DNA of 64,000 bases from a virus, in the IMG/VR virus record IMGVR_UViG_3300030430_004105, positions 1 through 64,000 of that record; one strand, written 5' to 3'. The notes under the pieces were generated by a model. That model saw nothing but the letters and a program-made list of their open reading frames with translations, was not told where the DNA came from and did not search any database. Numbering within the stretch: the first letter of the stretch is position 1; every line of letters begins with the position of its first letter. Position numbers and translations under genes: made by a program. This document shows positions 1-64,000 of this stretch, piece by piece.

Positions 1-1237
1 CCTCTAATTTTGCAATAATTAATGGACGAGTTTTCATAGATGTTGTAAAGCCCGGTACAGCACTTGGGTTTCCTATTGCAGATACTTGTTCAATATATTC
101 ATTTGATCCTTTGAGGCTAAAATAAATGTTGGGATATTCTAGATCAATAAGTTTTTCTAAGACTGAATACCCAATGTTGTTGTTTTCAACTACTAGTAAG
201 CAGCCACCGTACTCTCTTCCTGCAGAATACAGCATGTTTGCGAAGTCATCGATGTTTGGCTTACCTTTGTATTCTGCTACAATCTCCATTGTATCAGTAT
301 TGACAACATGAAACACAGAGTAGTCAGCACCGTCACCTCTGGCAACGTCTGCAACTAGCACATACTTCTTTCCGTCTTGGCACTCTTCCCAGATCCAATA
401 GTTTCTGTCATACCCAACCTTGTGCTTTGGCTCACATATCATCTTTTCGATTCTATCTATATCGTCAGGAGCAATCACAGTTTCACCAGAAGCATTGAAA
501 TTACATTCATACTCTTGTGCAATCTGTCTCATGTTCATGTTCTTTGTTTCATCATCAAACCATTTAGCATCCCTATCTGGGTGTCTGCTCCAATGTAGCC
601 TTGTGGGCTTGAAATTGTTAACTCCTGACTCTGCATCAACGTAGGTAGTGTGAAACCAATTACCAACACCATTAGGTGTTGAGAGGGCAATACAGCGCCC
701 CCCTGTGGATATTGTAGGGTAGATACCTGTCCACAATTGCTCCATGTCTGGAATGAAAGCAGCCTCATCAAGCACTAGTAAGGATAATGCTTCCGAACGC
801 CCAGCATCACCTGCAGTAGATGAAGCCTTGATCCAAGATCCATTAGAGAGTTCAAATGAAGTTCTGTTGTCCACAGTAATCTTTGCAATCTGCATCCACT
901 CTGGTAAGGACTTAACCATCTCTTTTACTTTGATTACAACGTTCTTTGCTGTCTCTAGTTTGGTACAAAGAATCAAAACCTTCTTGTGTTTGTGGAACAT
1001 CATTAACCAAGCGACATGAGCAGCAACAATTGTCGAGATACCCATCTGTCTTGCCTTAAGAACTACATTAAAGCGATACTTCTCTAGATCAACTAGCAAC
1101 TCGTCTTGAAAATCGTATGTATCGAAACGTACCAAGCCGTGAACCGCATGTGGAATGCGGCAGAAGTTATTGACAAAGTATTCTTGAGACTTGCCACATT
1201 TTAATAACTCTTCTACGGCTTGTTGTTTCGATATCAT
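1..1237 (-). CDS. Terminase large subunit (gp17-like), 3' end outside window
   Basis: ATP-driven DNA-packaging motor and headful nuclease. About 412 residues are visible, from ATG at 1237 to the window edge with no stop. The N-terminus reads MISKQQAVEELLKCGKSQEY. A Walker A-like motif KARQMGIST lies near residue 60, as in phage terminases where the classical P-loop is degenerate. Walker B LLVLDEAAF is near residue 155 and is followed by the coupling motif LSTPNG. The RNase H-fold nuclease begins with LVADVARGDGADYS near residue 295, whose Asp residues fit metal-binding motif I, and VVENNNIG near residue 350 fits motif II. The Shine-Dalgarno sequence AGGAAACT precedes the ATG. It follows gene 1248-1610 by ten bases. 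The first bases of this gene and its leader recur twice upstream (near 1654-1689 and 2124-2152). The family call is very secure; the C-terminal catalytic residues are off-window. Confidence 0.95.
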   Translation of the reverse strand, partial: MISKQQAVEELLKCGKSQEYFVNNFCRIPHAVHGLVRFDTYDFQDELLVDLEKYRFNVVLKARQMGISTIVAAHVAWLMMFHKHKKVLILCTKLETAKNVVIKVKEMVKSLPEWMQIAKITVDNRTSFELSNGSWIKASSTAGDAGRSEALSLLVLDEAAFIPDMEQLWTGIYPTISTGGRCIALSTPNGVGNWFHTTYVDAESGVNNFKPTRLHWSRHPDRDAKWFDDETKNMNMRQIAQEYECNFNASGETVIAPDDIDRIEKMICEPKHKVGYDRNYWIWEECQDGKKYVLVADVARGDGADYSVFHVVNTDTMEIVAEYKGKPNIDDFANMLYSAGREYGGCLLVVENNNIGYSVLEKLIDLEYPNIYFSLKGSNEYIEQVSAIGNPSAVPGFTTSMKTRPLIIAKLE

Positions 1238-1254
1238 AGTTTCCTAATTATAAT
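1219..1254 (-). repeat. Terminase translation-start repeat, copy 1 (functional)
   Basis: Minus-strand leader AGGAAACT followed by ATGATATCGAAACAACAAG. This is the start of the terminase gene. Closely similar stretches occur at 1654-1689 and 2124-2152, where the reading frame closes after 15 and 22 codons. Confidence 0.7.
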
Positions 1255-1610
1255 TTTGACTGTATCTCTCTTTTGTAAAAATTTAAAGAAGCCGTCATGT
1301 CTCTGCTTCTCTCAAATTGCATAGCATAATCTTCAACGGCTCTTCCGATTTCTTCTTTCGAAACGCCTTTGAATTCCATATAATCCCTAACAACTTCAAT
1401 AATTTGATCAATCGACTGAGTTGTTTGAAAGTTTTTACTTTTAGATTTTGCATAGCCAAAAAGTTTTTCGTCCAAGCCACCGTCTCCTGCATTTCTTGAT
1501 CTTAATCGTGGAACGGGATCAAGATTTATATAATTGCCGGTGTTTTCATTGAGGACTTTGCTTAACTCCTCTTTTATCAATTGTTTGATATAGTTTTTTG
1601 TTACTTTCAT
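1248..1610 (-). CDS. Small protein with putative capsid-targeting leader (paralogous leader A)
   Basis: A 120-residue protein of unknown function. ATG at 1610 has an excellent ribosome site, AAAGGAGGAAGTCGCT. Residues 1-16 (MKVTKNYIKQLIKEEL) form a basic/acidic amphipathic helix followed by SKVLNE, which fits the L-x-E cleavage consensus of T4-type prohead proteases. The next gene upstream (1685-2059) carries the same leader but a different body. In T4, internal head proteins use such an N-terminal targeting peptide to enter the prohead, where it is cut off. That this is a packaged internal protein is inference from the leader and from its place beside the terminase. The body is acidic and helical with no motif I recognise. 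It could instead be a minor neck or head protein. Confidence 0.75.
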   Translation of the reverse strand: MKVTKNYIKQLIKEELSKVLNENTGNYINLDPVPRLRSRNAGDGGLDEKLFGYAKSKSKNFQTTQSIDQIIEVVRDYMEFKGVSKEEIGRAVEDYAMQFERSRDMTASLNFYKREIQSKL

Positions 1611-1640
1611 AGCGACTTCCTCCTTTACTTTTTCGCTTTA
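1561..1640 (-). repeat. Leader cassette repeat, copy A
   Basis: About 80 bases holding the strong ribosome site and the first codons (MKVTKNYIKQL...) of gene 1248-1610. They are highly similar to 2011-2089 over the same elements: GCGAAAAA, stop TAA, GGAGG, ATG and targeting-peptide codons. The similarity ends inside the gene body, so the cassette is the duplicated part. Confidence 0.75.
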
Positions 1641-1672
1641 AAATCTTTTTCTTCTTGTTGTTTCAATATCAT
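1625..1672 (-). other. Truncated terminase-start remnant, 15 codons
   Basis: ATG at 1672 opens a 15-codon frame, MILKQQEEKDFKAKK, ending in TAA at 1625. Its leader and first six codons match the true terminase start at 1237 almost base for base, then diverge. I read it as a scar of tandem duplication at the terminase 5' end. It could still act as a short leader peptide that couples translation into gene 1248-1610, whose ribosome site overlaps its stop. Confidence 0.55.
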
Positions 1673-1689
1673 AGTTTCCTGATATTATC
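1654..1689 (-). repeat. Terminase translation-start repeat, copy 2
   Basis: Minus-strand AGGAAACT then ATGATATTGAAACAACAAG, a near copy of the terminase start at 1219-1254. It lies immediately after the stop codon of gene 1685-2059, just as the real copy lies after gene 1248-1610. Confidence 0.7.
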
Positions 1690-2059
1690 TGCCACGAACA
1701 TATTCAAAGCCACCACTTTCGGCGCCATCACCGTACTCGATCTGGATTTGGATTTTGTCACTAAGCAATGCCGAAGCAATACTCTCAGCCGGCAGTCTCA
1801 ACATTTTACTCCAGACTTTACCTGCATTCATAGCAGCCTCTTTGGGATCCCTACCATATTCTCCTGCTTTAGCAAACCCCTCCATTGCGATTAATGGCGC
1901 TTGTCTTCCTCTGACGGATCCGAATTTGCCCATTATGTTATATTCTAATAAATCATCCGACAATATTCGAACAAAACCTCGGACATCACTTCCTTCTGCC
2001 AAAGTTTTTTCTAATTCTTCTTTTACCAATTGTTTGATATAATTTTTTGTAACTTTCAT
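1685..2059 (-). CDS. Small protein with putative capsid-targeting leader (paralogous leader B)
   Basis: A 124-residue protein of unknown function. I start it at ATG 2059, which has the ribosome site AAAGGAGGAAATCGCA and begins MKVTKNYIKQLVKEEL, matching its downstream neighbour. A longer frame from 2176 would overlap the preceding gene and translate an AT-rich spacer. After the leader comes EKTLAEG, where L-A-E fits the T4-type prohead protease site. The body (with GKFGSVRGRQAPLIAMEGFAKAG in the middle) differs entirely from gene 1248-1610, so the two share only a leader. A packaged internal head protein is the favoured guess; direct evidence is limited to the leader and position. Confidence 0.75.
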   Translation of the reverse strand: MKVTKNYIKQLVKEELEKTLAEGSDVRGFVRILSDDLLEYNIMGKFGSVRGRQAPLIAMEGFAKAGEYGRDPKEAAMNAGKVWSKMLRLPAESIASALLSDKIQIQIEYGDGAESGGFEYVRGR

Positions 2060-2089
2060 TGCGATTTCCTCCTTTAGTTTTTCGCTTTT
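2011..2089 (-). repeat. Leader cassette repeat, copy B
   Basis: Counterpart of the repeat at 1561-1640. It has the same GCGAAAAA, TAA, GGAGG, ATG and first codons of the targeting-like peptide. It precedes gene body 1685-2059 instead of 1248-1610. Confidence 0.75.
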
Positions 2090-2142
2090 AAATTTTTTAA
2101 AAAATTTATTAAATTTTTTTCGGTGTGTTGTTTTGATATCAT
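2074..2142 (-). other. Truncated terminase-start remnant, 22 codons
   Basis: ATG at 2142, overlapping the TGA of gene 2139-2636 as ATGA, opens MISKQHTEKNLI and closes at TAA 2074 after 22 codons. The first five residues, MISKQ, equal those of the terminase at 1237. An AT-rich run then leads to the GGAGG of gene 1685-2059. This is the third occurrence of the terminase-start signature in about 1 kb. Confidence 0.5.
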
Positions 2143-2152
2143 GGTATCCTGC
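2124..2152 (-). repeat. Terminase translation-start repeat, copy 3 (more diverged)
   Basis: Minus-strand AGGATACC then ATGATATCAAAACAACA. It is recognisably the same element as 1219-1254 and 1654-1689, but here the leader also encodes the last residues of gene 2139-2636. Confidence 0.6.
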
Positions 2153-2636
2153 GGTATCCCGGACGAACGCCGTCACCTAGAGCATCATAAACAACACGCT
2201 CAAATATCTCACGAGCACCTTCTATGTCTTTTAATACTTTCTGTTCTCTTTTCGGATCGTAACGCCCATACTTCGATGTTGATTCTTCTGACACCGTGCT
2301 TCTCATGTACTCTTCCATCTTTTTATATTCAACTTCTAACTGTTGGGTAGTCATATTGTTTATTTTCAAAAAATCCATGACAGCAAAAAGAATTTCTTTT
2401 CCAGAATATTCTGGATTACCACCACGATCTTTATTACCTAACTCAGCACAAGCATTCCACAACTGGAGAGGAAAATTACTAGTACCATCATAAAGATCAT
2501 TTTCGTTAAAAGTCGGTTTTGCATTTGGATCTAATGGCTTAGATTTTTGCGGAGGAGTAGAGTATTTTCTAATATAGTTCTTAATATCTTCGTCCTCGTT
2601 AACAAATTTTCTAAAATTTTCAAATAACTTTTTCAT
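2139..2636 (-). CDS. Small protein with phage-type amphipathic leader
   Basis: A 165-residue protein of unknown function. It starts MKKLFENFRKFVNEDED. This aromatic/basic amphipathic N-terminus ends in V-N-E and resembles the T4 internal-protein targeting peptide (MKTYQEFIAE) in length and pattern. The rest is charged and helical, with a proline/lysine-rich linker at residues 26-45 and a C-terminal helical region near residues 95-165. It sits in the same small-gene group as 1248-1610 and 1685-2059, upstream of the terminase. A head internal protein is possible by analogy. I recognise no enzymatic motif. Confidence 0.75.
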   Translation of the reverse strand: MKKLFENFRKFVNEDEDIKNYIRKYSTPPQKSKPLDPNAKPTFNENDLYDGTSNFPLQLWNACAELGNKDRGGNPEYSGKEILFAVMDFLKINNMTTQQLEVEYKKMEEYMRSTVSEESTSKYGRYDPKREQKVLKDIEGAREIFERVVYDALGDGVRPGYRRIP

Positions 2637-2639
2637 AAT

Positions 2640-3194
2640 TTAATCCTCGTTTTTTGCTGTATAATTTGAAGGCTTCTTAGCCTGTTCTGCGCCTTGCGAA
2701 AGGAAATCCTTGATCGCTTTATCAAGTCTATCTTCTTCGCTTGGTAACCCAACATGCTCAGCATCAACCCCACCTAACTCAAATTTTTGTTGAGCAATAA
2801 TTGACACCCTTTGTCTTGAGATATATTGCATGTTGATCTCGATTTCTGAAGGTTTGTTAAGGCTAAGAGATCCTTCACCTCCAACCTTTTTATATTCTTT
2901 CTTAAGAAACTTCACAATATCTGCAATGCATTGTTCAATATCAGAAGTCAACTGTGGCTTGTGTGAGTCTTTTGCTGTGCATTCTGTATGGTAAGATAAC
3001 ATGACAGTGTTGCCCATAACTCTGATATTGAAACCGTCGATTACACGGGAATCCTTAATAGAACACCCTTTTTCTCTTTTTAGTCCGATTTCTTTTGCAA
3101 GATCCTCGCCTGTAAATCTTTCATCATGTGCTCCATCATAAGCATTTGCTGCTGCTTGTTGTAGCGCTGTTACGATTTGTAATGTTGTAGCCAT
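2640..3194 (-). CDS. Conserved phage protein of unknown function, possible virion component
   Basis: A 184-residue protein starting at ATG 3194 (MATTLQIVTALQQAAANAYDG) behind the ribosome site AGAGGAAC. A longer frame from 3320 would run through the preceding gene and is not used. The sequence has an N-terminal helical segment, then GLKREKGCSIKDSRVIDGF, and a central region ending LKKEYKKVGG before alternating strand-like segments. I recall similar proteins in aquatic T4-like phages without an assigned role. The location among small genes beside the terminase fits a neck, head or accessory role, but nothing in the sequence proves one. Confidence 0.8.
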   Translation of the reverse strand: MATTLQIVTALQQAAANAYDGAHDERFTGEDLAKEIGLKREKGCSIKDSRVIDGFNIRVMGNTVMLSYHTECTAKDSHKPQLTSDIEQCIADIVKFLKKEYKKVGGEGSLSLNKPSEIEINMQYISRQRVSIIAQQKFELGGVDAEHVGLPSEEDRLDKAIKDFLSQGAEQAKKPSNYTAKNED

Positions 3195-3195
3195 T

Positions 3196-3585
3196 TTATT
3201 GTTCCTCTTGATTTGGGCGCCACCCTGTTTGCCACCTTTCTTCTCTTCCATCGACATATTGAATGAAGCAATTCTGACAGCATTCATATTTGTGCATATA
3301 GAAATCATCACCTTTGTCAAAAGAGTAAGTTGAACATACAGGGCAGGTTCTTTTACTATCAGTATTAAGTAGTCTTTTTGGCATTAAAAAACCATCTGTT
3401 TCTACTAAATCATTATCTTCATGATATTTAGAAACTTTTGATTCAAATTTTTTCGTTGTTTCTAGATATTCTTTTTCTTTATCGTCATCCCATCCAGCAT
3501 TAGGGTTTTGTACTGTTTCTTTGCCATACTTCTTCCCTATTGCCTTTTCAAATGCTGCTATCTTGTTAAGATCATTAATCTTCAC
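3196..3585 (-). CDS. Zinc-ribbon protein of unknown function
   Basis: A 129-residue protein from a GTG start at 3585. The GTG is favoured by GGAGGCGCACA just upstream and overlaps the stop of gene 3582-4004 (GTGA). The C-terminal third holds CPVCSTYSF and later HKYECCQNC, a two-knuckle zinc ribbon, then IQYVDGREERWQTGWRP. The N-terminal half is charged and helical. The knuckle pairs are about 26 residues apart. It could bind nucleic acid or be a small structural zinc protein. The role is unknown. Confidence 0.8.
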   Translation of the reverse strand: MKINDLNKIAAFEKAIGKKYGKETVQNPNAGWDDDKEKEYLETTKKFESKVSKYHEDNDLVETDGFLMPKRLLNTDSKRTCPVCSTYSFDKGDDFYMHKYECCQNCFIQYVDGREERWQTGWRPNQEEQ

Positions 3586-4004
3586 TGTGCGCCTCCAAGT
3601 GCCTTTACCAATAGATATGTCAATGTAACGCCTACTGCCACACCTGCTGTGAATACAATCCGATTGTCATCCTTGCCAATTGTTTCTATCTCTTCTTCTA
3701 GTGTTTCAATGACGTCATTCTTTTCTTTTGTGATTCTATCAACTTCACCTTTGTGGAAGTCGATTTGAGACTGTAAGTCGTCTTGTATGAGATCACATTC
3801 TGTTTGTAATAAGTCTAACTCTTTTTGTTTCTGTATGTCACACTTCTCCTGTTCAAACTCAGGCAGAGTTAGTAAGTGCGACATCGCTTCATCATCCAAT
3901 AGCGTTCCCTTGAACGGACAAGGCTGCTCTAATTCTACATAAGTGAATTTACCATTGTCTGCTTGTGCTACTCCTATAAATAATACCAGTAAACTACTCA
4001 ACAT
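3582..4004 (-). CDS. Spanin-like envelope protein: signal peptide, coiled coil, C-terminal membrane helix
   Basis: A 140-residue protein. I choose ATG 4004 (MLSSLLVLFIGVAQADNG), which overlaps the upstream gene by 11 bases; a TTG four codons earlier is the alternative. Residues 1-14 look like a signal peptide with A-Q-A before a likely cut. Next come a PCPFKGTLLDDEAM motif region and a long coiled coil (about residues 45-105). A hydrophobic helix, VFTAGVAVGVTLTYLLV, lies near the C-terminus. It follows a holin and an inner-membrane coiled-coil protein, so a role in outer-membrane disruption or lysis control is likely. There is no lipobox cysteine, so it is not a standard o-spanin. Confidence 0.65.
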   Translation of the reverse strand: MLSSLLVLFIGVAQADNGKFTYVELEQPCPFKGTLLDDEAMSHLLTLPEFEQEKCDIQKQKELDLLQTECDLIQDDLQSQIDFHKGEVDRITKEKNDVIETLEEEIETIGKDDNRIVFTAGVAVGVTLTYLLVKALGGAQ

Positions 4005-4368
4005 ACTTAAATCCAAATTTTTGTTCTATTTCTTTAATTAGTGTTTCCGGTTTTTCTTTGAGGATGTTTTGATATTCGTCTTTCCTTTCGGACGTTTTGA
4101 TTTCCAAGTCTGCAACCCTATCACCGTAGTGTTCCAAGATAATGTCAATTTCTTCTTTATATTTTTCATATGCTTCCTTTTGATCCTTAATTCTTATTTC
4201 ATAATTATTTTTTAATTCTTGCATCGATTCTTCATGAGCCTCGATTCTTTGCTGTTCGAGTTCTTTCAGTGACGCATAGTCAACTCTAGATTTAATCCAG
4301 AGAACGAGGAAAAGAGCCGCAATAAGCAACTCTTTCCAGTGTTTTAGCACGTATTTCCAAACCATCAT
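3994..4368 (-). CDS. Rz-like inner-membrane spanin candidate
   Basis: A 124-residue protein with one N-terminal transmembrane helix (ELLIAALFLVLWI, residues 13-25). It is followed by a highly charged coiled coil through most of the rest, the layout of i-spanins that span the periplasm. Its start overlaps the holin stop and its end overlaps the start of the signal-peptide protein, so the three are translationally coupled. There is no sequence motif beyond topology. The spanin call rests on topology and on its place in a lysis cassette. Confidence 0.65.
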   Translation of the reverse strand: MMVWKYVLKHWKELLIAALFLVLWIKSRVDYASLKELEQQRIEAHEESMQELKNNYEIRIKDQKEAYEKYKEEIDIILEHYGDRVADLEIKTSERKDEYQNILKEKPETLIKEIEQKFGFKYVE

Positions 4369-4574
4369 ACTCCCTTCATTTTAGCAATAGCGTCGATGAC
4401 GGATTGTCCTCCGATATATAGCCCTGAGATCATAACCCAGTCTGCAGACTCAACCATGCCGAATCCCATGAGGGCTGTCGCTGCAACCCATACCATAAGT
4501 TTACGACTTGTAACTTTGCTGAGCCATGCGTCTACCATTGCTTCTTGCTTTTCTTTGATTTCTTCCATTGTCAT
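4365..4574 (-). CDS. Holin
   Basis: A 69-residue protein starting at ATG 4574 with the ribosome site GGAGGAAGC. An amphipathic charged N-terminus (residues 1-24) is followed by two hydrophobic stretches (about 28-42 and 45-62) and a short basic tail. This is a small two-helix holin layout that would put holes in the inner membrane at lysis time. It is directly coupled to two spanin-like genes downstream. No endolysin gene lies next to it in this window. Confidence 0.7.
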   Translation of the reverse strand: MTMEEIKEKQEAMVDAWLSKVTSRKLMVWVAATALMGFGMVESADWVMISGLYIGGQSVIDAIAKMKGV

Positions 4575-4582
4575 GCTTCCTC

Positions 4583-7500
4583 CTATTGTTTAACATGAGC
4601 ATAGCCATCCTTTTTATCTATAACGATTTGCATGTCTACGCAATCCTTCAACGAATCTAGGTGACTAATTAGTAAAACTGTTTTAAAGTTTACCTTAATT
4701 AGTTCCAAAATACGAATAAAGCCCTCCATATTTTCTTCATCTAGTGCTGTTCCGGGTTCATCGAGAATAAAAATGTTTCCTTTTGGCATGGAAGATACTG
4801 TGAGCAAAGCCATACGGATAGCCATGGCAGCAATAGTCTTCTCTGCGCCTGAGCCCATCTCTAGAGGACGAGGATCATGCTTAGGGTGGTTGATGTAAAT
4901 CTCAAACTTACCACCGTCTACTTCGAAGAAAATATTAAAATCAACAATGTTTGCAATTGTTTTTGATATCTCCTCGTTGATTACTGGTAATTTTTTCTTG
5001 ATAACATCAAAAGCAATACCATTAGAGTGCATGCACTGCATATACAAGTCGTATGCCGAATACTGGGATCGGTACTCTTCAAGTTGTTTTGCCATGTCTT
5101 CAAGACTATTTATCTTCTCTTCGATGGAGCCTGTCTGCTTATAGAAGTCCAAACGATCTTTCTCGCACTTAGCAAGTGTTCTCTTGGTAGTCTTGATCTT
5201 AGACTTGAAAGAGTCTTTCTGCTTGAGCATAGTCTCTAGGTTTTCGATTGCTTCTTTGTTGTCTTCGTACTTCTGCTGCTCTGCTTCCAACTCCTCAATC
5301 TCTTTCGAAAGAAGTTTGATCGCTGTTTGATCTCGTTCGAGTTGAAGTCCAATCTCTGTTATCCTAGAGGATGTTTCGACTTTCTTGTCTAGCAACTTCT
5401 GAAACTTGTCTAAGTGTTCTGTTACTTTATCGGGATTTAAATCTTTGAGGCTTTGTTCAAAAGCCGCCATTTTATTATTAGCATCTTCTATCTCTAGTTT
5501 GATAGCAGGTAGTTGGGCGATGGCTATGTTGGCGTCTTTGACAAAAGGATTCTCACAACAGAACCTACAATCCGGATCATACTCATGCTCTTCTAATAAC
5601 TTACCTTTTGCTGCCTTCTGCTTGTATTCCCTTTCTTTGGCGTTCAACACCTTCTCTGCTTCTGTGATAGACTGGCTTAGATCTTCTATTTTGACTCGAC
5701 GAGAGTTAAGTCCATCTATATCAAATGTCTGTTCGAAATCGCACAATGCTTTATATCTTTCTTCTTTGCCCTTTCTTTCTTCGGTAAGTTCTTCTATATG
5801 GTTGTAAAGCCCTGATACTTGTGTCTTTTTCGAAACAATTTTGTTTCTAACTTTTGCTATATCAATTAACTCTGTCGGAACAGATGATATGCTTGATTCT
5901 AACAAGGCTAGTTCGCCATTCAATTCTTCAATTTGCTTTGATAACACTCTGCAATCTTCTTCATGTCCGTTTAAGCGCTTTGTAACTTTTGCTAATTCAA
6001 CTATCTGATCTTTCTTTTCTTGATGGAAATCTCTGCCATCTAGTCGCTTTAACATAGCACGAACCTCTGCTGAGTCTTCTTTTGCAAGACGATACTTCTG
6101 TTCGAACTGGTTTAGATCGAGAAATTTTGCGAAGATTTCTTTACGCTTTGATGCCCCTTCCGAAATGAAATTCAAAGCACCGTTTTGTGAACTCATAGAC
6201 GTCAATAGGAAGTCTTCTAGAGATCCAAAGTGGTTTCGTATAGCCTTGTCTGTTTCATTCCTTGTAGTGCCATTGAGGGGCGTTATATCGCCTGTTATTA
6301 ATGACTCTGAATAGAACGTAACACCTGTCTTTGCTTCAAGCGTTTCTACGCCTTTTAACTTCTTTGTGTACTTCTCTGCTTCTCTTTCAATGACAAACTT
6401 CTGTTCCCCAACGGTAACATCGAGTTTTGCTATTGCCTTATTCTTGTTTTGGTTGATGACGTTGAGGTTCTTCTTCTCGTTCTTTGATGTTGAGTTGAAC
6501 ATAGAGAACAAGATGGAGTCAATGATAGACGATTTACCAGAGAAATTTTTACCGAAGATACCTACAATACCGTTTAGGTTCTGGAAGTTTATCTCATTGC
6601 CCTTTCCGTAATTAAACAGATTGTCCCACCTGATACTGTCCAAATTCCAATTAACATTGCGAGAGATGTCATCTTCTCTAGCAACTGCATCATTGTACTT
6701 CTTGTTGAGTCGATATACATTCTCCAACTCATCCTGAGATAGGTTGAAAGGCTCTAGGTACTCTTCTATTAGATCTTCTTGCACTCTTATGTCTCTGAGA
6801 TCAAGAACTTCCGACTCTCCTTCTCCTAGTTCTACAGAGTTCCTACTTGTTGCCCTGTTAAGAAACGTTACGGATTCTGGGCTGAACTTGTGCTTGACAA
6901 CTTCTGTTGCCTTCTTGATTTGATCAATCGATAGAGAATTATCAGCGATAACACGTATTCTTGCTCCTTCTGGTGGGTTAAAATTTGAAATGTCTGGATT
7001 GCCATTAACATCCAACTCAATGTTCCATGATAAGAATGGACGTGGGTTGTTGAATACAATTGGCTTGATGGTGTGCTTTTTCTTGTTCTTGATGTTCCAT
7101 ATGAGAATACCTTTGTCATCTGTTTCTCCAAAGTTCTGCTGTACTGTGGAACCAGCATACCATATAGTACGCTTGTCGTCTAAATGCTGACGTTGGTGAA
7201 TGTCGCCTAGCATGGCGTAATCAAAATCATCAAAGATAGATATATCATGATCTCCATGAGTCATAGAAAAGCCTGTGTCTGTCTTGGAGTATTGCACTGC
7301 TCCGTGATACAAAGCGATGTTGATCTTACTGTCATCTGTTGGTTCTGTCCAATTGTCTTCATCAAACACAGATAAAACATTCAGCACAACATCGTTTCCG
7401 ATGTCTGTTTCTCCTGAGTTCTTCAGTAAGTGCAGGTTTTTGTGATCCAATGCATTGATGATCGGCGTAATTGCATCTTGGCGTGAACTGTTCTTAAGAT

Positions 7501-7750
7501 TACCATCATGGTTTCCTAGTATAATATATGTCGGTGCAATCTCCCCTAAGTTGTAAAAAAATTCAGAAGCCATCTCTACAAACTCTGGTGAAATCTGTGT
7601 TTTGGTGTGTGCTATATCTCCACAATGTACGATATAATCAACCTTTTCGTTTCGTAAGGTTTCGTAAATTTGCGAAAAGATAATCTTATACTCATAGTGG
7701 TACTTTAAGTTGCGAATATGGGTATCTGCAATGTGTGCTATTTTAATCAT
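4583..7750 (-). CDS. Fused SbcD-SbcC recombination nuclease (gp47-gp46 in one chain)
   Basis: A 1055-residue protein that unites what T4 encodes as two subunits processing DNA ends for recombination-dependent replication. Residues 1-340 are the Mre11/SbcD phosphoesterase, with AHIADTH (D9, H11), CGDIAH (D45), LGNHD (N80, H81, D82) and LGDIH (D183, H185). Residues about 370-1055 are the Rad50/SbcC ATPase. They show Walker A GKNFSGKS at 400-407, two long coiled coils around a zinc hook CRFC near 728-731, signature MGSGAEKT near 962, Walker B FILDEPG near 995 and an H-loop LLISH near 1028. The frame is open throughout with no internal stop. It lies downstream of primase and resolvase genes, a replication-recombination group. 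Confidence 0.95.
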   Translation of the reverse strand: MIKIAHIADTHIRNLKYHYEYKIIFSQIYETLRNEKVDYIVHCGDIAHTKTQISPEFVEMASEFFYNLGEIAPTYIILGNHDGNLKNSSRQDAITPIINALDHKNLHLLKNSGETDIGNDVVLNVLSVFDEDNWTEPTDDSKINIALYHGAVQYSKTDTGFSMTHGDHDISIFDDFDYAMLGDIHQRQHLDDKRTIWYAGSTVQQNFGETDDKGILIWNIKNKKKHTIKPIVFNNPRPFLSWNIELDVNGNPDISNFNPPEGARIRVIADNSLSIDQIKKATEVVKHKFSPESVTFLNRATSRNSVELGEGESEVLDLRDIRVQEDLIEEYLEPFNLSQDELENVYRLNKKYNDAVAREDDISRNVNWNLDSIRWDNLFNYGKGNEINFQNLNGIVGIFGKNFSGKSSIIDSILFSMFNSTSKNEKKNLNVINQNKNKAIAKLDVTVGEQKFVIEREAEKYTKKLKGVETLEAKTGVTFYSESLITGDITPLNGTTRNETDKAIRNHFGSLEDFLLTSMSSQNGALNFISEGASKRKEIFAKFLDLNQFEQKYRLAKEDSAEVRAMLKRLDGRDFHQEKKDQIVELAKVTKRLNGHEEDCRVLSKQIEELNGELALLESSISSVPTELIDIAKVRNKIVSKKTQVSGLYNHIEELTEERKGKEERYKALCDFEQTFDIDGLNSRRVKIEDLSQSITEAEKVLNAKEREYKQKAAKGKLLEEHEYDPDCRFCCENPFVKDANIAIAQLPAIKLEIEDANNKMAAFEQSLKDLNPDKVTEHLDKFQKLLDKKVETSSRITEIGLQLERDQTAIKLLSKEIEELEAEQQKYEDNKEAIENLETMLKQKDSFKSKIKTTKRTLAKCEKDRLDFYKQTGSIEEKINSLEDMAKQLEEYRSQYSAYDLYMQCMHSNGIAFDVIKKKLPVINEEISKTIANIVDFNIFFEVDGGKFEIYINHPKHDPRPLEMGSGAEKTIAAMAIRMALLTVSSMPKGNIFILDEPGTALDEENMEGFIRILELIKVNFKTVLLISHLDSLKDCVDMQIVIDKKDGYAHVKQ

Positions 7751-7781
7751 AAGTCCTCCTTTTTGTCTAGAATATTGATCA

Positions 7782-8717
7782 TTATAGAGACATTAGTTTT
7801 CTTTTGAGAATCCAGTCTTGATTGTCTCGCATCAAGACAGCACTCTTTTTAAGTTCTGCAAAGGCTTCCTTGCCAATCGATGATACATCTTCACCTTCTG
7901 GTATATCAACCTTCCAAACTTCGATATCATATTTTAAAAGAGTGTGAGCAATCTTCATAGCCTTCTTTTCCGCATCTGGATCTAGGGCTATGAAGACACT
8001 CGAATCATTTCTGATTATGTGTTGAAATAATCTAGATTCTTCTCGAAGAGTCGAACCCAGTAAAGCAACAGCGTTTCCTGCGAATATAGCATCAAATACT
8101 CCTTCTACTAATATAACATCTGAATCCCAATCAATGTTTAGTTCATTGAATATAATATCTCTAGATGCGTCGGGATTCTTGTAGCGCATCCAATGTCCAT
8201 CATAAGAACGAGCGATGAAGTAGTTCACATATCCATCAATATTGAATGATGGTATGATGATCCTGCCTTCAAAATCTCCTTCGCTACAATAGCCAATCTT
8301 GTATCTTAACAAATCACAAGGCTCAATACCTCTATTCTGTAGATATGACAAGGGTATGTTGTCAACCACAGATGTTTTGCCTGTGAGTGTTTTAAACTCT
8401 TTTGGTAAAGAGATGATCTGTTCTTGTTCTGTCACTTCTTCTGGGAACAAATCGAACTCTAATCTAGAGTGATCTACAATGCCAGATAGTTTGTCCCATT
8501 CTTTTAGTTGATTGAAAGAGCCAAAGCGACGAATAACACGTCTGATGTTTCTCCCTCTTGTGTCGCACACCCAGCACTTATAGACGTTTCTCTCAAAATT
8601 AACTGAGAACTTCTTCTTGTGATGGTTGCAATAAGGACAGGTGTATAGATGTTCTGAAGATTGTCTCTTTGGATACCCCAGTACATCATTTACTAACTTT
8701 ATCTTCTCCGATATCAT
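7782..8717 (-). CDS. DnaG-type DNA primase
   Basis: A 311-residue protein that makes RNA primers for lagging-strand synthesis. The N-terminal zinc finger has C27, C30, C48 and C51 (CPYC...CWVC). The centre has the RNA polymerase basic region (GRIIIPSFN). A Toprim fold follows, with ILVEGVFDA near residue 203 and IALDPDAEKKA near residue 244, whose Glu and Asp residues bind metal. It lacks a DnaB-interaction C-terminal domain, as expected for a short phage primase. Its start overlaps the end of the RuvC-like gene by 32 bases. It is functionally comparable to T4 gp61, though the Toprim order is DnaG-like. Confidence 0.92.
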   Translation of the reverse strand: MISEKIKLVNDVLGYPKRQSSEHLYTCPYCNHHKKKFSVNFERNVYKCWVCDTRGRNIRRVIRRFGSFNQLKEWDKLSGIVDHSRLEFDLFPEEVTEQEQIISLPKEFKTLTGKTSVVDNIPLSYLQNRGIEPCDLLRYKIGYCSEGDFEGRIIIPSFNIDGYVNYFIARSYDGHWMRYKNPDASRDIIFNELNIDWDSDVILVEGVFDAIFAGNAVALLGSTLREESRLFQHIIRNDSSVFIALDPDAEKKAMKIAHTLLKYDIEVWKVDIPEGEDVSSIGKEAFAELKKSAVLMRDNQDWILKRKLMSL

Positions 8718-9246
8718 TTAACCCCTCTTTAAAAACTGAAACTCCGTAGTGAGCAATTACGATAGCATCTGCTATATCATCAGTACCCGGCTTTGGATTG
8801 CCGTGCCTAGTGATGTCGTAAGTGAAACTAGGATACTTCTTTTGCACTTCATTAATAATGTGGTGCTTCTTATTCTTTACGTTTCGGGGGACAGAAATAT
8901 TCATTTTTTTTCTTGCTGAGTTTGCATGAACCAACTCAGGTACAATGAAAGTCTGCGTATATACGGCATAACAACACATCCCATTAAATCTCTGAAGTTT
9001 GGACATTGTTTGTGCCGTGGTTCTTCCACCACCAAACATCATAGCCGGCTGTTCTACATAAACTGCGTCGAAACTATAGTTTTCAAAAACCTCTAGCAAC
9101 TCCTGCTTAAACTGCCAACAGCGAATCTCTAGATCATCTTTTGAATTCATCTTGAGGTTTCTGTAGTGTGTCAAGTTTTTGTCTAGATCCATCACTGCCA
9201 TTCCTATGACAGAGGTACTGACGTCAAGCCCTAGTATGTAAGTCAT
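8686..9246 (-). CDS. RuvC-like Holliday junction resolvase
   Basis: A 186-residue RNase H-fold nuclease. The N-terminal strand GLDVSTSVIGMAV supplies D8, YVEQP supplies E65, and the C-terminal GTDDIADA supplies D156, D157 and D160. These four acidic positions form the RuvC catalytic set. It probably cuts branched DNA before packaging, replacing the unrelated endonuclease VII (gp49) of T4. It lies between the structural block and the primase and overlaps the primase gene. Confidence 0.9.
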   Translation of the reverse strand: MTYILGLDVSTSVIGMAVMDLDKNLTHYRNLKMNSKDDLEIRCWQFKQELLEVFENYSFDAVYVEQPAMMFGGGRTTAQTMSKLQRFNGMCCYAVYTQTFIVPELVHANSARKKMNISVPRNVKNKKHHIINEVQKKYPSFTYDITRHGNPKPGTDDIADAIVIAHYGVSVFKEGLNDIGEDKVSK

Positions 9247-9253
9247 GTTTCTC

Positions 9254-10423
9254 CTATATGTCTAACTTTAATTTGAAACTAAATTCTCTATCTTCTGTCT
9301 TCTTTACAGGTTTTGCCACTTTAGCAACTCCTAGTATATTCATGTCTTCATCATATATTACAACTTTAGAAATATATGTGTGTTTTTCAAATGGCATTTC
9401 TGTATTATCGTATGGGCTGAATACTGTGTTCTTGATCGTCGCATTATAATTCTCTCGATATATAGAAGAGGTTGTCGAAGATCCAGTTGGATATATGTAT
9501 TGCCCACTATCCAAGAATGTTGGATTATTTGAGTGGTTTAGTTCTCCTTTAGGTGCATGCGCATACATTGTAATTGTTGGTACATGAGTTTCACCTTGGA
9601 ACTCAATCGAATTATATACATCCTCAAGTGCAACATTGTCGAACCCGTTGATTCCAGATCCCCAGTAAATCCACTTAGAGTTCTTTGTGAGAGAAGGATC
9701 GTTGATATAGTTTTTCTTCGTAGTATCTAGATTCCAACTTCCTGTCAACAAGAGAAACCCCTCATTATATAAAACAACACCTGCGACTGAACCTGAGTTA
9801 ACTCCTGCTGGTGCAGTCTGAATTAATTCTCCATTCTTTTTGACATCCTTGAGTTGCCCAATGAGAGTACCGGTGATATAAAATTTTAAATCAACTGTTC
9901 CTTTCTTTATCCTCGATCCATAAAATATTGATGGGACACTAATCAGATTCAACTCTTGGGTTGATTTGTCGCCAAACGAACTAGAATATTCATAATGTGG
10001 AGATAACTTTTTATAATGATTAAGAGTATTCTCCAGTGCTTTGATGTGGGGACGAGTAGCAGATGTTGAGTAGTATTTCCTGTGTAATGAAGAAGACATT
10101 GGGTAAGAGCCAGTAATCACATCACCATAGGCAAATGACTGCGCAAACTGAGTTGTACTAACTGTTGCAAACGATTGCAGTGAGCCGTCTTTAGTTATGA
10201 ACGGATAGATGAAGTTATTTGATCCTGATAATTTGTCAATGTTTATCTCGTGCAGTGAGATAAATCCCGATGGGACATTTAAACTTTGTCCGCTGAAAGA
10301 TCCAGAGTCAGCCTTCTCGTTGTTGATGAATACTGTTCCAGAGTGCATTGCAAATTCATATTTAGGATACAGCCGCAAACTGTTAACAAATATTTCTTTT
10401 TCGTCGAATTTATATATACTCAT
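9254..10423 (-). CDS. Virion structural protein, paralogue of 11025-12143
   Basis: A 389-residue protein, Ser/Thr/Asn/Tyr-rich and strand-like throughout. The C-terminal module, with VVIYDEDMNILGVAKVAKPV and ending KLKLDI, aligns well with the C-terminus of the 372-residue protein at 11025-12143. Both also share a central segment on calculated positive/negative strands (INFARLL there, FYITGTL here). Such proteins occur in baseplate/tail-fibre blocks of aquatic T4-like phages with no assigned role. The weak ribosome site suggests modest expression. Fibre, collar or baseplate surface are all possible. Confidence 0.75.
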   Translation of the reverse strand: MSIYKFDEKEIFVNSLRLYPKYEFAMHSGTVFINNEKADSGSFSGQSLNVPSGFISLHEINIDKLSGSNNFIYPFITKDGSLQSFATVSTTQFAQSFAYGDVITGSYPMSSSLHRKYYSTSATRPHIKALENTLNHYKKLSPHYEYSSSFGDKSTQELNLISVPSIFYGSRIKKGTVDLKFYITGTLIGQLKDVKKNGELIQTAPAGVNSGSVAGVVLYNEGFLLLTGSWNLDTTKKNYINDPSLTKNSKWIYWGSGINGFDNVALEDVYNSIEFQGETHVPTITMYAHAPKGELNHSNNPTFLDSGQYIYPTGSSTTSSIYRENYNATIKNTVFSPYDNTEMPFEKHTYISKVVIYDEDMNILGVAKVAKPVKKTEDREFSFKLKLDI

Positions 10424-10455
10424 AATCTTTTATACGTTTTTAGTGCAACAAATAT

Positions 10456-11025
10456 TCATTTTTTATTGCATGTTATTTTGCAGTAATTAGTTAGGACTAG
10501 TTGTTTATTTACGTTAGGTTCAGAATAAATCCACTCAAATGTTGTCGTTATACCTTTTATGATGGCTCTAGTCCTCTCTATTTCCATTGTAAGCCATTCT
10601 ATGTGCATCGGAGAGTGTTTACCCACATCAATGCCTAAAGCCACTGAGAGTTCATACAGGGTGTACCAATCGCCCTCTTCCATTGCCTTTGCTGCTTTTT
10701 TGAAGATAGCAGTTTTATCAGAATCTGAATGTAAGTCTGGATGTGTCTTCTTGGCAATTTTTCGATACATTTCTTTATTTTGCTTTGACATGTCAGTTTT
10801 TTTCTTAATTACCATTCTTTTCTGCTCTGGGTTAAAAACATCTGTCATCTGGCTGATAGTTTTTTCTTCAGAAAATTCATAATCAGATTCTTCTAAAAAC
10901 TTTTCGTAGTCTTTGTAGAACAGAATTTTTCTTTCTTCAAATTCGGCTGAATGGTATTCCATGTCAGATTTAAGAAAAGATAATTCTTTTACCAGCCTCT
11001 TAAACCGCAAGCCCTCGACGGACAT
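10456..11025 (-). CDS. J-domain (DnaJ-like) protein
   Basis: A 189-residue protein. Residues 80-135 carry a J-domain, with KEMYRKIAKKTHPDLHSDSD giving HPD at 95-97, the loop that stimulates Hsp70 ATPase. It is followed by a helix typical of the fold (AAKAMEEGDWYTLYELS). The first 75 residues are a charged helical region that could bind a client. There is no Gly/Phe or zinc domain. It sits between two paralogous structural genes, and its ATG overlaps the stop of 11025-12143 (TAATG). A likely role is recruiting host DnaK to fold or assemble tail proteins; that role is inference. Confidence 0.85.
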   Translation of the reverse strand: MSVEGLRFKRLVKELSFLKSDMEYHSAEFEERKILFYKDYEKFLEESDYEFSEEKTISQMTDVFNPEQKRMVIKKKTDMSKQNKEMYRKIAKKTHPDLHSDSDKTAIFKKAAKAMEEGDWYTLYELSVALGIDVGKHSPMHIEWLTMEIERTRAIIKGITTTFEWIYSEPNVNKQLVLTNYCKITCNKK

Positions 11026-12143
11026 TAGTAATCCAATCTAACTCGTAGTGTTAGTTCGTTTGAAGGATCTTTCTTCAAAGGCTCTGACAACTTAGCAGTT
11101 GCGAGAAGTTCATTATCGGAAGAGTAAAGTCCAACTGTCGTGATATAAGATACAGGAGAGTCAGAAGCATTGTTTTTGACTACAATTTGCGAACTTGAAA
11201 GATAAGTCGGATTGGTTGAATAGTTGAACTCGTTGTGGTGTGCTCGGCAGAAATAAACAGTAGAATTCAGTTCTGTTGTGTTGTTGAAAGATAAGTTGTA
11301 AACTCTATGTCGCAAAGCGTCACAAGATGCAGAAATTGCAGAACCAGACAATAACTTGCTAATTGTCTTGTTAGCAGAATCCATCTTGCTGTCTCCGCCA
11401 CCTGCATCGATTAACATACCATTTGAGCCGGATGATAAGAACACAGAAGCAGTTATGACAGCAATCCCAGCCTGATAATACAATAATCCAGCCTTTTGTG
11501 TACCATTGTCTTGAGTTAATCTATCATTGTTACTTGGGCCTTGAACAGTAGTATCGGCAAATAGCACAGCATATTCACCTGCTGGGGAGTTGACTCTAAA
11601 GTCATTTTGAGCATTTGTATCGGACAATTTAATTCTTTCAGAAAAAGGAGTTGCAAAAGCATCATTGACACCCAATTCAAGATTAAAAGATCCTTTCTTA
11701 ATTTCGTCCTTAGTCAGTAATCTTGCAAAGTTAATAAAGATAACTTCATCCATCTTATCTGTAGTGGTATCAGTCAAATTACCATCAGCATCAAATCTTC
11801 TGATATTTCCATTCTCGTCATATCCCATTAAGACTTGAGCCATTTGGTTATACATATTGATTTTCTTAGAAACCTGAACATGCCCGGCACTTGATCCACT
11901 AAGCGAAGAAGTGGCATGAAATCCAACAGAAATATCAAAAATGTGATTGGCAGAAGAGGAGAGATGTGGATAATCAAAGACTGATTGGAACATACCGTGA
12001 GTATAGTTCTTGATACTCAGTTCATTGTTTCCGCTCTTATAAGTGCCGCTCACAATTGTTCCAGTGATTGGAATCGCTTCGTGAAGTAGCGTCTTTGTAG
12101 TGACAATATCATTTGCCGAAAGTGTTTTATAAGTTGTAGCCAT
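11025..12143 (-). CDS. Virion structural protein, paralogue of 9254-10423
   Basis: A 372-residue protein beginning MATTYKTLSANDIVTTKTLL. It is strand-rich, with segments such as DEVIFINFARLL and PAGEYAVLFADTTVQG. The C-terminal module TTVGLYSSDNELLATAKLSE followed by a dipeptide-repeat-like LRVRLDY is homologous to that of 9254-10423. It belongs to the tail/baseplate block. The exact role is unknown; I recall relatives in aquatic T4-like phages annotated only as structural or hypothetical. Confidence 0.78.
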   Translation of the reverse strand: MATTYKTLSANDIVTTKTLLHEAIPITGTIVSGTYKSGNNELSIKNYTHGMFQSVFDYPHLSSSANHIFDISVGFHATSSLSGSSAGHVQVSKKINMYNQMAQVLMGYDENGNIRRFDADGNLTDTTTDKMDEVIFINFARLLTKDEIKKGSFNLELGVNDAFATPFSERIKLSDTNAQNDFRVNSPAGEYAVLFADTTVQGPSNNDRLTQDNGTQKAGLLYYQAGIAVITASVFLSSGSNGMLIDAGGGDSKMDSANKTISKLLSGSAISASCDALRHRVYNLSFNNTTELNSTVYFCRAHHNEFNYSTNPTYLSSSQIVVKNNASDSPVSYITTVGLYSSDNELLATAKLSEPLKKDPSNELTLRVRLDY

Positions 12144-12161
12144 AATTTATTTCCCTATTTC

Positions 12162-13073
12162 CTAAGTTGTTGCTCTAATAAATCTTACTGGTATATCGAG
12201 CGAATATCCAGTGGTTGCCCCAACAATTCGAATGTTACTGTCAATTGCCTTGTAATCATTTGAAACACCGCCGACTGTGATAGAAATATTGTTACTAAGT
12301 CCGATCTGTTCAAATAAAAAATCAGATGTATTGAGTTCTAGACTAGCCTTTATCCCAAACTTTAGTCTAGTTCCTCTAGGGCCTGCAATTGCACTAGTTG
12401 TATTGCTTTGATTACCAATCGACTCAATAAAGTCCGCATCAGTATCCGATGTTAAATAATAAGAGGAAATGTGATCATCGTCAGTAAAAGACGCTCTTTT
12501 GATTGTCCCATCATTAGAAGTTAACTCCCCCAATCTAGAATCCATTTCAATAATATATTGCGTCTCGAACAAATCTGCCTGCAGTGTTTGCTCAAAAGGT
12601 ATTCTATTGGTATCTAGCCCTTGATCTATCTTTATAAACGCATCTGTGCTTGGACTAATCCCATCGATCACTCCGAGAAAGCGAGTACTGCCAAGTAATA
12701 ATTGATTGACACTGGTTTGTTCACATGCCACTAAATGCATGCCGAGTGAAGAAGTAACAGCGCTCGAATCTGAAAAACGCTTTAGGACTGGTAAGTACAA
12801 AAGATTAGTATTTGAAACTGTGATAAGTTTGCTTTTTACAGAAGAAGCATTGTTGGTAAAAGCCTCTAAAACAGGAGTTTGTAAAATTTCTAAATCGTAA
12901 TACGCAGATCCGCTTGAATGGTTCTTATTGTATAAGCCATAATTGATCTCATCATCTGCTAGGGCGAATTTTGAAATTGTAAAACTTCCGTTACCTTGTG
13001 CTAGCCTTTTTCTTCCAGTGTCTGTTAAAACGGCATCCAAAATTATGTCGCCTGAGTTGTCTAAAAATCCCAT
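12162..13073 (-). CDS. Virion structural protein with LT..G...LA.G.F N-terminal motif
   Basis: A 303-residue protein. I use ATG 13073 (MGFLDNSGDIILDAVLTDTG), preceded by AGGAAAACAAAT; an ATG five codons earlier is less well placed. The N-terminal motif LTDTGRKRLAQGNGSFTISKFALADDEI matches that of 17711-18706 (LTSFGKQKLAAGKF...FDDDI), so the two share an N-terminal domain. The rest is strand-rich. It is part of the tail/baseplate block. Two degenerate late-promoter-like sequences lie just upstream. The exact position in the virion is unknown. Confidence 0.78.
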   Translation of the reverse strand: MGFLDNSGDIILDAVLTDTGRKRLAQGNGSFTISKFALADDEINYGLYNKNHSSGSAYYDLEILQTPVLEAFTNNASSVKSKLITVSNTNLLYLPVLKRFSDSSAVTSSLGMHLVACEQTSVNQLLLGSTRFLGVIDGISPSTDAFIKIDQGLDTNRIPFEQTLQADLFETQYIIEMDSRLGELTSNDGTIKRASFTDDDHISSYYLTSDTDADFIESIGNQSNTTSAIAGPRGTRLKFGIKASLELNTSDFLFEQIGLSNNISITVGGVSNDYKAIDSNIRIVGATTGYSLDIPVRFIRATT

Positions 13074-13093
13074 ATTTGTTTTCCTCATATATA

Positions 13094-13123
13094 AGTAGTA
13101 TTTTATGATAAATAGTATTTTGT
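13094..13123 (-). promoter_or_regulatory. Possible degenerate T4-type late promoter pair
   Basis: In the gap before gene 12162-13073 the minus strand has ACAAAATACTATT (13123-13111) and ATAAAATACTACT (13106-13094). The T4 late consensus is TATAAATACTATT. They keep the AAATACTA core but not the first bases. They are plausible weak late promoters in a block served by the gp55-like sigma, or simply AT-rich sequence. Confidence 0.3.
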
Positions 13124-13129
13124 TGGTAT

Positions 13130-15049
13130 TTACTCTATAAATACACCATTCTTTTTAAAAGTGATATTTACATCAATTAATTTACCAGTGTTTTTGCTTC
13201 GAATCCTAAACTTGAATTTTCTGGGGTTCGTTGATGTAGTGTCCACCAAAAGATTATCATCTTCATTAGTTCCTATTTGAATCTTATCGTTTTGTGAAAT
13301 ATTTTGAATTTGAGAAGTTACACTCTCTGGCAACTGATAATGCGAAGGTGCCAATCCTATCTTAAGGTATTTCTTAAACGATATGTTTTTCTGAGTCGGA
13401 GGACTCTTTGGCTTGAAGTCTACAATTCGAAGAGTTGGGAATAGAGTTTCGCCTTCTTTGTTCAGTCGAAATTCATAGACTTCTGTAGGGTTAGACACAT
13501 GTTGATGGAAGTCTAACGATCTAAATGTGTAATAATAGGTTTTGTTAGGCTCTATCATGTCTTGATATCCAGCAGACGTTCTGTTCTCTTCGCCAACCAC
13601 TATGTACTTTCCATTGACAAAGTCTTGATATGAGTAAGGACGCTCTTCTAAACGAAACATTTCAAACATTGTTGGATCATCTGACTCAAACAGTATCGGA
13701 TTCTCTGGACTTATTTTCTGTGCCGTCCATTGCCCTTGAAATGCCGGACTGTCACTAGGATTGATCAGCACTGGCTTCTCTATTTTTTGATCAATCATCT
13801 GATTGAACATTATCAAGATTTTATCACTAACACCCCTGTACGTTACTATGTTAATATCTGGCTGTATTGGAGGGCTGTCTAAAACGGTAATATAATCATT
13901 ATAATAATTTGATTCAACAAAGTAAGCAACTTGATCTTTGAAAACCAAATTGATAGCCATAATTTGGTATCTGTAAAGTTTGCCATAAGACACTTGCGTA
14001 TCGTACATTTTAAAGTCTTCTAAGTCAGAGTGGTTCAAAAAGTATTTAACATTAATAATACTTCCGTCATCTCTACGCTTTTCCAACTTATAAGCAATTG
14101 TTTCTGTAGATTCAGAATCTTTTCTTTCTGAAATATAATCATCAATTCTTGCGATTCCTAATTGATTTCTAATTGCATTTTCTAATATTGAACAACTGTC
14201 AGTTGAAGCCTGCTCTCCTGCTTCATATGAATAACTCAACCCAGAGTGCTGCTGAATGTGGGTTTGAAAAATAGAATACGCATAAACACTTGCCTGAGAA
14301 ACTAGTGACATCGGAGTCATAGTTATACCTACTATCTCATCAGATAAGTTGTCTCTATGCATAATTAAAAAATCAACAAACATTTTTCCCAGTCCTGCTT
14401 CTTGAAGAATGCCAGCAAACTGAGACTTTGGCATGCCTGTCATGTGAATTTTAGCAAAATAAGGAAACATTTCTCTCTTGTTTTCAACATCTGCATATAC
14501 TCGTATTGCTCCCCTAGAGATGTATTCTATTTCTAGCCTGTTGTCATTGACATACTTTTGTAACTGCTCTTCTCCAGTTCTACCATTACTAGTGTCCGCA
14601 TTTATCAAAATGCTTGCATAATCTTCAAAGTATTGGCTCGAAAGAAAGTTTCTTTCGGAGTTGGGTGCGCTTGACAAACTATTTGATCCAAAGTAAAACA
14701 TATCTTTAAACAATTCTTCAGACATATAGCCCACTTGGTGTAGTAAGTAATAGTTAAGACTTGGAAGAGTGTTCTCGTCAATGTTCGCTGTTATGGATTC
14801 ATATTTGTTTAAAAAATAATTGTACTCATAGTTCACATCCGCATACAAAAGTTTAGGAACATTATATGCGTTAAGTTGTGGCTCGTGCACATAAGACGGT
14901 GAATACGGATCTCTTTCGGAATATCTCAATAAAAAATCGTCATCTCTTTCGTATGGAACGTCATACTCTAGAGTCAGTATCCCAGGGTTGAACCCTAATA
15001 CAGATTGAACTGTATCGGAAAATTCAATTTCAAGTTTTGCTTTGTTCAT
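13130..15049 (-). CDS. Virion structural protein, FnIII-like segments
   Basis: A 639-residue protein of unknown exact role. The N-terminal half is mixed helix/strand. The C-terminal half shows segments resembling fibronectin-III strands, such as YGKLYRYQIMAINLVF near residue 360 and EPNKTYYYTFRSLD near 500, which would suit a tail or fibre surface protein. It is spaced 13 bases from the 882-residue gene upstream. I cannot match it to a named T4 baseplate protein by eye. Confidence 0.75.
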   Translation of the reverse strand: MNKAKLEIEFSDTVQSVLGFNPGILTLEYDVPYERDDDFLLRYSERDPYSPSYVHEPQLNAYNVPKLLYADVNYEYNYFLNKYESITANIDENTLPSLNYYLLHQVGYMSEELFKDMFYFGSNSLSSAPNSERNFLSSQYFEDYASILINADTSNGRTGEEQLQKYVNDNRLEIEYISRGAIRVYADVENKREMFPYFAKIHMTGMPKSQFAGILQEAGLGKMFVDFLIMHRDNLSDEIVGITMTPMSLVSQASVYAYSIFQTHIQQHSGLSYSYEAGEQASTDSCSILENAIRNQLGIARIDDYISERKDSESTETIAYKLEKRRDDGSIINVKYFLNHSDLEDFKMYDTQVSYGKLYRYQIMAINLVFKDQVAYFVESNYYNDYITVLDSPPIQPDINIVTYRGVSDKILIMFNQMIDQKIEKPVLINPSDSPAFQGQWTAQKISPENPILFESDDPTMFEMFRLEERPYSYQDFVNGKYIVVGEENRTSAGYQDMIEPNKTYYYTFRSLDFHQHVSNPTEVYEFRLNKEGETLFPTLRIVDFKPKSPPTQKNISFKKYLKIGLAPSHYQLPESVTSQIQNISQNDKIQIGTNEDDNLLVDTTSTNPRKFKFRIRSKNTGKLIDVNITFKKNGVFIE

Positions 15050-15062
15050 TATTCATCTCGCC

Positions 15063-17711
15063 TTATTTAATTAAATAGAAATACTTAGACATTATTTCCC
15101 TGTCTACTAGATAACTATCAGTGACATATATTCTATCATTTCTGTATTTGTAGAGCCTACAAAGTACATTGTCAGGCACACTATCGTAGTCTGATATCGT
15201 CTGCCAATTTAACGATAGGTTTCCATTCTCATCTCTAATTGACTTTAAGTATTGCACAACATAGACATTATTTAAAAACACTTTTCTCTGTAAACTGCCA
15301 AATATTCCAAATGTGTCTGATAAGATAAGACTCTGTCCATTATCTTGCAAGAAAACAGGTAAATCTTCTTCAGTTCTTAGATTTTGAAAAACATTTGCCC
15401 TGTTGATCCTAGAGTCCAGAGCGTCGCCTTGCTTTATGCTCCTTCTTCTGGATATGTCATACCCTTCAGGTGAGTTCAAAAACCTACTTATCAACTCTTC
15501 CTCTTTAGATCTTCTTTCTAATATTGCAGATTTTCTGTCTGATCTGGATCGTGCATTTCTCCCACCTTTAACTCCAGTGTCCAGAAAATTCGAATTTTTA
15601 TCTGATTTTGAATTTCTTCCATAATCAACACCCAAGACTGACTTTTGATCACTAGACTTTTCTTTTTTTCGATTTCTCACAGTTTGGCTCTCTATTGAAA
15701 GTCCCAATGTAGCGGCGAAAGATTCAAATGTAGCATGTTCTTTTCTAAGCGTAGATCTGGATACATTGCTGTTTTCTGGATCTAGCAGAGCCTTGTCCAA
15801 TAGAATGTTTGGTTTTTCTGCTCCATCAACTGCAGTTGAGAAAAACGAAAAAAATGCATCTTTAATATTAGTCAAGTCTCTCAAGACAAGATTGTTAAAC
15901 CTATTTGGAGTTAGATATCCTAAATTTTGAAAGTCTTCATACCCGGTTGGATTAAATTTTGTCCCTTCGTTTTTCATTCTTTCTAAGAACTGAGAACCTA
16001 CGAAATCAATTCCACTTATTCTAGCCTCTACTATGTCGTAAAGCCCTCTAGACTTAACACCATAATCAACAGTCTCTTTGAAGGTGTGCTCAAACTCTAT
16101 CACAGAAGATGGAGATACTCTAGAATTGTTGCCATATACGGTATCAATCTCAAAATATTTTGATGTCTCAAATAAAATATCATTCGCTATCTTTATCAAA
16201 CTGATTACTTTTCTCCTAGGAGAATTGCTATTAAAGATACTGGAAAGTTTAGTCATCCCTCCGAATAGATCAGAAAATTCTATACCTGTTAGCATTCTAA
16301 ATAATTTTGCTAAAGATCTTTGAGAGTCTTTCTGTGCCGTGTTGTCCAAGATAGATTTCATTTTTAGTTTTCCAGTGTTCGAAATGAAATCTCTTGTGTG
16401 GTTGTATTCTCTAGTATTGTTAATATATTCTTTGGCTTCTTCCAGTTTTGGCAAAAGATTGTAACGAATATCATAGACATAGCCTTCAACTACACTTTGT
16501 AGAGGATCTACTATCGACATTTCTAAAGTATAAGAATACTCTCCAACATCTAACTCTTCTTGATCTTCAAAACAATAACTTAGTATTGATTCCCCTTCAA
16601 CTGGCTTTAATTGAAATTTATCAATAAAAACTGGATTTCTTTTATCATCGAGCCTATCTTTTCTGATTAACATATGGTTCACCAAGTTAGGACTTATGTC
16701 GATCAGATTATCTTCACCAAATTTTAGATGATTAGCGTACATGAATCTTCTGTTGGAGTTTCTGTAGAGTATTGTCTCAACATCAACCATAAAGAAATTT
16801 TTAGTTATGACTCTAGGATCTATCCTACCCTTTAGCCCAAAAGTTGACATCAAAGGAGTGATCGTATTGTTTGTGATATAAGGATTGGTAGATGAGTTTC
16901 CTATCCCTCCTAAAGCATTTGATATATCTTGTATTCGCTTTTCTCGAAATGACTCGTAGAATGGACTGTAAAATTCCAAAACTCTTTCGACTAATCGAAA
17001 GTCTTGCACCCTAGAGTCAACTATTCGTTCATTAACCAATATGTCAATAGAATATGTGTTTCCCCACGAAAACCTATCTAAGGTTTCTGAATAAGTCAAG
17101 CCTTCATCTTGCATTGCTGATTCGAAACTATAGTGAGGTATTAAAAATATTTTACAATCTAAAACGTCTGTGGAATTTGTGAATCTAGGCTGTTTATCAA
17201 AAGGAACGCTTAAATCATATACTATATTGCCTTGATCATCAAAGCCATTGATCCCAGTTTGCTCTCGTCCCGGAAGAGTGGAAAAATTGTGTAAGTGATA
17301 ATCAAATGACTCAAAGGATAAATCTGAGAACAACTGCAAAAGCCTGTCTATTGCTTGCTGAGAGGGGACATTGTCAATCGTTAAAAAATTTCTAGGATCC
17401 GCCCCTCCTAGGGGCAAAAACATCAAACGCATCAATTTAGAAGCCCTATATGGCTCTATCTCTAATCCCTGTATAATCTCAGCCATCTCTAGGGCGGTGG
17501 CGTCTCTGGCTATGATAGTGATTAATGTGAAGTACTTCCTAAAGTCTTCGCTAAAGAAGTGAGTTAATATATCTCCTTCTGTTCTAACTACATCAAATAT
17601 CGATACATCACATCTAAGTTTATAGTCATCTCCGGCAAAATTAATACTTTCCAAAGTTACTTTGTTGAATCTTGCCTGTGGAACAAGATCATCTAATAAA
17701 CATTCTGACAT
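15063..17711 (-). CDS. Large virion structural protein with basic disordered linker
   Basis: An 882-residue protein. Most is mixed helix/strand, with residues 1-330 holding several segments such as SIDILVNERIVDSRVQDF. Residues about 685-745 form a striking Ser/Lys/Arg-rich stretch (repeated RS, KS, SDRKS patterns) that is probably flexible. A C-terminal folded segment of about 110 residues (FLNNVYVVQYLKSIRD) follows. Its ATG shares a base with the preceding stop (TAATG). It belongs to the baseplate/tail block. The function is unknown. Confidence 0.75.
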   Translation of the reverse strand: MSECLLDDLVPQARFNKVTLESINFAGDDYKLRCDVSIFDVVRTEGDILTHFFSEDFRKYFTLITIIARDATALEMAEIIQGLEIEPYRASKLMRLMFLPLGGADPRNFLTIDNVPSQQAIDRLLQLFSDLSFESFDYHLHNFSTLPGREQTGINGFDDQGNIVYDLSVPFDKQPRFTNSTDVLDCKIFLIPHYSFESAMQDEGLTYSETLDRFSWGNTYSIDILVNERIVDSRVQDFRLVERVLEFYSPFYESFREKRIQDISNALGGIGNSSTNPYITNNTITPLMSTFGLKGRIDPRVITKNFFMVDVETILYRNSNRRFMYANHLKFGEDNLIDISPNLVNHMLIRKDRLDDKRNPVFIDKFQLKPVEGESILSYCFEDQEELDVGEYSYTLEMSIVDPLQSVVEGYVYDIRYNLLPKLEEAKEYINNTREYNHTRDFISNTGKLKMKSILDNTAQKDSQRSLAKLFRMLTGIEFSDLFGGMTKLSSIFNSNSPRRKVISLIKIANDILFETSKYFEIDTVYGNNSRVSPSSVIEFEHTFKETVDYGVKSRGLYDIVEARISGIDFVGSQFLERMKNEGTKFNPTGYEDFQNLGYLTPNRFNNLVLRDLTNIKDAFFSFFSTAVDGAEKPNILLDKALLDPENSNVSRSTLRKEHATFESFAATLGLSIESQTVRNRKKEKSSDQKSVLGVDYGRNSKSDKNSNFLDTGVKGGRNARSRSDRKSAILERRSKEEELISRFLNSPEGYDISRRRSIKQGDALDSRINRANVFQNLRTEEDLPVFLQDNGQSLILSDTFGIFGSLQRKVFLNNVYVVQYLKSIRDENGNLSLNWQTISDYDSVPDNVLCRLYKYRNDRIYVTDSYLVDREIMSKYFYLIK

Positions 17712-18706
17712 TAGCAGTCCTCTCCTGTGTTGTCAGTAGTATATAGCCTACCACCCGGTATTTGAGCAGCGGTAGAAGGCTTAAATGCTTTATCAAATAT
17801 ACTCCCTTTCTTGTCTCTTTTTTCTATTATTTCCTTTTTTGTGGTATTGTCGATATCATTGTCTGTTGTTACATCAAAATAAAATTCTACAAAACGATCA
17901 TCCACCGGAGTCACATCAATTTGAGAATCAACTTCGGATTCGTCAAGCAAAATACCATCAACAATATTTTGAGTTCTTTTCTTAAACATTTTAGGGCGCA
18001 ATATCTCTTCAGAATCTTCTGTAATAACTTCATAAACTTCTATACTAAAGGCGTCGTTTAGCAAATCAACGTTGTTTTCAGAGAATTCAAACACAACCAT
18101 GTCACCTTCGATCCTTATATAGTGCCCATCTTGTTCTATTACAAACTTGTTAGTCTTAGGATCAATCACTCCAACAAAATCTTTTTCTGCTATAATTGGC
18201 TTAACTACCATATCCATGTCCAATTGAGGTATGTTTAAGATCGGTTTTTTATTGGGATCGTTTATAATCGGTTCAATTTTCTTGAACTCATAGTTTAGTG
18301 CTTCGACATGCCATGCTGCGACATGCTTGTTCCCCATCTGAGAATTTCCCAGAGGCAACACATTCCTAAGTCCATCCTCGTCTTGAAACACAGAAGGATC
18401 ACTTTTAAGATCTGTGGTGTTAGATTCTCGAAATACTCCATTTACTACTTCGTGAGTTTGTTTTTTGACTTTTTGTTCTAAGTCTGAAAAACTAGTTTGC
18501 ACTCTCATTGATGGTGTATTTTCTTGAATTCTAGGCTCGATATTGTTGTTGTCTTCATAGAATCCGGATCTAGCACCGTCATACAGGATATCGTCGTCAA
18601 AAAAGGCATAGTATGCCGGCTTGAACTTTCCTGCAGCCAACTTTTGTTTTCCGAATGATGTAAGTTTTATCTCAAGTACTTCCTCTTTTTTGTTAAAAAA
18701 TGTCAT
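17711..18706 (-). CDS. Virion structural protein sharing N-terminal domain with 12162-13073
   Basis: A 331-residue acidic protein. The N-terminus has EIKLTSFGKQKLAAGKF followed by YAFFDDDILYDG, the same motif as 12162-13073. The remainder is rich in Asp/Glu and Val, with residue groups such as VVFEFSENNVDLLNDAF suggesting a beta domain. It sits directly downstream of the 5171-residue giant, ten bases apart. This suggests the two proteins are made and assembled together. The role is unknown. Confidence 0.75.
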   Translation of the reverse strand: MTFFNKKEEVLEIKLTSFGKQKLAAGKFKPAYYAFFDDDILYDGARSGFYEDNNNIEPRIQENTPSMRVQTSFSDLEQKVKKQTHEVVNGVFRESNTTDLKSDPSVFQDEDGLRNVLPLGNSQMGNKHVAAWHVEALNYEFKKIEPIINDPNKKPILNIPQLDMDMVVKPIIAEKDFVGVIDPKTNKFVIEQDGHYIRIEGDMVVFEFSENNVDLLNDAFSIEVYEVITEDSEEILRPKMFKKRTQNIVDGILLDESEVDSQIDVTPVDDRFVEFYFDVTTDNDIDNTTKKEIIEKRDKKGSIFDKAFKPSTAAQIPGGRLYTTDNTGEDC

Positions 18707-18716
18707 AATTTATCTC

Positions 18717-21700
18717 CTAATATCTGCCATCGATGCCATCGCCTCTGTTGATTCCAGATCCACCAAGTGGATTTGATCCATCGCCTTCACGCTCTACTCT
18801 CCTTCTAGTAGTTTCAGACACTACTAAAGGTTTATTTTCGGCATCTCCACCTTTGGGCGTTCCTCCGCCCCCAGAATCAGTATCGTCAGATGGAAGATAT
18901 TCAAGTATTTTGTTATCAGCATCTATAACCACTTCTGCCTTGTATTCAGGTAAAGAAACAGATGTTGAATCTTCGGATCTTCCACCCACTACTGCTGTGT
19001 TGACACCTACTGTACCAATGTTTTCAGTTGTTATTATCCCTAAATCATAGCCGATAGAGTTGTCTGCATTAGAAGTATCTTTCTCTTCTGCTAGCATGGT
19101 GATATCAACAGAAACTTTGACGTTCTCAACCATAGAAAAGAAGTCATACGGCCAGTTGTATCCTAATTTCATGCTTGATGTTGTATCATCTGAGTTTTGT
19201 TGAGCAAAGCCAAATCTTCCATCTGCTAGATCAGATTCCATTTTCTCGTCATAATTTCTAGCGCCTTTCTGCTTGACTTTGAATATCATCCACTTGACGT
19301 CTTTAAGAGATTCAATTCCGTCTCCGTTTTCATCAAACAGCCCGCCAAGAAGTTCATCAACATTGACATCGTGAGAGATGGTTTCTTGTTTGAATTCAAC
19401 CTTCTTTAGGCTTTCCGTTCTTACGCCCTGCCAGATGCCGTTGAGATCTTCTCTATCTAGGCTCTTTTCAAATTCAAAGATATACATCGGCAAAGGTTCA
19501 ATGTCATTCTCAATGAAATCTAAGTGAGGAGGTAAGTTATATTTTTGCATTTTGTCAATTTGATCCTTGACAGATTGCCCAATTGAACTTTCGAATCCTG
19601 TGCGACTGGCTGGAGTTCTTGCAAGTCTATCTTTGGATACCAGATTATTCTGGAATAGATACTTATCTACTTCGAACTTATCTAGAGTCAAAAATTGTCT
19701 TTCGTTGTCTTCGATTGCAATGTAAGGAATTGCAATAACCGCTTCACGTATTATTTTAGTCTGAGCGGTGACACCCATTTTGACTTTCTCTTGACTAAAC
19801 CCTACCAAATCTGCTAAAGATTTAGTTGAGATTGTAGATCCTTCACTGTGCATAAATTTACCCCATCTAACAGTAGATGCGTTTCTAGCAAAGTTCTTGT
19901 CGTTTTGAGGAGCCATTTGAACTTTATTTTCAAAAGCCAAGCCTGTTCCGCCACCAGCGTTGTATCTTATGCTACCCCTGATAAATGTCGGCTCTGGATA
20001 ATCATACGATGAGGTGGTAGCAGCGGATGGACTTGAGGCAACTGCTGGATTATCTGGTATAAGTTTAAATCTCCTAGTGACTGATCTGCTTTTGAGTCCC
20101 TTAAATTTCTTATTATTTTTCTTCTTTTTTCCTTTTAAGCCAAAGAAATCTCTTCTTTCTTTATCGGACATATCAATTTTGGCAAAAGACTTGATACTTG
20201 GGTTCAGTTCTACCAATTTATCTTCTAACTCTACAGGTACAATCTGTTTTTTGCCGTCAACATCTACGCAAGATATATCTGCTCTATCTGACAAATCTGC
20301 AGACTGATCTGTGTACTTCACTCCAATTGAGAATTCTTTCAAGAAATCTTCGAATAATCCTCTGGAGAAACTACCATAATCAAAACTTAAACTAGCATAA
20401 TCTTTCGCTTCAATCAAAATAGGAGTATATGTGCCTGCCCTGTCATAATTGTAATATGCAGTTGCCCAGTTGCCTTGATAAGATCCACTTGATTTTTGAG
20501 GGTAGGATGCCGATGATGCTGTAGTGTTAATAAACACAGTGTACAAACCACCGGTGAAGGCAGAGTTAGTAGTCAACATGGTTTTATCAGAAGATTGAAT
20601 AATCGTAAACAGCCCACTTGAACTTTGTGCATTCTGGATTGATCCATATACTGCTGTCAATTCTGCAGAATTTAATTCAGCATCTATAATAATCCCATCA
20701 TCTTTGTTTATCAACTGTATAGAACTACCTAGAACAGACAGATCTTCTTTGCCAACCAACTTTCTTCTTATTTCTTGCTTCTTAAAATATGGAAGGATTG
20801 TCTTGCCCGGATTCTTGTTGTAACCCAAGTTAAGCCCTGCACCATCACAATCGTTGATATCTGGCTTGACTACAGTGTATTTTGGATTTGCAATTGTCAG
20901 TTCTGTTCCTAAAATAGTGTAGTCATCTGGAACATCCATCATTTGCATGAAAATACCTCTTTCGTCAGATTCAGGGAATTCACCATACTGGTGCCACATT
21001 CCGATAGGATTCAGGATACCGCTTAGTTCATGAACTGCAGACAAAGAAGAGTGTGCTGCACTCAAAACATCAGGCTCGCTTCTGGTGCCACTCAGGCTCA
21101 TGCTTGCTGTGTGGATGTCAGAAGTGGAAACTTCGCTTTCAAAAGCAGCGTTGTGTGGACGATTCAAGTATTTAGAGAAGTCAAGTATCGGAGTCTCAAA
21201 CTTGGATTCGATTACCCAAGCCTTTCCAGCGTTTTGCTGATTAGTGTCAATTTCAGATATAACTCCTTGACTGCTGTACTTAGCAGGATATACACTGACT
21301 TGCTTGAACAGGTTGAAAGAAGCGTCAATTTGCATTGCATTTTCATTGATGGCGAATCCTTGCGGCCCGAACGTCCCTCTGTCTCCATAAGATCCTGATT
21401 CATGGTTTAACTCATATCTCAAGAAATCCACAGTAGTTTTTTCAAGTATCTCAGAAAGCGTGTGCTTGCCTGCTCTTTCCGGCGTAAATGTGTAGATAGC
21501 CCAAGCCTCTCCATCATAGTACGGAGGCGTAAATGGAGCATTGTAGCCGTTTGTAGAGTCATACATCATATATGTTGTATTGTTATGCTTGCCAGTCAAA
21601 GGTGTGATGTCATCCGTGTCCAAACCTTTAAATTCAACAGCGACACCACCAGCACAAGGAGGGCCGAAAGCATTTGGCTGTGAGTACATTGTGATTGTCT

Positions 21701-24700
21701 CAACTTCTGCATAAGGATTCATTTGAGGACGTGGATAGCCAACTGATTCTAGATCGTACTCTAAGTCAGTGCCAGTCAAGTTCTCATATTCTCTCAAGAA
21801 ATAGTTTGTTCCACTCGGTGGGCGATAATAATATTTATCAACCTTGTTGCTGTCAATATACTTAGTACCCGGAACAGTACCGTCAGTCTTTACGACTTCA
21901 GTGACACCTTTGAACTCAACCCAAGGATGTTGCTTCTTGGACTTATATACTTTGAATATCGAACGATAAACTGGAAGTATTCCTGCATGATTGGCGATAA
22001 CAACACCAAAATCAGGATGATTGTCGGGCTTAGAAATGATTCTAGACGTCTTGCCATCTTCTAAGAAAAATCCAATTGCTTCTGCAAAGAAGTTATTAGA
22101 CATTAGTTTGTAATTTTTATCTCCAATACCATTCCACTCGGTTCTCAAGTTGACTGAGGAACTAATATGCGGATTAGCATCTACAATTCTCTTTGAAGCC
22201 AAGTATGCCTCTGGGTTGATAAGAGTTTCGAAAGGCAATCTGTCATCAAAGTATTCATTGTTGATCATATAGTTTTTACCACCATAGGGATCCGAGAGAG
22301 ACGCTGTGGCAAGTTTTGATGTGATGATAGGGTAATCTACTGCCATACCAGACTTAATGGTGTTATACAGCAATCCCGGCGACATAATGGCATCAAAAAT
22401 TGGACGTGACTGTGCAAATGTATTGTTGTCAGGAAATAGCAAATTGGTGTTGCTCTCGTCTGCTTCTTCAGCCAAGAAGTTTCTTCCATAAGAATCGGCG
22501 AACGCTTCACACATTTGAACAGTTCTAGACTGAGGATAGAATCCATCATAAGGTAAGAAACTCATAATCGCATCACATGTCAAAGTCAGTTTAGCGACAC
22601 TAGCATCTCCTCTGTTTTCTTCAATAAAGTTTTCCATATTTTTTATATCTGAAGATATGGAGTATTCTTTTAGAAATTCATTTCCAGATATGTTTATCGT
22701 ATTGCGATTAACTGTTACGCCGTTATCTGCACTGGTACCAGTTATCTCAAGCCAATAATTCTTCTTGAAATATTCAACCTCAGAAGACTCACCAGCGACT
22801 ATATCCTTTACGTGAGAACTAATTCTGAACTCAGGCACCAAAGAGAAGTGCTTATTGTGTCCTCTGATATTCTCGTACCAAGTATTATAATCATCATCCA
22901 TAGGAGTCAGCCCAGACAAGTCTGGAGTTGTCCATCTAGAAGTATTATCATATAGTCCATCTGTGGCATATCCCAAAGAACGTGTTAGGTTGAAATGGTT
23001 TGATCTTAACTTGTATTCTGCGCTAATTAGCCCAAGACTTGACTTGGCAGTCGGAGATCTCAAAGATCCCGGCGAGGTTAGTACGTGAGGATAGTTGTAC
23101 CTAGGTTGTGGTATTATTTCTCCAAACCTTAACAAAACTGGATCGTATCCTCCGCTCATGCCGGTGGCTGCAAAAGTATTTCCTGTTTCTGTTATTGGAA
23201 TATTTCCTGCAGTTCCCAGCAAAGATGAAGTCATATGTAATCTAGCAGCGTCGCCAACAGGTTCAATAGTCACTGAGGCGATAGAAGCAGACGCTTTGAT
23301 TGATGCTGAGAGATTGTTGAAATAATCGGCGTTCGATATGGTATTCAGATTGTTCACATTTGTTCCACAAAGAACCTGCCCTGCTCCTGCAGATGATCCA
23401 GTTACAAGAGTGAGAGTCACGCCATTAATCGTAATCGTGTCGCCTGCTTTTGCACCAGATTCATCTGATCCACCATCTGTGTTGGCAGCGATCGTGAACC
23501 CAACGCCGTCGGCGCCATTATATACAGATGTTATATCACTGTTAAACAATGCACCAGTTGCAGAAGATGTAATACTAAATGTTGCGATATTATTTGAAGG
23601 CGAAATTGATATTGTGTCAAATACGGTATTATCTTTGATCGACTGCGATAAGTCATTCCAAAACAAAGTGCTTTTTTCTTCGTCAGTTCCAGAGTAGCCA
23701 GAGGCATCAATGAATTTGTCCACTACGGTTGAGGACTCATCTCCATTCAGATCTACTTTAAAAATCAAATTTGTCTCAGTGCCGTCTCCATCTGTGTCAG
23801 TAAAAAATCTGATAAAATCCAAATCTCCAATACCAATTGGTGTAGTTCCGCCTGCAGCACCTTCCAAATTAAAGAAAGTTCTATTATTGGAGGATCTAAC
23901 AAATGCAACGTTTTGAGCGGTACCTGTCACAGATGAGGTTAATTTCATGAATCTTCTGCCAGTAGGCATACCAGAGGTAGAGGAACCGCCTGATCCAAAC
24001 GAAGATGAATTTAATATTTTAAAAGTTAATTCATTTGAAAATGCATTGGCTGATACTCCGGGACTGGCGTTGATCTCATGAACACCGGGTGAAGAATCGT
24101 GAACAATTGTGAAAGTTGTTCCACCAATCGTTATTGTGTCTCCTGCCTTGGCACCAGATTCGTCAGTTCCCCCAGATCCAGCGTCTATAATGTTGTATGA
24201 AAGCCCAGAATTTGCCCCATCTTCTGTAACGTTCGGATTGGAGTTAGTTGTACCAGTAACAGAACTTGTAATAGAAAACAACATCATTCCACCCACAACA
24301 GAACCGGTATTCGCTGTGTGTGTTGTATTACTATTTATTTTAGATCTTAAATTTTCCCAAACAGCAGAACTGGAGTTAACAGAAGAAGATAAAACGTTAA
24401 ATTTGACGCCCGAGTTGTCGCTTGTTGTTGGAGTGAAAGTTTTCGTACCGCCTGTTCCGGGATTAAATATAATAATATCATCACCCGGACGAATACCAGA
24501 TTCATCTGTTCCGTTTGAAAAGTTTGTTCCTGCTGTAAAAGTTGGAGACGAATAAGCAGCGCCGGTTCGATTACCAGTGGCACCAGATTCTGATGAGGTT
24601 ACTGTAAAGGTTGCAGTTCCGTTGAGATTATCAACATATGAGGCAGCGTAGTACCAAGGCGCACTTTCTAGTTGCGCTTTTAAAGCATTCCAAAAATTAG

Positions 24701-27700
24701 TATGAGTGGTGCCGTAAACAGTTGAGTCAAGATATTTACGAGTAGTAGTGTTCTCACTAGTTCGATCACTATAAGCAATGTATAAATATCGAAACTGGCT
24801 GCCAGCGATAGGGAATTTGATACGATCATTCTCTTGTGCACCAACATCATCTTGCCCATTTGAGCCAGAATTTGTCACATTAAATGAAGAGTGTGAAGAT
24901 GTCACCACACCATTGTCAGCCTCTCCTCTGTTCTTGGAAACAATATTGAATGTTGCCTTATTGCCCACAGAAGATCTATTTAAAACTTCCCATCCCGGAA
25001 CAAATCCAGAATTTATCACTGTTTCCATTCTGCTCCAAACATCACTATCAGCGACGCCTACGACATTTACACTAGTGTTTGCAGAGTTGTTGCTTGCCAA
25101 ATTGACAGTTGTTCCATCAATATCTATGGAGTGTCCGGTAGTAGAGCCAGATGGAGCACCTCCTCCAGTTGCTGTATTGATAGTAACTTGAGTTGAGGCT
25201 TCATACAAAAAGTATGCGTTGCCTCCACCAGCGTTGACGGAATCAACACGTATTTCATTTGTGTTTTGCAAAGTAGCAACAACATTGACAAGACTGGAAT
25301 TGTTGATTGCGGAAACTATTTTGTTGTACAGATTGGCTGTGTTTGTGTAGTCTGTTATTTCAATATTCACTGGGTTCAAGGTATGTCCTGCACCTGCAGT
25401 GTCCGTACCATTACCAAAATCATTAATATTAATATAAAGATAATTACCATCATTAATGACGGCTCCAGTTGTATAATCATTACCTTTTCTTATTTGTATA
25501 GATGCAGCATATGGAGCAACTCCAAGCCCAGAAGCCGCATTTCCACCAGTAAAGTTTGCACTAGTGCCAAAATCGTTAAATGTATTGGCAAACATCGATC
25601 CTGTATCAAGTGTTACAGCATCATTATCCGTCTCCTGAACGTTTCTTGTGACAACATAAGTCGCTTGATTACTAAGAGTGGTATAATTGGCGCTGGCAAT
25701 TTCTGAGTCTGATTCGAGAGAGTATTCAAGGTGATTGAAGTAATGTTCAGTGCTTGCAGTGTAGTGAACTAGCGAACTTAAACCAGTTGTATAAGGAACT
25801 GGCCTACCTTCGTGAACAACCCCAAATGTCAAGTTAACATTACTATTGTGACTAGGAGTAACAAAAGTCAAGTTTTCATCTTTTATAGTATATGCCTGTG
25901 AATCTACGCCAGTTACAGGCGTAGTAATACCTGATAAAGTTTTTTCTGCTCCAAGCACTGTTGAAGGTGTGGCATTAAAATTTGGCATGTCGCCAGTGGA
26001 TGGATTATCTTGTCCTCCAGAAAATACCCACCAAGACAAACAATTTGAAAAATATTTAGGATGTGTTTGGAGATTTCTTGCATAACCCTTATTGTATATT
26101 TCTTCGATGTCTGTAAAGCCCAAAAGTGTGTCCCAAATCGATAAATGCGCTAAGCAGCCTTGTAGTTCAAAATTTGAACTATTAACAAATGGACTATCAG
26201 CGACAAAAATAGAGTTCACCTCTCTCAAGGCTCCAGTATTAGATTTCGATGTAGTGTCGTAACTTTGAAGAGCACTGTTAATTCTCAATTCTGGATCATT
26301 TTGTATACTATCGACATCAAAAGTAATTGAAAAGAACTGAAATCTAGTTGTTTTCATTATACCTTCTTTCTTCCATTCATTATAGTAGCCACTAGAATTG
26401 TACATGCGAATGTACAAATCATCATATTGATAGTATACCACTATTGTTTGATCTGAAGGGGTAGTATCTTTGCTGTCCTCAGCAAAACTAAGAATATATT
26501 GATTTGTGCTACTAGCGATATTGTCAGACTTTAACCAAAAGCAAACTGTGAAATCTCCGGAGATAGTATATGAATCATTGTGGACATCCATTCTTTGAGC
26601 CAAACCGGTGGATGTCCATCGCCATGATCTAGATCTTTGCTGAGCAATCAAAAAATCTCGTGGCGTGTAAACGTTCGCAGTACCATCACCAGCGAAAGTA
26701 TATACATTACCTTCATCTAGAGGGCTTGAGTGCTTTATCTTGTGAGTTCCTCCTTTAATATTTACATTAGAGTTGGAAACGATTTCGCCGCTTATTGTGT
26801 TATGCTGAGCGCCGAAGTATGTGGTTGAACTAAATGGCTCATAAGTAGTTGTAGTTTCACCGACAGTTACGTCTTTAGTGATGTCATATGCTGTTGGCAA
26901 ATCATAGCCTACATCGTCTGCTAGAATCCTAACTGTACTGGAATTTCCGAAAACTTCTGCTGTATATGGCTGTGAATTTGCGGTAAAACTAGCGTTTAAT
27001 TTTTCTACCCATGCTAGCCCGAACTCTTGATCCGATTTTAAATTTTTGTTTGAGTATGACGCTTCAGATCTTAACAACTCTACGGCGGTGGCGGTGGACG
27101 GAGTAATTGACAAGTGATTTGTTCCGCCTCCGATATCTGTGATGTCTCCAGATGATATATCGTCAGAAACATAATTTCCCGGACTCCAATAAGTAACTAA
27201 GTTTGTACTAGGAGCCAAGTCATTTAAACTTGTCCATTCTCCACTATTATAATAGTCTGTTTCACTTGGGGCACTGGTGCTATCATATATGCCTATTTCT
27301 CCGATTGATAGATCAAAATTTGTGCTGTTGTCTCCGACGAAATAATTTCCAGCAGGAGCACTTGGCGCATACGTGTTGATAACAACGCCGTTATAGGTTG
27401 TTGTCTTGGTGGTGTATTCTGTGCCATCACTGTATGCACTCCATTCTTCAGTAGCAGGATTTGTATCAGAAATTGATAACTTAATGGCATGCCAAGCGTT
27501 GTTTCCGTTCGTACTGAATGCGAAAAAATTGGTAAACCGTGTCTCAATGTAATTACTATTAGAGTTTTGATAGTATCGTCTGCATATTAAGTGATTATTG
27601 GCGCCAGACTTTTGGTAAAGTATTTCAATCGCATGAGTACCTGAACCAGTGCGATAAATCTTTAAAATATTATATGTACCGTCAGCAGATGGGTTGATTC

Positions 27701-30700
27701 CAGTTTTATTCTTCATCGTAAACAAAATGGTAGTACCCTGATCGTTTGTGAATCCGCTAAAACCGCCTCCAGAAAGCATTGAGTTTGATGTAATCTTTAT
27801 AAAACTAACTGGATTATACACTGGGATATGAATATTACTAGCGTAGTTGTCTGTATGATCATTATTATCAGTTACAATGTGATATGTTTGTGTCTTGAAA
27901 GTTAATCCGGTTTCATGATAGTTAGAAGGAGTTGAAGTAATAGTTGAGATACTTTTCGGAGAAAATATGAATGCAAATCTATCTCCATATCTTGGTATAG
28001 CCAATACTTTTAAATTTGCAGTAGCGGCAGAACCTGCCGTGTATCCGCCACCAGAAAAAGTGAAAATTTGCTGTGTTGTAGAGCCAGCGAAACTTGCCCC
28101 ACTCATCTCAAAAGAAGCGGTAGAAAATTGTCCAACAGTTGTCGCTCCTGTGACATTAAATTGAAGGGACGCACTAGCAGCAGGGACATGCGCTCCAGAG
28201 ACATAGAATTTTGAAATATGACGTGTTCCCAGAACAGTTGCAGAAGAAGTGAACTCAAATGATCCAGTTGCTTTAACGCCCGTAGGAGTCATGCCGTGGA
28301 CTGTGAAAGAGCCAGAAGAATGCTTTCCAAAAACTGTTGCTTTTGTGGTTATAATAGATCCAGTTGCTGTAGATCCAGTAACTAATACTGTCTGTAATCC
28401 GTTATGAAAATGATGATCTTGATTCTGCAGAACACCGGGTGCTCCGGCAGAGTTTGATGCAGCCACTTTAGGACTAGAACTGGTAAAGTTAATTCTAGAA
28501 TCCATGTTCCATATTGACTGCGAAGGGATGATGTTTGTCAATTGCCCTGAATCAATGAAGGTTTTTGTTTGGCTGTTTATCGCTTCTTTTGAGAATAATG
28601 ATGCAGTAACGTTTTGTTGCCTTCTTCCTACTTCGTCCAGCCCTAGATAAGAGTTTTCTCCAGTGTCTGTGTTGTAAAGAACGTTCTCGCCATCTGTCCA
28701 AAACTTAGATACAAAGTAGTGTCTATGTCTTACATTATATTTTGTGTGCTTCAAGAAATCAGGGAATAGATTTTGTCTAACTCTAATTGCTTTCAGCGAG
28801 AATGCCTCATGATCTTCATTCTTGTAGTATCCCAGAACGTTATCATAGATCGTCTCATTGACACTTGGATTAACTCCTTCTTCGTCAAACTTGGTGTTAT
28901 CAAAATGATACTTCATGTTCACGTAAGGATGCACAAAGCGAAAGATCTCGTCTTTGAATTTCATAGTTGTGTATATGGGAATGTTTTCTGTGATTCTAGA
29001 TTCTTCAATTGTTTCCGCAGTACCGTCTGTCTCTAGGCTATATCCATAAGATTTTTTGTTGACTACGTTCTTGTTTGTGTCGTTGTTTCTGACTTGTTCC
29101 CAAGAAGGGTAGCCATATACAGTGGTACCTGTCATTCTTTGGTTAGTGACACTTTGGCTCACCACAGCATAGTTGATGTTTTCGTGTGGATATATAGAAG
29201 ATGTCCCACTTGGCTCTGAGAAATCTGATAAGATGTGCCCAGCAAGTGAAGATGTAGCCAATGAAGCAGTGTGTGATGCTTTAACCCACTTGTATTGGAA
29301 GTCAGACTGTGGAATCTGATGCTGTATCCAGTAGTTGTCAAAGTCTTTCTCGCCTTCTGAAGCGTCCCATTTTGGGTTTCTATTGACTTTATGATATGCA
29401 GGATTGGTACCGCCCAATACAGAATCAATTCCAAACTGTGCTGCATGACGTGTCAAGTGCACAACAAGTCCAAAGCGATTACCGTGAATATCTACGAGCC
29501 TAATCGTGCCAGATTCTCCAGAGCCTGAGCCTCTAACTTGCAAGTTCCGGAAAGGGAGAGAGTTGTATGCAGACTTTTCTTTGCCGAACATGTCTAAGAA
29601 TACTTCTGACATTGTTTCGAAACCTCCGGGAGCAGAGAAGCGATTTACTATAACAGATTTTCCTGTACCAGCAACTGAATTCTCTGTTGTAGTTTTGACA
29701 CCGCCCAGATACAAACTCGAAGTGTTGAAGTTAGATGCTAAATTACCGTTCCCACCTACACCCCTAGAGATCAAACTTGCTTCTAAGTTAGTCTCTGGTA
29801 AGGCTGAATTGATGGGATTGTGCAAATTACTGTCACCTATGTCTCTAAATCTTGTTTTGTTTACAGATCTCCCGAACGTATGAACAAACTGATATGTCTT
29901 CTGGTAGTTACCAACTGCTCTTTCAGATGTTTTGATGTTCTTGATATTAACAGGGCGTTTTGCTCTTTCGTCTCGATAGTATCTAGCCTTTGCTTGATTA
30001 ACATAAAAGTGAGGCGGTGTAGAGAAACTAGAATTAGGAACAGGATAATCTGCCCCAACAATACCAATAGAACCAGATTCGTTAAGGATATTGTTGATCA
30101 ATATTTTATAACCTTCGGCACGGTTTGTGGGCGAGTCAGATCCTCTGTTTATGTTACTGTGTCTAGATTGATGTCCTCCAACCCATCTCTCTGTAAATGG
30201 AGACTGCATTGGAATTTCGTTCGTGTTATCCGTTGTATCGGAATGAACATTAACAATGTCAATATTTTGATTACCTCCGGGGATTCCGTTAACTTCTGCT
30301 GAGTATCCAGTGGTGACAGACGAAGACATGATGTTGAATGGCATAACCATGCCACCCTTGAAAAGCCCGTCATGTCCACCAGACATGGCGTGATGAAACG
30401 CTGTGAAACCATCAATGGCACTGAATGCTCTCTTGATCTTCTCTGTTACTGGACGTTCATCTGTGCAATCTTTCAAAGACTGGAACATGTCGCTGTTCGC
30501 AACAACGTATCTCAAAGGGAAAGCACCAAATTGTCCATATAGTAGTGGATACTCAGCGGCTTCTTTTGTGGCACTCCAGATGTAATCTCTTTTCTTGTTA
30601 TCTTCGTAGTTAATTCCGCCATGTATGACTCTATCTCTTTTCACTGCAAAGTGTTGCGGTGTTGTAAAAGAACGATTCAAGACTGAATTTCTGGCTTGAA

Positions 30701-33700
30701 ATACTTTAACACGAGTATTGTTAGAGCCAGATGCCGATCCAGATAAAGGAGGACGATCTCTCTCTGCTCTCTCAAGCCACCAAAAACAGTTTTTGTTCTC
30801 AGGAGTTCCGCCAACTGGAGCATGTCCTTGCTTCCATGGATATAGGTGACGGTTAATCGTGTTCATGCCACCTTCTGGTGTTGGAGCCTTGAATTCAATC
30901 GTGGGGAACTTATTGGTGTATTTGTCTCTAGAGAAGACGTAGTTCTCGATAACATTATTAACACCATCAGAATGGGCTAAGGATGCAGGTACAAGCGCTA
31001 CTAGCATCTCGCCTAGTGCATCATCCAACCATTTGTAGTAATCGATGTATTTGTCCAAATCGGGCTCGTTAGACACCCTTTCGAAGAAGAGTTGACGCAA
31101 CTTGGACAGAGCCTTATACTCCATTCTGTATTTGTCAACAGGGCGTCCAATAAGATTATTGAAGTCTGTCACTGATGACATAAAGTTTATCATCTCTTGT
31201 GACACTGTTTGCGCCATGGACTTCTCAAAAGCGATGTAATATTCTTGTGGAAGTGTCTCTTTTGTGAAGACGATATCATCTTGAGTTCTGATCTCGATCA
31301 TGTCATCGCCTTGGAGGATCTCAGGATAAGTTGATCTTGCCGCTGTGATGTAATCTACATCTATAGCCTTCTCGTCACTGACAGGCATGAAATCTAACTT
31401 ACCAAAATAAAATTTGTTCTTTACTGCTTCAAAGTTGGCGTTGTATTTGACTGGTGCCGAGCCACTTGAAGCGTCTAGCACTATCGCCTGTCCGCTTGAA
31501 TCTGTCTTCGAGAGAGTTGAAAAATTCCAGTTAAGCACCAAAGTATCGATTTCTGGTACTTTTGGAGAGTTTGCATCAGTCTGTGCCAGATATGCTGATC
31601 TAAATGGAGAGTTGGCGCCATAATTTCTGCTATCGGAACTGTGTCTTTTGAGAGTTTCGTTCGATAACTCACTGTACCATAACCTAGTGAAACCTAATTT
31701 GATATCACTTCTGTCTACCAGAGATCCAGTGAAGTTTGTTCTTTTCGCTCCAGCGTAGATTCTTTTTGAATTTACTAGGAATGAGTGAGCACTGGCAGAT
31801 GCCACAGAAGAAGTAAGCACAAACGAGTTCAACTCAGAACTATCAACTGTGTTATATCCTATGAAGTGCAATTTATAATTACCATCATCTGAGGACGATA
31901 CTAAATTTGCAGTAGGGTGTTTGTCGTTTACTATCTTGAAAGCGAGAAGCCATTCGTTATTGTCATACATCCCATCATATAGAGAAGAAGAAAGGTGAAC
32001 ACCCAGTGCAGATGAACTCAAGTGAAATTTAACTCTTTTTGATTCAGTCTCATCTCTCTCCACGTACATTTGCATGTCGCACTTATCAGGATTTGCTATG
32101 GCATAATTTGTATTTGATGTAGCCTGATGCATACCAGCAATCACAGACTTTGTAAAAGGGGTGGCGAATCCAAACGGTTCATCAAAAGGCAACTTATTAG
32201 GCAATATTATCTGTGTTTCGAAAGTCAAAGGTATGAACTTTTCAAAATTAGACGTAGAGCCGGTTATGAAACTAATGTTAGATCCAGAAGGTATCTGGTA
32301 TATAGAGGCATTAAATCGATCTGGGTTGTTGAAATCAATAAACTTCTCTTTAACAGATCTAATAGAGTACCTGTCTTTTAATTCAAATTCTACATTGTTG
32401 CCGTAAAAATTAATCTTAACAACTTCTTCGTCAATACCAAATGCATGCAGTATGTTACGGAAACCTTTGTTAGTTCCCTTTTCTTTATATGTGTTTATTA
32501 GTCCAGAATACACATTTTGGTAAATCTGGTTCTTCACGTCGTGAAGTTTCATCTCGTAATTTTCATCTTCGCTTCTTTTGGCAAGTTTTTCTAGCACGGT
32601 AGCATCAGAAAACAATTCAGGGGCAACAAAACTAGCATTTGTTAAAAGCCTGTCAGCGAATGGAAGAGGCTTGACTGATCCAGAAGTGCTAGTATTTCCA
32701 TACTCATCGCCTGTTTTTGTTTGAAAATGTGCGTATATATCTTTCAGGCGATTAACTTCTCTTATATGCAGGTGCATATTGTCAAAATAAGATGCAATAA
32801 TTTGCGTTAGGTTCCTAAGATTTCCTTCTTTGACATCATCGTCTTCTAGAATCCATTGTGGCATTGTGTGAAAAATCGATGAGTTGTTGTACATATCGTA
32901 GTGTGATCCAGACGCCTCTAGTTCGGATAGAGTAGAAATGTAATCTGGATGGTTAGAACGGATGGTTGGATCTTTAAATTCTTTATCTATGACTTTTGCC
33001 AATACCATGGCAGAATCAGTGCTTCTCGCACCAGACACATAACCCGTCCAAGCGCCATTTGAAACTCTACCAGAATAGTCTAGAACATTTGAGTCGAAAC
33101 TAGCAGTCTGAGTGATTCCTTCATTGAATTTGTAATATACGCCAAGTTTAGTATTAGCCTCATCAGTGTTTGTTCCACCACCGATTGTATTCCAATAATA
33201 TCTACCAATTTGTTTTGCAGTTCTCTCGGTTTTCCAATATCTGAACTCGTCTAGCGAGCCTGAGAACTTACCTGCACCTGTCTGAATGGTAGGAGATCCA
33301 GAAGGAGCGGTTTGTAGCGCCCCAATAAATGAAATTATCGATCCTGTTATATTATTAAGAGCGGCAGATGAAATTGTCTGTTGATGGTTTAGTGCTCCGT
33401 TAATATACAGATTGGTTGACAGGTTAGAGCCTGTATTCTTCAAAGACAAGGCAATGTGAGTCCAATCTGTAATTGATGATGTTGTAACATTTTGCCCACA
33501 AGACTGATTCTGTATGCCGTTTGTTCCGCTCAAAGCAGTAAATAAGAACGGAGAACCGGCAGCAGCACCAGTAAGTTCTAATCGAAACCTACCATACTGT
33601 GCTGAACTGGACGGCTGTCCGTTCCACAAGTCAAATAAAACCTCTTTTTCTGTTTTTGATGTGTCAAAAGCAGGCTTTTTTACCCACATTTCAACCGTAA

Positions 33701-34232
33701 CACCCTCGTTTAAATTAAATTTGAGGTTTGATTCTCTTGATTTTACTGTGTCAAGTTTGTTGGCGTCACCAAATTGATTCTCAAGCCCTGATAAATCAGA
33801 TTTGTTAGGGCCGCCAAATGTCTTAATAAAAGTATTTGTTGTTGATTTCCCATATCCATCGATTATTCCACCACTAAGAGAACCCCATGTAGGATACCCT
33901 AAGTTGATGTGTCCGTTAAATCTAGGATATTTGTGATCGAATATGTATTTGTCAATGAATGTAGATTCATTTAGCCACTGTGCTTTTTCTGCCTCTGAGC
34001 CGTCATACGGGTACAGAGTCCTAATTCTGGCAAAAGCATCAGTATAGTATTTTTCTGCCGAGCCGTATATCGCAAACTGGCTTGGATCGCTAAAATCTAC
34101 GTTTGGATAAAACCTTTCTTCATCTATACTAGTTTGTTCGATAAAACTTTCAGACTCAACGTCTGCTGCCATATCTTCTAGACTTGATGATTTTATCACT
34201 TTTGTTGAATTATATAAATCTTTTAATTTCAT
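18717..34232 (-). CDS. Giant 5171-residue LamG-containing tail/baseplate structural protein
   Basis: A single 15.5 kb frame. Residues about 170-348 are a LamG/concanavalin-like domain (VEMWVKKP, WTHIALSL, GSLDEFRYW). Residues about 470-690 look like an assembly region (QIYQNVYSGLINTYKEKGT). Further LamG-like segments lie near 670-870 (GSLVDRSDIKLGFTRLW), 2160-2350 and 2550-2720 (DFTVCFWLKSDN, LAHLSIWD). Short 16-18 residue strand repeats fill about 1945-2075. About seven 100-residue repeats with the signature TDESGAKAGDTI fill about 2890-3705. A Lys-rich patch (GKKKKNNKKF) is near 4700 and a Gly-rich tail ends the chain. The gene overlaps 34229-35668 by ATGA and lies downstream of gp6. It probably forms a baseplate-attached fibre or adhesin that binds host glycans. 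The role is inferred from domains and position. Confidence 0.88.
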   Translation of the reverse strand: MKLKDLYNSTKVIKSSSLEDMAADVESESFIEQTSIDEERFYPNVDFSDPSQFAIYGSAEKYYTDAFARIRTLYPYDGSEAEKAQWLNESTFIDKYIFDHKYPRFNGHINLGYPTWGSLSGGIIDGYGKSTTNTFIKTFGGPNKSDLSGLENQFGDANKLDTVKSRESNLKFNLNEGVTVEMWVKKPAFDTSKTEKEVLFDLWNGQPSSSAQYGRFRLELTGAAAGSPFLFTALSGTNGIQNQSCGQNVTTSSITDWTHIALSLKNTGSNLSTNLYINGALNHQQTISSAALNNITGSIISFIGALQTAPSGSPTIQTGAGKFSGSLDEFRYWKTERTAKQIGRYYWNTIGGGTNTDEANTKLGVYYKFNEGITQTASFDSNVLDYSGRVSNGAWTGYVSGARSTDSAMVLAKVIDKEFKDPTIRSNHPDYISTLSELEASGSHYDMYNNSSIFHTMPQWILEDDDVKEGNLRNLTQIIASYFDNMHLHIREVNRLKDIYAHFQTKTGDEYGNTSTSGSVKPLPFADRLLTNASFVAPELFSDATVLEKLAKRSEDENYEMKLHDVKNQIYQNVYSGLINTYKEKGTNKGFRNILHAFGIDEEVVKINFYGNNVEFELKDRYSIRSVKEKFIDFNNPDRFNASIYQIPSGSNISFITGSTSNFEKFIPLTFETQIILPNKLPFDEPFGFATPFTKSVIAGMHQATSNTNYAIANPDKCDMQMYVERDETESKRVKFHLSSSALGVHLSSSLYDGMYDNNEWLLAFKIVNDKHPTANLVSSSDDGNYKLHFIGYNTVDSSELNSFVLTSSVASASAHSFLVNSKRIYAGAKRTNFTGSLVDRSDIKLGFTRLWYSELSNETLKRHSSDSRNYGANSPFRSAYLAQTDANSPKVPEIDTLVLNWNFSTLSKTDSSGQAIVLDASSGSAPVKYNANFEAVKNKFYFGKLDFMPVSDEKAIDVDYITAARSTYPEILQGDDMIEIRTQDDIVFTKETLPQEYYIAFEKSMAQTVSQEMINFMSSVTDFNNLIGRPVDKYRMEYKALSKLRQLFFERVSNEPDLDKYIDYYKWLDDALGEMLVALVPASLAHSDGVNNVIENYVFSRDKYTNKFPTIEFKAPTPEGGMNTINRHLYPWKQGHAPVGGTPENKNCFWWLERAERDRPPLSGSASGSNNTRVKVFQARNSVLNRSFTTPQHFAVKRDRVIHGGINYEDNKKRDYIWSATKEAAEYPLLYGQFGAFPLRYVVANSDMFQSLKDCTDERPVTEKIKRAFSAIDGFTAFHHAMSGGHDGLFKGGMVMPFNIMSSSVTTGYSAEVNGIPGGNQNIDIVNVHSDTTDNTNEIPMQSPFTERWVGGHQSRHSNINRGSDSPTNRAEGYKILINNILNESGSIGIVGADYPVPNSSFSTPPHFYVNQAKARYYRDERAKRPVNIKNIKTSERAVGNYQKTYQFVHTFGRSVNKTRFRDIGDSNLHNPINSALPETNLEASLISRGVGGNGNLASNFNTSSLYLGGVKTTTENSVAGTGKSVIVNRFSAPGGFETMSEVFLDMFGKEKSAYNSLPFRNLQVRGSGSGESGTIRLVDIHGNRFGLVVHLTRHAAQFGIDSVLGGTNPAYHKVNRNPKWDASEGEKDFDNYWIQHQIPQSDFQYKWVKASHTASLATSSLAGHILSDFSEPSGTSSIYPHENINYAVVSQSVTNQRMTGTTVYGYPSWEQVRNNDTNKNVVNKKSYGYSLETDGTAETIEESRITENIPIYTTMKFKDEIFRFVHPYVNMKYHFDNTKFDEEGVNPSVNETIYDNVLGYYKNEDHEAFSLKAIRVRQNLFPDFLKHTKYNVRHRHYFVSKFWTDGENVLYNTDTGENSYLGLDEVGRRQQNVTASLFSKEAINSQTKTFIDSGQLTNIIPSQSIWNMDSRINFTSSSPKVAASNSAGAPGVLQNQDHHFHNGLQTVLVTGSTATGSIITTKATVFGKHSSGSFTVHGMTPTGVKATGSFEFTSSATVLGTRHISKFYVSGAHVPAASASLQFNVTGATTVGQFSTASFEMSGASFAGSTTQQIFTFSGGGYTAGSAATANLKVLAIPRYGDRFAFIFSPKSISTITSTPSNYHETGLTFKTQTYHIVTDNNDHTDNYASNIHIPVYNPVSFIKITSNSMLSGGGFSGFTNDQGTTILFTMKNKTGINPSADGTYNILKIYRTGSGTHAIEILYQKSGANNHLICRRYYQNSNSNYIETRFTNFFAFSTNGNNAWHAIKLSISDTNPATEEWSAYSDGTEYTTKTTTYNGVVINTYAPSAPAGNYFVGDNSTNFDLSIGEIGIYDSTSAPSETDYYNSGEWTSLNDLAPSTNLVTYWSPGNYVSDDISSGDITDIGGGTNHLSITPSTATAVELLRSEASYSNKNLKSDQEFGLAWVEKLNASFTANSQPYTAEVFGNSSTVRILADDVGYDLPTAYDITKDVTVGETTTTYEPFSSTTYFGAQHNTISGEIVSNSNVNIKGGTHKIKHSSPLDEGNVYTFAGDGTANVYTPRDFLIAQQRSRSWRWTSTGLAQRMDVHNDSYTISGDFTVCFWLKSDNIASSTNQYILSFAEDSKDTTPSDQTIVVYYQYDDLYIRMYNSSGYYNEWKKEGIMKTTRFQFFSITFDVDSIQNDPELRINSALQSYDTTSKSNTGALREVNSIFVADSPFVNSSNFELQGCLAHLSIWDTLLGFTDIEEIYNKGYARNLQTHPKYFSNCLSWWVFSGGQDNPSTGDMPNFNATPSTVLGAEKTLSGITTPVTGVDSQAYTIKDENLTFVTPSHNSNVNLTFGVVHEGRPVPYTTGLSSLVHYTASTEHYFNHLEYSLESDSEIASANYTTLSNQATYVVTRNVQETDNDAVTLDTGSMFANTFNDFGTSANFTGGNAASGLGVAPYAASIQIRKGNDYTTGAVINDGNYLYININDFGNGTDTAGAGHTLNPVNIEITDYTNTANLYNKIVSAINNSSLVNVVATLQNTNEIRVDSVNAGGGNAYFLYEASTQVTINTATGGGAPSGSTTGHSIDIDGTTVNLASNNSANTSVNVVGVADSDVWSRMETVINSGFVPGWEVLNRSSVGNKATFNIVSKNRGEADNGVVTSSHSSFNVTNSGSNGQDDVGAQENDRIKFPIAGSQFRYLYIAYSDRTSENTTTRKYLDSTVYGTTHTNFWNALKAQLESAPWYYAASYVDNLNGTATFTVTSSESGATGNRTGAAYSSPTFTAGTNFSNGTDESGIRPGDDIIIFNPGTGGTKTFTPTTSDNSGVKFNVLSSSVNSSSAVWENLRSKINSNTTHTANTGSVVGGMMLFSITSSVTGTTNSNPNVTEDGANSGLSYNIIDAGSGGTDESGAKAGDTITIGGTTFTIVHDSSPGVHEINASPGVSANAFSNELTFKILNSSSFGSGGSSTSGMPTGRRFMKLTSSVTGTAQNVAFVRSSNNRTFFNLEGAAGGTTPIGIGDLDFIRFFTDTDGDGTETNLIFKVDLNGDESSTVVDKFIDASGYSGTDEEKSTLFWNDLSQSIKDNTVFDTISISPSNNIATFSITSSATGALFNSDITSVYNGADGVGFTIAANTDGGSDESGAKAGDTITINGVTLTLVTGSSAGAGQVLCGTNVNNLNTISNADYFNNLSASIKASASIASVTIEPVGDAARLHMTSSLLGTAGNIPITETGNTFAATGMSGGYDPVLLRFGEIIPQPRYNYPHVLTSPGSLRSPTAKSSLGLISAEYKLRSNHFNLTRSLGYATDGLYDNTSRWTTPDLSGLTPMDDDYNTWYENIRGHNKHFSLVPEFRISSHVKDIVAGESSEVEYFKKNYWLEITGTSADNGVTVNRNTINISGNEFLKEYSISSDIKNMENFIEENRGDASVAKLTLTCDAIMSFLPYDGFYPQSRTVQMCEAFADSYGRNFLAEEADESNTNLLFPDNNTFAQSRPIFDAIMSPGLLYNTIKSGMAVDYPIITSKLATASLSDPYGGKNYMINNEYFDDRLPFETLINPEAYLASKRIVDANPHISSSVNLRTEWNGIGDKNYKLMSNNFFAEAIGFFLEDGKTSRIISKPDNHPDFGVVIANHAGILPVYRSIFKVYKSKKQHPWVEFKGVTEVVKTDGTVPGTKYIDSNKVDKYYYRPPSGTNYFLREYENLTGTDLEYDLESVGYPRPQMNPYAEVETITMYSQPNAFGPPCAGGVAVEFKGLDTDDITPLTGKHNNTTYMMYDSTNGYNAPFTPPYYDGEAWAIYTFTPERAGKHTLSEILEKTTVDFLRYELNHESGSYGDRGTFGPQGFAINENAMQIDASFNLFKQVSVYPAKYSSQGVISEIDTNQQNAGKAWVIESKFETPILDFSKYLNRPHNAAFESEVSTSDIHTASMSLSGTRSEPDVLSAAHSSLSAVHELSGILNPIGMWHQYGEFPESDERGIFMQMMDVPDDYTILGTELTIANPKYTVVKPDINDCDGAGLNLGYNKNPGKTILPYFKKQEIRRKLVGKEDLSVLGSSIQLINKDDGIIIDAELNSAELTAVYGSIQNAQSSSGLFTIIQSSDKTMLTTNSAFTGGLYTVFINTTASSASYPQKSSGSYQGNWATAYYNYDRAGTYTPILIEAKDYASLSFDYGSFSRGLFEDFLKEFSIGVKYTDQSADLSDRADISCVDVDGKKQIVPVELEDKLVELNPSIKSFAKIDMSDKERRDFFGLKGKKKKNNKKFKGLKSRSVTRRFKLIPDNPAVASSPSAATTSSYDYPEPTFIRGSIRYNAGGGTGLAFENKVQMAPQNDKNFARNASTVRWGKFMHSEGSTISTKSLADLVGFSQEKVKMGVTAQTKIIREAVIAIPYIAIEDNERQFLTLDKFEVDKYLFQNNLVSKDRLARTPASRTGFESSIGQSVKDQIDKMQKYNLPPHLDFIENDIEPLPMYIFEFEKSLDREDLNGIWQGVRTESLKKVEFKQETISHDVNVDELLGGLFDENGDGIESLKDVKWMIFKVKQKGARNYDEKMESDLADGRFGFAQQNSDDTTSSMKLGYNWPYDFFSMVENVKVSVDITMLAEEKDTSNADNSIGYDLGIITTENIGTVGVNTAVVGGRSEDSTSVSLPEYKAEVVIDADNKILEYLPSDDTDSGGGGTPKGGDAENKPLVVSETTRRRVEREGDGSNPLGGSGINRGDGIDGRY
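23130..25560 (-). repeat. Tandem ~100-residue repeats inside the giant protein
   Basis: About seven diverged units. Each has GxDESGxxxGDxI followed by an F/T strand, then a W/F-N-xL-xxxI helix, and ends in F-x-(I/V)-TSSxTG. The clearest units carry GTDESGIRPGDDI, GTDESGAKAGDTI and GSDESGAKAGDTI. The pattern suggests a chain of small Ig-like or beta-sandwich modules forming a stalk. Confidence 0.75.
28010..28400 (-). repeat. Short beta-strand repeats inside the giant protein
   Basis: Five to six consecutive units of 16-18 residues, each with a core like GSFTVHG, GSFEFTS, SKFYVSG, LQFNVTG, ASFEMSG and IFTFSGG. They look like a small beta-roll or stacked-hairpin element between larger domains. 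Confidence 0.7.
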
Positions 34233-35668
34233 TTTCCTACTCTAAATTTAAATACTTTGTCGATTGGTTTATACTCTTGTAAAAAATCGTCATAAAATGC
34301 CAACTTTATCCCATATGAATATCCGGGCTCAAGTATAGACATATCAAAATCGAAATAACTTCCTGAACCGTCGAAAGACAATTCGGTGTACTTAGTACTG
34401 CCAGTTGCGTGTTCAATAACTTTGAAATTGTCAATGATTCTAAATATCTCATAAGATCCTGATGTTGGAATGTACAGTTGCGGTTCAGAAACTGCTCTTG
34501 TATAAATAGTTGGGCTCCAACCTTTTAATCTTGTGTAGATTCTAAATCTTGCATTTTCATCATTATCATATTTAGCCTTTAAATTTGTGATAGAAACGAA
34601 ATAATCGTTTGTTTTAGTTGTAGTTCCAGTGTATCTAATTTCTGGATAGATTGTTCCGGTGTGGAACTGTGTTGATCCCGTGAACCATACGTCGTGTAAT
34701 GTTTCAGATGTTCCGGTGATAGCGACAGAAGCGCTATATATGCCGGTAGATATATGTGATCCTGTTACAGTTACAAGTGCCGATCCACTTGGTGCGGAAG
34801 CCGATGACTCATATATTGCCACCTTTAACTTGCCAGTCCCAACAGAAGGAATGTTTTTGAGTCTTCCGCCAATATTGTTGTAGATGTATAGATCATTTAG
34901 ATTATCTACAGCAGGTGCCAAAGACGAACTGTAGTAAAAGTTTGATCGATCATCTTTAATTGATGAATTCCATTGTGCCTCAATCACAGGGCGCTTCATA
35001 TAGAATTCTGATTCTCTTGCCGAAAACTTTTTTGTGTAATATGAATTCGTGTCAGATAACAAACTAGAAGTCAACATCAATACGAAGCCATAATTATTTC
35101 CTGAATTAAGGGTATTGCTCAATACGTCTTCTACATATCTTGTTACATCGATATCTAAATCTTCTGTGCCTTTGACGAACTCTTGCTCAAAAAGATAAGT
35201 ATTATCAAAGTCACCTCCAGCAGAACCCCAACCAACACCGCTTGATGCAGATAGCCAATTAGACTGATCTCTGTCCGAAAATTCATCTAGATCAACTCCA
35301 TACCCTTCATTCCAGTTCTTGGTGAGAGGATGAGCAACAATTTTGTAGTCCCTAGGGACAGTCGATGCATGAACAACGTTAAACATTTTTAATTTAAATT
35401 TTACCGATCCAGATCCGGGAAGAATGTTCGCTTCTCTGTCTTGCTTGATAGTTCTAATAGAAGATTCTAGATCAGTCTCGTTAACTGGGAACTTTATTAA
35501 CACTCTTGCCTGCTCCACAGAAGCAGTGTTAGCCTGTCCATACATTTTAAATATTTCCAATGAATCTGCTTTACCAGCATTGCCTGATGTGGTTCTAGTT
35601 GTCAGCGCTTGATTGAACTGATTAGATATCGTATTATCTGCAATTGCAGTGTATCTTTTGATAGCCAT
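34229..35668 (-). CDS. Baseplate/tail structural protein
   Basis: A 479-residue protein following the gp6-like gene with a TAATG overlap and preceding the giant gene with ATGA. The N-terminal 250 residues hold a jelly-roll-like pattern (VLIKFPVNETDL, DYKIVAHPLTKNWNEGYG, DLDIDVTRYVEDVL, GFVLMLTSS), as in phage proteins with a carbohydrate-binding-like module. The C-terminal half has further strand segments. It may link the wedge to the giant fibre protein. That is inference from gene order. Confidence 0.75.
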   Translation of the reverse strand: MAIKRYTAIADNTISNQFNQALTTRTTSGNAGKADSLEIFKMYGQANTASVEQARVLIKFPVNETDLESSIRTIKQDREANILPGSGSVKFKLKMFNVVHASTVPRDYKIVAHPLTKNWNEGYGVDLDEFSDRDQSNWLSASSGVGWGSAGGDFDNTYLFEQEFVKGTEDLDIDVTRYVEDVLSNTLNSGNNYGFVLMLTSSLLSDTNSYYTKKFSARESEFYMKRPVIEAQWNSSIKDDRSNFYYSSSLAPAVDNLNDLYIYNNIGGRLKNIPSVGTGKLKVAIYESSASAPSGSALVTVTGSHISTGIYSASVAITGTSETLHDVWFTGSTQFHTGTIYPEIRYTGTTTKTNDYFVSITNLKAKYDNDENARFRIYTRLKGWSPTIYTRAVSEPQLYIPTSGSYEIFRIIDNFKVIEHATGSTKYTELSFDGSGSYFDFDMSILEPGYSYGIKLAFYDDFLQEYKPIDKVFKFRVGK

Positions 35669-37479
35669 TACTTAACCCCTCCTTTGATATCAATTGTTGG
35701 GAACTTAAATTCAAAAATACAGTTTAGTGGACAAGCAACAAATCTTCCATCAGGAGTTGTTGACTTGTCAATGTCAAATGAAGTTGTAGAATATGCACCT
35801 CCAACCACTGTTGTCAAGTTTACATCTGTGGTGTCAGATACACCTTCAACCCTGTTCAAGGTTGAATATATTTCTGTATAACTAAATGGCTCAGAAATGT
35901 CATAGTGTCTAGAGAGCCTGTCTTGCAGCGTCAACAAGCACTTGTTAAGCACTTTAAATTTATCGAAGCCACCTTTAGTCACAATCGTAAAAGAAAGCGC
36001 TAGATTGATCACCTTGGCGTCCATAATGTCCAATGTATCATTAACCATACGATACTGATTTAGCCAAGTCTTCAAGTTCTCTTTTAATACAACATTCGAA
36101 GGTGTCAACAAGCCATTGGCATCTTCTGAAATGATATACATGTTTAAGTTTCTTTTAAAAGAATCTCTATCTTGCATGATAGCACATCTCTTGACAGAGC
36201 CAAACTTAGGAGGCATAGAGTAAACTAGTGCTTTATAATCCTCTCTGGTTACTGCCCTGTTTTGAGTTGCAAAGAATGCTTTTGTTCTAATTTTCAATTC
36301 TTCAGTGGATGGTAGGCTAACATTCCCTATGATAGGATCATCGTTAGAACATTCTAGCGAAGATCTTACCTGATTTATTGTCGCTTGGTTCAAGATAGTT
36401 GGGTTCTCAAAACTAAAATTAGCCGCTCCTACTGTGTTGACTTTGCCAGTTCCTGCATTAGGGTTGTCGCTTACATTCTTTCTGTAGATCACTCTTAGAG
36501 TCGTATTGACAGGCGCAACGCCAAACTTGTCCGTTCCTAATAGATTTGAAGGATCGAAATCAGTATTTGTAACATAATCTTTGGCATACTGCTCCAAAAC
36601 AACATTTGACGGATCAACGACTTTATCAATTTTCACCTCTTCTTCAGAGCCATAGCCAAACTGCATGAAAGTGTCTTGCCCATCTCTTTCTACTACAAAT
36701 CTCCTAGGAGCAGAAATAGGCTTCAGAATACTTGGTACAGTGTCTGATGTGGCTGAATCTGAATTATCAATTGATCTATAAATAACATCTTGCCCCAGAT
36801 GCTCAACTTCAAAAAAGTCATGTCCTTCTGTGTCAGTACATTCCAGCACTTCTGCAACATTTGATGCATCTAGTTTAATTCTATTGAACCTTTTGAACGC
36901 TCCAACCGTAATCTTTTCTTGAGCCAATTGCCCGGAAACTACTCTAGCAATTGCCTTGATGATATAGTGGGTTGGCAATCCAGTCGTGGCATCGACTCTA
37001 CCTACAACAATTTCGTTTGCACTGTTTCTGAAATCTACATCTTGAGTAGTCAAATACGATTCACCACTGTCTGATATTACTTGCGATCCACGCTTCAATA
37101 TTGGCACATAAGAAGAGTCAACTGCTAATCCAGTAGCATTGGAAGGTACTAAAACATAAAAACTGACAAACCCGTGTGCCGCTGGGCGTCCACGATATTT
37201 ATATCCCATTTGACGTGTCAACTTCACGACGTTTTCATATTCGTTTGCTGTGTCTAAAAACGATTCGTTAACTTGATAGTCTAAGTAAAAAGACATTACG
37301 TCTCCCACGTAAGACACAGTATCAAGCATAAGCGATCCAAAAGAAGCCTCGTTAAAGTCTTTAAAAGTATTAGGATAATACCTTTTTGCATAGTTAACCA
37401 AGTCAGTCTTTATAGAATTGAAATCTCGACTGGAGTATCTGATTGGTATCTTTTTGTTTTTATCATCGTATTTAGCCAT
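35668..37479 (-). CDS. Baseplate wedge protein gp6-like (baseplate J family)
   Basis: A 603-residue protein. The N-terminus, with IRYSSRDFNSIKTDLVNYAK then DFNEASFGSLMLDTVSYVGD and FYLDYQVNESFL, is the classic start of T4-type gp6. The middle and the C-terminus (TREDYKALVYSMPPKFG; DRLSRHYDISEPFSYTEI) match baseplate-J proteins. In T4, gp6 forms the ring around the baseplate hub with gp7, gp25 and gp53. Here it follows gp25 directly, the common order. The assignment is secure. Confidence 0.93.
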   Translation of the reverse strand: MAKYDDKNKKIPIRYSSRDFNSIKTDLVNYAKRYYPNTFKDFNEASFGSLMLDTVSYVGDVMSFYLDYQVNESFLDTANEYENVVKLTRQMGYKYRGRPAAHGFVSFYVLVPSNATGLAVDSSYVPILKRGSQVISDSGESYLTTQDVDFRNSANEIVVGRVDATTGLPTHYIIKAIARVVSGQLAQEKITVGAFKRFNRIKLDASNVAEVLECTDTEGHDFFEVEHLGQDVIYRSIDNSDSATSDTVPSILKPISAPRRFVVERDGQDTFMQFGYGSEEEVKIDKVVDPSNVVLEQYAKDYVTNTDFDPSNLLGTDKFGVAPVNTTLRVIYRKNVSDNPNAGTGKVNTVGAANFSFENPTILNQATINQVRSSLECSNDDPIIGNVSLPSTEELKIRTKAFFATQNRAVTREDYKALVYSMPPKFGSVKRCAIMQDRDSFKRNLNMYIISEDANGLLTPSNVVLKENLKTWLNQYRMVNDTLDIMDAKVINLALSFTIVTKGGFDKFKVLNKCLLTLQDRLSRHYDISEPFSYTEIYSTLNRVEGVSDTTDVNLTTVVGGAYSTTSFDIDKSTTPDGRFVACPLNCIFEFKFPTIDIKGGVK

Positions 37480-37490
37480 TTATAGTCCTC

Positions 37491-37874
37491 TTATAAGTTT
37501 AAATTCAGTTCTTCACTAGCGTTAAGTGGGCGAATATAAAATCTGATTGTGACATTCACCCTGTTTGATTGAATACTCAAGTCAGTATCTTGAGATTCAA
37601 AATTTACTTCCTCAATATCAACAAAGGGTAAGTACTTTTTAACTTGCCTATTGATTTTTGATTTGATTTTTGTATAAGTTGAAATATCATTTTGTTCAAA
37701 CAAAAAATTTCTCATTCCAACTCCAAATTCCGGATCCATTATTCTTTCCCCGGGAGCCGTGAGTAGTATCATTTTTAAATTTTGTGTAGTAACCGATATC
37801 AAATCCTGTAAGTTCTCAAAGGCTCCATCTCTTGGGCTCAGAGTTAGCGGTAGCGCTGGTGAATAATTTGGCAT
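37491..37874 (-). CDS. Baseplate wedge protein gp25-like
   Basis: A 127-residue protein. The motif LLTAPGERIMDPEFGVGMRN at about residues 37-56 is diagnostic of the gp25/gpW-like family that joins sheath to baseplate wedges. The C-terminus is a strand-rich domain (VNVTIRFYI). It is adjacent to gp6, as in T4-like phages and other contractile systems. A hairpin spans its ribosome site. The assignment is secure. Confidence 0.93.
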   Translation of the reverse strand: MPNYSPALPLTLSPRDGAFENLQDLISVTTQNLKMILLTAPGERIMDPEFGVGMRNFLFEQNDISTYTKIKSKINRQVKKYLPFVDIEEVNFESQDTDLSIQSNRVNVTIRFYIRPLNASEELNLNL

Positions 37875-37883
37875 GTTATAATC

Positions 37884-37906
37884 CTCTCACTTAAATAGTT
37901 TGAGAG
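37884..37906 (-). promoter_or_regulatory. Hairpin over the gp25 ribosome-binding site
   Basis: On the minus strand CTCTCA and TGAGAG are complementary, extendable by one G-U pair, with an 11-base loop. The 3' arm contains the Shine-Dalgarno GAGAGGA about ten bases before ATG 37874. It could damp or time translation of the low-copy gp25. The stem is short, so it may be chance. Confidence 0.35.
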
Positions 37907-37921
37907 ACATATTTTTGTTTC

Positions 37922-40900
37922 TTAATAGCCATTGTCTTTTAAGTAAGGAATTACTTTATCTGAAACATAGGTTATCAATTGTGTCCAAATGTCATAAGTA
38001 TACGTCTCTGTTTGATCAAAGATTTCATGACTACTGTATTTCCATTTAGCCAGTTTGTGTCTAGTTTTGGTGGCTGTTTTATCTACAACTTCTAGATAAT
38101 TCCTCTTTTCGCTATCACGCTTGCTTTCATAATTTGAATATATGTCTGTGGCGCTTTTGCCCCCTGATCTTGGGTTGTAAGTGACATCAATGTCTACAGG
38201 CTTTTCTTGTGGAGGTGGATACACGTCTTCGACGGCTGGGTTGGTATTGTAGTATATAAGTGCAATCATATTCAGCCCTTCGCATATCCAAAAATTTGCT
38301 TTTAGAGAGTTCTGTAAAAAAAGTTTAAACTTTGTAAAGTCTTCTTGCACAAATAATTCCTTTTCAATGGCATCGTCTGAAAATTCTTCGTTATCAAGAA
38401 GATTGAACCCGATGAGTAATGCGTATTGTAACAGCAAATCACTGGCACGAGTTATTAATTGCTCCAATCTTTCACTGAGAGATCCAGAAGGGCTGAAAGC
38501 GCTTTCCGTTATTGAGGTTAAGTCACGAGTGGGAAAAACATCATCTCTATTTCTCCCATCTTTGGGCTGGGGATATCCATCTGTATCTTCGGGATACCCT
38601 CCTTCAAAGTAAAGATCTTCTATCGCTTTGTATTCATTTATAAACGTCTCTATTACACTAGTGTAAATATCTAACTCCTCTTGTCTCATTTGTTCCTCAA
38701 CTATTCGATTTACGTTTTCCAACTGTTCTAAAATACTATCAGTATCGCCTGTGGCAACATCTTGTTTGGTATTTCTATTGTTAACCATTTCTTTGATTCT
38801 TTTTCTTTCTTTAGGTTCCAAATATCCAGTAGCCAAATACATTAACCCAATTGGATTGGGTGGTATAGTAAAGTTAGAAATTCCAAACGCAATCAATGAC
38901 GCAATCTGTGGAGGTATATAAATCCCAGCCAAGTCGGCTCCCGTTCTTATTGTAGATCCAATTTGAGTATTTGTGTCAAATTTCTCTGCTATCCCTTTCA
39001 ATATCAGAGGAACAGTTTGTAAAGCCATTTTTCTTGCAATATTTGAAAAATCCGGATTTGTTGCTGATTCTTCTGGATAGTTTGAAATTGACAACTCTAG
39101 TGCTTTGTCGTCATTGTCAAAAGTTTTCTCTGAGTTTTTCAAACTCTGGAATGTCATTCTTATAGCATCCTTTGTCGAGGCAAAAGCAGTTAAAATTTGC
39201 GGTGCTTGCTTAGCAACCTCATTAGAGATTGTTGCTATTATTATATCATTTAGATCAGAGAACATGGTATATTTTGAAATAAATTCGTCCACTATCGTAT
39301 CTTCTGAGTCTGAATCAAATATAGGGATTACGCTTAATGTTTGAGATCTTTTGATTTCGCTCACATTAAAACCTTCGTTCCGATTGAATTCTCCGTATAT
39401 TGGGAAAAGTAATGTTTGTGAAACAGAGCCAGAGGTTTTCGCAACCAGTGGCAGACTGTCGCTGTTTTCGTAATAATTGGGGCTCCCATCTTCCTCTATT
39501 CTTCCATAATAATTTAAGATTTGACGAGATGCGTTTACTTCTGTAATGTCTAATTCGGCAAATTCAAACCTATCGTCTATTTCGACATCGTCAAGCCTAG
39601 TAAGATGAGATAGTCTAAATCTTTGAGGCTGATACTCTAACTCATCTGGGAGGGCAGATAAGTTTGTTCTTCTGGGTAGTTCTTCTCCAGTCTCTTGGTT
39701 CAAAAAGTAAGTGTTGACAACATACTTTTTCCCTTTTAAATACCTGTTCAGTAATTGGGTTGTCAAATCTTCATCTGGGCTAATAAAGTAAACAAAATCA
39801 TTGCCCTCTAGAGCAAATAGGCTAAAAGCAGTCCGCTTGGCATCTTCGAATATTAGCCCCATTTCGCTTACTACCTCAGTATATATTTTTTCCATCATTG
39901 AGGTGTATTGTAAAGGGATCGAATCATATTTGATGATGTCATTTATCTTTGAGATATAATCCGGATAATCTTCGAAGTCGTTTTCGAAAGCGGATTTTAC
40001 TCTCTGAGGAAATTGATTGGGCATATCATCGGGATTATAAAATAAATCAAGAGCAAAGTAGCCTCTCAGCAACAACTCTATAGTATAAATTTTAAAATTG
40101 GCATACACTAAACCTTGTAATATGCTTTTTGTCATTTGGTTTTCTTCACCCTCTTTGAATGTAAAATTACTATTATAGTCTTCTTTGGCAACATTTTTTA
40201 TAGATTCAATATCCAGTAAGTCAACCCTTTCTGAATCAATAACCATGGTATATAATCGCTGTACACTGTTTAGTGTAGAATAATCTCTATAAAGACTGCG
40301 TAGTGTTTTTACAACATGCTCATTGATATTTTTGAAAATTAGTTCTAAATCGTTCCGAATCTCGTATTTGTATGTTTGCCCTCTATACATATCATTTAAA
40401 TTTGATCTTATATTGTCTTTAAAAAGTGTATATGGGTTTTGAGTATTTTTTATTTCCGATACTGAATCTTCTAGACATTCATCTTCAGATATTGTCAATA
40501 CCCTAGACGAACCTGTATACTCCAACTCGACGTCTCCATTATTGCCACGCTTATTGTTTAGATATAAGTAATCACCTGTGTCGGTTGTAATGTTTATTTC
40601 GAATGTTCTTAAAAAGCCTTTTAGATCTGGAGGTTGTAGTTCTATTGTATCTTTCTTTACGTATATATTACCTTTTTCTGCATCATCAGACTTAATATAC
40701 TTATTTTCGCCATAATTGGCAGCACTTACATTTTCGACAACTTCAATGCCACCTTCATATTCTATAAATTCATTTCCCGATTTTTTATATAACTTTGTTT
40801 CTAAGTTTTTGTAATAAGTTTCAAATTCTAGATTATACTTGAAACTTTCACGAACTGGTTCAACCTGAAGTCCATCTTCGGTGCTGAATCCAGTCACAAT

Positions 40901-43900
40901 CCCATCACCATATTCGAAATACATTTTTACATACTCTTCAGGTTCTGATGGTATTACAAGATTGTCAGCATATGTGGCTGCCTCTCGCTTATATTCTTTC
41001 TTGATCGGATCAAATATGGCATCGATCACCACGTCGTTTGCAAAATCCATTGCTGGAATATCACTAGGCGATGGCATAAAAGAATCTGGATCACTGTTAA
41101 ATGGCAAGTCAATATTGCCAGTTTTACCTATCGCATCAGACACATTATCTTTAATTTTATCTAATAAGTCTTGCATAATTTGTGCTATATCGTCTTCGCT
41201 GATTCCTTCATAATTTTCAGCCAATTCTTCACCCAGTGTCTTGACATCAGGATATGGAGATAGTCCATAATTCAATCCTAGGTTTTCACAAAGTTCTCCA
41301 ATTGGAGCCCTACTGTCGTATATTGACTCTATCTCATCGATCAAATCTAGATCAACTAGTTCTGAGCATGTCTCCGAAACAGATTTTACTAATTCTTTGT
41401 CTAATATCAACTTCATTTTTGGATCTTGAACTAAAGCAAATATTTTTGAATACTCTCTGTCATCCGTATTACCTCTCATAAATTCAAAAACTTCTTTGGG
41501 CTTAAGTCCATCTGATATTTGCTGCAACATATCTGCTATGTCTTGCTTAGAAATCGACAAGTCTCCCAATGAAGGCAAATCAATAGGATCCAAAACCCCT
41601 ATTTTAATTCCAAGTTCTTCTATATCGCTACCTGTTCCGGTAATGTCTTCGAGTCTTCTCCTAGGAAGGAACTCAAAGTCTTTAAAATCAGGTAAAGTAA
41701 ATGATGAGTTGCTTCTAGTTTCGCCTCTTCTCTTTAGTTCAGACAGTAAAGAATTTAGTTTGCCTTCAAATTTAGGCAACAAGCCTTCCAAGGCAAGATC
41801 AAATCCTGTTCCATTGCTAGCATCGAACAGTTCGCTTATACTTTCTCCACCAAAATCCGGAACGGACAAATCGAGCCCTCCTCTAAGAGATTCTAAGAGA
41901 TTGTTCAATAAAATCTTAAAAGATGATACAAGGCTAGCCTCAATACCACTTTTTATATTGCTCTCGATTTGTTCCATGACACTTCCAAAAATGTCATCAA
42001 TTCCACCAATTTCAAAACTTGAGAAGTCAAAGTTTGGATTAACTGATTTTAAAGATTGCAGAGAAAAGCCTTTGTCAGATCTATTCAATTCTATGTCAAT
42101 CCCTACTCCTGAATTTCTTTTAAACAACTTATTTCTAGTTTTTGACTCTTTATCAAACTCTAATCTGAATTTTGGTATTGATATTAGCGCTTGAAAAAAG
42201 TCAGTGCTTCCGTTTTCTTTGTCTCTTTTGAAGAGCCTTTTTATGCCCAAGTCAATAGGAGTTCTGAGTGAAGAAGATCCCAGTTTTTTTAAAGAAGCCT
42301 TAATGTCTAACTTCATTGATTGAAAGTCTGGGGGATTCCTCAAAAGTTGCCCAATCTCTGGAAATTGTAAGTCTATTTCAGGGCATGGGTTGGTGAAGGT
42401 AGGTATTTCACCCTGTAGTATTTTACATATTATCTCTCTGGCAGATTCTTTCTCGAATACATCTCTGTACTTAAGATTCAAAAGCAAGGATATACAGTCT
42501 GTATAGCCAAGTTCATTAATTTTATCTAAAACAAAGTCTGCAGCCTGTGTGGGGAGATTGTCCGTTAACATTCCTTGCAGATTTCCTTGATCATCGTAAT
42601 GTAATATAAGACTAAGCAAATTCGTTTCAAATGTTTCTAGAATGGTTTCTATCTCTTCGAATCCAAAATCATAGTTAAGGCATATGTCTTCTAAAATAAT
42701 CTTAAGATTTTCTTCGGTAAGGCTCTCAAAAATCATGTCAATCAATCTTTCATATTCCATTTTTTTCATAACTGCCCTAGCAATAATCTCATTGATATCT
42801 TGTACTCCCAATTCTTCTGATGCTTTTTCCAGAAGCAAAGAGGCTAAATCATCGACTGATATCTTGTCAAACACTAATTGATATAACGATTCTAGATCAT
42901 CTATGTTTGCTATAATCTCAGGCAAGTTAAGCAAAAAGTTGTCTCCAATTTGATTTCTTGCTTTGCTAAGTATTTGAGACGTAACGTCTTTAAACTGTTC
43001 AGATTCTACTAAATTTGACAAGTCAAGAGCATCTTTAGCGTCTTTAAAAGGATCTGTATATTGATCTTTAAATTGATTAAATGTATCTTCTAAGTCTGAT
43101 ATTGGAATATTGAGTCCTAAATTTTCTTTTAACTTGTTGAACAAGATTAAATAATCACCACCAAAGTACGTGGATAGAAATTGTTGCCATGGCATTCCTG
43201 ATTCTTGAGAGTTCAGAATATTTTTTGCATTTAACATCAACTTAGATATTTTTGTGTCAGTCACGAGAGATAGTTTGTTTATACCAATGTTCAAAAACTT
43301 GCCGGGATTCTCTCCGTCAAACATCGTTATATAAGCCAACTCTAAAGTCGTCGGATCAAACCCAAATTCCATTTTTGAGTCTGTGTTCAGATTCTCTAAA
43401 ACATATCCATTCTCTTTTAATAAATTTTTAACTCCATTGAAAAACTCAAAGTTTTTGTCAGATAGTTTTTTCAGATCAATACCTTCAACAACCCCACTAA
43501 ATTTGGAAATACTATTGTGATTTTTCTTGAGAACCTTACTTAAGTTTGAAATTATATTTGAAAAATCTCTAGATTTAAAATTCACAGACAATACATTTTC
43601 ATAAAAATTTTGAAAATATGCAATATTTCTGTCTGGTAGAGCGTCTAGATACTTTGATTTGATGGACAACACTAATTCATGTGAGGCACCTTTTCTTGTT
43701 GGAGTCAATATCTCTTCGAAGTTTATAAACCCAAATGCATCTCTGAGTTTTCCAATATCCGCATCAGCAACATCTTTGCCATAATAGTCTAGTATCTCTT
43801 TTACACCTAGTAGTTTGAAATCTTCTATTCTGTTCATGACTTCTTCTTTGTTTTTCATTCCGGTATCAAACTTTACCAAATAAGAATCATCTTTAAAAAA

Positions 43901-44371
43901 AGGAATATTAAATCCTGCAGACTTAAAATCCGAAAATCGATCAAAGACTACTCTTTTTAATTTCTTGAACGGCTTAATTCTAGACATTGGATAATCTGGA
44001 TTATTTAAAAACTGAACATCACTCTCTTTCAAAAAGTATCTTTCTTGATTACTATCTTCAAACAGCCCAAACTCAAAATTTTCACCAAGATCTAGTTCTA
44101 TTGCTTTTAGTTGAATTCCGTCTGTTAATTGCCCAACAGGCAATGCCCCAGCGTCGAAAGAAGAAAAGATCTTTGTAATTGATTGACAAAAGTGTGTCGC
44201 TCCTTCAAAATTAGGTGTAGGTAATTCAATCTTGCCATCTAGTGGAGGGCTTATAAAGTTCAAATCAGACTCTTCCGAGGTTGATCGAAGTCTTTCCATG
44301 TATTCCTCTTTTGCATTATCAAGACGCTGTTGGACTGATAATTCTTCTCTTGTCCCTTCTACTCCTGCCAT
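37922..44371 (-). CDS. Very large (2149-residue) baseplate-region structural protein
   Basis: Predominantly helical and acidic, with many I/L-D-x-L segments and no enzymatic motif I recognise. A hydrophobic segment lies near residues 1815-1850 (PPQIASLIAFGISNF, PIGLMYLATGY), and a Cys-Pro-containing region lies near 650-700. It is located between a spike-like protein and gp25, where baseplate hub or wedge genes lie. Candidates are a hub/initiator protein or a tape-measure-like protein. The helical bias and length fit the latter. The hydrophobic stretch is also typical of tape measures. No clear evidence decides this. Confidence 0.75.
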   Translation of the reverse strand: MAGVEGTREELSVQQRLDNAKEEYMERLRSTSEESDLNFISPPLDGKIELPTPNFEGATHFCQSITKIFSSFDAGALPVGQLTDGIQLKAIELDLGENFEFGLFEDSNQERYFLKESDVQFLNNPDYPMSRIKPFKKLKRVVFDRFSDFKSAGFNIPFFKDDSYLVKFDTGMKNKEEVMNRIEDFKLLGVKEILDYYGKDVADADIGKLRDAFGFINFEEILTPTRKGASHELVLSIKSKYLDALPDRNIAYFQNFYENVLSVNFKSRDFSNIISNLSKVLKKNHNSISKFSGVVEGIDLKKLSDKNFEFFNGVKNLLKENGYVLENLNTDSKMEFGFDPTTLELAYITMFDGENPGKFLNIGINKLSLVTDTKISKLMLNAKNILNSQESGMPWQQFLSTYFGGDYLILFNKLKENLGLNIPISDLEDTFNQFKDQYTDPFKDAKDALDLSNLVESEQFKDVTSQILSKARNQIGDNFLLNLPEIIANIDDLESLYQLVFDKISVDDLASLLLEKASEELGVQDINEIIARAVMKKMEYERLIDMIFESLTEENLKIILEDICLNYDFGFEEIETILETFETNLLSLILHYDDQGNLQGMLTDNLPTQAADFVLDKINELGYTDCISLLLNLKYRDVFEKESAREIICKILQGEIPTFTNPCPEIDLQFPEIGQLLRNPPDFQSMKLDIKASLKKLGSSSLRTPIDLGIKRLFKRDKENGSTDFFQALISIPKFRLEFDKESKTRNKLFKRNSGVGIDIELNRSDKGFSLQSLKSVNPNFDFSSFEIGGIDDIFGSVMEQIESNIKSGIEASLVSSFKILLNNLLESLRGGLDLSVPDFGGESISELFDASNGTGFDLALEGLLPKFEGKLNSLLSELKRRGETRSNSSFTLPDFKDFEFLPRRRLEDITGTGSDIEELGIKIGVLDPIDLPSLGDLSISKQDIADMLQQISDGLKPKEVFEFMRGNTDDREYSKIFALVQDPKMKLILDKELVKSVSETCSELVDLDLIDEIESIYDSRAPIGELCENLGLNYGLSPYPDVKTLGEELAENYEGISEDDIAQIMQDLLDKIKDNVSDAIGKTGNIDLPFNSDPDSFMPSPSDIPAMDFANDVVIDAIFDPIKKEYKREAATYADNLVIPSEPEEYVKMYFEYGDGIVTGFSTEDGLQVEPVRESFKYNLEFETYYKNLETKLYKKSGNEFIEYEGGIEVVENVSAANYGENKYIKSDDAEKGNIYVKKDTIELQPPDLKGFLRTFEINITTDTGDYLYLNNKRGNNGDVELEYTGSSRVLTISEDECLEDSVSEIKNTQNPYTLFKDNIRSNLNDMYRGQTYKYEIRNDLELIFKNINEHVVKTLRSLYRDYSTLNSVQRLYTMVIDSERVDLLDIESIKNVAKEDYNSNFTFKEGEENQMTKSILQGLVYANFKIYTIELLLRGYFALDLFYNPDDMPNQFPQRVKSAFENDFEDYPDYISKINDIIKYDSIPLQYTSMMEKIYTEVVSEMGLIFEDAKRTAFSLFALEGNDFVYFISPDEDLTTQLLNRYLKGKKYVVNTYFLNQETGEELPRRTNLSALPDELEYQPQRFRLSHLTRLDDVEIDDRFEFAELDITEVNASRQILNYYGRIEEDGSPNYYENSDSLPLVAKTSGSVSQTLLFPIYGEFNRNEGFNVSEIKRSQTLSVIPIFDSDSEDTIVDEFISKYTMFSDLNDIIIATISNEVAKQAPQILTAFASTKDAIRMTFQSLKNSEKTFDNDDKALELSISNYPEESATNPDFSNIARKMALQTVPLILKGIAEKFDTNTQIGSTIRTGADLAGIYIPPQIASLIAFGISNFTIPPNPIGLMYLATGYLEPKERKRIKEMVNNRNTKQDVATGDTDSILEQLENVNRIVEEQMRQEELDIYTSVIETFINEYKAIEDLYFEGGYPEDTDGYPQPKDGRNRDDVFPTRDLTSITESAFSPSGSLSERLEQLITRASDLLLQYALLIGFNLLDNEEFSDDAIEKELFVQEDFTKFKLFLQNSLKANFWICEGLNMIALIYYNTNPAVEDVYPPPQEKPVDIDVTYNPRSGGKSATDIYSNYESKRDSEKRNYLEVVDKTATKTRHKLAKWKYSSHEIFDQTETYTYDIWTQLITYVSDKVIPYLKDNGY

Positions 44372-44383
44372 TTTATTCTCCTT

Positions 44384-45319
44384 TTAGTTTGTAGTGTTAA
44401 AACTGCTGTTGATATACTTAGCACCTGATACAGCGTAGTATGTTTGCTTATGAAATTTAAGATTTGTTCTAAATTTAACCAAACTAGGTATTGTCTTGGT
44501 ACCTAAGTTTGCCGCAACTTCTGCACCAGCCGGGATTAATATTTCAGATGGTGCCGTTGGTACTCCATAAAAAGGAGATATGTGAGTATGTCCTGATACT
44601 TTTGCATTAAACTTCATTTGATATGTTATCGCTGATGATAAGATTCCTGATAGTTTATCTACTTGATCGCAAAGTTTGTTCAATGACTCGTTCACATTGT
44701 CTCCCAAAACAAGCGGTTGGAGGCTCTCACCGTCGTTTCCTGCTATCAAATCAATCCCAGAGACAGAATATATATCCTCTCCATTAGAATCCTTTAAATC
44801 AGTACCTGTGACGATCTTAACACCATCTCTGGAGATGATCCTTACTGCGTCTGATTTGATTGCTAATCCTGCTTTGGCAATTGAATTACCAACCTTGCCT
44901 TCTGATAGATCAAAATTGTCATCAATATCTGTCTTTTGGCTGACATATATACGGCTTGCATCCAGTTTAAAACTAGGATCTACAATTATTTTATTGCCAT
45001 AATCGTCTTTGTACCTAGGCTTGTGGGACATTCTGCCAACAACTACATCAATTGTGCCAGCACCAGAGTCCCCTCTGCCGCCATACCCAGACAATATAGA
45101 TCCGGGACGATCTTTGCCTATCACCATATAAGCATTTGTTCCGTTTTCTAATACTCTCTCGGCTGCTGCTTGATAGAAATCTGGAAATGCTTCTGTTACT
45201 TTTTTCCCGGCAGATCCTTTACCTATCGCTTGATTTATGTAGGATGGAGAACTGTCAAGTTTTTTTCTAAGTTTGTCGTCAATATTGTTTAATTCTAGTG
45301 CTTTTTTGAATCTAGGCAT
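44384..45319 (-). CDS. Candidate central tail spike / baseplate protein
   Basis: A 311-residue protein. The middle is Gly/Asp/Val-rich and strand-like (GTIDVVVGRMS, DASRIYVSQKTD, IVTGTDL, SGIDLIAGND), as in phage spike beta-helices. A helical segment (NVNESLNKLCDQVDKL) follows, then VSGHTHISPFYGVPTAPS. The H-T-H followed by a GxPTxPS segment recalls the metal-binding HxH found in gpV-type spikes, though about 60 residues follow it. It sits between hub and wedge genes. A spike is probable but not certain. Confidence 0.6.
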   Translation of the reverse strand: MPRFKKALELNNIDDKLRKKLDSSPSYINQAIGKGSAGKKVTEAFPDFYQAAAERVLENGTNAYMVIGKDRPGSILSGYGGRGDSGAGTIDVVVGRMSHKPRYKDDYGNKIIVDPSFKLDASRIYVSQKTDIDDNFDLSEGKVGNSIAKAGLAIKSDAVRIISRDGVKIVTGTDLKDSNGEDIYSVSGIDLIAGNDGESLQPLVLGDNVNESLNKLCDQVDKLSGILSSAITYQMKFNAKVSGHTHISPFYGVPTAPSEILIPAGAEVAANLGTKTIPSLVKFRTNLKFHKQTYYAVSGAKYINSSFNTTN

Positions 45320-45346
45320 CGTTTTTCCTCATATATCTAATTATCT

Positions 45347-47656
45347 CTACCTTGGAAAAGTGATGTGAATATGTTCTTGATAATCTTCTACCTTAAAGCC
45401 TGCTCCAAGTTCTCTACATGCCTGAATTACCACTTTAACAAATCTAGATTTCGCCATCGTTTCCTCGTCTAGTCTCTGTCCATCATACTGCTTTATACCT
45501 TCTGCAAGCAAATGAGTATTTGTTCTAAAATCAATCCCATTGCCATAAAGGTGTCCACTTCCTCCCTTTGCTACTCTTTGTTTAACACGAGCAACTGCAG
45601 TTGCGTAGTTAGGATGAGTTAAAGAAGATTTAAATTGACTCTCCGCTTGTTCTTCGGTTAATCCACTCCCGATAATCTCAACTCCGGTACCATAAGGGTA
45701 GAGATCGACAACCGCATTTGCCCATGCCGTACTTGGGGGATCCTTACTGCTGTATAAATCTTTTATCTGATATGCTGTTTTGTTTTTTCTTTTATCCCAC
45801 ATCAAATACACCTGCTGTTCAGGAGTTCTAGTGGTTGATGTGACATATAATTTTTTATGAGTTGTGGAAGAAAATATAGGATCTGTTAGGGGAATCTTTT
45901 GGTATACTTTTTGTGCCAGTTTGTTCGCAAAATCGACATGAAGTTGCGTGAAGATCCTATCCGGAGCAGCAGTCCAAAGAAGATTTTCTCTGCCTACTAT
46001 ACTATCAAACCTAAACGATGGCTGGGGTGGATCTCCTGTGGCTGTAGCGTAACTTACGGCTCCTGCTGCAGAGGGAGAACATTGAAGTCCGGGAGTAAAC
46101 CCGTTTGTTGGAGGGCTTACAGCCTTAATGTCTTGTGAGCCTTGGGCTTCAGAATTGAAAGTTGGGGGCTCTTTTTCGTCTTGAGTAACTGATCTAGAAT
46201 CAAGATTTGCTTTTGGTATCTGTATGGTTTCTTCTGTAGTACTTAGTAAGTTTTGTAAATCACCAACCTTTTCATCTATGACTTTTACAAAGTCTTGGCT
46301 CAGCATACCATAATCTAAAAATCCGTACTTCTCCATCGATAGTGATGTATTCATTTCGCTTCTTAGTCTTTCCGGGCTTCTTGTTCCATCATCGCATCGC
46401 TCTCCAGTCACAGATGGTAAAAAATTATATCCATTCAAATGATACAATCCATACCCAAATGGTGCTTGGCTTTCTTCTATAGGCGCCTCAAAACGATTTA
46501 TTTCATAATTATCGACATGATTTCTGAGGACATACGCTATGTCTAAATCTTCTGTAAACGAGAAAGTTGACATTGGATCAGTCATTAACGCTCCAAAACT
46601 TAATCCCAATTCCTTCACAAAACTAGACAGCCTGATGCTGAATTGGTATGATTGATCTTCGTTCCAATCACCGGTGGCTTCAAAGAAAACTCCTCTTGTA
46701 TTTATTTTTTTAACTATATCTAGCATATGCCCAACAGCAGCACTAGAGTTTTCATAATTCGTAGATATCCAAATATAAACTCCGACATTGTTCTCAGATA
46801 GTATTTCAGCAACCTGCTTCAATCTTTGGAAATCTATCAATAGTTCAGCCTGATTTGCGACTTGAATTGATACATTGAAGACTTTCTTCTCCTTGATAAT
46901 ATTGTAGGTTTGAGAGTAGTTACGAAACTCAGTCATGGTGTTAAAATCTGAAATAGAAACAAAATAATTTGAAACTAGTTGATTATCGTCAACATCTTTC
47001 TTGAAGTCTACACCCGTAGAAGTAGATTCTATCGCAGGATCTCCAGTTATTTGAGTTGAGTAAGAAGTTTGTGTGTCTCCTGAAGCCTGAGCGCTGTTTA
47101 AAGACGGAACTGCAGAGTTGAAAGTGTCGGACGTGCTACAATCAACCTCAGTCGCTGGTGTTGAATTTTGAGATCCCTTTGTGACAACTGAGGTTATGAA
47201 GCCATCTCTGAAGTTGTTTTTATCAGCAAAGTCAACGTCCACAATATCTCCCACTTCTGGAATGGATCCATCAGTAGACTGGAACAAAAGAGCAATTGGA
47301 TGCTTATTGATAGCCGCTTGATCGCTTGGATCTGCTGGCTCTGGAAGGTGAGCATGTAGTTCAGGAACTCTAATTCTTATTTCTGCGAATGGTACAGCCT
47401 TGTCGTCAACTGCCATAGCAATTGTTTTAGAATACTTCCAACTAGTGTTAGGGGTGTTTTCAAATTTTGAAACAACCTCTAGTACAACTGCCTTCATAGT
47501 GCCAATCTGCTCAAAGGCATCTGGACTATATGAGTCTCTAATTAATCTCTTAGATTGCCTTAATACAGACTGATTTTGTCTGTCACTAAATGCAGCCCTA
47601 GATCTTCTAGGTGTTATACTGTTGAGTTGATTTACCGGTGGTATGAACTTTCCCAT
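45347..47656 (-). CDS. Baseplate hub protein with TIM-barrel-like middle and M15-like peptidase C-terminus
   Basis: A 769-residue protein. Residues about 55-165 resemble an OB-type hub domain (IALLFQSTDGSIPEVGDIVD). Residues about 230-370 have a TIM-barrel feel (NVGVYIWISTNY, GVFFEATGDW, LGLSFGALM). Residues about 570-769 look like a D-Ala-D-Ala carboxypeptidase/M15 zinc peptidase, with TSTTRTPEQQ near 602, GSGHLYGNGIDFR near 700 and a final EHIHITFP. These fit the S-R, H-x6-D and H-x-H metal sites. It probably cuts host peptidoglycan during entry, as T4 gp5 does with an unrelated lysozyme. Domain limits are by eye. Confidence 0.75.
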   Translation of the reverse strand: MGKFIPPVNQLNSITPRRSRAAFSDRQNQSVLRQSKRLIRDSYSPDAFEQIGTMKAVVLEVVSKFENTPNTSWKYSKTIAMAVDDKAVPFAEIRIRVPELHAHLPEPADPSDQAAINKHPIALLFQSTDGSIPEVGDIVDVDFADKNNFRDGFITSVVTKGSQNSTPATEVDCSTSDTFNSAVPSLNSAQASGDTQTSYSTQITGDPAIESTSTGVDFKKDVDDNQLVSNYFVSISDFNTMTEFRNYSQTYNIIKEKKVFNVSIQVANQAELLIDFQRLKQVAEILSENNVGVYIWISTNYENSSAAVGHMLDIVKKINTRGVFFEATGDWNEDQSYQFSIRLSSFVKELGLSFGALMTDPMSTFSFTEDLDIAYVLRNHVDNYEINRFEAPIEESQAPFGYGLYHLNGYNFLPSVTGERCDDGTRSPERLRSEMNTSLSMEKYGFLDYGMLSQDFVKVIDEKVGDLQNLLSTTEETIQIPKANLDSRSVTQDEKEPPTFNSEAQGSQDIKAVSPPTNGFTPGLQCSPSAAGAVSYATATGDPPQPSFRFDSIVGRENLLWTAAPDRIFTQLHVDFANKLAQKVYQKIPLTDPIFSSTTHKKLYVTSTTRTPEQQVYLMWDKRKNKTAYQIKDLYSSKDPPSTAWANAVVDLYPYGTGVEIIGSGLTEEQAESQFKSSLTHPNYATAVARVKQRVAKGGSGHLYGNGIDFRTNTHLLAEGIKQYDGQRLDEETMAKSRFVKVVIQACRELGAGFKVEDYQEHIHITFPR

Positions 47657-47659
47657 TCA

Positions 47660-47962
47660 TTATTTCTCCTTATCATCTTTTTGAATCATATCATAGATAT
47701 CATCCTTGTCTTCTCCGGAGAAACTGAACACAGAATCTTTCTTCTCATCTTTTTGGATCAATCCAGCAAGTTTGACTAACTGTTCATTTGATCTTTGAAG
47801 TGTCTCTACGTATTTTGCTGCAGCCAATGACACTTCTTTATGATTGTGTTCGCTTTGCCCTGCAATTACAATAAGATCGCTCAACAACTCTTGGGTTATC
47901 TCACGATCTTTTCTTATGTTTTCAACTGCTTCTTCTATAAATTTATTAAGCCTCTTAGACAT
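47660..47962 (-). CDS. Small helical protein of unknown function
   Basis: A 100-residue acidic helical protein beginning MSKRLNKFIEEAVENIRKDR. It overlaps the sigma-factor stop by one base (TAATG) and lies just before the hub gene. No motif is visible. By size and location it could be a late-transcription co-activator (gp33-like) or a small terminase-type or scaffold protein. I would not choose between these from sequence alone. Confidence 0.7.
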   Translation of the reverse strand: MSKRLNKFIEEAVENIRKDREITQELLSDLIVIAGQSEHNHKEVSLAAAKYVETLQRSNEQLVKLAGLIQKDEKKDSVFSFSGEDKDDIYDMIQKDDKEK

Positions 47963-48651
47963 TATTCCTCACCATTCTCATACCTAGTTTTAAAATCAGA
48001 GTATTTCTCTCTCATCTTAGACAACTGAGAAACAATTTGCTTGGTGTTTAGTCCAGTTATCTCTCTCAGGTACAAGTAAATAGCCTTTTTGTTAAATATT
48101 TCAATCTTATCAGCATTATCAATAAGGGTATTGATAGCATCATATACTTTTCTTTCATTCGGGCGCATCGTGACAGATTCCCAAGACGCTATTTCTTCTT
48201 TCAAAAGCCTCATGAACTCCTGCCTCTCTCTGTTTTCGTGATAAACATCTTCTATGCCGGGCTCAAATCCATTTGCGACTTGCCCTTCTAGTGATGTCTC
48301 TCTTTGATTTTTCTTTTTATTCTTTTTTACTTGAGCGATAAACCAGTTTTTGGTAATCACTGAGAAATAAGAGAATGCTTTATGTCCTTTTTCGGGCTTG
48401 AATTTGTGCAAAATAGTTACCAACATAACCTTGCAGTCTTGTTGCAATTCGGAAATGTTTGGCAACGATGTAAATTTATATGTGTATACAATTTTGTCAA
48501 CCATCTCATCCAGTGCTGGATGTATTAGGGTTTCGTAAAGTTCAGATTTCCTCTTCAAATCTGTTTCTGGATTATTAAATTCAATAATCGCATCTTCATG
48601 CACTTTTGTGAAGTACATTCTTTTGGTTCTAGGCTTTCTCGTCTTCGCCAT
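47962..48651 (-). CDS. Late-transcription sigma factor (gp55-like)
   Basis: A 229-residue protein starting at ATG 48651 with the ribosome site AGGAGGATAACG; a longer frame to 48684 lies inside the upstream gene. The middle has sigma region 2-like signatures (ELQQDCKVMLVTILHKF, GHKAFSYFSVITKNWFI) as in T4 gp55 relatives. The C-terminus, with ITGLNTKQIVSQLSKMREKY, resembles a helix-turn-helix. It would direct RNA polymerase to TATAAATA late promoters such as 62594-62606. Sits immediately before the tail genes. Confidence 0.88.
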   Translation of the reverse strand: MAKTRKPRTKRMYFTKVHEDAIIEFNNPETDLKRKSELYETLIHPALDEMVDKIVYTYKFTSLPNISELQQDCKVMLVTILHKFKPEKGHKAFSYFSVITKNWFIAQVKKNKKKNQRETSLEGQVANGFEPGIEDVYHENRERQEFMRLLKEEIASWESVTMRPNERKVYDAINTLIDNADKIEIFNKKAIYLYLREITGLNTKQIVSQLSKMREKYSDFKTRYENGEE

Positions 48652-48940
48652 CGTTATCCTCCTGTAGATCATCTTCGAACACAACCATAACTTGAGAATA
48701 GTTTTCTATATCTCCTGCAAGCCTTTTCATATGCTCAACTAAGGATGAAATGGTTGGATCTCCATAAAAGGATTCGACTTTGTTAATAGCCCTTAGATGA
48801 GTGGCAAACTCAAGTAACTTTGATTTCAGTTCTAAAAACTGATCTTCAATGGAAATTAAGTTTCTTAAAAGTTTGTAAATATACCACCCCAAAAGAGCAT
48901 TGATAAGGATTGAAAGTCCTAAGATAATGTATAAAATCAT
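48629..48940 (-). CDS. Small membrane protein with cytoplasmic coiled region
   Basis: A 103-residue protein. The N-terminal helix LYIILGLSILINALLGWYIY is a transmembrane segment; a charged helical region and an acidic tail follow. Its start overlaps 48937-49188 by ATGA and its end overlaps the sigma factor start. The function is unknown. Possible roles are lysis timing or membrane anchoring of a partner. Confidence 0.7.
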   Translation of the reverse strand: MILYIILGLSILINALLGWYIYKLLRNLISIEDQFLELKSKLLEFATHLRAINKVESFYGDPTISSLVEHMKRLAGDIENYSQVMVVFEDDLQEDNDGEDEKA

Positions 48941-49188
48941 AATTTAAAATTCCTGTCAATATTCTTTTTGTACTCCTTTACTTCTTTTTTAGTCTCTTCG
49001 ATTGTACGATTTACAACATCGCCAACTTTTTGCTTAGGAGTATTGATTGTAACTTCCCCTAACAACGCAGGAATACGAACAGCCGAAGGAGCATCACAAA
49101 CATTACAATTCGTGTGCTCCTCAGTCATTCCATGCCAGACTTCATATTCGCTTTCACAAGCGTCACAGCGGTATGAATACTTAGGCAT
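48937..49188 (-). CDS. FmdB-like zinc-ribbon protein
   Basis: An 83-residue protein. MPKYSYRCDACESEYEVW followed by CNVCDAPSA is the FmdB-type two-knuckle zinc ribbon common in bacteria and T4-like phages. The basic C-terminal tail (KKEVKEYKKNIDRNFKL) is helical. It overlaps the neighbouring genes by one to four bases. Transcriptional or translational accessory roles are often guessed for this family; none is shown here. Confidence 0.8.
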   Translation of the reverse strand: MPKYSYRCDACESEYEVWHGMTEEHTNCNVCDAPSAVRIPALLGEVTINTPKQKVGDVVNRTIEETKKEVKEYKKNIDRNFKL

Positions 49189-49415
49189 TATTGTACACTC
49201 GTCTCGATTGTCTCACCTTTTGAAAGACTATCAGAATTAGTCCTTAAGATGGGTGGATTAATCACAACAATGCCCTCAGTTGGGTGTACAGTCAACTTCA
49301 AGCCTTTAAGCACAGGCACGATATCAGTTTGATTTAGAAGACTATTTTGCAAAGCCATCATAATCGCTCCTAATGCTTGATCAGATAAATGTGTAGTTTG
49401 AACTTCAGTGCTCAT
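49188..49415 (-). CDS. Small hypothetical protein
   Basis: A 75-residue protein of unknown function. An N-terminal helix (SDQALGAIMMALQNSLL) is followed by strand-like segments (LKLTVHPTEGIVVINPP). It sits at the end of the small-gene run, next to the zinc-ribbon protein. Nothing in its sequence indicates an activity. Confidence 0.65.
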   Translation of the reverse strand: MSTEVQTTHLSDQALGAIMMALQNSLLNQTDIVPVLKGLKLTVHPTEGIVVINPPILRTNSDSLSKGETIETSVQ

Positions 49416-49443
49416 GTTTTTCTCCTTTTACTTATTATACGAT

Positions 49444-49905
49444 TCAGATATCGATTTTATTCAAATATTTTGTTACATAATCCGTACAAATGTAATCGTA
49501 CTTCTGTTCGTCAATATCCGGATATCTTTCTGGGAATAGAAACACAGTGTTTTTGCCACTAGTCTCTTTATTAGGGTATGCCCAGATATGCCCTTTAGAT
49601 GTTATTGTATAATCATCTTCTTGGTGCCAAAAACAATGTATTTCAGAAGCCAACATTCGCTCTAGAGCATCTTTGTTTTTAGCATGGCACCAAAGCCCTT
49701 CTTGCTTAAGGAAAGTCTCTTGGATTTGATATTTGGGACTGTCATGTCCTAACAAATATTTTTCATCGATATACCAAACATCTATTTCAACATGAAAACC
49801 AGAATCCAGCAATGCTTGGATCGCTGCTGGGTGGTTTTCTACGGTTGTATCTTCTCCTTCGGTATATGCTCTGTGAGAAATAATTATCACTCTGTTAATC
49901 CCCAT
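49444..49905 (-). CDS. GDPD-like (glycerophosphodiester phosphodiesterase-fold) protein, short
   Basis: A 153-residue protein. ISHRAYTEGEDTTVENHPAA followed by GFHVEIDVWYIDEKYLLGHD matches the N-terminal half of the GDPD TIM barrel, where HR, EN, E-x-D and HD form the metal and catalytic site. At 153 residues it is about half the usual length, so it is a compact or partial barrel. The start overlaps the RLP gene by 19 bases. It may hydrolyse a phosphodiester in a lipid- or teichoic-type glycan. The family is clear; activity is uncertain because of the short length. Confidence 0.7.
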   Translation of the reverse strand: MGINRVIIISHRAYTEGEDTTVENHPAAIQALLDSGFHVEIDVWYIDEKYLLGHDSPKYQIQETFLKQEGLWCHAKNKDALERMLASEIHCFWHQEDDYTITSKGHIWAYPNKETSGKNTVFLFPERYPDIDEQKYDYICTDYVTKYLNKIDI

Positions 49906-51077
49906 TTTTCAATTGCGATGTGATATTCTTCGCCATATTCCTTGTCAATTGATTGCCTCATAGCCATCGCTCCGCTCTTGGATCCATTAGGGTGTCCGTG
50001 AATCGCTCCTCCGACATTAGCCATATAGTCCAATCCAAAACGCTTGTTGATGGCTTTTACAAGCCCAGCATGCATACCACAACTGAGGGCTGGCATTACA
50101 TTTCTATTATGAAGAACGTCCAAAGTATTCTTAAGTTCGTCTTCGTTGTCAGACATATACCCTCCCCACATTCCAGCGTGAATAAAATCAACTCCCATCA
50201 AGCCAGCAAGATCACAAATAACATCCCAAGAGATGTGATAGTCATGAGATTTATTAGTCAAAACTTTGTCTCCGCTTTTCTGAAAGTGTATGAACATAGG
50301 AAGATCCAACTCTCTGATCGATTTGTAAACTCCCAGTCCACTCCAAAAATTAATGTGTACTGCGTTTGCTCCAAGTTCATATACCCTCTTTACTCTATCG
50401 ATAACATGATGAGGATCACAATTTATACAAACTGCATAGACAACATTCTTATCCTTCAAATATTCCATAATCTTTGGAACCCTTTCTTCGATTGGGCAGC
50501 ATGCAGGATTAGACATGATCTCATCTTCTTTGATGAAATTGATTCCACCTTCTACCATTTCTTTAACCATCTCTAGCAAGACATCACTGTTGACACCAAT
50601 CTTAGGCTTCACGATCCCTCCAAATAGTGGTTTATCGTGAGCACCAGTAAAGTCTCTAATACCATCAATTCCATATTTCGGCTTCATGAAATAATTATCT
50701 TCTATATGCTGTGGAAAGTCCACTTCCAAAAGATGACATTTGGTAACAATATCGATATCCATTTGTCCTCCCATAAACTGGCACAGCAAATGTGAAACGC
50801 CATCAGACTCAAAGTCAGTGTTGGCAATAGGAAAGGCAATTGTTACCTCTCCCTCTTGTTTTGTTTTAAGTACTTCTTCGTTACCAATCACAAAACAAGA
50901 GTGATTTTCAAACAACTCATCTGTTTCCCAATGGTTTCGGACATTAGGGTTTCCAACACTCTGTCCTATGCTCAAACCCCATGCAGCATCTCTTAAAGTT
51001 TCATTAGAAGATAAAAAATATCTACATAAAATGTATTTCTCTCTATCTATCTCGTCTATTGTTCTAAAAATTTTCAT
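49887..51077 (-). CDS. RubisCO-like protein (form IV type, RLP)
   Basis: A 396-residue protein in the RubisCO large-subunit superfamily. KPKIG gives K157/K159, equivalents of K175/K177. GGINFIKEDE gives the carbamylation-type lysine K183 with D185 and E186, equivalents of K201/D203/E204. IHF (H264) matches H294, DFIHAG (H300) matches H327, LSCGMH (S332) matches S379, and GGAIHGHP matches the G403/G404 loop. R295 and K334 of true RubisCO are replaced (by F and in a WGGYMSD loop), so CO2 fixation is unlikely. The N-terminus (GLSIGQSVGNPNVR) is RLP-like. Known RLPs are enolases, isomerases or decarboxylases of keto-sugar phosphates. It is coupled to the nucleotidyltransferase by ATGA and lies in a glycan cluster. 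The substrate is unknown. Confidence 0.9.
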   Translation of the reverse strand: MKIFRTIDEIDREKYILCRYFLSSNETLRDAAWGLSIGQSVGNPNVRNHWETDELFENHSCFVIGNEEVLKTKQEGEVTIAFPIANTDFESDGVSHLLCQFMGGQMDIDIVTKCHLLEVDFPQHIEDNYFMKPKYGIDGIRDFTGAHDKPLFGGIVKPKIGVNSDVLLEMVKEMVEGGINFIKEDEIMSNPACCPIEERVPKIMEYLKDKNVVYAVCINCDPHHVIDRVKRVYELGANAVHINFWSGLGVYKSIRELDLPMFIHFQKSGDKVLTNKSHDYHISWDVICDLAGLMGVDFIHAGMWGGYMSDNEDELKNTLDVLHNRNVMPALSCGMHAGLVKAINKRFGLDYMANVGGAIHGHPNGSKSGAMAMRQSIDKEYGEEYHIAIEKWGLTE

Positions 51078-51796
51078 AATTCCTCCAATTTTGTTAAAAA
51101 ATTATTTAGTTCTTCAGGAGTTCCCATTCCCCTCATTTCATACACTGGATAAGGTTTAACAACCCCTCCTCTTGAGTTTATTAATATATTATACACTGGG
51201 CATATATAAAACTCATTGTTAAATCTAACGTTTCTAGATATCATCTCTTCGGCACAAGAAACATACTCTGATCCTTTAGCCCAATAATACATTCCAACTG
51301 TTGCAAAGTTACTTATCACTTGCTTTTCGGCAACTTGTGTAATGTTTCCTGTATTATAGTCTACTCTTGAATACGAGTGCTTTGGGCTATCAGATAAGAA
51401 AAACGGTATGCAACCATCCAAACCTTTACAATAGTTCTGGAAGTGTTTAGGATCCCAATCAACCCATTGATCCGCATTTGCAATAAATAATGGCTCGTCA
51501 TTATCAATATACTCTTTGGCTAGCAATGTTGTACATGCAGCACCCTCAGTTAAGCCATCTATCTCAACTAAAACAGAATTTTTTACACAATTTCGCAAAT
51601 ACTCTTTCATCTTTGGGTATTTTTCCATGTGTTGTTTTTGGACTATGAAAATGTGTTCATTTTCAGGTAATCCAATATTTTCAATGACTCTTTGAATCAT
51701 TGGTTTTCCGGCTACATCTATTAAAGGTTTAGGATCTGAGTAACCTGCTTTAAAAAATCTAGATCCTGCTCCTGCTAATGGTATTAATACTTTCAT
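51074..51796 (-). CDS. Sugar-1-phosphate nucleotidyltransferase
   Basis: A 240-residue Rossmann-like NTP transferase. The N-terminal LIPLAGAGSRF followed by KPLIDVAGKPMIQRV is the nucleotide-binding signature. LFIANADQWVDW supplies the metal-binding Asp region. Such enzymes make NDP-sugars for surface glycans. It is tightly coupled to the RLP gene downstream, which suggests the two act in one pathway. The exact sugar cannot be read from the sequence. Confidence 0.88.
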   Translation of the reverse strand: MKVLIPLAGAGSRFFKAGYSDPKPLIDVAGKPMIQRVIENIGLPENEHIFIVQKQHMEKYPKMKEYLRNCVKNSVLVEIDGLTEGAACTTLLAKEYIDNDEPLFIANADQWVDWDPKHFQNYCKGLDGCIPFFLSDSPKHSYSRVDYNTGNITQVAEKQVISNFATVGMYYWAKGSEYVSCAEEMISRNVRFNNEFYICPVYNILINSRGGVVKPYPVYEMRGMGTPEELNNFLTKLEEL

Positions 51797-51805
51797 TTTT
51801 TCTCC

Positions 51806-52549
51806 TTAAAGTTTGTATGCCCATCTTACCAATGGCACCATTCCATCTTCTTTATTTTTGTAATAATTGTCATATTTTTTTTGTATCATAAAGTTACCCA
51901 TGTCTTCGAATAACCCCAGTTCTCTTAAATGCCTAGCGGCAATCATATGGTTAGAATCTAGTCCGTATGTTTCTAAAATATCATAAATTCTAGTAAAATT
52001 ATACATATTATCGGAATTTGCAACAAACAATAGATCCCCAACTTCATAGTAATGAGACTCTCTATCGCAGCAAGAACCACGACATATTTCTGGATTGTAC
52101 ATATGTATTGGATCTGAGCCATTGTGATAAAATCTTTTCATGTCTAATCTGGAATCTTCAAAGTCAATCTTTTCTTGCAATGCTAAATCAAATCTAGATA
52201 ATAATACGATATCGTACTTTATATTATGTTTTTGTTCATACTTTCTCATAACATCTAAAGATCGTTTGATAGAATACCAATTGCTTTTTATGGCAAATTG
52301 TCTAGTACTAAGATTAGAGCCAAAATCAATTTGATCTTGAAAAATACATCCTTTTGGATTATACATAGAAACCAACTCATCTTTAAATTGTCTATCCCAG
52401 CAATGAAAAAACACATCAACATCATTATGATCTAACAAGTTCTCTTTCCAATGTTTAAACCCAATCTTTGCCGCATTCATATTCTGCCGTCCTAAAACAT
52501 ACTTTTTATTATTTCCTACTTTTCCTCTCATACATAATGCTATTTTCAT
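51806..52549 (-). CDS. Putative glycosyltransferase-like protein
   Basis: A 247-residue protein beginning MKIALCMRGKVGNNKKYV. VDVFFHCWD, KSNWYSIKRSLDVMRKYE and IVLLSRFDLAL suggest a Rossmann-type transferase with a possible metal-binding acidic site (RFDL). I have seen similar sequences in phage and bacterial glycan clusters without a firm family. It sits among sugar genes, so a glycosyltransferase role is likely but unproven. Confidence 0.6.
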   Translation of the reverse strand: MKIALCMRGKVGNNKKYVLGRQNMNAAKIGFKHWKENLLDHNDVDVFFHCWDRQFKDELVSMYNPKGCIFQDQIDFGSNLSTRQFAIKSNWYSIKRSLDVMRKYEQKHNIKYDIVLLSRFDLALQEKIDFEDSRLDMKRFYHNGSDPIHMYNPEICRGSCCDRESHYYEVGDLLFVANSDNMYNFTRIYDILETYGLDSNHMIAARHLRELGLFEDMGNFMIQKKYDNYYKNKEDGMVPLVRWAYKL

Positions 52550-52552
52550 CTC

Positions 52553-53437
52553 TTACTCCCTTATATATAACCTAGATGCATACTTCACTAATTCACTTAA
52601 TTCATTCCATTTAGAATATCGATACGATTTATAATTGAATATCGGAACTGGGTTGTAACTATATTGCAACTGCAGAATCAGTCTTGGTTTAGTCTTAGGC
52701 ACAGTGCCTCTATGAATTCCATATGTGTCAGCAAACCAACTAGTTCCCGATTCTCCTGAAATAGTCTTTGCCAGATCACGACTGAAGTATTTGAAAACTT
52801 GCTCGTCTGAATATCTCACAATCTCAAACATGTCTTTTGGGAGATCGTCTTCTGTATGGCTCCTCTTTACATACACCTGCTCTCCTTCGCCCAGTTCCAC
52901 ATCACTAAGTAACACAAAAAATTTCACAAACTTATAATCGTCAGCATCTCTATGGAACAACTGCATGTTAATTGGCTCGCTCACATCTTGAGGAAAACTC
53001 CACATTGGAAGAACCAATGAAAGAGTTGCAGGGCATCCCAAATAACTAGATGCCATTTTTGTCAACCTTTCGTTAGTAATTAATTCGATCATATTAGGGC
53101 ATAATAGATTATCTTTTATCGTGTGTCTCCCAAGTTTAATGTTCTTAGGTATATTTGCCAAATCAAATTTTTGATGGCTACCATAGAAATCATAACAAGG
53201 TTTTGTTAAAAAATATTTGTACATATCCTGTGATTGATCTTGATCAAGAACGTTATCGATTATCATGACACCGTTTTTTCTCAACTCTTCACAGTCCATG
53301 TTAAAATCAAATTTGTACTCAGTCACAAGTCTGTTACAAGTTTCCATAGATCTGGAATGTCTTGTTGCAAGATCCAGAGTTGCTCTCTGTTCTTCCCACT
53401 CAGGAGTAGGAAACTTGAGTATCCAATTTTCAAACAT
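52553..53437 (-). CDS. PhyH-type Fe(II)/2-oxoglutarate dioxygenase
   Basis: A 294-residue cupin-fold protein. GVMIIDNVLDQDQ is a typical phytanoyl-CoA dioxygenase N-terminal motif. FHRDADD near residue 160 supplies the H-x-D of the iron facial triad, and YGIHRGTVP near residue 240 supplies the distal His and the nearby Arg that binds 2-oxoglutarate. Such enzymes hydroxylate small molecules and sugars. Its place among NeuA/NeuB and the RLP suggests it modifies a sugar intermediate or lipid carrier. The substrate is unknown. It overlaps the histidine phosphatase by eight bases. Confidence 0.82.
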   Translation of the reverse strand: MFENWILKFPTPEWEEQRATLDLATRHSRSMETCNRLVTEYKFDFNMDCEELRKNGVMIIDNVLDQDQSQDMYKYFLTKPCYDFYGSHQKFDLANIPKNIKLGRHTIKDNLLCPNMIELITNERLTKMASSYLGCPATLSLVLPMWSFPQDVSEPINMQLFHRDADDYKFVKFFVLLSDVELGEGEQVYVKRSHTEDDLPKDMFEIVRYSDEQVFKYFSRDLAKTISGESGTSWFADTYGIHRGTVPKTKPRLILQLQYSYNPVPIFNYKSYRYSKWNELSELVKYASRLYIRE

Positions 53438-54026
53438 GTTTTATTTCCTTTAAGCAATTTTCGTGAAAGAAGTACACAGTGTCTTGTTTGTGCTTCAAAG
53501 GTAGTGTTTCTTCTGGGTGTAAGTTCATGAGTTTACCTCTCATTACTTTTGAAACCATCTCATGACATATAAAAATAATTTTTTGTCCCTCATATTTATC
53601 TAAAACAGATGATATTCTCTCACTTAATAATTCGTAACTCTCTCCCATCGGCACAATGTAGTGCCAATAATTACCTTTTTTGTACCTTCTGTCCAAAAAC
53701 CCCGGAAAGTCTCTTTCTATCTCTTCTTCTGTCTTTCCTTCCCAAAGCCCAAAGCAGTGTTCCTTTAAGTTTTCTTCTGTTATACACTGCATAAAATCAA
53801 CACCTAGAGATTCACATATTATGCTAGCATATTGCTGACATCTCCATTGAGGTGATGTAATAAATTTATATTCTCCTATATCTTTTCCTTCAAACTCCCT
53901 TTTGATCAAATCTGCTGTTCTTTTTGCTTGATCAATTCCTTTAATAGTCAGAGGAGAGTCTTTTTGTCCCTGCTTTCTTTTAGCCAAATTCCACACAGTC
54001 TGTCCATGTCTAATAATATAAATCAT
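53430..54026 (-). CDS. Histidine phosphatase (phosphoglycerate mutase-like)
   Basis: A 198-residue protein. IIRHGQTVWN at the N-terminus supplies the catalytic phospho-histidine in RHG. SPQWRCQQYA provides the Arg of the substrate pocket, HCFGLWEG the acidic motif, and FICHEMV near residue 152 the second histidine. Such enzymes dephosphorylate small sugar phosphates or phosphoglycerate. Next to NeuB it could remove the phosphate of a phosphorylated nonulosonate. It overlaps NeuB by ATGA. The family is secure and the substrate unknown. Confidence 0.88.
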   Translation of the reverse strand: MIYIIRHGQTVWNLAKRKQGQKDSPLTIKGIDQAKRTADLIKREFEGKDIGEYKFITSPQWRCQQYASIICESLGVDFMQCITEENLKEHCFGLWEGKTEEEIERDFPGFLDRRYKKGNYWHYIVPMGESYELLSERISSVLDKYEGQKIIFICHEMVSKVMRGKLMNLHPEETLPLKHKQDTVYFFHENCLKEIKHV

Positions 54027-54865
54027 ACGTACTTCATATCCTTGAGAAAATCCAATTCCTCTTTATGAAACTCAGTCAGTCCAGCATTATTCTCTAGAAT
54101 CAATTTATCTATCGTTTCATTCATTTCTCTGTACTTTTCTGGTGTCAGAGCGCAACCTAAATGGTGGATACCCCAATCTAAAGAGAGAGAAAAGTGTCTT
54201 TCAATCATTCTGGCGCCTTGGAGAGTTGCTAAAATAGATGGTGCATATCCAATTTCATGCCCAGAATACCCTATCTTTATATTATCACTTTCAAATTTGT
54301 TCCGAAGGTGTGTTATATAAGTGATATTTGACTTGCCATCTGGTGTTGGGTAAATCGAAACTGTATGAAGCAAGAATGCTTTAAGTTTAAATCTATTAAT
54401 TTTATTAACTAACTTTGAAACAAACTCATCAGACTTTCCACCCAAACTTATTATTAGTGGCTTATCCTCCTTAGCGCACAAAGTCATAACCTTATCAACT
54501 AATTCTGTTTTACCAGCATCCATACTAGCAACTTTGTAGAAAGGAGGATCAAAAGTTTTAATGAATTCAAGCCCCTCTTCGTCATGTACAGTGCAGAACC
54601 ATCTTATTCCTTTTGAATTGCAGTAATTTGCTAAATATTCAAAATCTTCTTTACTTAACTCCAAAGATCCTCGATATGTCTTAAAATCAAAATTTCTCCA
54701 TTTTTTACCATCGTCTTTGTAATATTTTTTAACATTCTTGAATTTAAGTTTAATTAGATTTGCCCCACCGGATACGGCTTCGTCAATCATTTTTTGAGCA
54801 ATTTTAACCATACCTAGGTGGTTAATACTCAACTCTGCCACCATAATAGGTTTTTCAATTACCAT
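54023..54865 (-). CDS. NeuB-like nonulosonic acid synthase
   Basis: A 280-residue TIM barrel that condenses phosphoenolpyruvate with a hexose, as in N-acetylneuraminate synthase. MVAELSINHLG at the N-terminus is the active-site glutamate and NHxG motif. GANLIKLKF, FYKVASMD, LIISLGGKS, GYSGHEIG and RHFSLSLDWGIHHLGCALTP follow in the usual order. The usual C-terminal antifreeze-like SAF domain (about 60 residues) is absent, since the protein ends just after the barrel. NeuA-like and GT42-like genes lie nearby, so a sialic- or legionaminic-type sugar is likely. The gene is coupled on both sides. Confidence 0.9.
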   Translation of the reverse strand: MVIEKPIMVAELSINHLGMVKIAQKMIDEAVSGGANLIKLKFKNVKKYYKDDGKKWRNFDFKTYRGSLELSKEDFEYLANYCNSKGIRWFCTVHDEEGLEFIKTFDPPFYKVASMDAGKTELVDKVMTLCAKEDKPLIISLGGKSDEFVSKLVNKINRFKLKAFLLHTVSIYPTPDGKSNITYITHLRNKFESDNIKIGYSGHEIGYAPSILATLQGARMIERHFSLSLDWGIHHLGCALTPEKYREMNETIDKLILENNAGLTEFHKEELDFLKDMKYV

Positions 54866-55509
54866 CTTCCCATTTCCTCCACTATTTGTTCAAATGTTTT
54901 TTCCGTTTCATTAATCAAGAAACGAACTCTTTTTTCTCTTTCTAATTGTTCCAGTGCAATCGATTTAAATCTATCTTTAAGATCAGATCTTACAATTATA
55001 ACACCATCTCTACTAGCAAACGAGTAATCATTTGGGGTTATCTTCACCCCCTCTATTTCAATATCAATCTGATATCTCGTCAAAGCCCAATAGTCTAAAG
55101 CATCAATTGGATTTTCGTCTTTACAAAACACAGGAAAATCTAGTTGATCAATAATATCGATATCTCTAACTACTCCATCTGTCACAAAACCTTTTGCTCC
55201 GAGTTTCTTATATATTAAAGAAGTTATATCACCACTATGTGCTACTTTGTCGTCATTCGCTTGTAAATAGACAATTGGATTATTCGCAAACATACTTGGC
55301 TTATACATATCAAGCCTTATATTGTCTAGTTTTGAATAATCTACTTTCCAATCTCGTACCACTTCTCCATAAGTAGTGAAACAATCTCCCTGAATAATCG
55401 AGGTATAGCCACACTTGGGCTTTATATTAATATAAAAATCTTTATATTGTTCACCCATCAGCCTTAACGAATCATATACTATACCCATATAAATATCATT
55501 TGGTAACAT
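54859..55509 (-). CDS. RraA-like (HMG/CHA aldolase family) protein
   Basis: A 216-residue protein. GDITSLIYKKLGAKGFVTDGVVRDIDII followed by FPVFCKDENPID and KITPNDYSFASRDGVIIV matches the RraA-type fold. The DGxxRD signature binds divalent metal and the Arg polarises the keto-acid. The family includes 4-hydroxy-4-methyl-2-oxoglutarate aldolase and oxaloacetate decarboxylase activities as well as RNase E regulators. Here it sits between NeuB and NeuA, so a keto-acid aldolase role in sugar metabolism is more likely than RNase control. The role is inferred from context. Confidence 0.8.
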   Translation of the reverse strand: MLPNDIYMGIVYDSLRLMGEQYKDFYINIKPKCGYTSIIQGDCFTTYGEVVRDWKVDYSKLDNIRLDMYKPSMFANNPIVYLQANDDKVAHSGDITSLIYKKLGAKGFVTDGVVRDIDIIDQLDFPVFCKDENPIDALDYWALTRYQIDIEIEGVKITPNDYSFASRDGVIIVRSDLKDRFKSIALEQLEREKRVRFLINETEKTFEQIVEEMGRW

Positions 55510-56164
55510 TCATCAACCTCTCAATTAATTCTAGATCTTCATTGACATTTATATCTAAAGATTCAATTTTTGAAACCCCTATCATCATTGGGCTCTCTCC
55601 AACTCTTGTCTTGTTTTTAAGTAGAGAATCTACAGTTATGCCGTAAAGTCCGTGTGTCTCCATTTTCAAGATATCTAATTCAAAACTGTTAGGCAGTTCT
55701 TTGGTTGAAAAATTATAAGATTTCCCATCTTTCCAGAAATACTCTTGAACATCTACAGTCGTGAAAAAAGAATCGTGATGAGGAAGTCCGTGGTTAACAA
55801 ATCTTTCAATGCAAAAATCTATAGTTTCAGATCTTAACAATGGTGAAGTGCAAAATGTCTGCAATAGTATGTCACATTCGTCAACGCTGTGAAGTCCGTA
55901 TATCATCATTTCATTGGCACCTATGTCATTTGTTGCGAGACTAGGGTGTCTTTTGATTAATTTCAATCCTCTAGAAAAAAGCGACTTTACACTAGCAATG
56001 ATATCGTCACTTTCAGTATCTAGATAAACGTTGTCTATGTTTTCACATTTGAGTGCTTTTTCACATGCAAGAAAAACCAATGTCTTTCCATTGATTTCGT
56101 ACAAATTTTTATTTTTTATCCTTTTGCTAGTTCCTTTAGCAGGGATAATTAAATTGATTTTCAT
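55496..56164 (-). CDS. NeuA-like CMP-sugar synthetase (cytidylyltransferase)
   Basis: A 222-residue protein. LIIPAKGTSKRIKNKNLYE is the NeuA/KdsB nucleotide-binding loop. NVYLDTESDD, KRHPSLATND, ILLQTFCTSPLL and THGLYGI are the other expected motifs. It activates a nonulosonate with CTP before transfer to a glycan. Its start is coupled to the GT42-like gene. NeuA and NeuB flank the RraA-like gene, which supports a nonulosonic pathway. Confidence 0.88.
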   Translation of the reverse strand: MKINLIIPAKGTSKRIKNKNLYEINGKTLVFLACEKALKCENIDNVYLDTESDDIIASVKSLFSRGLKLIKRHPSLATNDIGANEMMIYGLHSVDECDILLQTFCTSPLLRSETIDFCIERFVNHGLPHHDSFFTTVDVQEYFWKDGKSYNFSTKELPNSFELDILKMETHGLYGITVDSLLKNKTRVGESPMMIGVSKIESLDINVNEDLELIERLMNVTK

Positions 56165-56976
56165 ATTTTAAATCTCCGTATTTTTTTAGATAAAAAGCAT
56201 TTGTCTGATTCATATGCTTCTATTGAGTTTCCTAGTTTTTCAAAATACTCTGCAAACACTCTAGACAGATTAATCGAATCTAGCATTTCAGAGTTGTATG
56301 GCTTTCCACAAGGATTTATAGTTTTATTTCTAGATTCTTCATGATAAAAATGCTCAACAAAGCCTTCAATGCTGGGATCTGCATAATCCCACCCTACTGT
56401 TTTTACCTTATCAAACCCTAAATGCAAAGCAAAAAATAACACATTTTCATACATTATACCTGCTCCCCACTCTCTCATTAGTCCTGTTTTTTCAAAAGTA
56501 TAATTCTCTAAACCATCAAAATCTTCAAAATATTGTTTTCTAGATAAAGGCATTCTAGTAGGTGTGCCATTACCAGTTGTGTCTCTGTTTATTATTTGTC
56601 CAGTAACTCTAGAACAAATATCAACTTGTTGATTTTTCCAATACGCTGCTCTAGCAATAACCTCACTATTCCAATCAGATGATCCAATATAAAAACTTTC
56701 TTCTTTGTCGGGATAGTAGACATAGTTATTTGTATTAAAAAAATGAAAATCAATATAGTCTTTAAAAGGAAAATAACTTTGCTTGATAGTCATCAAACAA
56801 TTGTTTTTCAGTTCTAGTTTTAACTTTTCTTTATCAATGTCTTTTAGAGATGGGCCGCATCCTAAAATATAACACGTTTGTCCCTTGAATTTGTCTTTAA
56901 AGAAAGACAGCCTCTCTTCATAAGAAGAAAGACTTTTTGCTTCAGCGATTATACTTTTTATATCTTTTTTGTTCAC
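56161..56976 (-). CDS. GT42/DUF115-like protein, possible sialyltransferase
   Basis: A 271-residue protein from a GTG start at 56976 with the ribosome site AAAGAGG; the nearby ATG is out of frame. CYILGCGPSLKDIDKEKL at about residues 35-52 resembles the GNGPSL motif of Campylobacter Cst-type sialyltransferases and DUF115/MptE-like proteins. YENVLFFALHLGFDKVKTVGWDY resembles the later segment of the same fold. The neighbouring NeuA-like gene would supply CMP-sialate as donor. Activity is unproven and DUF115-type glycosyltransferase is an alternative. Confidence 0.6.
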   Translation of the reverse strand: MNKKDIKSIIAEAKSLSSYEERLSFFKDKFKGQTCYILGCGPSLKDIDKEKLKLELKNNCLMTIKQSYFPFKDYIDFHFFNTNNYVYYPDKEESFYIGSSDWNSEVIARAAYWKNQQVDICSRVTGQIINRDTTGNGTPTRMPLSRKQYFEDFDGLENYTFEKTGLMREWGAGIMYENVLFFALHLGFDKVKTVGWDYADPSIEGFVEHFYHEESRNKTINPCGKPYNSEMLDSINLSRVFAEYFEKLGNSIEAYESDKCFLSKKIRRFKI

Positions 56977-56993
56977 ATAAACCTCTTTATATA

Positions 56994-57998
56994 TTATACG
57001 TTTAAGTTTGTCATTTTATTCAAATTAATTTGCTCTCTTCTTAGATCTTTCTCGTACATCTCCATTGCAAGTTCTTCAAAATCATATTCAGGCACCCAGC
57101 CCAATGTCTTCATCATCTTGGATGGATCTCCCCATAACTTTGGCACTTCGCAAGGACGATAAAACTTAGGATCAATGACTACGTGATCTTTGATGTCCAG
57201 CCCAGCATAGTCAAAAACATACTCTAAAAATTCTTGAACTGAGTTAGTTTTACCAGTTGCTAGCACATAATCATCTGCTACATCGTGCTGAAGCATCATC
57301 CACATTCCTTTAACATAATCAGCAGCATGTCCCCAGTCTCTTTGGGCAGACAAGTTTCCAAGCCTTAGTTCATCTTGTAAGCCCAACTTGATTCTTGCAG
57401 CGGCTTTGGTAATCTTTCTGGTTACAAAGTTTTCTCCTCGTCTTGGAGATTCATGATTGAAAAGAATACCAGAGCATGCGTAAATCCCATAAGACTTTCT
57501 ATAAGTGCTTACCATATGGTGTGCTGCTAATTTAGCACATGCATAAGGCGAGACAGGAGAAAAGTGGGTATCAAGTCCTTGCGGACACTGAGTATTATCA
57601 CCAAACATCTCGCTCGTAGATGCCTGATAGAACTTGCAGGATGGCTTCTGGAGCCTTATTGCCTCTAGGGCATACAAACACCCCATCATATTGATCTCAG
57701 TCGTACTAACAGGCGTTTTAAAGGACGTACCGACATGTGATTGAGCAGCCAAATTATAGTATTCATCTGGTTGGTATTCAGATATCAAGCGATAAAGTGA
57801 AGAAGAATCTGTTACATCTGCCTCTTCTAAGATAAAATTACCGTCATCAAGTAAATGAGTTATGTTCTGGCATTTGTTTTCAAAGTCTGAAACTGTTCTT
57901 CGATATGTGCCTATAACCTTGTAGCCCTTATCAATCAGAAGATCTGAAAGATAAGAGCCGTCTTGTCCAGTTACTCCAGTAATTATTGCAGTTTTCAT
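56994..57998 (-). CDS. gmd: GDP-mannose 4,6-dehydratase
   Basis: A 334-residue extended SDR. GVTGQDGSYLSDLLIDKGYKV binds NADP, YNLAAQSHVG and STSEMFG are characteristic of Gmd, and YACAKLAAHH provides the catalytic Tyr and Lys. LGNLSAQRDWGHAADYV and the C-terminal segment complete the fold. It makes GDP-4-keto-6-deoxymannose, precursor of GDP-fucose or GDP-rhamnose. The reductase that would follow is not in the window. It is coupled by ATGA to the upstream glycosyltransferase. Confidence 0.94.
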   Translation of the reverse strand: MKTAIITGVTGQDGSYLSDLLIDKGYKVIGTYRRTVSDFENKCQNITHLLDDGNFILEEADVTDSSSLYRLISEYQPDEYYNLAAQSHVGTSFKTPVSTTEINMMGCLYALEAIRLQKPSCKFYQASTSEMFGDNTQCPQGLDTHFSPVSPYACAKLAAHHMVSTYRKSYGIYACSGILFNHESPRRGENFVTRKITKAAARIKLGLQDELRLGNLSAQRDWGHAADYVKGMWMMLQHDVADDYVLATGKTNSVQEFLEYVFDYAGLDIKDHVVIDPKFYRPCEVPKLWGDPSKMMKTLGWVPEYDFEELAMEMYEKDLRREQINLNKMTNLNV

Positions 57999-59263
57999 AA
58001 TAAAAACTCCTCTTCATCTGGGCTGTCAAATTGTATTCCTAGTTCTTCGTTAAAACGATTAAACCAATACTGCTCACCTTCATAAGAATCTCGAAGTTGC
58101 TCAGCCATTTCTGTCCATTTGTCAATATTTTCATAAACATCTCTCATTTTACTTTTAGCATCAGCATCATCAATATAAGCCCAACTAGATTCAGCATGAA
58201 GAACTCCATCCCAAACTGCATTTTGAGGAACCTGTCTCAGTTCACACTTAACAGCAGCAAACTTTTTCTTGTATGTTGTGATTTTGCCCCTAGTTTTTCC
58301 ACCTTTGAGTTTTCCGGGAGGGTTAATGTCCTCTTTGATGGCTAAAAAGTCTAAGTGTCCACTCCAATCTGTTGCTATAACAGGAAGCCCATTACAAGAA
58401 GCCTCATATAAAGGAAGTCCAAAACCTTCACCATGCGTAAAAGACACAACAGCCTTTACTTTAGGATGATTATATAAACCTTGCATTTGTTCGTCAGATA
58501 AATTTCCATGAAGTAGATTTATAGAACATTTCCACCCTCCTTCTTTTGCTGTTTTCGAAACTTGCTCAAATTGTTTTTTAATGTTATGGTAGTCCATAAC
58601 AGAATCGTTTGCCTGATGAACTTTGAAAAGCAAGCCAACTTCTTCATTCTTGAACTCTTCAAGAAAATTATGTAAAACAGCATCTACATTTTTTCGTGGG
58701 CCTAACTGAGCAACACATAGAAAGTTGAAATCATGTCTAAGGTTTAGATCCAGTTCTTCTACTTCGATATCTCTCTTAGGAAAACCAACGAACGACATAG
58801 GTGTATCGCATTTGTATTCAGGTATCTTTTGTCCAGTCTTGGTATCAGTTGCTTCATAAGAAGTGTCTCTATAAACTTCCATGCTGTGTTTAGAAATTGT
58901 GATAATTTTATCAACCTCATTTCCCTTTACCAACCATTCACCAGCAACTCTGTTAGTTTCAATACCTGCTGTATATCCAATATCATGAGGAGATAAACGC
59001 TTCCATTCGTTAGGTATTGTACACTGCACGGTTGCATCATATTGCCCATTGTTCTGCATATACAAAACTGTTTTTTGAAGCAACGCATCAATCAGTTTTC
59101 TTTCCTGATCGTCTCTCCAAATCCATCCTGATCTTCCCCAACTAATATTGTGTACATATAAATCAACTGCGGGGTTTGACATCAATGCCCTAAGAGCAAA
59201 TCTGCCCATTTCACCATATCCGGAACGTGAAAGTACCGGTGCCACTAATAATATTTTTTTCAT
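57995..59263 (-). CDS. GT4 glycosyltransferase
   Basis: A 422-residue GT-B fold protein. The N-terminal Rossmann half begins KKILLVAPVLSRSGYGEM. The C-terminal half has FLCVAQLGPRKN and EGFGLPLYEASCNGLPVIATD, the E-x7-E donor-site motif of family GT4. It is flanked by a second GT4 and Gmd, giving a coupled group that probably builds a glycan on the virion or host surface. The acceptor is unknown. Confidence 0.87.
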   Translation of the reverse strand: MKKILLVAPVLSRSGYGEMGRFALRALMSNPAVDLYVHNISWGRSGWIWRDDQERKLIDALLQKTVLYMQNNGQYDATVQCTIPNEWKRLSPHDIGYTAGIETNRVAGEWLVKGNEVDKIITISKHSMEVYRDTSYEATDTKTGQKIPEYKCDTPMSFVGFPKRDIEVEELDLNLRHDFNFLCVAQLGPRKNVDAVLHNFLEEFKNEEVGLLFKVHQANDSVMDYHNIKKQFEQVSKTAKEGGWKCSINLLHGNLSDEQMQGLYNHPKVKAVVSFTHGEGFGLPLYEASCNGLPVIATDWSGHLDFLAIKEDINPPGKLKGGKTRGKITTYKKKFAAVKCELRQVPQNAVWDGVLHAESSWAYIDDADAKSKMRDVYENIDKWTEMAEQLRDSYEGEQYWFNRFNEELGIQFDSPDEEEFLL

Positions 59264-60525
59264 GCTACCTCCAATAGTCTATAGTTCAAATGCTTTCTGG
59301 TTTCCCAAGAACCTTCTTCTTCATATATTCGCTGCATCAAATCAACCCAAGTTTTTTCGAAAACTTCAAAACTGTAATTTTTTATCACATGTTCTCTACC
59401 TGCTCTTCCTAGGGCATCTCGATACTCTTGATCAGCCATGTACATATCTCTTAGGGCGGACGAAACCTTCTTACCATTTAGTCGATCTTCGTATATGTAA
59501 GGCACTTCTTGAGATCCAATAATCGCCTTAGAATCAGGCTCCAGTCCAATCCCGAACCAAGTCTCTCCGTCTGTAACCTGTTCTTGTAGTCCGCCTGTCA
59601 TATTCACAATTATTGGTGTCCCACAAGAAAGAGATTCAAGCGTTGCCAGTCCAAATCCTTCAGCATCTGATATGTTGATCGTACAGTCTGCTAGATTATA
59701 AAACATTGCTAGATTTTCCATTTGAACTTTGTTAGTAGAAAACAAAATCTGTCCATCAATTAATCCTAAGTTTTGAACAATAGCATTGAGATCTTGCCCA
59801 TATCCATCTTTGGGATCTGTGTGCATGATTAATGATGCTTTATCATGTCCAACTTGATCTAGAAAGTCTTTAAACCAATAAATCAAAGAACCGCTCTGTT
59901 TTCTTCTAGCATTTCGATTGTTCCAAAAAAACAAAAACTTTCCTTTTGAATCGTACTGTTCATCAAACTGTGCTCTAAACTCTTCTATCTGTTCTTTTGG
60001 CAAAGGCTTAAAAAAGTTAGAATCAACAGCATGCGGCACATACTGCTCTTTCACATCAGGTGCAACATTTTGCACAATATCACTTGTAACTTTTGATATA
60101 GTTGCAATAAAATCGTTAGATTCGTAAAACCTCTGGTTATATTTTGGTAGTGGGTAGTTGTCCCACACATGATAATATACCATGGGGATTAAAGAACGAA
60201 TCTCTGCCTCTATTTCCCAAAGCCAGCCATAAAAACGAGGATCAGTCATAAAATACAAAATATCAGGACGTTCATTTCTGATAATAGATCTTACGATATC
60301 CTGTGTGCCATAGCCATCGACAGGGAAGATTTTCCATCTTTCACCCCATTGTTCCGTGATCTGTGGCTTATGATCCGGATGCTTGATTGCCCCACCAAGA
60401 CTGACTACATCAAATTTATCAGACTTAAGCAGGGCTTCTATAATATATTTAGTTTGAGTTCCGACACCCGATGGCGATAGTGGGTGATCAGATATAGTCA
60501 AAACTTTAATTCTTTTTTCCGACAT
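59260..60525 (-). CDS. GT4 glycosyltransferase
   Basis: A 421-residue GT-B fold protein. I start it at ATG 60525, where AAAGGAGAAG precedes MSEKRIKVLT; an earlier start at 60549 overlaps the upstream nuclease. SPSGVGTQTKYIIEALL is the N-terminal site and EGFGLATLESLSCGTPIIV the GT4 donor site. It is coupled to the next GT4 by ATGA. The sugar and acceptor are unknown. Confidence 0.87.
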   Translation of the reverse strand: MSEKRIKVLTISDHPLSPSGVGTQTKYIIEALLKSDKFDVVSLGGAIKHPDHKPQITEQWGERWKIFPVDGYGTQDIVRSIIRNERPDILYFMTDPRFYGWLWEIEAEIRSLIPMVYYHVWDNYPLPKYNQRFYESNDFIATISKVTSDIVQNVAPDVKEQYVPHAVDSNFFKPLPKEQIEEFRAQFDEQYDSKGKFLFFWNNRNARRKQSGSLIYWFKDFLDQVGHDKASLIMHTDPKDGYGQDLNAIVQNLGLIDGQILFSTNKVQMENLAMFYNLADCTINISDAEGFGLATLESLSCGTPIIVNMTGGLQEQVTDGETWFGIGLEPDSKAIIGSQEVPYIYEDRLNGKKVSSALRDMYMADQEYRDALGRAGREHVIKNYSFEVFEKTWVDLMQRIYEEEGSWETRKHLNYRLLEVA

Positions 60526-60539
60526 TTCTTCTCCTTTTG

Positions 60540-61319
60540 TTACGGACAATGTTTGGTTCCCTTGAACTCACAATTAGCACAAGAAAGCCTATTCTTAATA
60601 TAAACACCATTATCAATATTGTAAAGCGCTCTTGACAATAATTGCATAGCATTTTCTGTTCTTCTCTTTCCAGAAGTTACTTTAAATAATTCTACTTCGT
60701 TAGTCTTGGCGGTTCGCTTTAGAAGCCCAAAGTGACATTCAATGTTTTTTGGATCAATGCCATGCTTCATTGCATAGTAATGCTTATAAAAAATTAATTG
60801 ATAGACAACCATTTTGTCTGATCTTCTTTTAGCATCCCATCCCCATGAACAAGACTTCCAATCCAGAATATGATAAGTCTCGCCTTTTTTGACAACCAAG
60901 TCGATATATCCTTTAAATTTGAAAGGATTCCCATCATAGTGGGAAATATCCTCAAAAATCTCTTCTTCGCACTTAATAATCTCATAATTCTCACCAAAGT
61001 AAGAATCTAACTTTACTTTATACTTGTCTACCAAGTTTTCTCCTTGAGATCTGAACTGATCAAAATGATTGTCTTTGATTTCTTCAATCAACAAGCCTCT
61101 TTCTTTTCCAAATGCTCTACCGAAATAGTCTTTTAATTCTGTCTCATCGATCTCATTTTCTAAATGTTTCTCAATTGTCTCATGCAAAGCAGAGCCAAAA
61201 GCAGTGTAAATGTTTCCAGAAAATGATCCCTCAACCTTATCGATTGAAGCCAGTTTGTGATAGAATGGGCATTTAACCCAGTTTTTAAGTTGTGAAAAAG
61301 AAATATATTTGTTAGTCAT
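60540..61319 (-). CDS. RecB/Cas4-like PD-(D/E)XK nuclease with Fe-S cysteines
   Basis: A 259-residue protein. FKGYIDLVV, then YHILDWKS (D-x-K), is the PD-(D/E)XK core. A single N-terminal Cys (KCPFYH, C18) and a C-terminal C-x2-C-x7-C (C247, C250, C258) suit a 4Fe-4S cluster like Cas4 and AddB. It probably trims DNA ends in recombination or repair. No cas genes are near, so it is not a CRISPR component. Its ATG overlaps the stop of 61319-61648 by one base. Confidence 0.85.
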   Translation of the reverse strand: MTNKYISFSQLKNWVKCPFYHKLASIDKVEGSFSGNIYTAFGSALHETIEKHLENEIDETELKDYFGRAFGKERGLLIEEIKDNHFDQFRSQGENLVDKYKVKLDSYFGENYEIIKCEEEIFEDISHYDGNPFKFKGYIDLVVKKGETYHILDWKSCSWGWDAKRRSDKMVVYQLIFYKHYYAMKHGIDPKNIECHFGLLKRTAKTNEVELFKVTSGKRRTENAMQLLSRALYNIDNGVYIKNRLSCANCEFKGTKHCP

Positions 61320-61648
61320 TAGTCCCCCGATTTTTTTGTTCTTTTCTTTTTATACGTTTGAGGCTTTTGTTTATTCAATTTTTCTTCTTCTTTGGCAATT
61401 TTGTTAAAAATCCAAGTTCCCTCTAGGTTTGGGCTTAGTCCTTTAGTGTTGTAAGACGTAAGCACATTAGAAGATTGTGACTCTAATTCATAATCTGTCA
61501 ATATTACTCCTTGTTTTGTAAGGTATTCCACTAATTCCGAATTAGAAAATTCAATGACAGGATCTCTAGCATATGCTCTTGCTGGTAGTTTAACATCAAC
61601 GATTAGTTTGTTGTCTTCCTCTGTCTTGTTAATAATAATTTGTTTCAT
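61319..61648 (-). CDS. Small hypothetical protein
   Basis: A 109-residue protein of unknown function. An N-terminal strand region (KQIIINKTEEDNKLIVDVKLP) is followed by a charged mixed region and a Lys-rich tail (KKKRTKKSGD). The basic tail may bind nucleic acid, consistent with the nuclease downstream with which it is coupled. No known motif is seen. Confidence 0.68.
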   Translation of the reverse strand: MKQIIINKTEEDNKLIVDVKLPARAYARDPVIEFSNSELVEYLTKQGVILTDYELESQSSNVLTSYNTKGLSPNLEGTWIFNKIAKEEEKLNKQKPQTYKKKRTKKSGD

Positions 61649-61657
61649 ATTTTCTCC

Positions 61658-62383
61658 TTAAGTAATTTTGAAATCTGTATTCTTTTCTAGAAGTTCTATC
61701 CTAGAGTGCAATATTGGTGATATATTCTTAAGTTGCATGCCACCCTCTAAATAATAGTCTTCAAACCCAGTAGCGAAATATTCACGCACTGACGTGGCTG
61801 CATATGGGCGTATGAAGAGTGTCGGCGCCAAGTTTTTAATCTTTTCATACCCAACAACTTTATACAAAAACTTATCAAACTCTGGATCAAACTCGGTGTT
61901 TATAAAATCAAAATACGACAAATCATATTCTTCTAAATTATATTCTTGAGTTACTAGATCGTGTAACCTATTCATCTTCCCAAGATATTCATTTATTATC
62001 TTACCGTCTTCATAGATTTTTTCTGAATTGTTCTCCTCAAACCTGTGAGCAAACTCATGCACTAAATCATCTAGTATTTCTTTTTCGCTTACCAATTCAT
62101 CAGAAGATACGTATATGTTATCTTTATGATGTAGGGCAGTCAGTGATCTTTTCTTGAGGATATCAAAATCTCCAAAATAGACATTTTTAATCCCAGCATA
62201 CGACGAAATGGGCAAGTTAGATCGTAACAAGCCCATAATCTTTTCAATGTCAATGTCATTCTTAAGAGGTTTGTCGAGAACAAACTCGATACCTCTGTTA
62301 AAATAGAATCTTTTCTTTTCCGAAAGTATTTTAGTCTGCGATTGTTGCAGTAACTTCGTTAAGTTGTTTCTGTTCTTTGACAA
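61658..62383 (-). CDS. HExxH metallopeptidase-like protein
   Basis: A 241-residue protein from a probable TTG start at 62383, well placed behind GGAAGGAGAGAGGC and overlapping the upstream gene by 53 bases. DDLVHEFAHRFEE places H109, E110 and H113 as a zinc-binding HExxH, and SVREYFATGFEDYY near residue 198-211 supplies the third acidic ligand, as in lethal-factor-like (ATLF) and other gluzincins. There is no secretion signal, so it works in the cell or in the virion. The target is unknown. Confidence 0.72.
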   Translation of the reverse strand: MSKNRNNLTKLLQQSQTKILSEKKRFYFNRGIEFVLDKPLKNDIDIEKIMGLLRSNLPISSYAGIKNVYFGDFDILKKRSLTALHHKDNIYVSSDELVSEKEILDDLVHEFAHRFEENNSEKIYEDGKIINEYLGKMNRLHDLVTQEYNLEEYDLSYFDFINTEFDPEFDKFLYKVVGYEKIKNLAPTLFIRPYAATSVREYFATGFEDYYLEGGMQLKNISPILHSRIELLEKNTDFKIT

Positions 62384-62579
62384 GCCTCTCTCCTTCCTCT
62401 ACATCGTTTAATGCCTGTTCATATCCACGAATCCAATTCTCTTCTGCTATAATCATAAGAAAATCTGGGAATTCTTCAGCCATAACTTCTATAATATGTT
62501 CTACAGTAACATCACCATTCTCAGGATTCAATTTCTCTCCAACATATGTTACAAGTATTTCTTTAATAGTTTTTTTCAT
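62331..62579 (-). CDS. Small hypothetical protein
   Basis: An 82-residue acidic helical protein. I start it at ATG 62579 (MKKTIKEILVTYVGEKL), with GGAGATGTTC just upstream and a late promoter about 20 bases earlier; an ATG four codons before would lie within the leader. No motif was recognised. Its 3' end overlaps the metallopeptidase gene by 53 bases, so the two are coupled. Confidence 0.75.
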   Translation of the reverse strand: MKKTIKEILVTYVGEKLNPENGDVTVEHIIEVMAEEFPDFLMIIAEENWIRGYEQALNDVEEGERLVKEQKQLNEVTATIAD

Positions 62580-62593
62580 GAACATCTCCATTG

Positions 62594-62606
62594 TATAGTA
62601 TTTATA
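62594..62606 (-). promoter_or_regulatory. T4-type late promoter
   Basis: The minus strand reads TATAAATACTATA, 12 of 13 bases identical to the T4 late consensus TATAAATACTATT. A start site a few bases downstream would give a leader of about 14 bases holding GGAG before ATG 62579. It suits recognition by the gp55-like sigma encoded at 47962-48651. Confidence 0.75.
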
Positions 62607-62636
62607 CGTTTGAGTATAAAGATTTATTCAAAATTT

Positions 62637-62660
62637 TTACATAAAAGTTTTATTATGTAA
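62637..62660 (-). terminator. Inverted repeat after phoH, possible terminator
   Basis: TTACATAA and TTATGTAA form a perfect 8-bp stem with an 8-base loop, 17 bases after the PhoH stop codon. The stem is AT-only and no clean U-run follows, so termination is uncertain. The position between PhoH and the late promoter fits a transcript boundary. Confidence 0.4.
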
Positions 62661-62677
62661 GAGAAATTTGATTTTCT

Positions 62678-64000
62678 TTACAAACGCTTGGCTGCTTCTG
62701 TTGCAAGTCTTGATCTTTCACCCTTCTTGAATGATACATGTCCAGCAATGACTGAGTCTTTAAACTTCTCAATAGCGTATGTGAGTCCGTTAGAAGTCTC
62801 ATTGGTATATACGTTATCGATCTGCTCAATATCTCCAGTGAGAACTACCTTGGTGCCTTCACCGGCTCTTGTGATGATTGTCTTGACTTCGTGTGCTGTG
62901 AGGTTTTGTGCCTCGTCCACAATGATAAACGAATTGGATATCGATCTACCCCTGATGTATGTCAGCGCTTCTAATTCAATTGCGCCGGACTCCATAAGTT
63001 GTTCCATGATAATCTTGTCGTTCCCTACGATAAATTGAATATTATCTTGAATTGGCTTTAGCCAAGGCATCATTTTTTCTTCCATGGTACCGGGTAAGAA
63101 TCCAATATCTTTGCCCATTGGCTGTACTGGACGAGATACTACCATCTTATTGAATGCGATCCCCTCTTCTTCATCCTCTATTGTGTTATATCTTTTTGAT
63201 ACTTCTAATTTATGCTTTGTGTCCAGTTTGTTGTTAAACATTTTACCAAACGTCACTGACTGTTCCATACCTGCGGCAATAGCACATAGTGTCTTTCCAG
63301 ATCCTGCTTGCCCTGTAAGTGTGACAAGGTGAATATCTGGATCCATAAGCAAGTCAAATGCAAATGTCTGCTCTTTGTTTCTAGGCTGCACACCCCAGTT
63401 AAGATTGTTCTTGCAGTCTAGCAGTCTATCAACTGGCTCATTGCAGTTGTAGTAGCGACACAGTGCTGTCTTCTTCTCATTATACGAAGAAACAAGCATC
63501 AAGAATATGTTTGGGTATAGTGCAACTTTCTGTTCATCGGCAAATTCTTTTGTAATAAATATATCCTCACCAGAGTAAAACTGATCCACCAACTCATCAT
63601 CAACCAAGACAGTAGCCATACCTGAATACAGTTTGTCCGTGTCTTCAACTACTTGAGAAACAAGGTAGTCTTGAGACAGCATACCAACAGCATCGGCGAT
63701 AACTCTCAAGTTTATATCTCTAGATACTAGGATCACCTTTCTAGATTTAGGGCTGTTTGCTTTTACTGTCATTGCTGTTTCTAAAATCATGTGATCTGCA
63801 ACACCAGAGGTTAAGTCTTTTGGGAGTTTCTCAGAGACACTGTCGTAAGTTACAACAGATACAATTCCTTTCCCTTTGTCAATCCTTACGCCTTTTTGTA
63901 AAGATCCTTTTTCTCGTAAACTATCCAAGATTCTGATGAAAGAACGAGCATTGGAACCTACAGAATCTTGCCTCTTTTTGTGTTTGTCAACTTCTTCCAA
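62678..64000 (-). CDS. PIN-PhoH ATPase, 5' end outside window
   Basis: About 440 residues visible, ending at 62678. The N-terminal part has the end of a PIN-type nuclease domain (KVILVSRDINLRVIADAVG). The C-terminal PhoH domain has Walker A LTGQAGSGKT near residue 230, VSRPVQPMGKDIGFLPG, Walker B FIIVDEAQN and the sensor VLTGDIEQID. The PhoH2-type architecture (PIN plus P-loop) suggests an RNA helicase/nuclease. PhoH is common in marine phages. It lies before a late promoter and so may be an early or middle gene. Confidence 0.93.
   Translation of the reverse strand: MEEVDKHKKRQDSVGSNARSFIRILDSLREKGSLQKGVRIDKGKGIVSVVTYDSVSEKLPKDLTSGVADHMILETAMTVKANSPKSRKVILVSRDINLRVIADAVGMLSQDYLVSQVVEDTDKLYSGMATVLVDDELVDQFYSGEDIFITKEFADEQKVALYPNIFLMLVSSYNEKKTALCRYYNCNEPVDRLLDCKNNLNWGVQPRNKEQTFAFDLLMDPDIHLVTLTGQAGSGKTLCAIAAGMEQSVTFGKMFNNKLDTKHKLEVSKRYNTIEDEEEGIAFNKMVVSRPVQPMGKDIGFLPGTMEEKMMPWLKPIQDNIQFIVGNDKIIMEQLMESGAIELEALTYIRGRSISNSFIIVDEAQNLTAHEVKTIITRAGEGTKVVLTGDIEQIDNVYTNETSNGLTYAIEKFKDSVIAGHVSFKKGERSRLATEAAKRL

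Follow-up and report, generated by a model that had tools for sequence, protein, structure and literature searches.

Candidate capsid-targeted cargo genes with two leader types beside the terminase gene of a marine T4-like phage

Gene content at the terminase end of the contig

We analysed a window of 64,000 nt belonging to an 83,218-base contig (IMG/VR) of a marine T4-like phage, in which three small minus-strand genes adjoin the DNA-packaging (terminase) gene. Their products, which we call P1 (1248..1610), P2 (1685..2059) and P3 (2139..2636), correspond to the three open reading frames that the sequence-only reading had proposed as leader-bearing proteins. The start of P2 is an ATG at 2059, preceded by AAAGGAGG, although the mechanical open reading frame runs on to a GTG at 2176. 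On one side, the large terminase, a gp17 homologue with tblastn relatives up to 97% (1..1237, minus strand), is cut off by the contig end. On the other lies the MATTL protein (184 aa; 2640..3194, minus strand), the conserved upstream flank of a slot for leader-bearing cassettes. The 5' end of the terminase gene (from 1237) and the 3' end of the MATTL gene are both duplicated in scars between the small genes. By terminase, the nearest cultured phages are Flavobacterium phage vB_FspM_immuto (46%) and Microcystis phage Mel-JY01 (43%).

Two classes of leader

P1 and P2 share a leader, here termed class A, and have unrelated bodies, as had been noticed from the sequence. Both open with MKVTKNYIKQL[I/V]KEEL and carry L-N-E (P1) or L-A-E (P2) at residues 20-22. 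The leaders (MKVTKNYIKQLIKEELSKVLNE at 1545..1610 in P1 and MKVTKNYIKQLVKEELEKTLAE at 1994..2059 in P2, both minus strand) have a predicted cut after E22, past which the payloads extend 98 and 102 aa, respectively. An 87-nt direct repeat with 89% identity comprises the two leaders and upstream DNA, and the bodies show no similarity to each other. We searched the contig with a leader HMM trained on other contigs, with this genome and its nearest relatives left out. Only four of 355 ORFs scored below an E-value of 1e-4: P1 (1.8e-10), P2 (7e-9) and two proteins in L001 (contig positions 64001-83218, outside the window), at L001:385-1260 and L001:1272-2168. Since an HMM from other contigs picks only leader proteins, the likeness of the P1 and P2 leaders is above chance.

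P3 carries a different leader, termed class B (MKKLFENFRKFVNE; 2595..2636, minus strand), which has 14 residues, a predicted cut after E14 and a payload of 151 aa past it. Relatives match this leader and little or nothing beyond. Across 19 class B payload clusters, the leader has aromatic residues at -6 and -3, mostly V, I or L at -2, and E at 0, a spacing identical to that of MKTYQEFIAE, common to T4 IPII and IPIII. In T4 IPIII, residues 4 and 7 direct targeting and residues 8 and 10 processing (PMC9026906). The P3 leader matches the spacing of aromatics at positions 4 and 7, whereas the P1/P2 leader is a different helix. The likeness to the T4 CTS originally suggested for all three proteins thus holds in detail for P3, while P1 and P2 belong to a different tag class. 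The P3 cut motif is V-N-E, and V occupies the same position in the immuto major capsid protein (MCP). L-x-E counts in class B involve some circularity: a permissive form of the motif was already built into the regular expression, and the informative signal is only the invariant final E (19/19, with D/N allowed). An AlphaFold model of P3 alone was uninformative (pLDDT 48).

Leader conservation ends at the predicted cut

Class A leaders, with a consensus of approximately M-K-I-T-K-x-x-L-K-Q-I-I-K-E-E-L-x-x-V-L-x-E, sit before 87 unrelated body clusters in our first set and 102 in an enlarged set. The proposal that the leader ends at an L-x-E site was borne out across these families. Among 86 independent payload families, 45 had [LI]-x-E within 10 residues of the helix, compared with 13.5+/-3.1 in shuffles (0/2000 reached this number), and downstream control windows contained the motif in 3-8 of about 83. 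Column conservation (in bits) drops to background just past the E, with 0.95 at position +6 and 0.24 at position +7 (null 0.14). Between P2 and its orthologue in L127, L20 and E22 are retained and residues 19 and 21 are changed.

We describe the KEEL-type tag of P1 and P2 as a 22-residue amphipathic helix. A low-confidence model of P2 (AlphaFold, one homologue, pLDDT 63) has a single helix (residues 5-22) followed by a separate domain that starts at residue 26; compared with the PDB, it had zero matches at E<=0.001. Two features of the leaders count against their carriers being head cargo: a strict [LI]-x-E is missing at the boundary in roughly half of the class A leaders, and the K-E-E inside the leaders supplies alternative I/V-x-E sites. 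The pattern of L, then E, then G could alternatively mark the end of the helix.

A prohead protease in relatives and its expected specificity

Neighbouring head genes are missing from this contig, whose edge falls within the terminase, so its lack of a protease is uninformative, and the question of whether a gp21-like protease accompanies the leaders had to be answered in relatives. There the answer was positive: a T4-type prohead protease (PF03420) was found in 9/9 relatives searched. The T4-type major capsid protein gp23 (PF07068) was present in 7/9, the remaining two being fragments. The contig of the closest relative (L125, with 97% terminase identity) has both.

T4 gp23 is cut between E65 and A66. 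This column was invariant across five MCP homologues aligned with T4 gp23, reading LLRE/A in three relatives, IVSE/A in immuto and LISE/A in Mel-JY01 (the slash marks the cut), and the active-site columns His85 and Ser140 were invariant in the protease alignment. The protease of this clade is therefore expected to cut after [L/I/V]-x-E, a form that the predicted cuts in P1 (VLNE/N), P2 (TLAE/G) and P3 (FVNE/D) all match.

Prohead proteases were also more common among leader-bearing contigs of at least 20 kb (10/15) than among controls (7/23; Fisher p=0.03), a weak comparison given the fragmentary contigs and hand-picked controls. The five leader-bearing contigs with no PF03420 match may all be fragments. 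These results bear on whether the leader could instead be an oligomerisation or partner-binding helix unconnected with the head, for instance one that binds a phage or host cytoplasmic complex. Its amphipathic helix and the many carriers without known function would suit such a role. We nevertheless consider it very unlikely, given that the leader is associated with the prohead protease and sited in the head gene cluster, that its conservation stops at L-x-E, and that a swap with the class B leader, which is T4-CTS-like, falls on that very residue.

Gene order and a second leader slot in relatives

Relatives share the gene order MATTL, terminase, portal, two small genes, leader genes, protease and a 146-aa gene, followed by tail/fibre-like proteins, a scaffold-like protein and the MCP. 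Leader genes between portal and protease form another slot, at the site where T4 (gene order 17-18-19-20-67-68-21-22-23) has core proteins 67 and 68. For the conserved 146-aa gene that follows the protease, we considered and dropped the idea of a class A leader, as the HMM did not support it. As a separate observation, a bS21 homologue (PF01165) is encoded among the head genes, on the downstream side of the prohead protease gene, in two contigs (L133:17003-17215 and L233:22183-22410), and the homologue in Mel-JY01 carries the annotation RpsU.

The shared position with genes 67 and 68 raises the possibility that the class A leader serves as a helix for binding the core, its carriers being gp67/gp68-like scaffold parts that would be broken down within the head and not delivered as effectors. 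Consistent with this, one protein (L001:385-1260) has the leader at both ends, and the P1-P3 bodies are not basic. Core parts would be conserved, however, as gp67 and gp68 are in T4, while the leader slot of the relatives is variable and dispensable, and its payloads are mutually unrelated and often missing from near relatives. Some payloads also have enzyme domains. Overall, we regard a scaffold identity as unlikely and favour cargo that enters the head by its tag.

Cassettes apparently stacked in one slot

The slot between MATTL and terminase varied in content among related phages. It is empty in L125 and about 30 other loci, holds one tagged gene in L121, P2 and P1 in L127, and P3, P2 and P1 in the window. 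The L127 orthologues of P1 and P2 are 84% and 57% identical, respectively. The first cassette comes directly after the MATTL gene in both L121 and L127.

Each joint between cassettes in the window contains a scar in which the start of the terminase is joined to the end of MATTL, both on the minus strand. Scar 1 (2074..2142), at the P3/P2 joint, encodes the in-frame remnant MISKQHTEKNLINFLKNLKAKN, and scar 2 (1625..1672), at the P2/P1 joint, encodes MILKQQEEKDFKAKK; each ends at a stop, as does the remnant at the P2/P1 joint of L127 (MISKQQAEKNLKAKN). The remnants have a terminase-like start (MISKQQAV...) and a MATTL-like end (...NYTAKN and a stop). Because the junctions are fusions of terminase start and MATTL end, we interpret the cassettes as stacked by recombination, and the simplest history suggested by the scars would be unequal joining of genomes that each had one cassette in the same slot.

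A plain tandem duplication, after which the bodies of P1 and P2 diverged or decayed behind a functionless leader, would also leave an 87-nt repeat of leader and upstream DNA. This account is largely refuted, and we give it almost no credence: the repeat ends where the bodies start, L127 has a conserved orthologue of each body, the same leader stands before about 100 unrelated bodies, and the scars are joins of separate cassettes. The stacking of separate cassettes, in turn, agrees with an earlier expectation that payloads at this locus would be exchangeable, as empty, one-, two- and three-cassette alleles, roughly 100 unrelated bodies and one exchanged leader were found. Cargo thus appears to be swapped and stacked among related phages.

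Payloads and the exchange of leaders

The bodies of P1-P3 gave nothing significant against Pfam and PHROGs and matched no T4 IPI, IPII or IPIII family; by sequence, they fall outside the T4 IP families. Their net charges are +1, 0 and 0. Among 99 tagged proteins, recognised domains were few and comprised AAA_33 (an AAA kinase), SET, NUDIX, zeta-toxin-like and HAD domains.

One pair of proteins indicates where the modules are joined. The class A leader of L167:69-308 runs into its body as ALNE/GAVPHSAHH, and L157:5085-5591 has a class B leader, the shared body beginning after MYE/GAVPHSAHH. The bodies are 93% identical over 57 residues, and homology in the DNA starts at the E/G codons. In this single case, one payload is found under either tag class, and the module boundary coincides exactly with the predicted scissile bond.

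Tagged genes also occur in longer runs. A 186-kb contig carries eight consecutive tagged genes with different bodies (L237:5001-8829; classes B-A-A-A-A-A-A-B), and L238 has a run that is mostly class B. Within L238, a SET-domain-like protein with a class B (T4-CTS-like) leader (L238:3613-3993) is a possible packaged methyltransferase.

More leader proteins in this genome and in other phages

The count of three leader proteins made from the window is confirmed, and the same genome has three more outside it, in L001. L001:1272-2168 was found by the HMM, and L001:14801-15301 has a class B leader (MKKLFENWRKFTNE). L001:385-1260, on the minus strand, carries the class A motif at both termini, each beside L-x-E: it starts MKSKVTKSYIKQLVKEALQE/T (ALQE/T) and ends RLEE/SKASKVTKSYIRQLVKEEIRKGKK (RLEE/S). 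In T4, gp21 trims Alt at both termini (PMC9026906), so L001:385-1260 fits the same tag-and-trim logic; no sequence relation between the two proteins was shown.

Leader genes are numerous in a 484-kb uncultured phage (L246; LR756508.1, 141500-191000), with at least 12 of class A within 50 kb, in runs. In cultured phages, tblastn with one class A and one class B leader query gave no match, possibly through low-complexity masking, and the P2 orthologue as query gave only E-values of 0.8 or worse. Given the lack of a leader match by tblastn, we inspected the N-termini of immuto and Mel-JY01 proteins directly. In immuto, one leader (MKKSQLRQIIKEAL) is clearly class A-like and others are weaker, and the protease and gp23 are present as well. 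The leader strings had no match in the literature searched, which is a weak test of novelty.

A proposed route from prohead to host

Taken together, these patterns make it likely that P1-P3 are T4-like capsid-targeted internal-protein cassettes, the cargo of a T4-like head. We infer their prohead entry, cleavage, ejection and effector role, with injection and effector function suggested by likeness to T4 internal proteins (PMC9026906, PMC3012670, PMC9391042). The N-terminal tag would bind the prohead scaffolding core and bring the protein inside, where a gp21-type protease would cut at VLNE/N, TLAE/G and FVNE/D to free the mature cargo. Packaged alongside the DNA, this cargo would enter the next host on ejection, where it would most plausibly disarm defences or aid take-over. 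Payloads may be interchangeable because the head requires the tag alone. Tag-plus-payload cassettes would occupy the MATTL-terminase slot, and recombination between single-cassette genomes would generate stacks and scars.

Like T4 IPI, IPII and IPIII, these genes place a short N-terminal tag on unrelated small proteins, partly in tandem, and share with them the (L/I)-x-E cut (here predicted), a gp21 protease (here seen in relatives) and variation among relatives (PMC9026906, PMC3012670). They differ in that P1 and P2 are tagged with a KEEL-type helix of 22 residues that does not resemble the T4 CTS, and in that the bodies have no sequence relation to IPI-III and are not basic. Their slot adjoins the terminase, while T4 ipII and ipIII lie near denV/e and ipI near 57B. 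In phiKZ and SPN3US, a distant relative of gp21 cuts head proteins after x-x-E, and some of these proteins are ejected (PMC9026906); the phiKZ motif, S/A-x-E, is unlike the motif here.

On balance, the KEEL-type leader seems to be a second, undescribed capsid-targeting sequence of distant T4 relatives, the 484-kb phage included, which would load a large modular cargo repertoire stacked with terminase/upstream-gene scars. We see the novelty in the second type of tag, in the scale and in the scars left by stacking. IPI of T4 is an inhibitor of a type IV restriction enzyme (PMC3012670), and T4 needs IPIII on E. coli ECOR17 (PMC9391042). By this analogy only, action against bacterial defences is the most likely role of the payloads. 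T-even phages are known to combine a conserved tag with varied anti-defence cargo; here, a different tag, arrays of up to eight genes and a legible record of stacking occur in uncultured, mainly marine, distant T4 relatives. Because the tag is a sequence handle, proteins that bear it become candidate injected effectors, and hundreds of phage proteins that lack annotation could thereby be tested for a first-response role against defences.

Other genes in the window

Elsewhere in the window, a single 5171-aa ORF (18717-34232, minus strand) lies in the tail/baseplate region. A glycan biosynthesis cluster (51074-57998, minus strand) contains an NTP transferase, a histidine phosphatase, NeuB, an RraA-like aldolase, a CMP-sugar cytidylyltransferase and a GDP-mannose dehydratase. 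Within a sugar/nucleotide-sugar gene cluster, a protein resembling the RuBisCO large chain (49887-51077, minus strand; PF00016, E 1.7e-33) is likely a RuBisCO-like protein.

Follow-up and report, generated by a model that had tools for sequence, protein, structure and literature searches.

Introduction

Besides CO2 fixation, the RuBisCO superfamily has a handful of known functions in salvage or catabolism. RuBisCO-like proteins (RLPs) have been described as enolases, isomerases or decarboxylases, with reactions that include the enolisation step of methionine salvage and the decarboxylation/transcarboxylation of 3-oxo-isoapionate-4-phosphate (PMC6302742). Unassigned marine RuBisCO homologues in the GOS data fell into novel groups, comprising 58 sequences after 90% filtering (PMC1821046). 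RuBisCO-superfamily genes have been reported on viral contigs as 'rbcL' or 'RbcL-like' (PMC12607003, PMC12615777, PMC8506154) and were read there as CO2 fixation: viral rbcL is listed under carbon fixation (PMC8506154, PMC12615777), a set with 25-36% identity to known genes includes one for which activity was reported (PMC12615777), and one landfill rbcL was placed among 'RbcL-like' proteins (PMC12607003). In the literature, most subscription journals aside, we found no paper that ties an RLP to glycan activation, and nothing relevant on the RuBisCO superfamily together with a nucleotidyltransferase in phage or on 'IV-GOS'.

The DNA analysed here (the window, 64,000 nucleotides) is part of an IMG/VR virus record of 83,218 bases, IMGVR_UViG_3300030430_004105. 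The record encodes a T4-type late sigma factor, a baseplate wedge protein, SbcC/D-like recombination subunits and PhoH, in agreement with the T4-type phage of the original prediction, which had been made from the letters of this DNA; matches of the baseplate protein include T4-like phages, among others. A single ORF of 5171 aa lies in the tail-gene region (window 18717-34232).

The RLP of the window can be compared with several described systems. Active-site positions were assigned through motif alignment to form I RuBisCO and are given in spinach numbering. MtnW (2,3-diketo-5-methylthiopentyl-1-phosphate enolase; PDB 2oej, 2oek and 2oem), the best single-sequence PDB match with 27-28% identity, shares the fold, K175, the metal triad and the P1-side residues S379, G381 and G403, but reads K-G-V/M where the phage RLP has KPK, and the RLP further differs by QKSGD, GGY, a nucleotidyltransferase partner and the absence of salvage genes. 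The OiaX and sugar-acid RLPs, with which PDB 3nwr groups here, have the fold, the triad, K175 and presumably a sugar-phosphate chemistry in common with it; in contrast to the phage RLP they keep R295/K334-type residues, lack K177 and in most cases have a four-carbon acid sugar kinase next to them. Form III RuBisCO (8dht, 3kdo, 2cwx) gives the best global fold agreement (TM-score 0.83-0.89) and carries the KPK motif, whereas E60, T65, W66, N123, H294, R295 and K334 are missing from the RLP. On the side of the partner gene, cyanophage modules (phrog_3980; S-CAM9, B23, Bellamy, S-SKS1) contain the same family of sugar-phosphate nucleotidyltransferase (NTPt) in a glycan cluster, with GDPD-like genes in most and a cupin in some, but they have no RLP, and their NTPts form fusions with HAD, RpiB or RibB.

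Results and Discussion

The RLP gene, its fold and its clade

The RLP gene (49887..51077, minus strand, 396 aa) is exactly the open reading frame of the original prediction, and the opposite, plus-strand reading of this interval is riddled with stops. Pfam RuBisCO_large (PF00016), the model suggested for checking the assignment, gave no poor match (E 1.7e-33, 116.6 bits versus a curated cut-off of 30.1); NCBIfam models for RuBisCO and RLPs match with scores far under their curated cut-offs, and solved RuBisCO and RLP chains were retrieved in a PDB sequence search starting at E 1e-36. The AlphaFold2 model, built with 44 sequences (pLDDT 94.9), predicts the full RuBisCO fold with the N-terminal alpha/beta domain and TIM barrel of the superfamily, and its best PDB matches are all RuBisCOs or RLPs with TM-scores of 0.81-0.89 on the query. 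Identity among 26 viral orthologues ranges from 53 to 88%, dN is 0.08, and synonymous change is saturated, with 173 synonymous versus 48 non-synonymous differing codons. Conservation and fold go well beyond chance and confirm that the gene is real.

Placed in a tree with MtnW and OiaX-type RLPs, as had been suggested, the protein falls into a clade of its own. This clade is monophyletic (100/100) and separate from MtnW, OiaX-type RLPs, form I and form III RuBisCO in a tree that sampled 38-40 clade members, with forms II, IV-Photo and IV-NonPhoto left out. Membership in MtnW (TIGR03332, 137 versus 513.6 bits; separate clade, 100/100) and in OiaX (NF042437, 123 versus 700 bits; separate clade) was rejected. 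The phage-type subclade (100/99) nests next to cellular members and includes two SAR11 copies. Both (L030 and L032) stem from single cells, and their placement suggests gene exchange between phage and host, as far as the tree can tell. Within a known superfamily this is thus a real new clade, both widespread and unusual.

Active-site residues

The three residues of the superfamily's metal triad, K201-D203-E204, are present by alignment as K183 (50529..50531, minus strand, the position of the carbamylated Lys K201), D185 (50523-50525, minus strand) and E186 (50520-50522, minus strand), all invariant in the alignment. The KPK motif (50601..50609, minus strand), with K157 and K159 equivalent to K175 and K177, occurs in all aligned clade members, while K177 is missing from MtnW- and OiaX-type RLPs in the alignment. 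These residues had been named in the original prediction together with SCGMH and GGAIHGHP, and the whole set is nearly invariant in the family. Retained are K175, K177, K201, D203, E204, H327, S379, G381 and G403. Substituted are E60 (Gly38), T65 (Asn43), W66 (Pro44), N123 (Gly), H294 (Gln266), R295 (Lys267), H298 (Asp270), K334 (Tyr307) and G404 (Ala). From the set of 12 positions that mark a bona fide RuBisCO (E60, T65, W66, N123, H294, R295, H327, K334, S379, G381, G403, G404) the RLP thus keeps H327, S379, G381 and G403 alone.

The QKSGD motif (Q266-D270; 50268..50282, minus strand), which holds the changes H294Q, R295K and H298D, is diagnostic of the clade and common to most of it, Legionella and Azospirillum included. 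It also corrects two details of the earlier reading: the His of an 'IHF' signature does not correspond to H294, as the aligned H294-R295 site is Q266-K267, and R295 is indeed gone, but it is replaced by Lys267 and not simply lost. The predicted loss of the loop-6 residue K334 holds, with Tyr307 in its place (50157..50159, minus strand, by alignment). The residue pattern makes enolisation via a carbamate/metal centre plausible and carboxylation not. A CO2-fixing RuBisCO appears ruled out by the substituted carboxylase residues. With a predicted fold that is kept, a substituted active site and a position outside forms I and III in the tree, the assignment as a form IV-type RLP that probably does not fix CO2 is supported.

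Two further positions covary within the clade. Gln105 together with His300 was found in 104 of 143 distinct RLPs and the reciprocal His105 with Gln300 in 32 of 143, and no mixed combination was read; three additional His-type RLPs also carry IQTGM. The His105/Gln300 proteins (L075, L089, L110 and about 30 more) often have QSSGA too. The reciprocal swap probably marks two RLP subtypes with different substrates, judged from the residues, and it probably goes back to one or few evolutionary events.

Conserved partner genes

Directly upstream of the RLP lies the NTPt gene (51074..51796, minus strand; PF00483 E 1e-10; best PDB match by profile 4evw, E 2e-35), and NTPt stop and RLP start share a 4-bp ATGA overlap in the window. 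No NCBIfam model reached its cut-off to indicate the specificity of the NTPt, and the closest structure, 4evw, is named merely NDP-sugar pyrophosphorylase. When ORFs were clustered around 115 RLP loci, which are related to one another and not independent, an NTPt was present at 109, a small GDPD-like protein at 82 and a cupin at 79; within the 93 viral loci an NTPt was near the RLP in 89. The gene immediately upstream is a cupin in 63 and an NTPt in 16 of these viral loci (together 79/93), and the median gap is -4 nt. In the reverse test, loci retrieved with the cupin as seed contained the RLP in 74 of 80 cases and the NTPt in 77. That the RLP is coupled to a sugar nucleotidyltransferase within a glycan cluster, as predicted, is borne out by the PF00483 match and the 109 loci. 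The pair of RLP and NTPt also occurs in distant cells, namely Legionella, Elusimicrobia, Verrucomicrobia and SAR11, and by HMM in Azospirillum. In SAR11 (L035-L041) NTPt genes lie on both sides of the RLP, and one of the two has diverged so far that Pfam gives no match.

The cupin carries the metal motif HXH(X)4E(X)6G, and characterised cupins match it weakly. It is absent from the window's record, which may be incomplete, and is not found near the Legionella RLP copies. The GDPD-like gene follows the RLP (49444..49905, minus strand), and its true start is likely the GTG at 49890, which overlaps the RLP stop. Its conserved residues are H11-R12, E23-N24, E40, D42, H54 and K76; matches are weak, both to a GDPD profile (E 6e-5) and by Foldseek, where the best hit is a GDPD (E 3.5e-3, TM 0.50). 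This partner is only suggestive of phosphodiester chemistry. Equally suggestive and no stronger as a link to such chemistry is a LicD phosphotransferase gene near RLP and NTPt in three Legionella, on the opposite strand with two genes between. As a general transferase of the system LicD was rejected, since this weak association occurs in Legionella only, on the other strand and across two intervening genes.

Glycan cluster and cassette exchange

Upstream of the NTPt, the glycan cluster continues with a glycosyltransferase-like protein of no known Pfam family (51806..52549, minus strand), a neighbour in 40 of the 115 loci. It also holds a short NeuB (54023-54865, 280 aa), an RraA-like aldolase (54859-55509) and a PseF-like, CMP-sugar-type cytidylyltransferase (55496-56164), all on the minus strand. 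Together these three form an unusual nonulosonate-type set (54023-56164) in the variable part of the cluster. The original prediction had linked the RLP to nonulosonic acids. None of the three is among the RLP's 30 most frequent neighbours at the 115 loci, where the conserved partners are NTPt, cupin and the GDPD-like protein, and the link is not supported; a specific nonulosonic-acid role was rejected because NeuB-type genes do not belong to the conserved neighbourhood. Among 105 other neighbours that were sampled, methyltransferases (FkbM and others), epimerases, GDP-mannose dehydratase and glycosyltransferases are abundant.

NTPt and RLP form a cassette (49869..51802, minus strand) that was compared with other phages at the nucleotide level. 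Identity reaches 79.6% for L229/L003 and 70.9% for L005, the matching stretches end at almost identical points, and the flanks show little similarity to L229/L005. The sister phages L232/L233 have no RLP but match the window with 78.6% nucleotide identity over 60600-57034, where the shared flank encodes a GDP-mannose 4,6-dehydratase-like protein and two GT4-type glycosyltransferases (56994..60549, minus strand), and with 82.6% over 49890-47637, so that homology picks up again at 49890, the start of the GDPD-like gene. Their interval in between encodes a glycosyltransferase-like protein, HAD, an NTPt (50% identical) and a 487-aa protein. Shared cassette ends, unlike flanks and sisters that lack the RLP show that NTPt and RLP move together, as one exchangeable unit. 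The 487-aa protein (L232:6714-8177) has no confident Pfam family and takes the place of the RLP, with the NTPt on one side and the GDPD-like gene on the other.

The NTPt family without the RLP

Loci retrieved with the window's NTPt as seed contain an RLP in 4 of 27 cases and none in 23. In cyanophages that lack the RLP, members of this NTPt family are linked to or fused with HAD phosphatases, RpiB (E 4e-32) or RibB/DHBP synthase (E 5e-65). RpiB fusions were seen in two phages, where the NTPt is distant, and a RibB fusion in one (S-SKS1), where the NTPt nests among RLP-linked NTPts (SH-aLRT 97). One locus, L110, carries RLP and RibB together in an S-SKS1-like layout, plus a transaldolase and a HAD protein. 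The fusions are hidden by their annotation: the NTPt-RibB of S-SKS1 (L122:6001-7428) is annotated only as 'DHBP synthase' and the NTPt-RpiB of Bellamy (L120:8989-10146) only as 'phosphatase'.

Proposed role and alternative explanations

We propose, with a probability of about one half, that the RLP is a non-carboxylating enzyme that works in a surface-glycan (or phage-receptor-modifying) pathway of the phage, an isomerase or epimerase that feeds the NTPt; it most likely helps to build unusual surface sugars. The enzyme would bind a metal via the carbamylated-Lys/Asp/Glu triad and enolise a phosphorylated ketose with a short chain, for which a pentulose phosphate akin to ribulose 5-phosphate is the likeliest candidate. 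It would then put the proton back elsewhere, which would make it an isomerase or epimerase. Its product sugar phosphate would then pass to the coupled NTPt, which would make an NDP-, perhaps CDP-activated unit for transfer by the transferases of the glycan cluster. RpiB, RibB and RuBisCO all belong to ribulose phosphate chemistry via enediols, and because they share these we infer that the NTPt receives a short ketose phosphate from the RLP. Several points count against this role. The phosphate-side changes H294Q and R295K mean that the substrate could differ from ribulose phosphates, known RLP decarboxylases carry out other chemistry on the same scaffold, RpiB and RibB fusions are few, and the NTPt family is far broader than the RLP (4/27), so that the RLP need not feed the NTPt directly. 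If true, a conserved clade that is carried by phages and linked to sugar activation would add to the superfamily a biosynthetic role and an enzyme open to testing.

The RLP might instead be an OiaX-like decarboxylase or retro-aldol enzyme whose substrate is the phosphate of a branched or keto sugar acid, with the NTPt activating the product. The closest functional RLP analogues on branched C5 sugar acids are indeed decarboxylases/transcarboxylases (PMC6302742) and K175 and the triad are retained, but H294, R295 and K334, which OiaX-type RLPs keep, are all changed in the phage RLP. These enzymes also form a separate clade and mostly adjoin a four-carbon acid sugar kinase, not an NTPt, and sugar-acid enzymes are not among the conserved neighbours at the 115 loci, which makes this reading unlikely. 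We are just as doubtful that the RLP sits in the glycan cluster independently of the NTPt, for instance in regulation or salvage, and that their co-occurrence is hitchhiking in a hypervariable cassette. The RLP is seldom found without the NTPt, even in cellular genomes far from phage cassettes, and overlaps translationally with its upstream gene, although cassette exchange does happen and most NTPts come without an RLP.

More improbable still is a chain resembling methionine salvage, with RLP enolase, HAD phosphatase and cupin dioxygenase acting on a methylthio- or other sugar phosphate. RLP, HAD and metal-motif cupin are the same three folds as MtnW, MtnX and MtnD and recur together, and MtnW is the best single PDB sequence match; however, the score of 137 bits stays far from the MtnW cut-off of 513.6, the clades are separate, the constant partner is the NTPt, and the cupin, which resembles characterised cupins weakly, was found neither in the window's record nor beside the RLPs of Legionella. 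That the gene is a viral auxiliary metabolic gene for carbon fixation, as viral rbcL annotations assume, is hardly tenable. Against the retained RuBisCO fold and triad, and the activity reported for one viral rbcL (PMC12615777), stand the substitutions at E60, T65, W66, N123, H294, R295, H298 and K334, the position outside forms I and III, and neighbourhoods in which Calvin-cycle genes are not common.

Distribution and relation to viral rbcL genes

At least 354 IMG/VR stretches encode relatives of the RLP by profile scan, the best 80 of which were retained. Among 50,697 records of isolate phages no RLP was found, even at E values up to 1; a BFVD fold search returned no full-length viral RLP, and PHROGs holds no family that matches it. 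Form I RuBisCO was likewise found in no phage or viral contig, in searches with one proteobacterial query and a contig scan that reaches close relatives only. Cellular relatives are sporadic (22 loci), with hosts that include SAR11 single cells, Patescibacteria, DPANN archaea, Elusimicrobia, Verrucomicrobia, Azospirillum and Legionella, and they are rare where genomes were counted (1/77 Legionellaceae and 2/197 SAR11-order genomes, all of them the seed genomes).

More tentatively, the clade may be an anabolic branch of the superfamily that would produce a ketose phosphate (C4-C5) or branched sugar phosphate of an unusual kind, activated by a dedicated NTPt for surface glycans; large aquatic phages would be the main agents of its spread and reshuffling, SAR11 bacteria would have exchanged it with them, and a good part of viral 'rbcL' would be this same enzyme. 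Some of the viral rbcL genes published under carbon fixation may belong to the clade, which may also include some of the novel GOS RuBisCO groups (PMC1821046). A virus with an 'RbcL-like' gene had already been reported (PMC12607003), although we found no paper on the glycan context of such a gene. The RLP is best left out of counts of viral carbon-fixation genes, and E60, R295 and K334 should be checked in viral rbcL matches before these are entered in such counts. Two individual copies deserve mention. At one locus (L192:6287-7453) the RLP is broken into two ORFs, a damaged copy or a sequencing error, and in a contig filed as a Sphingobacteriales MAG (L050) the RLP module lies among phage-like neighbours, so that this contig is probably viral.
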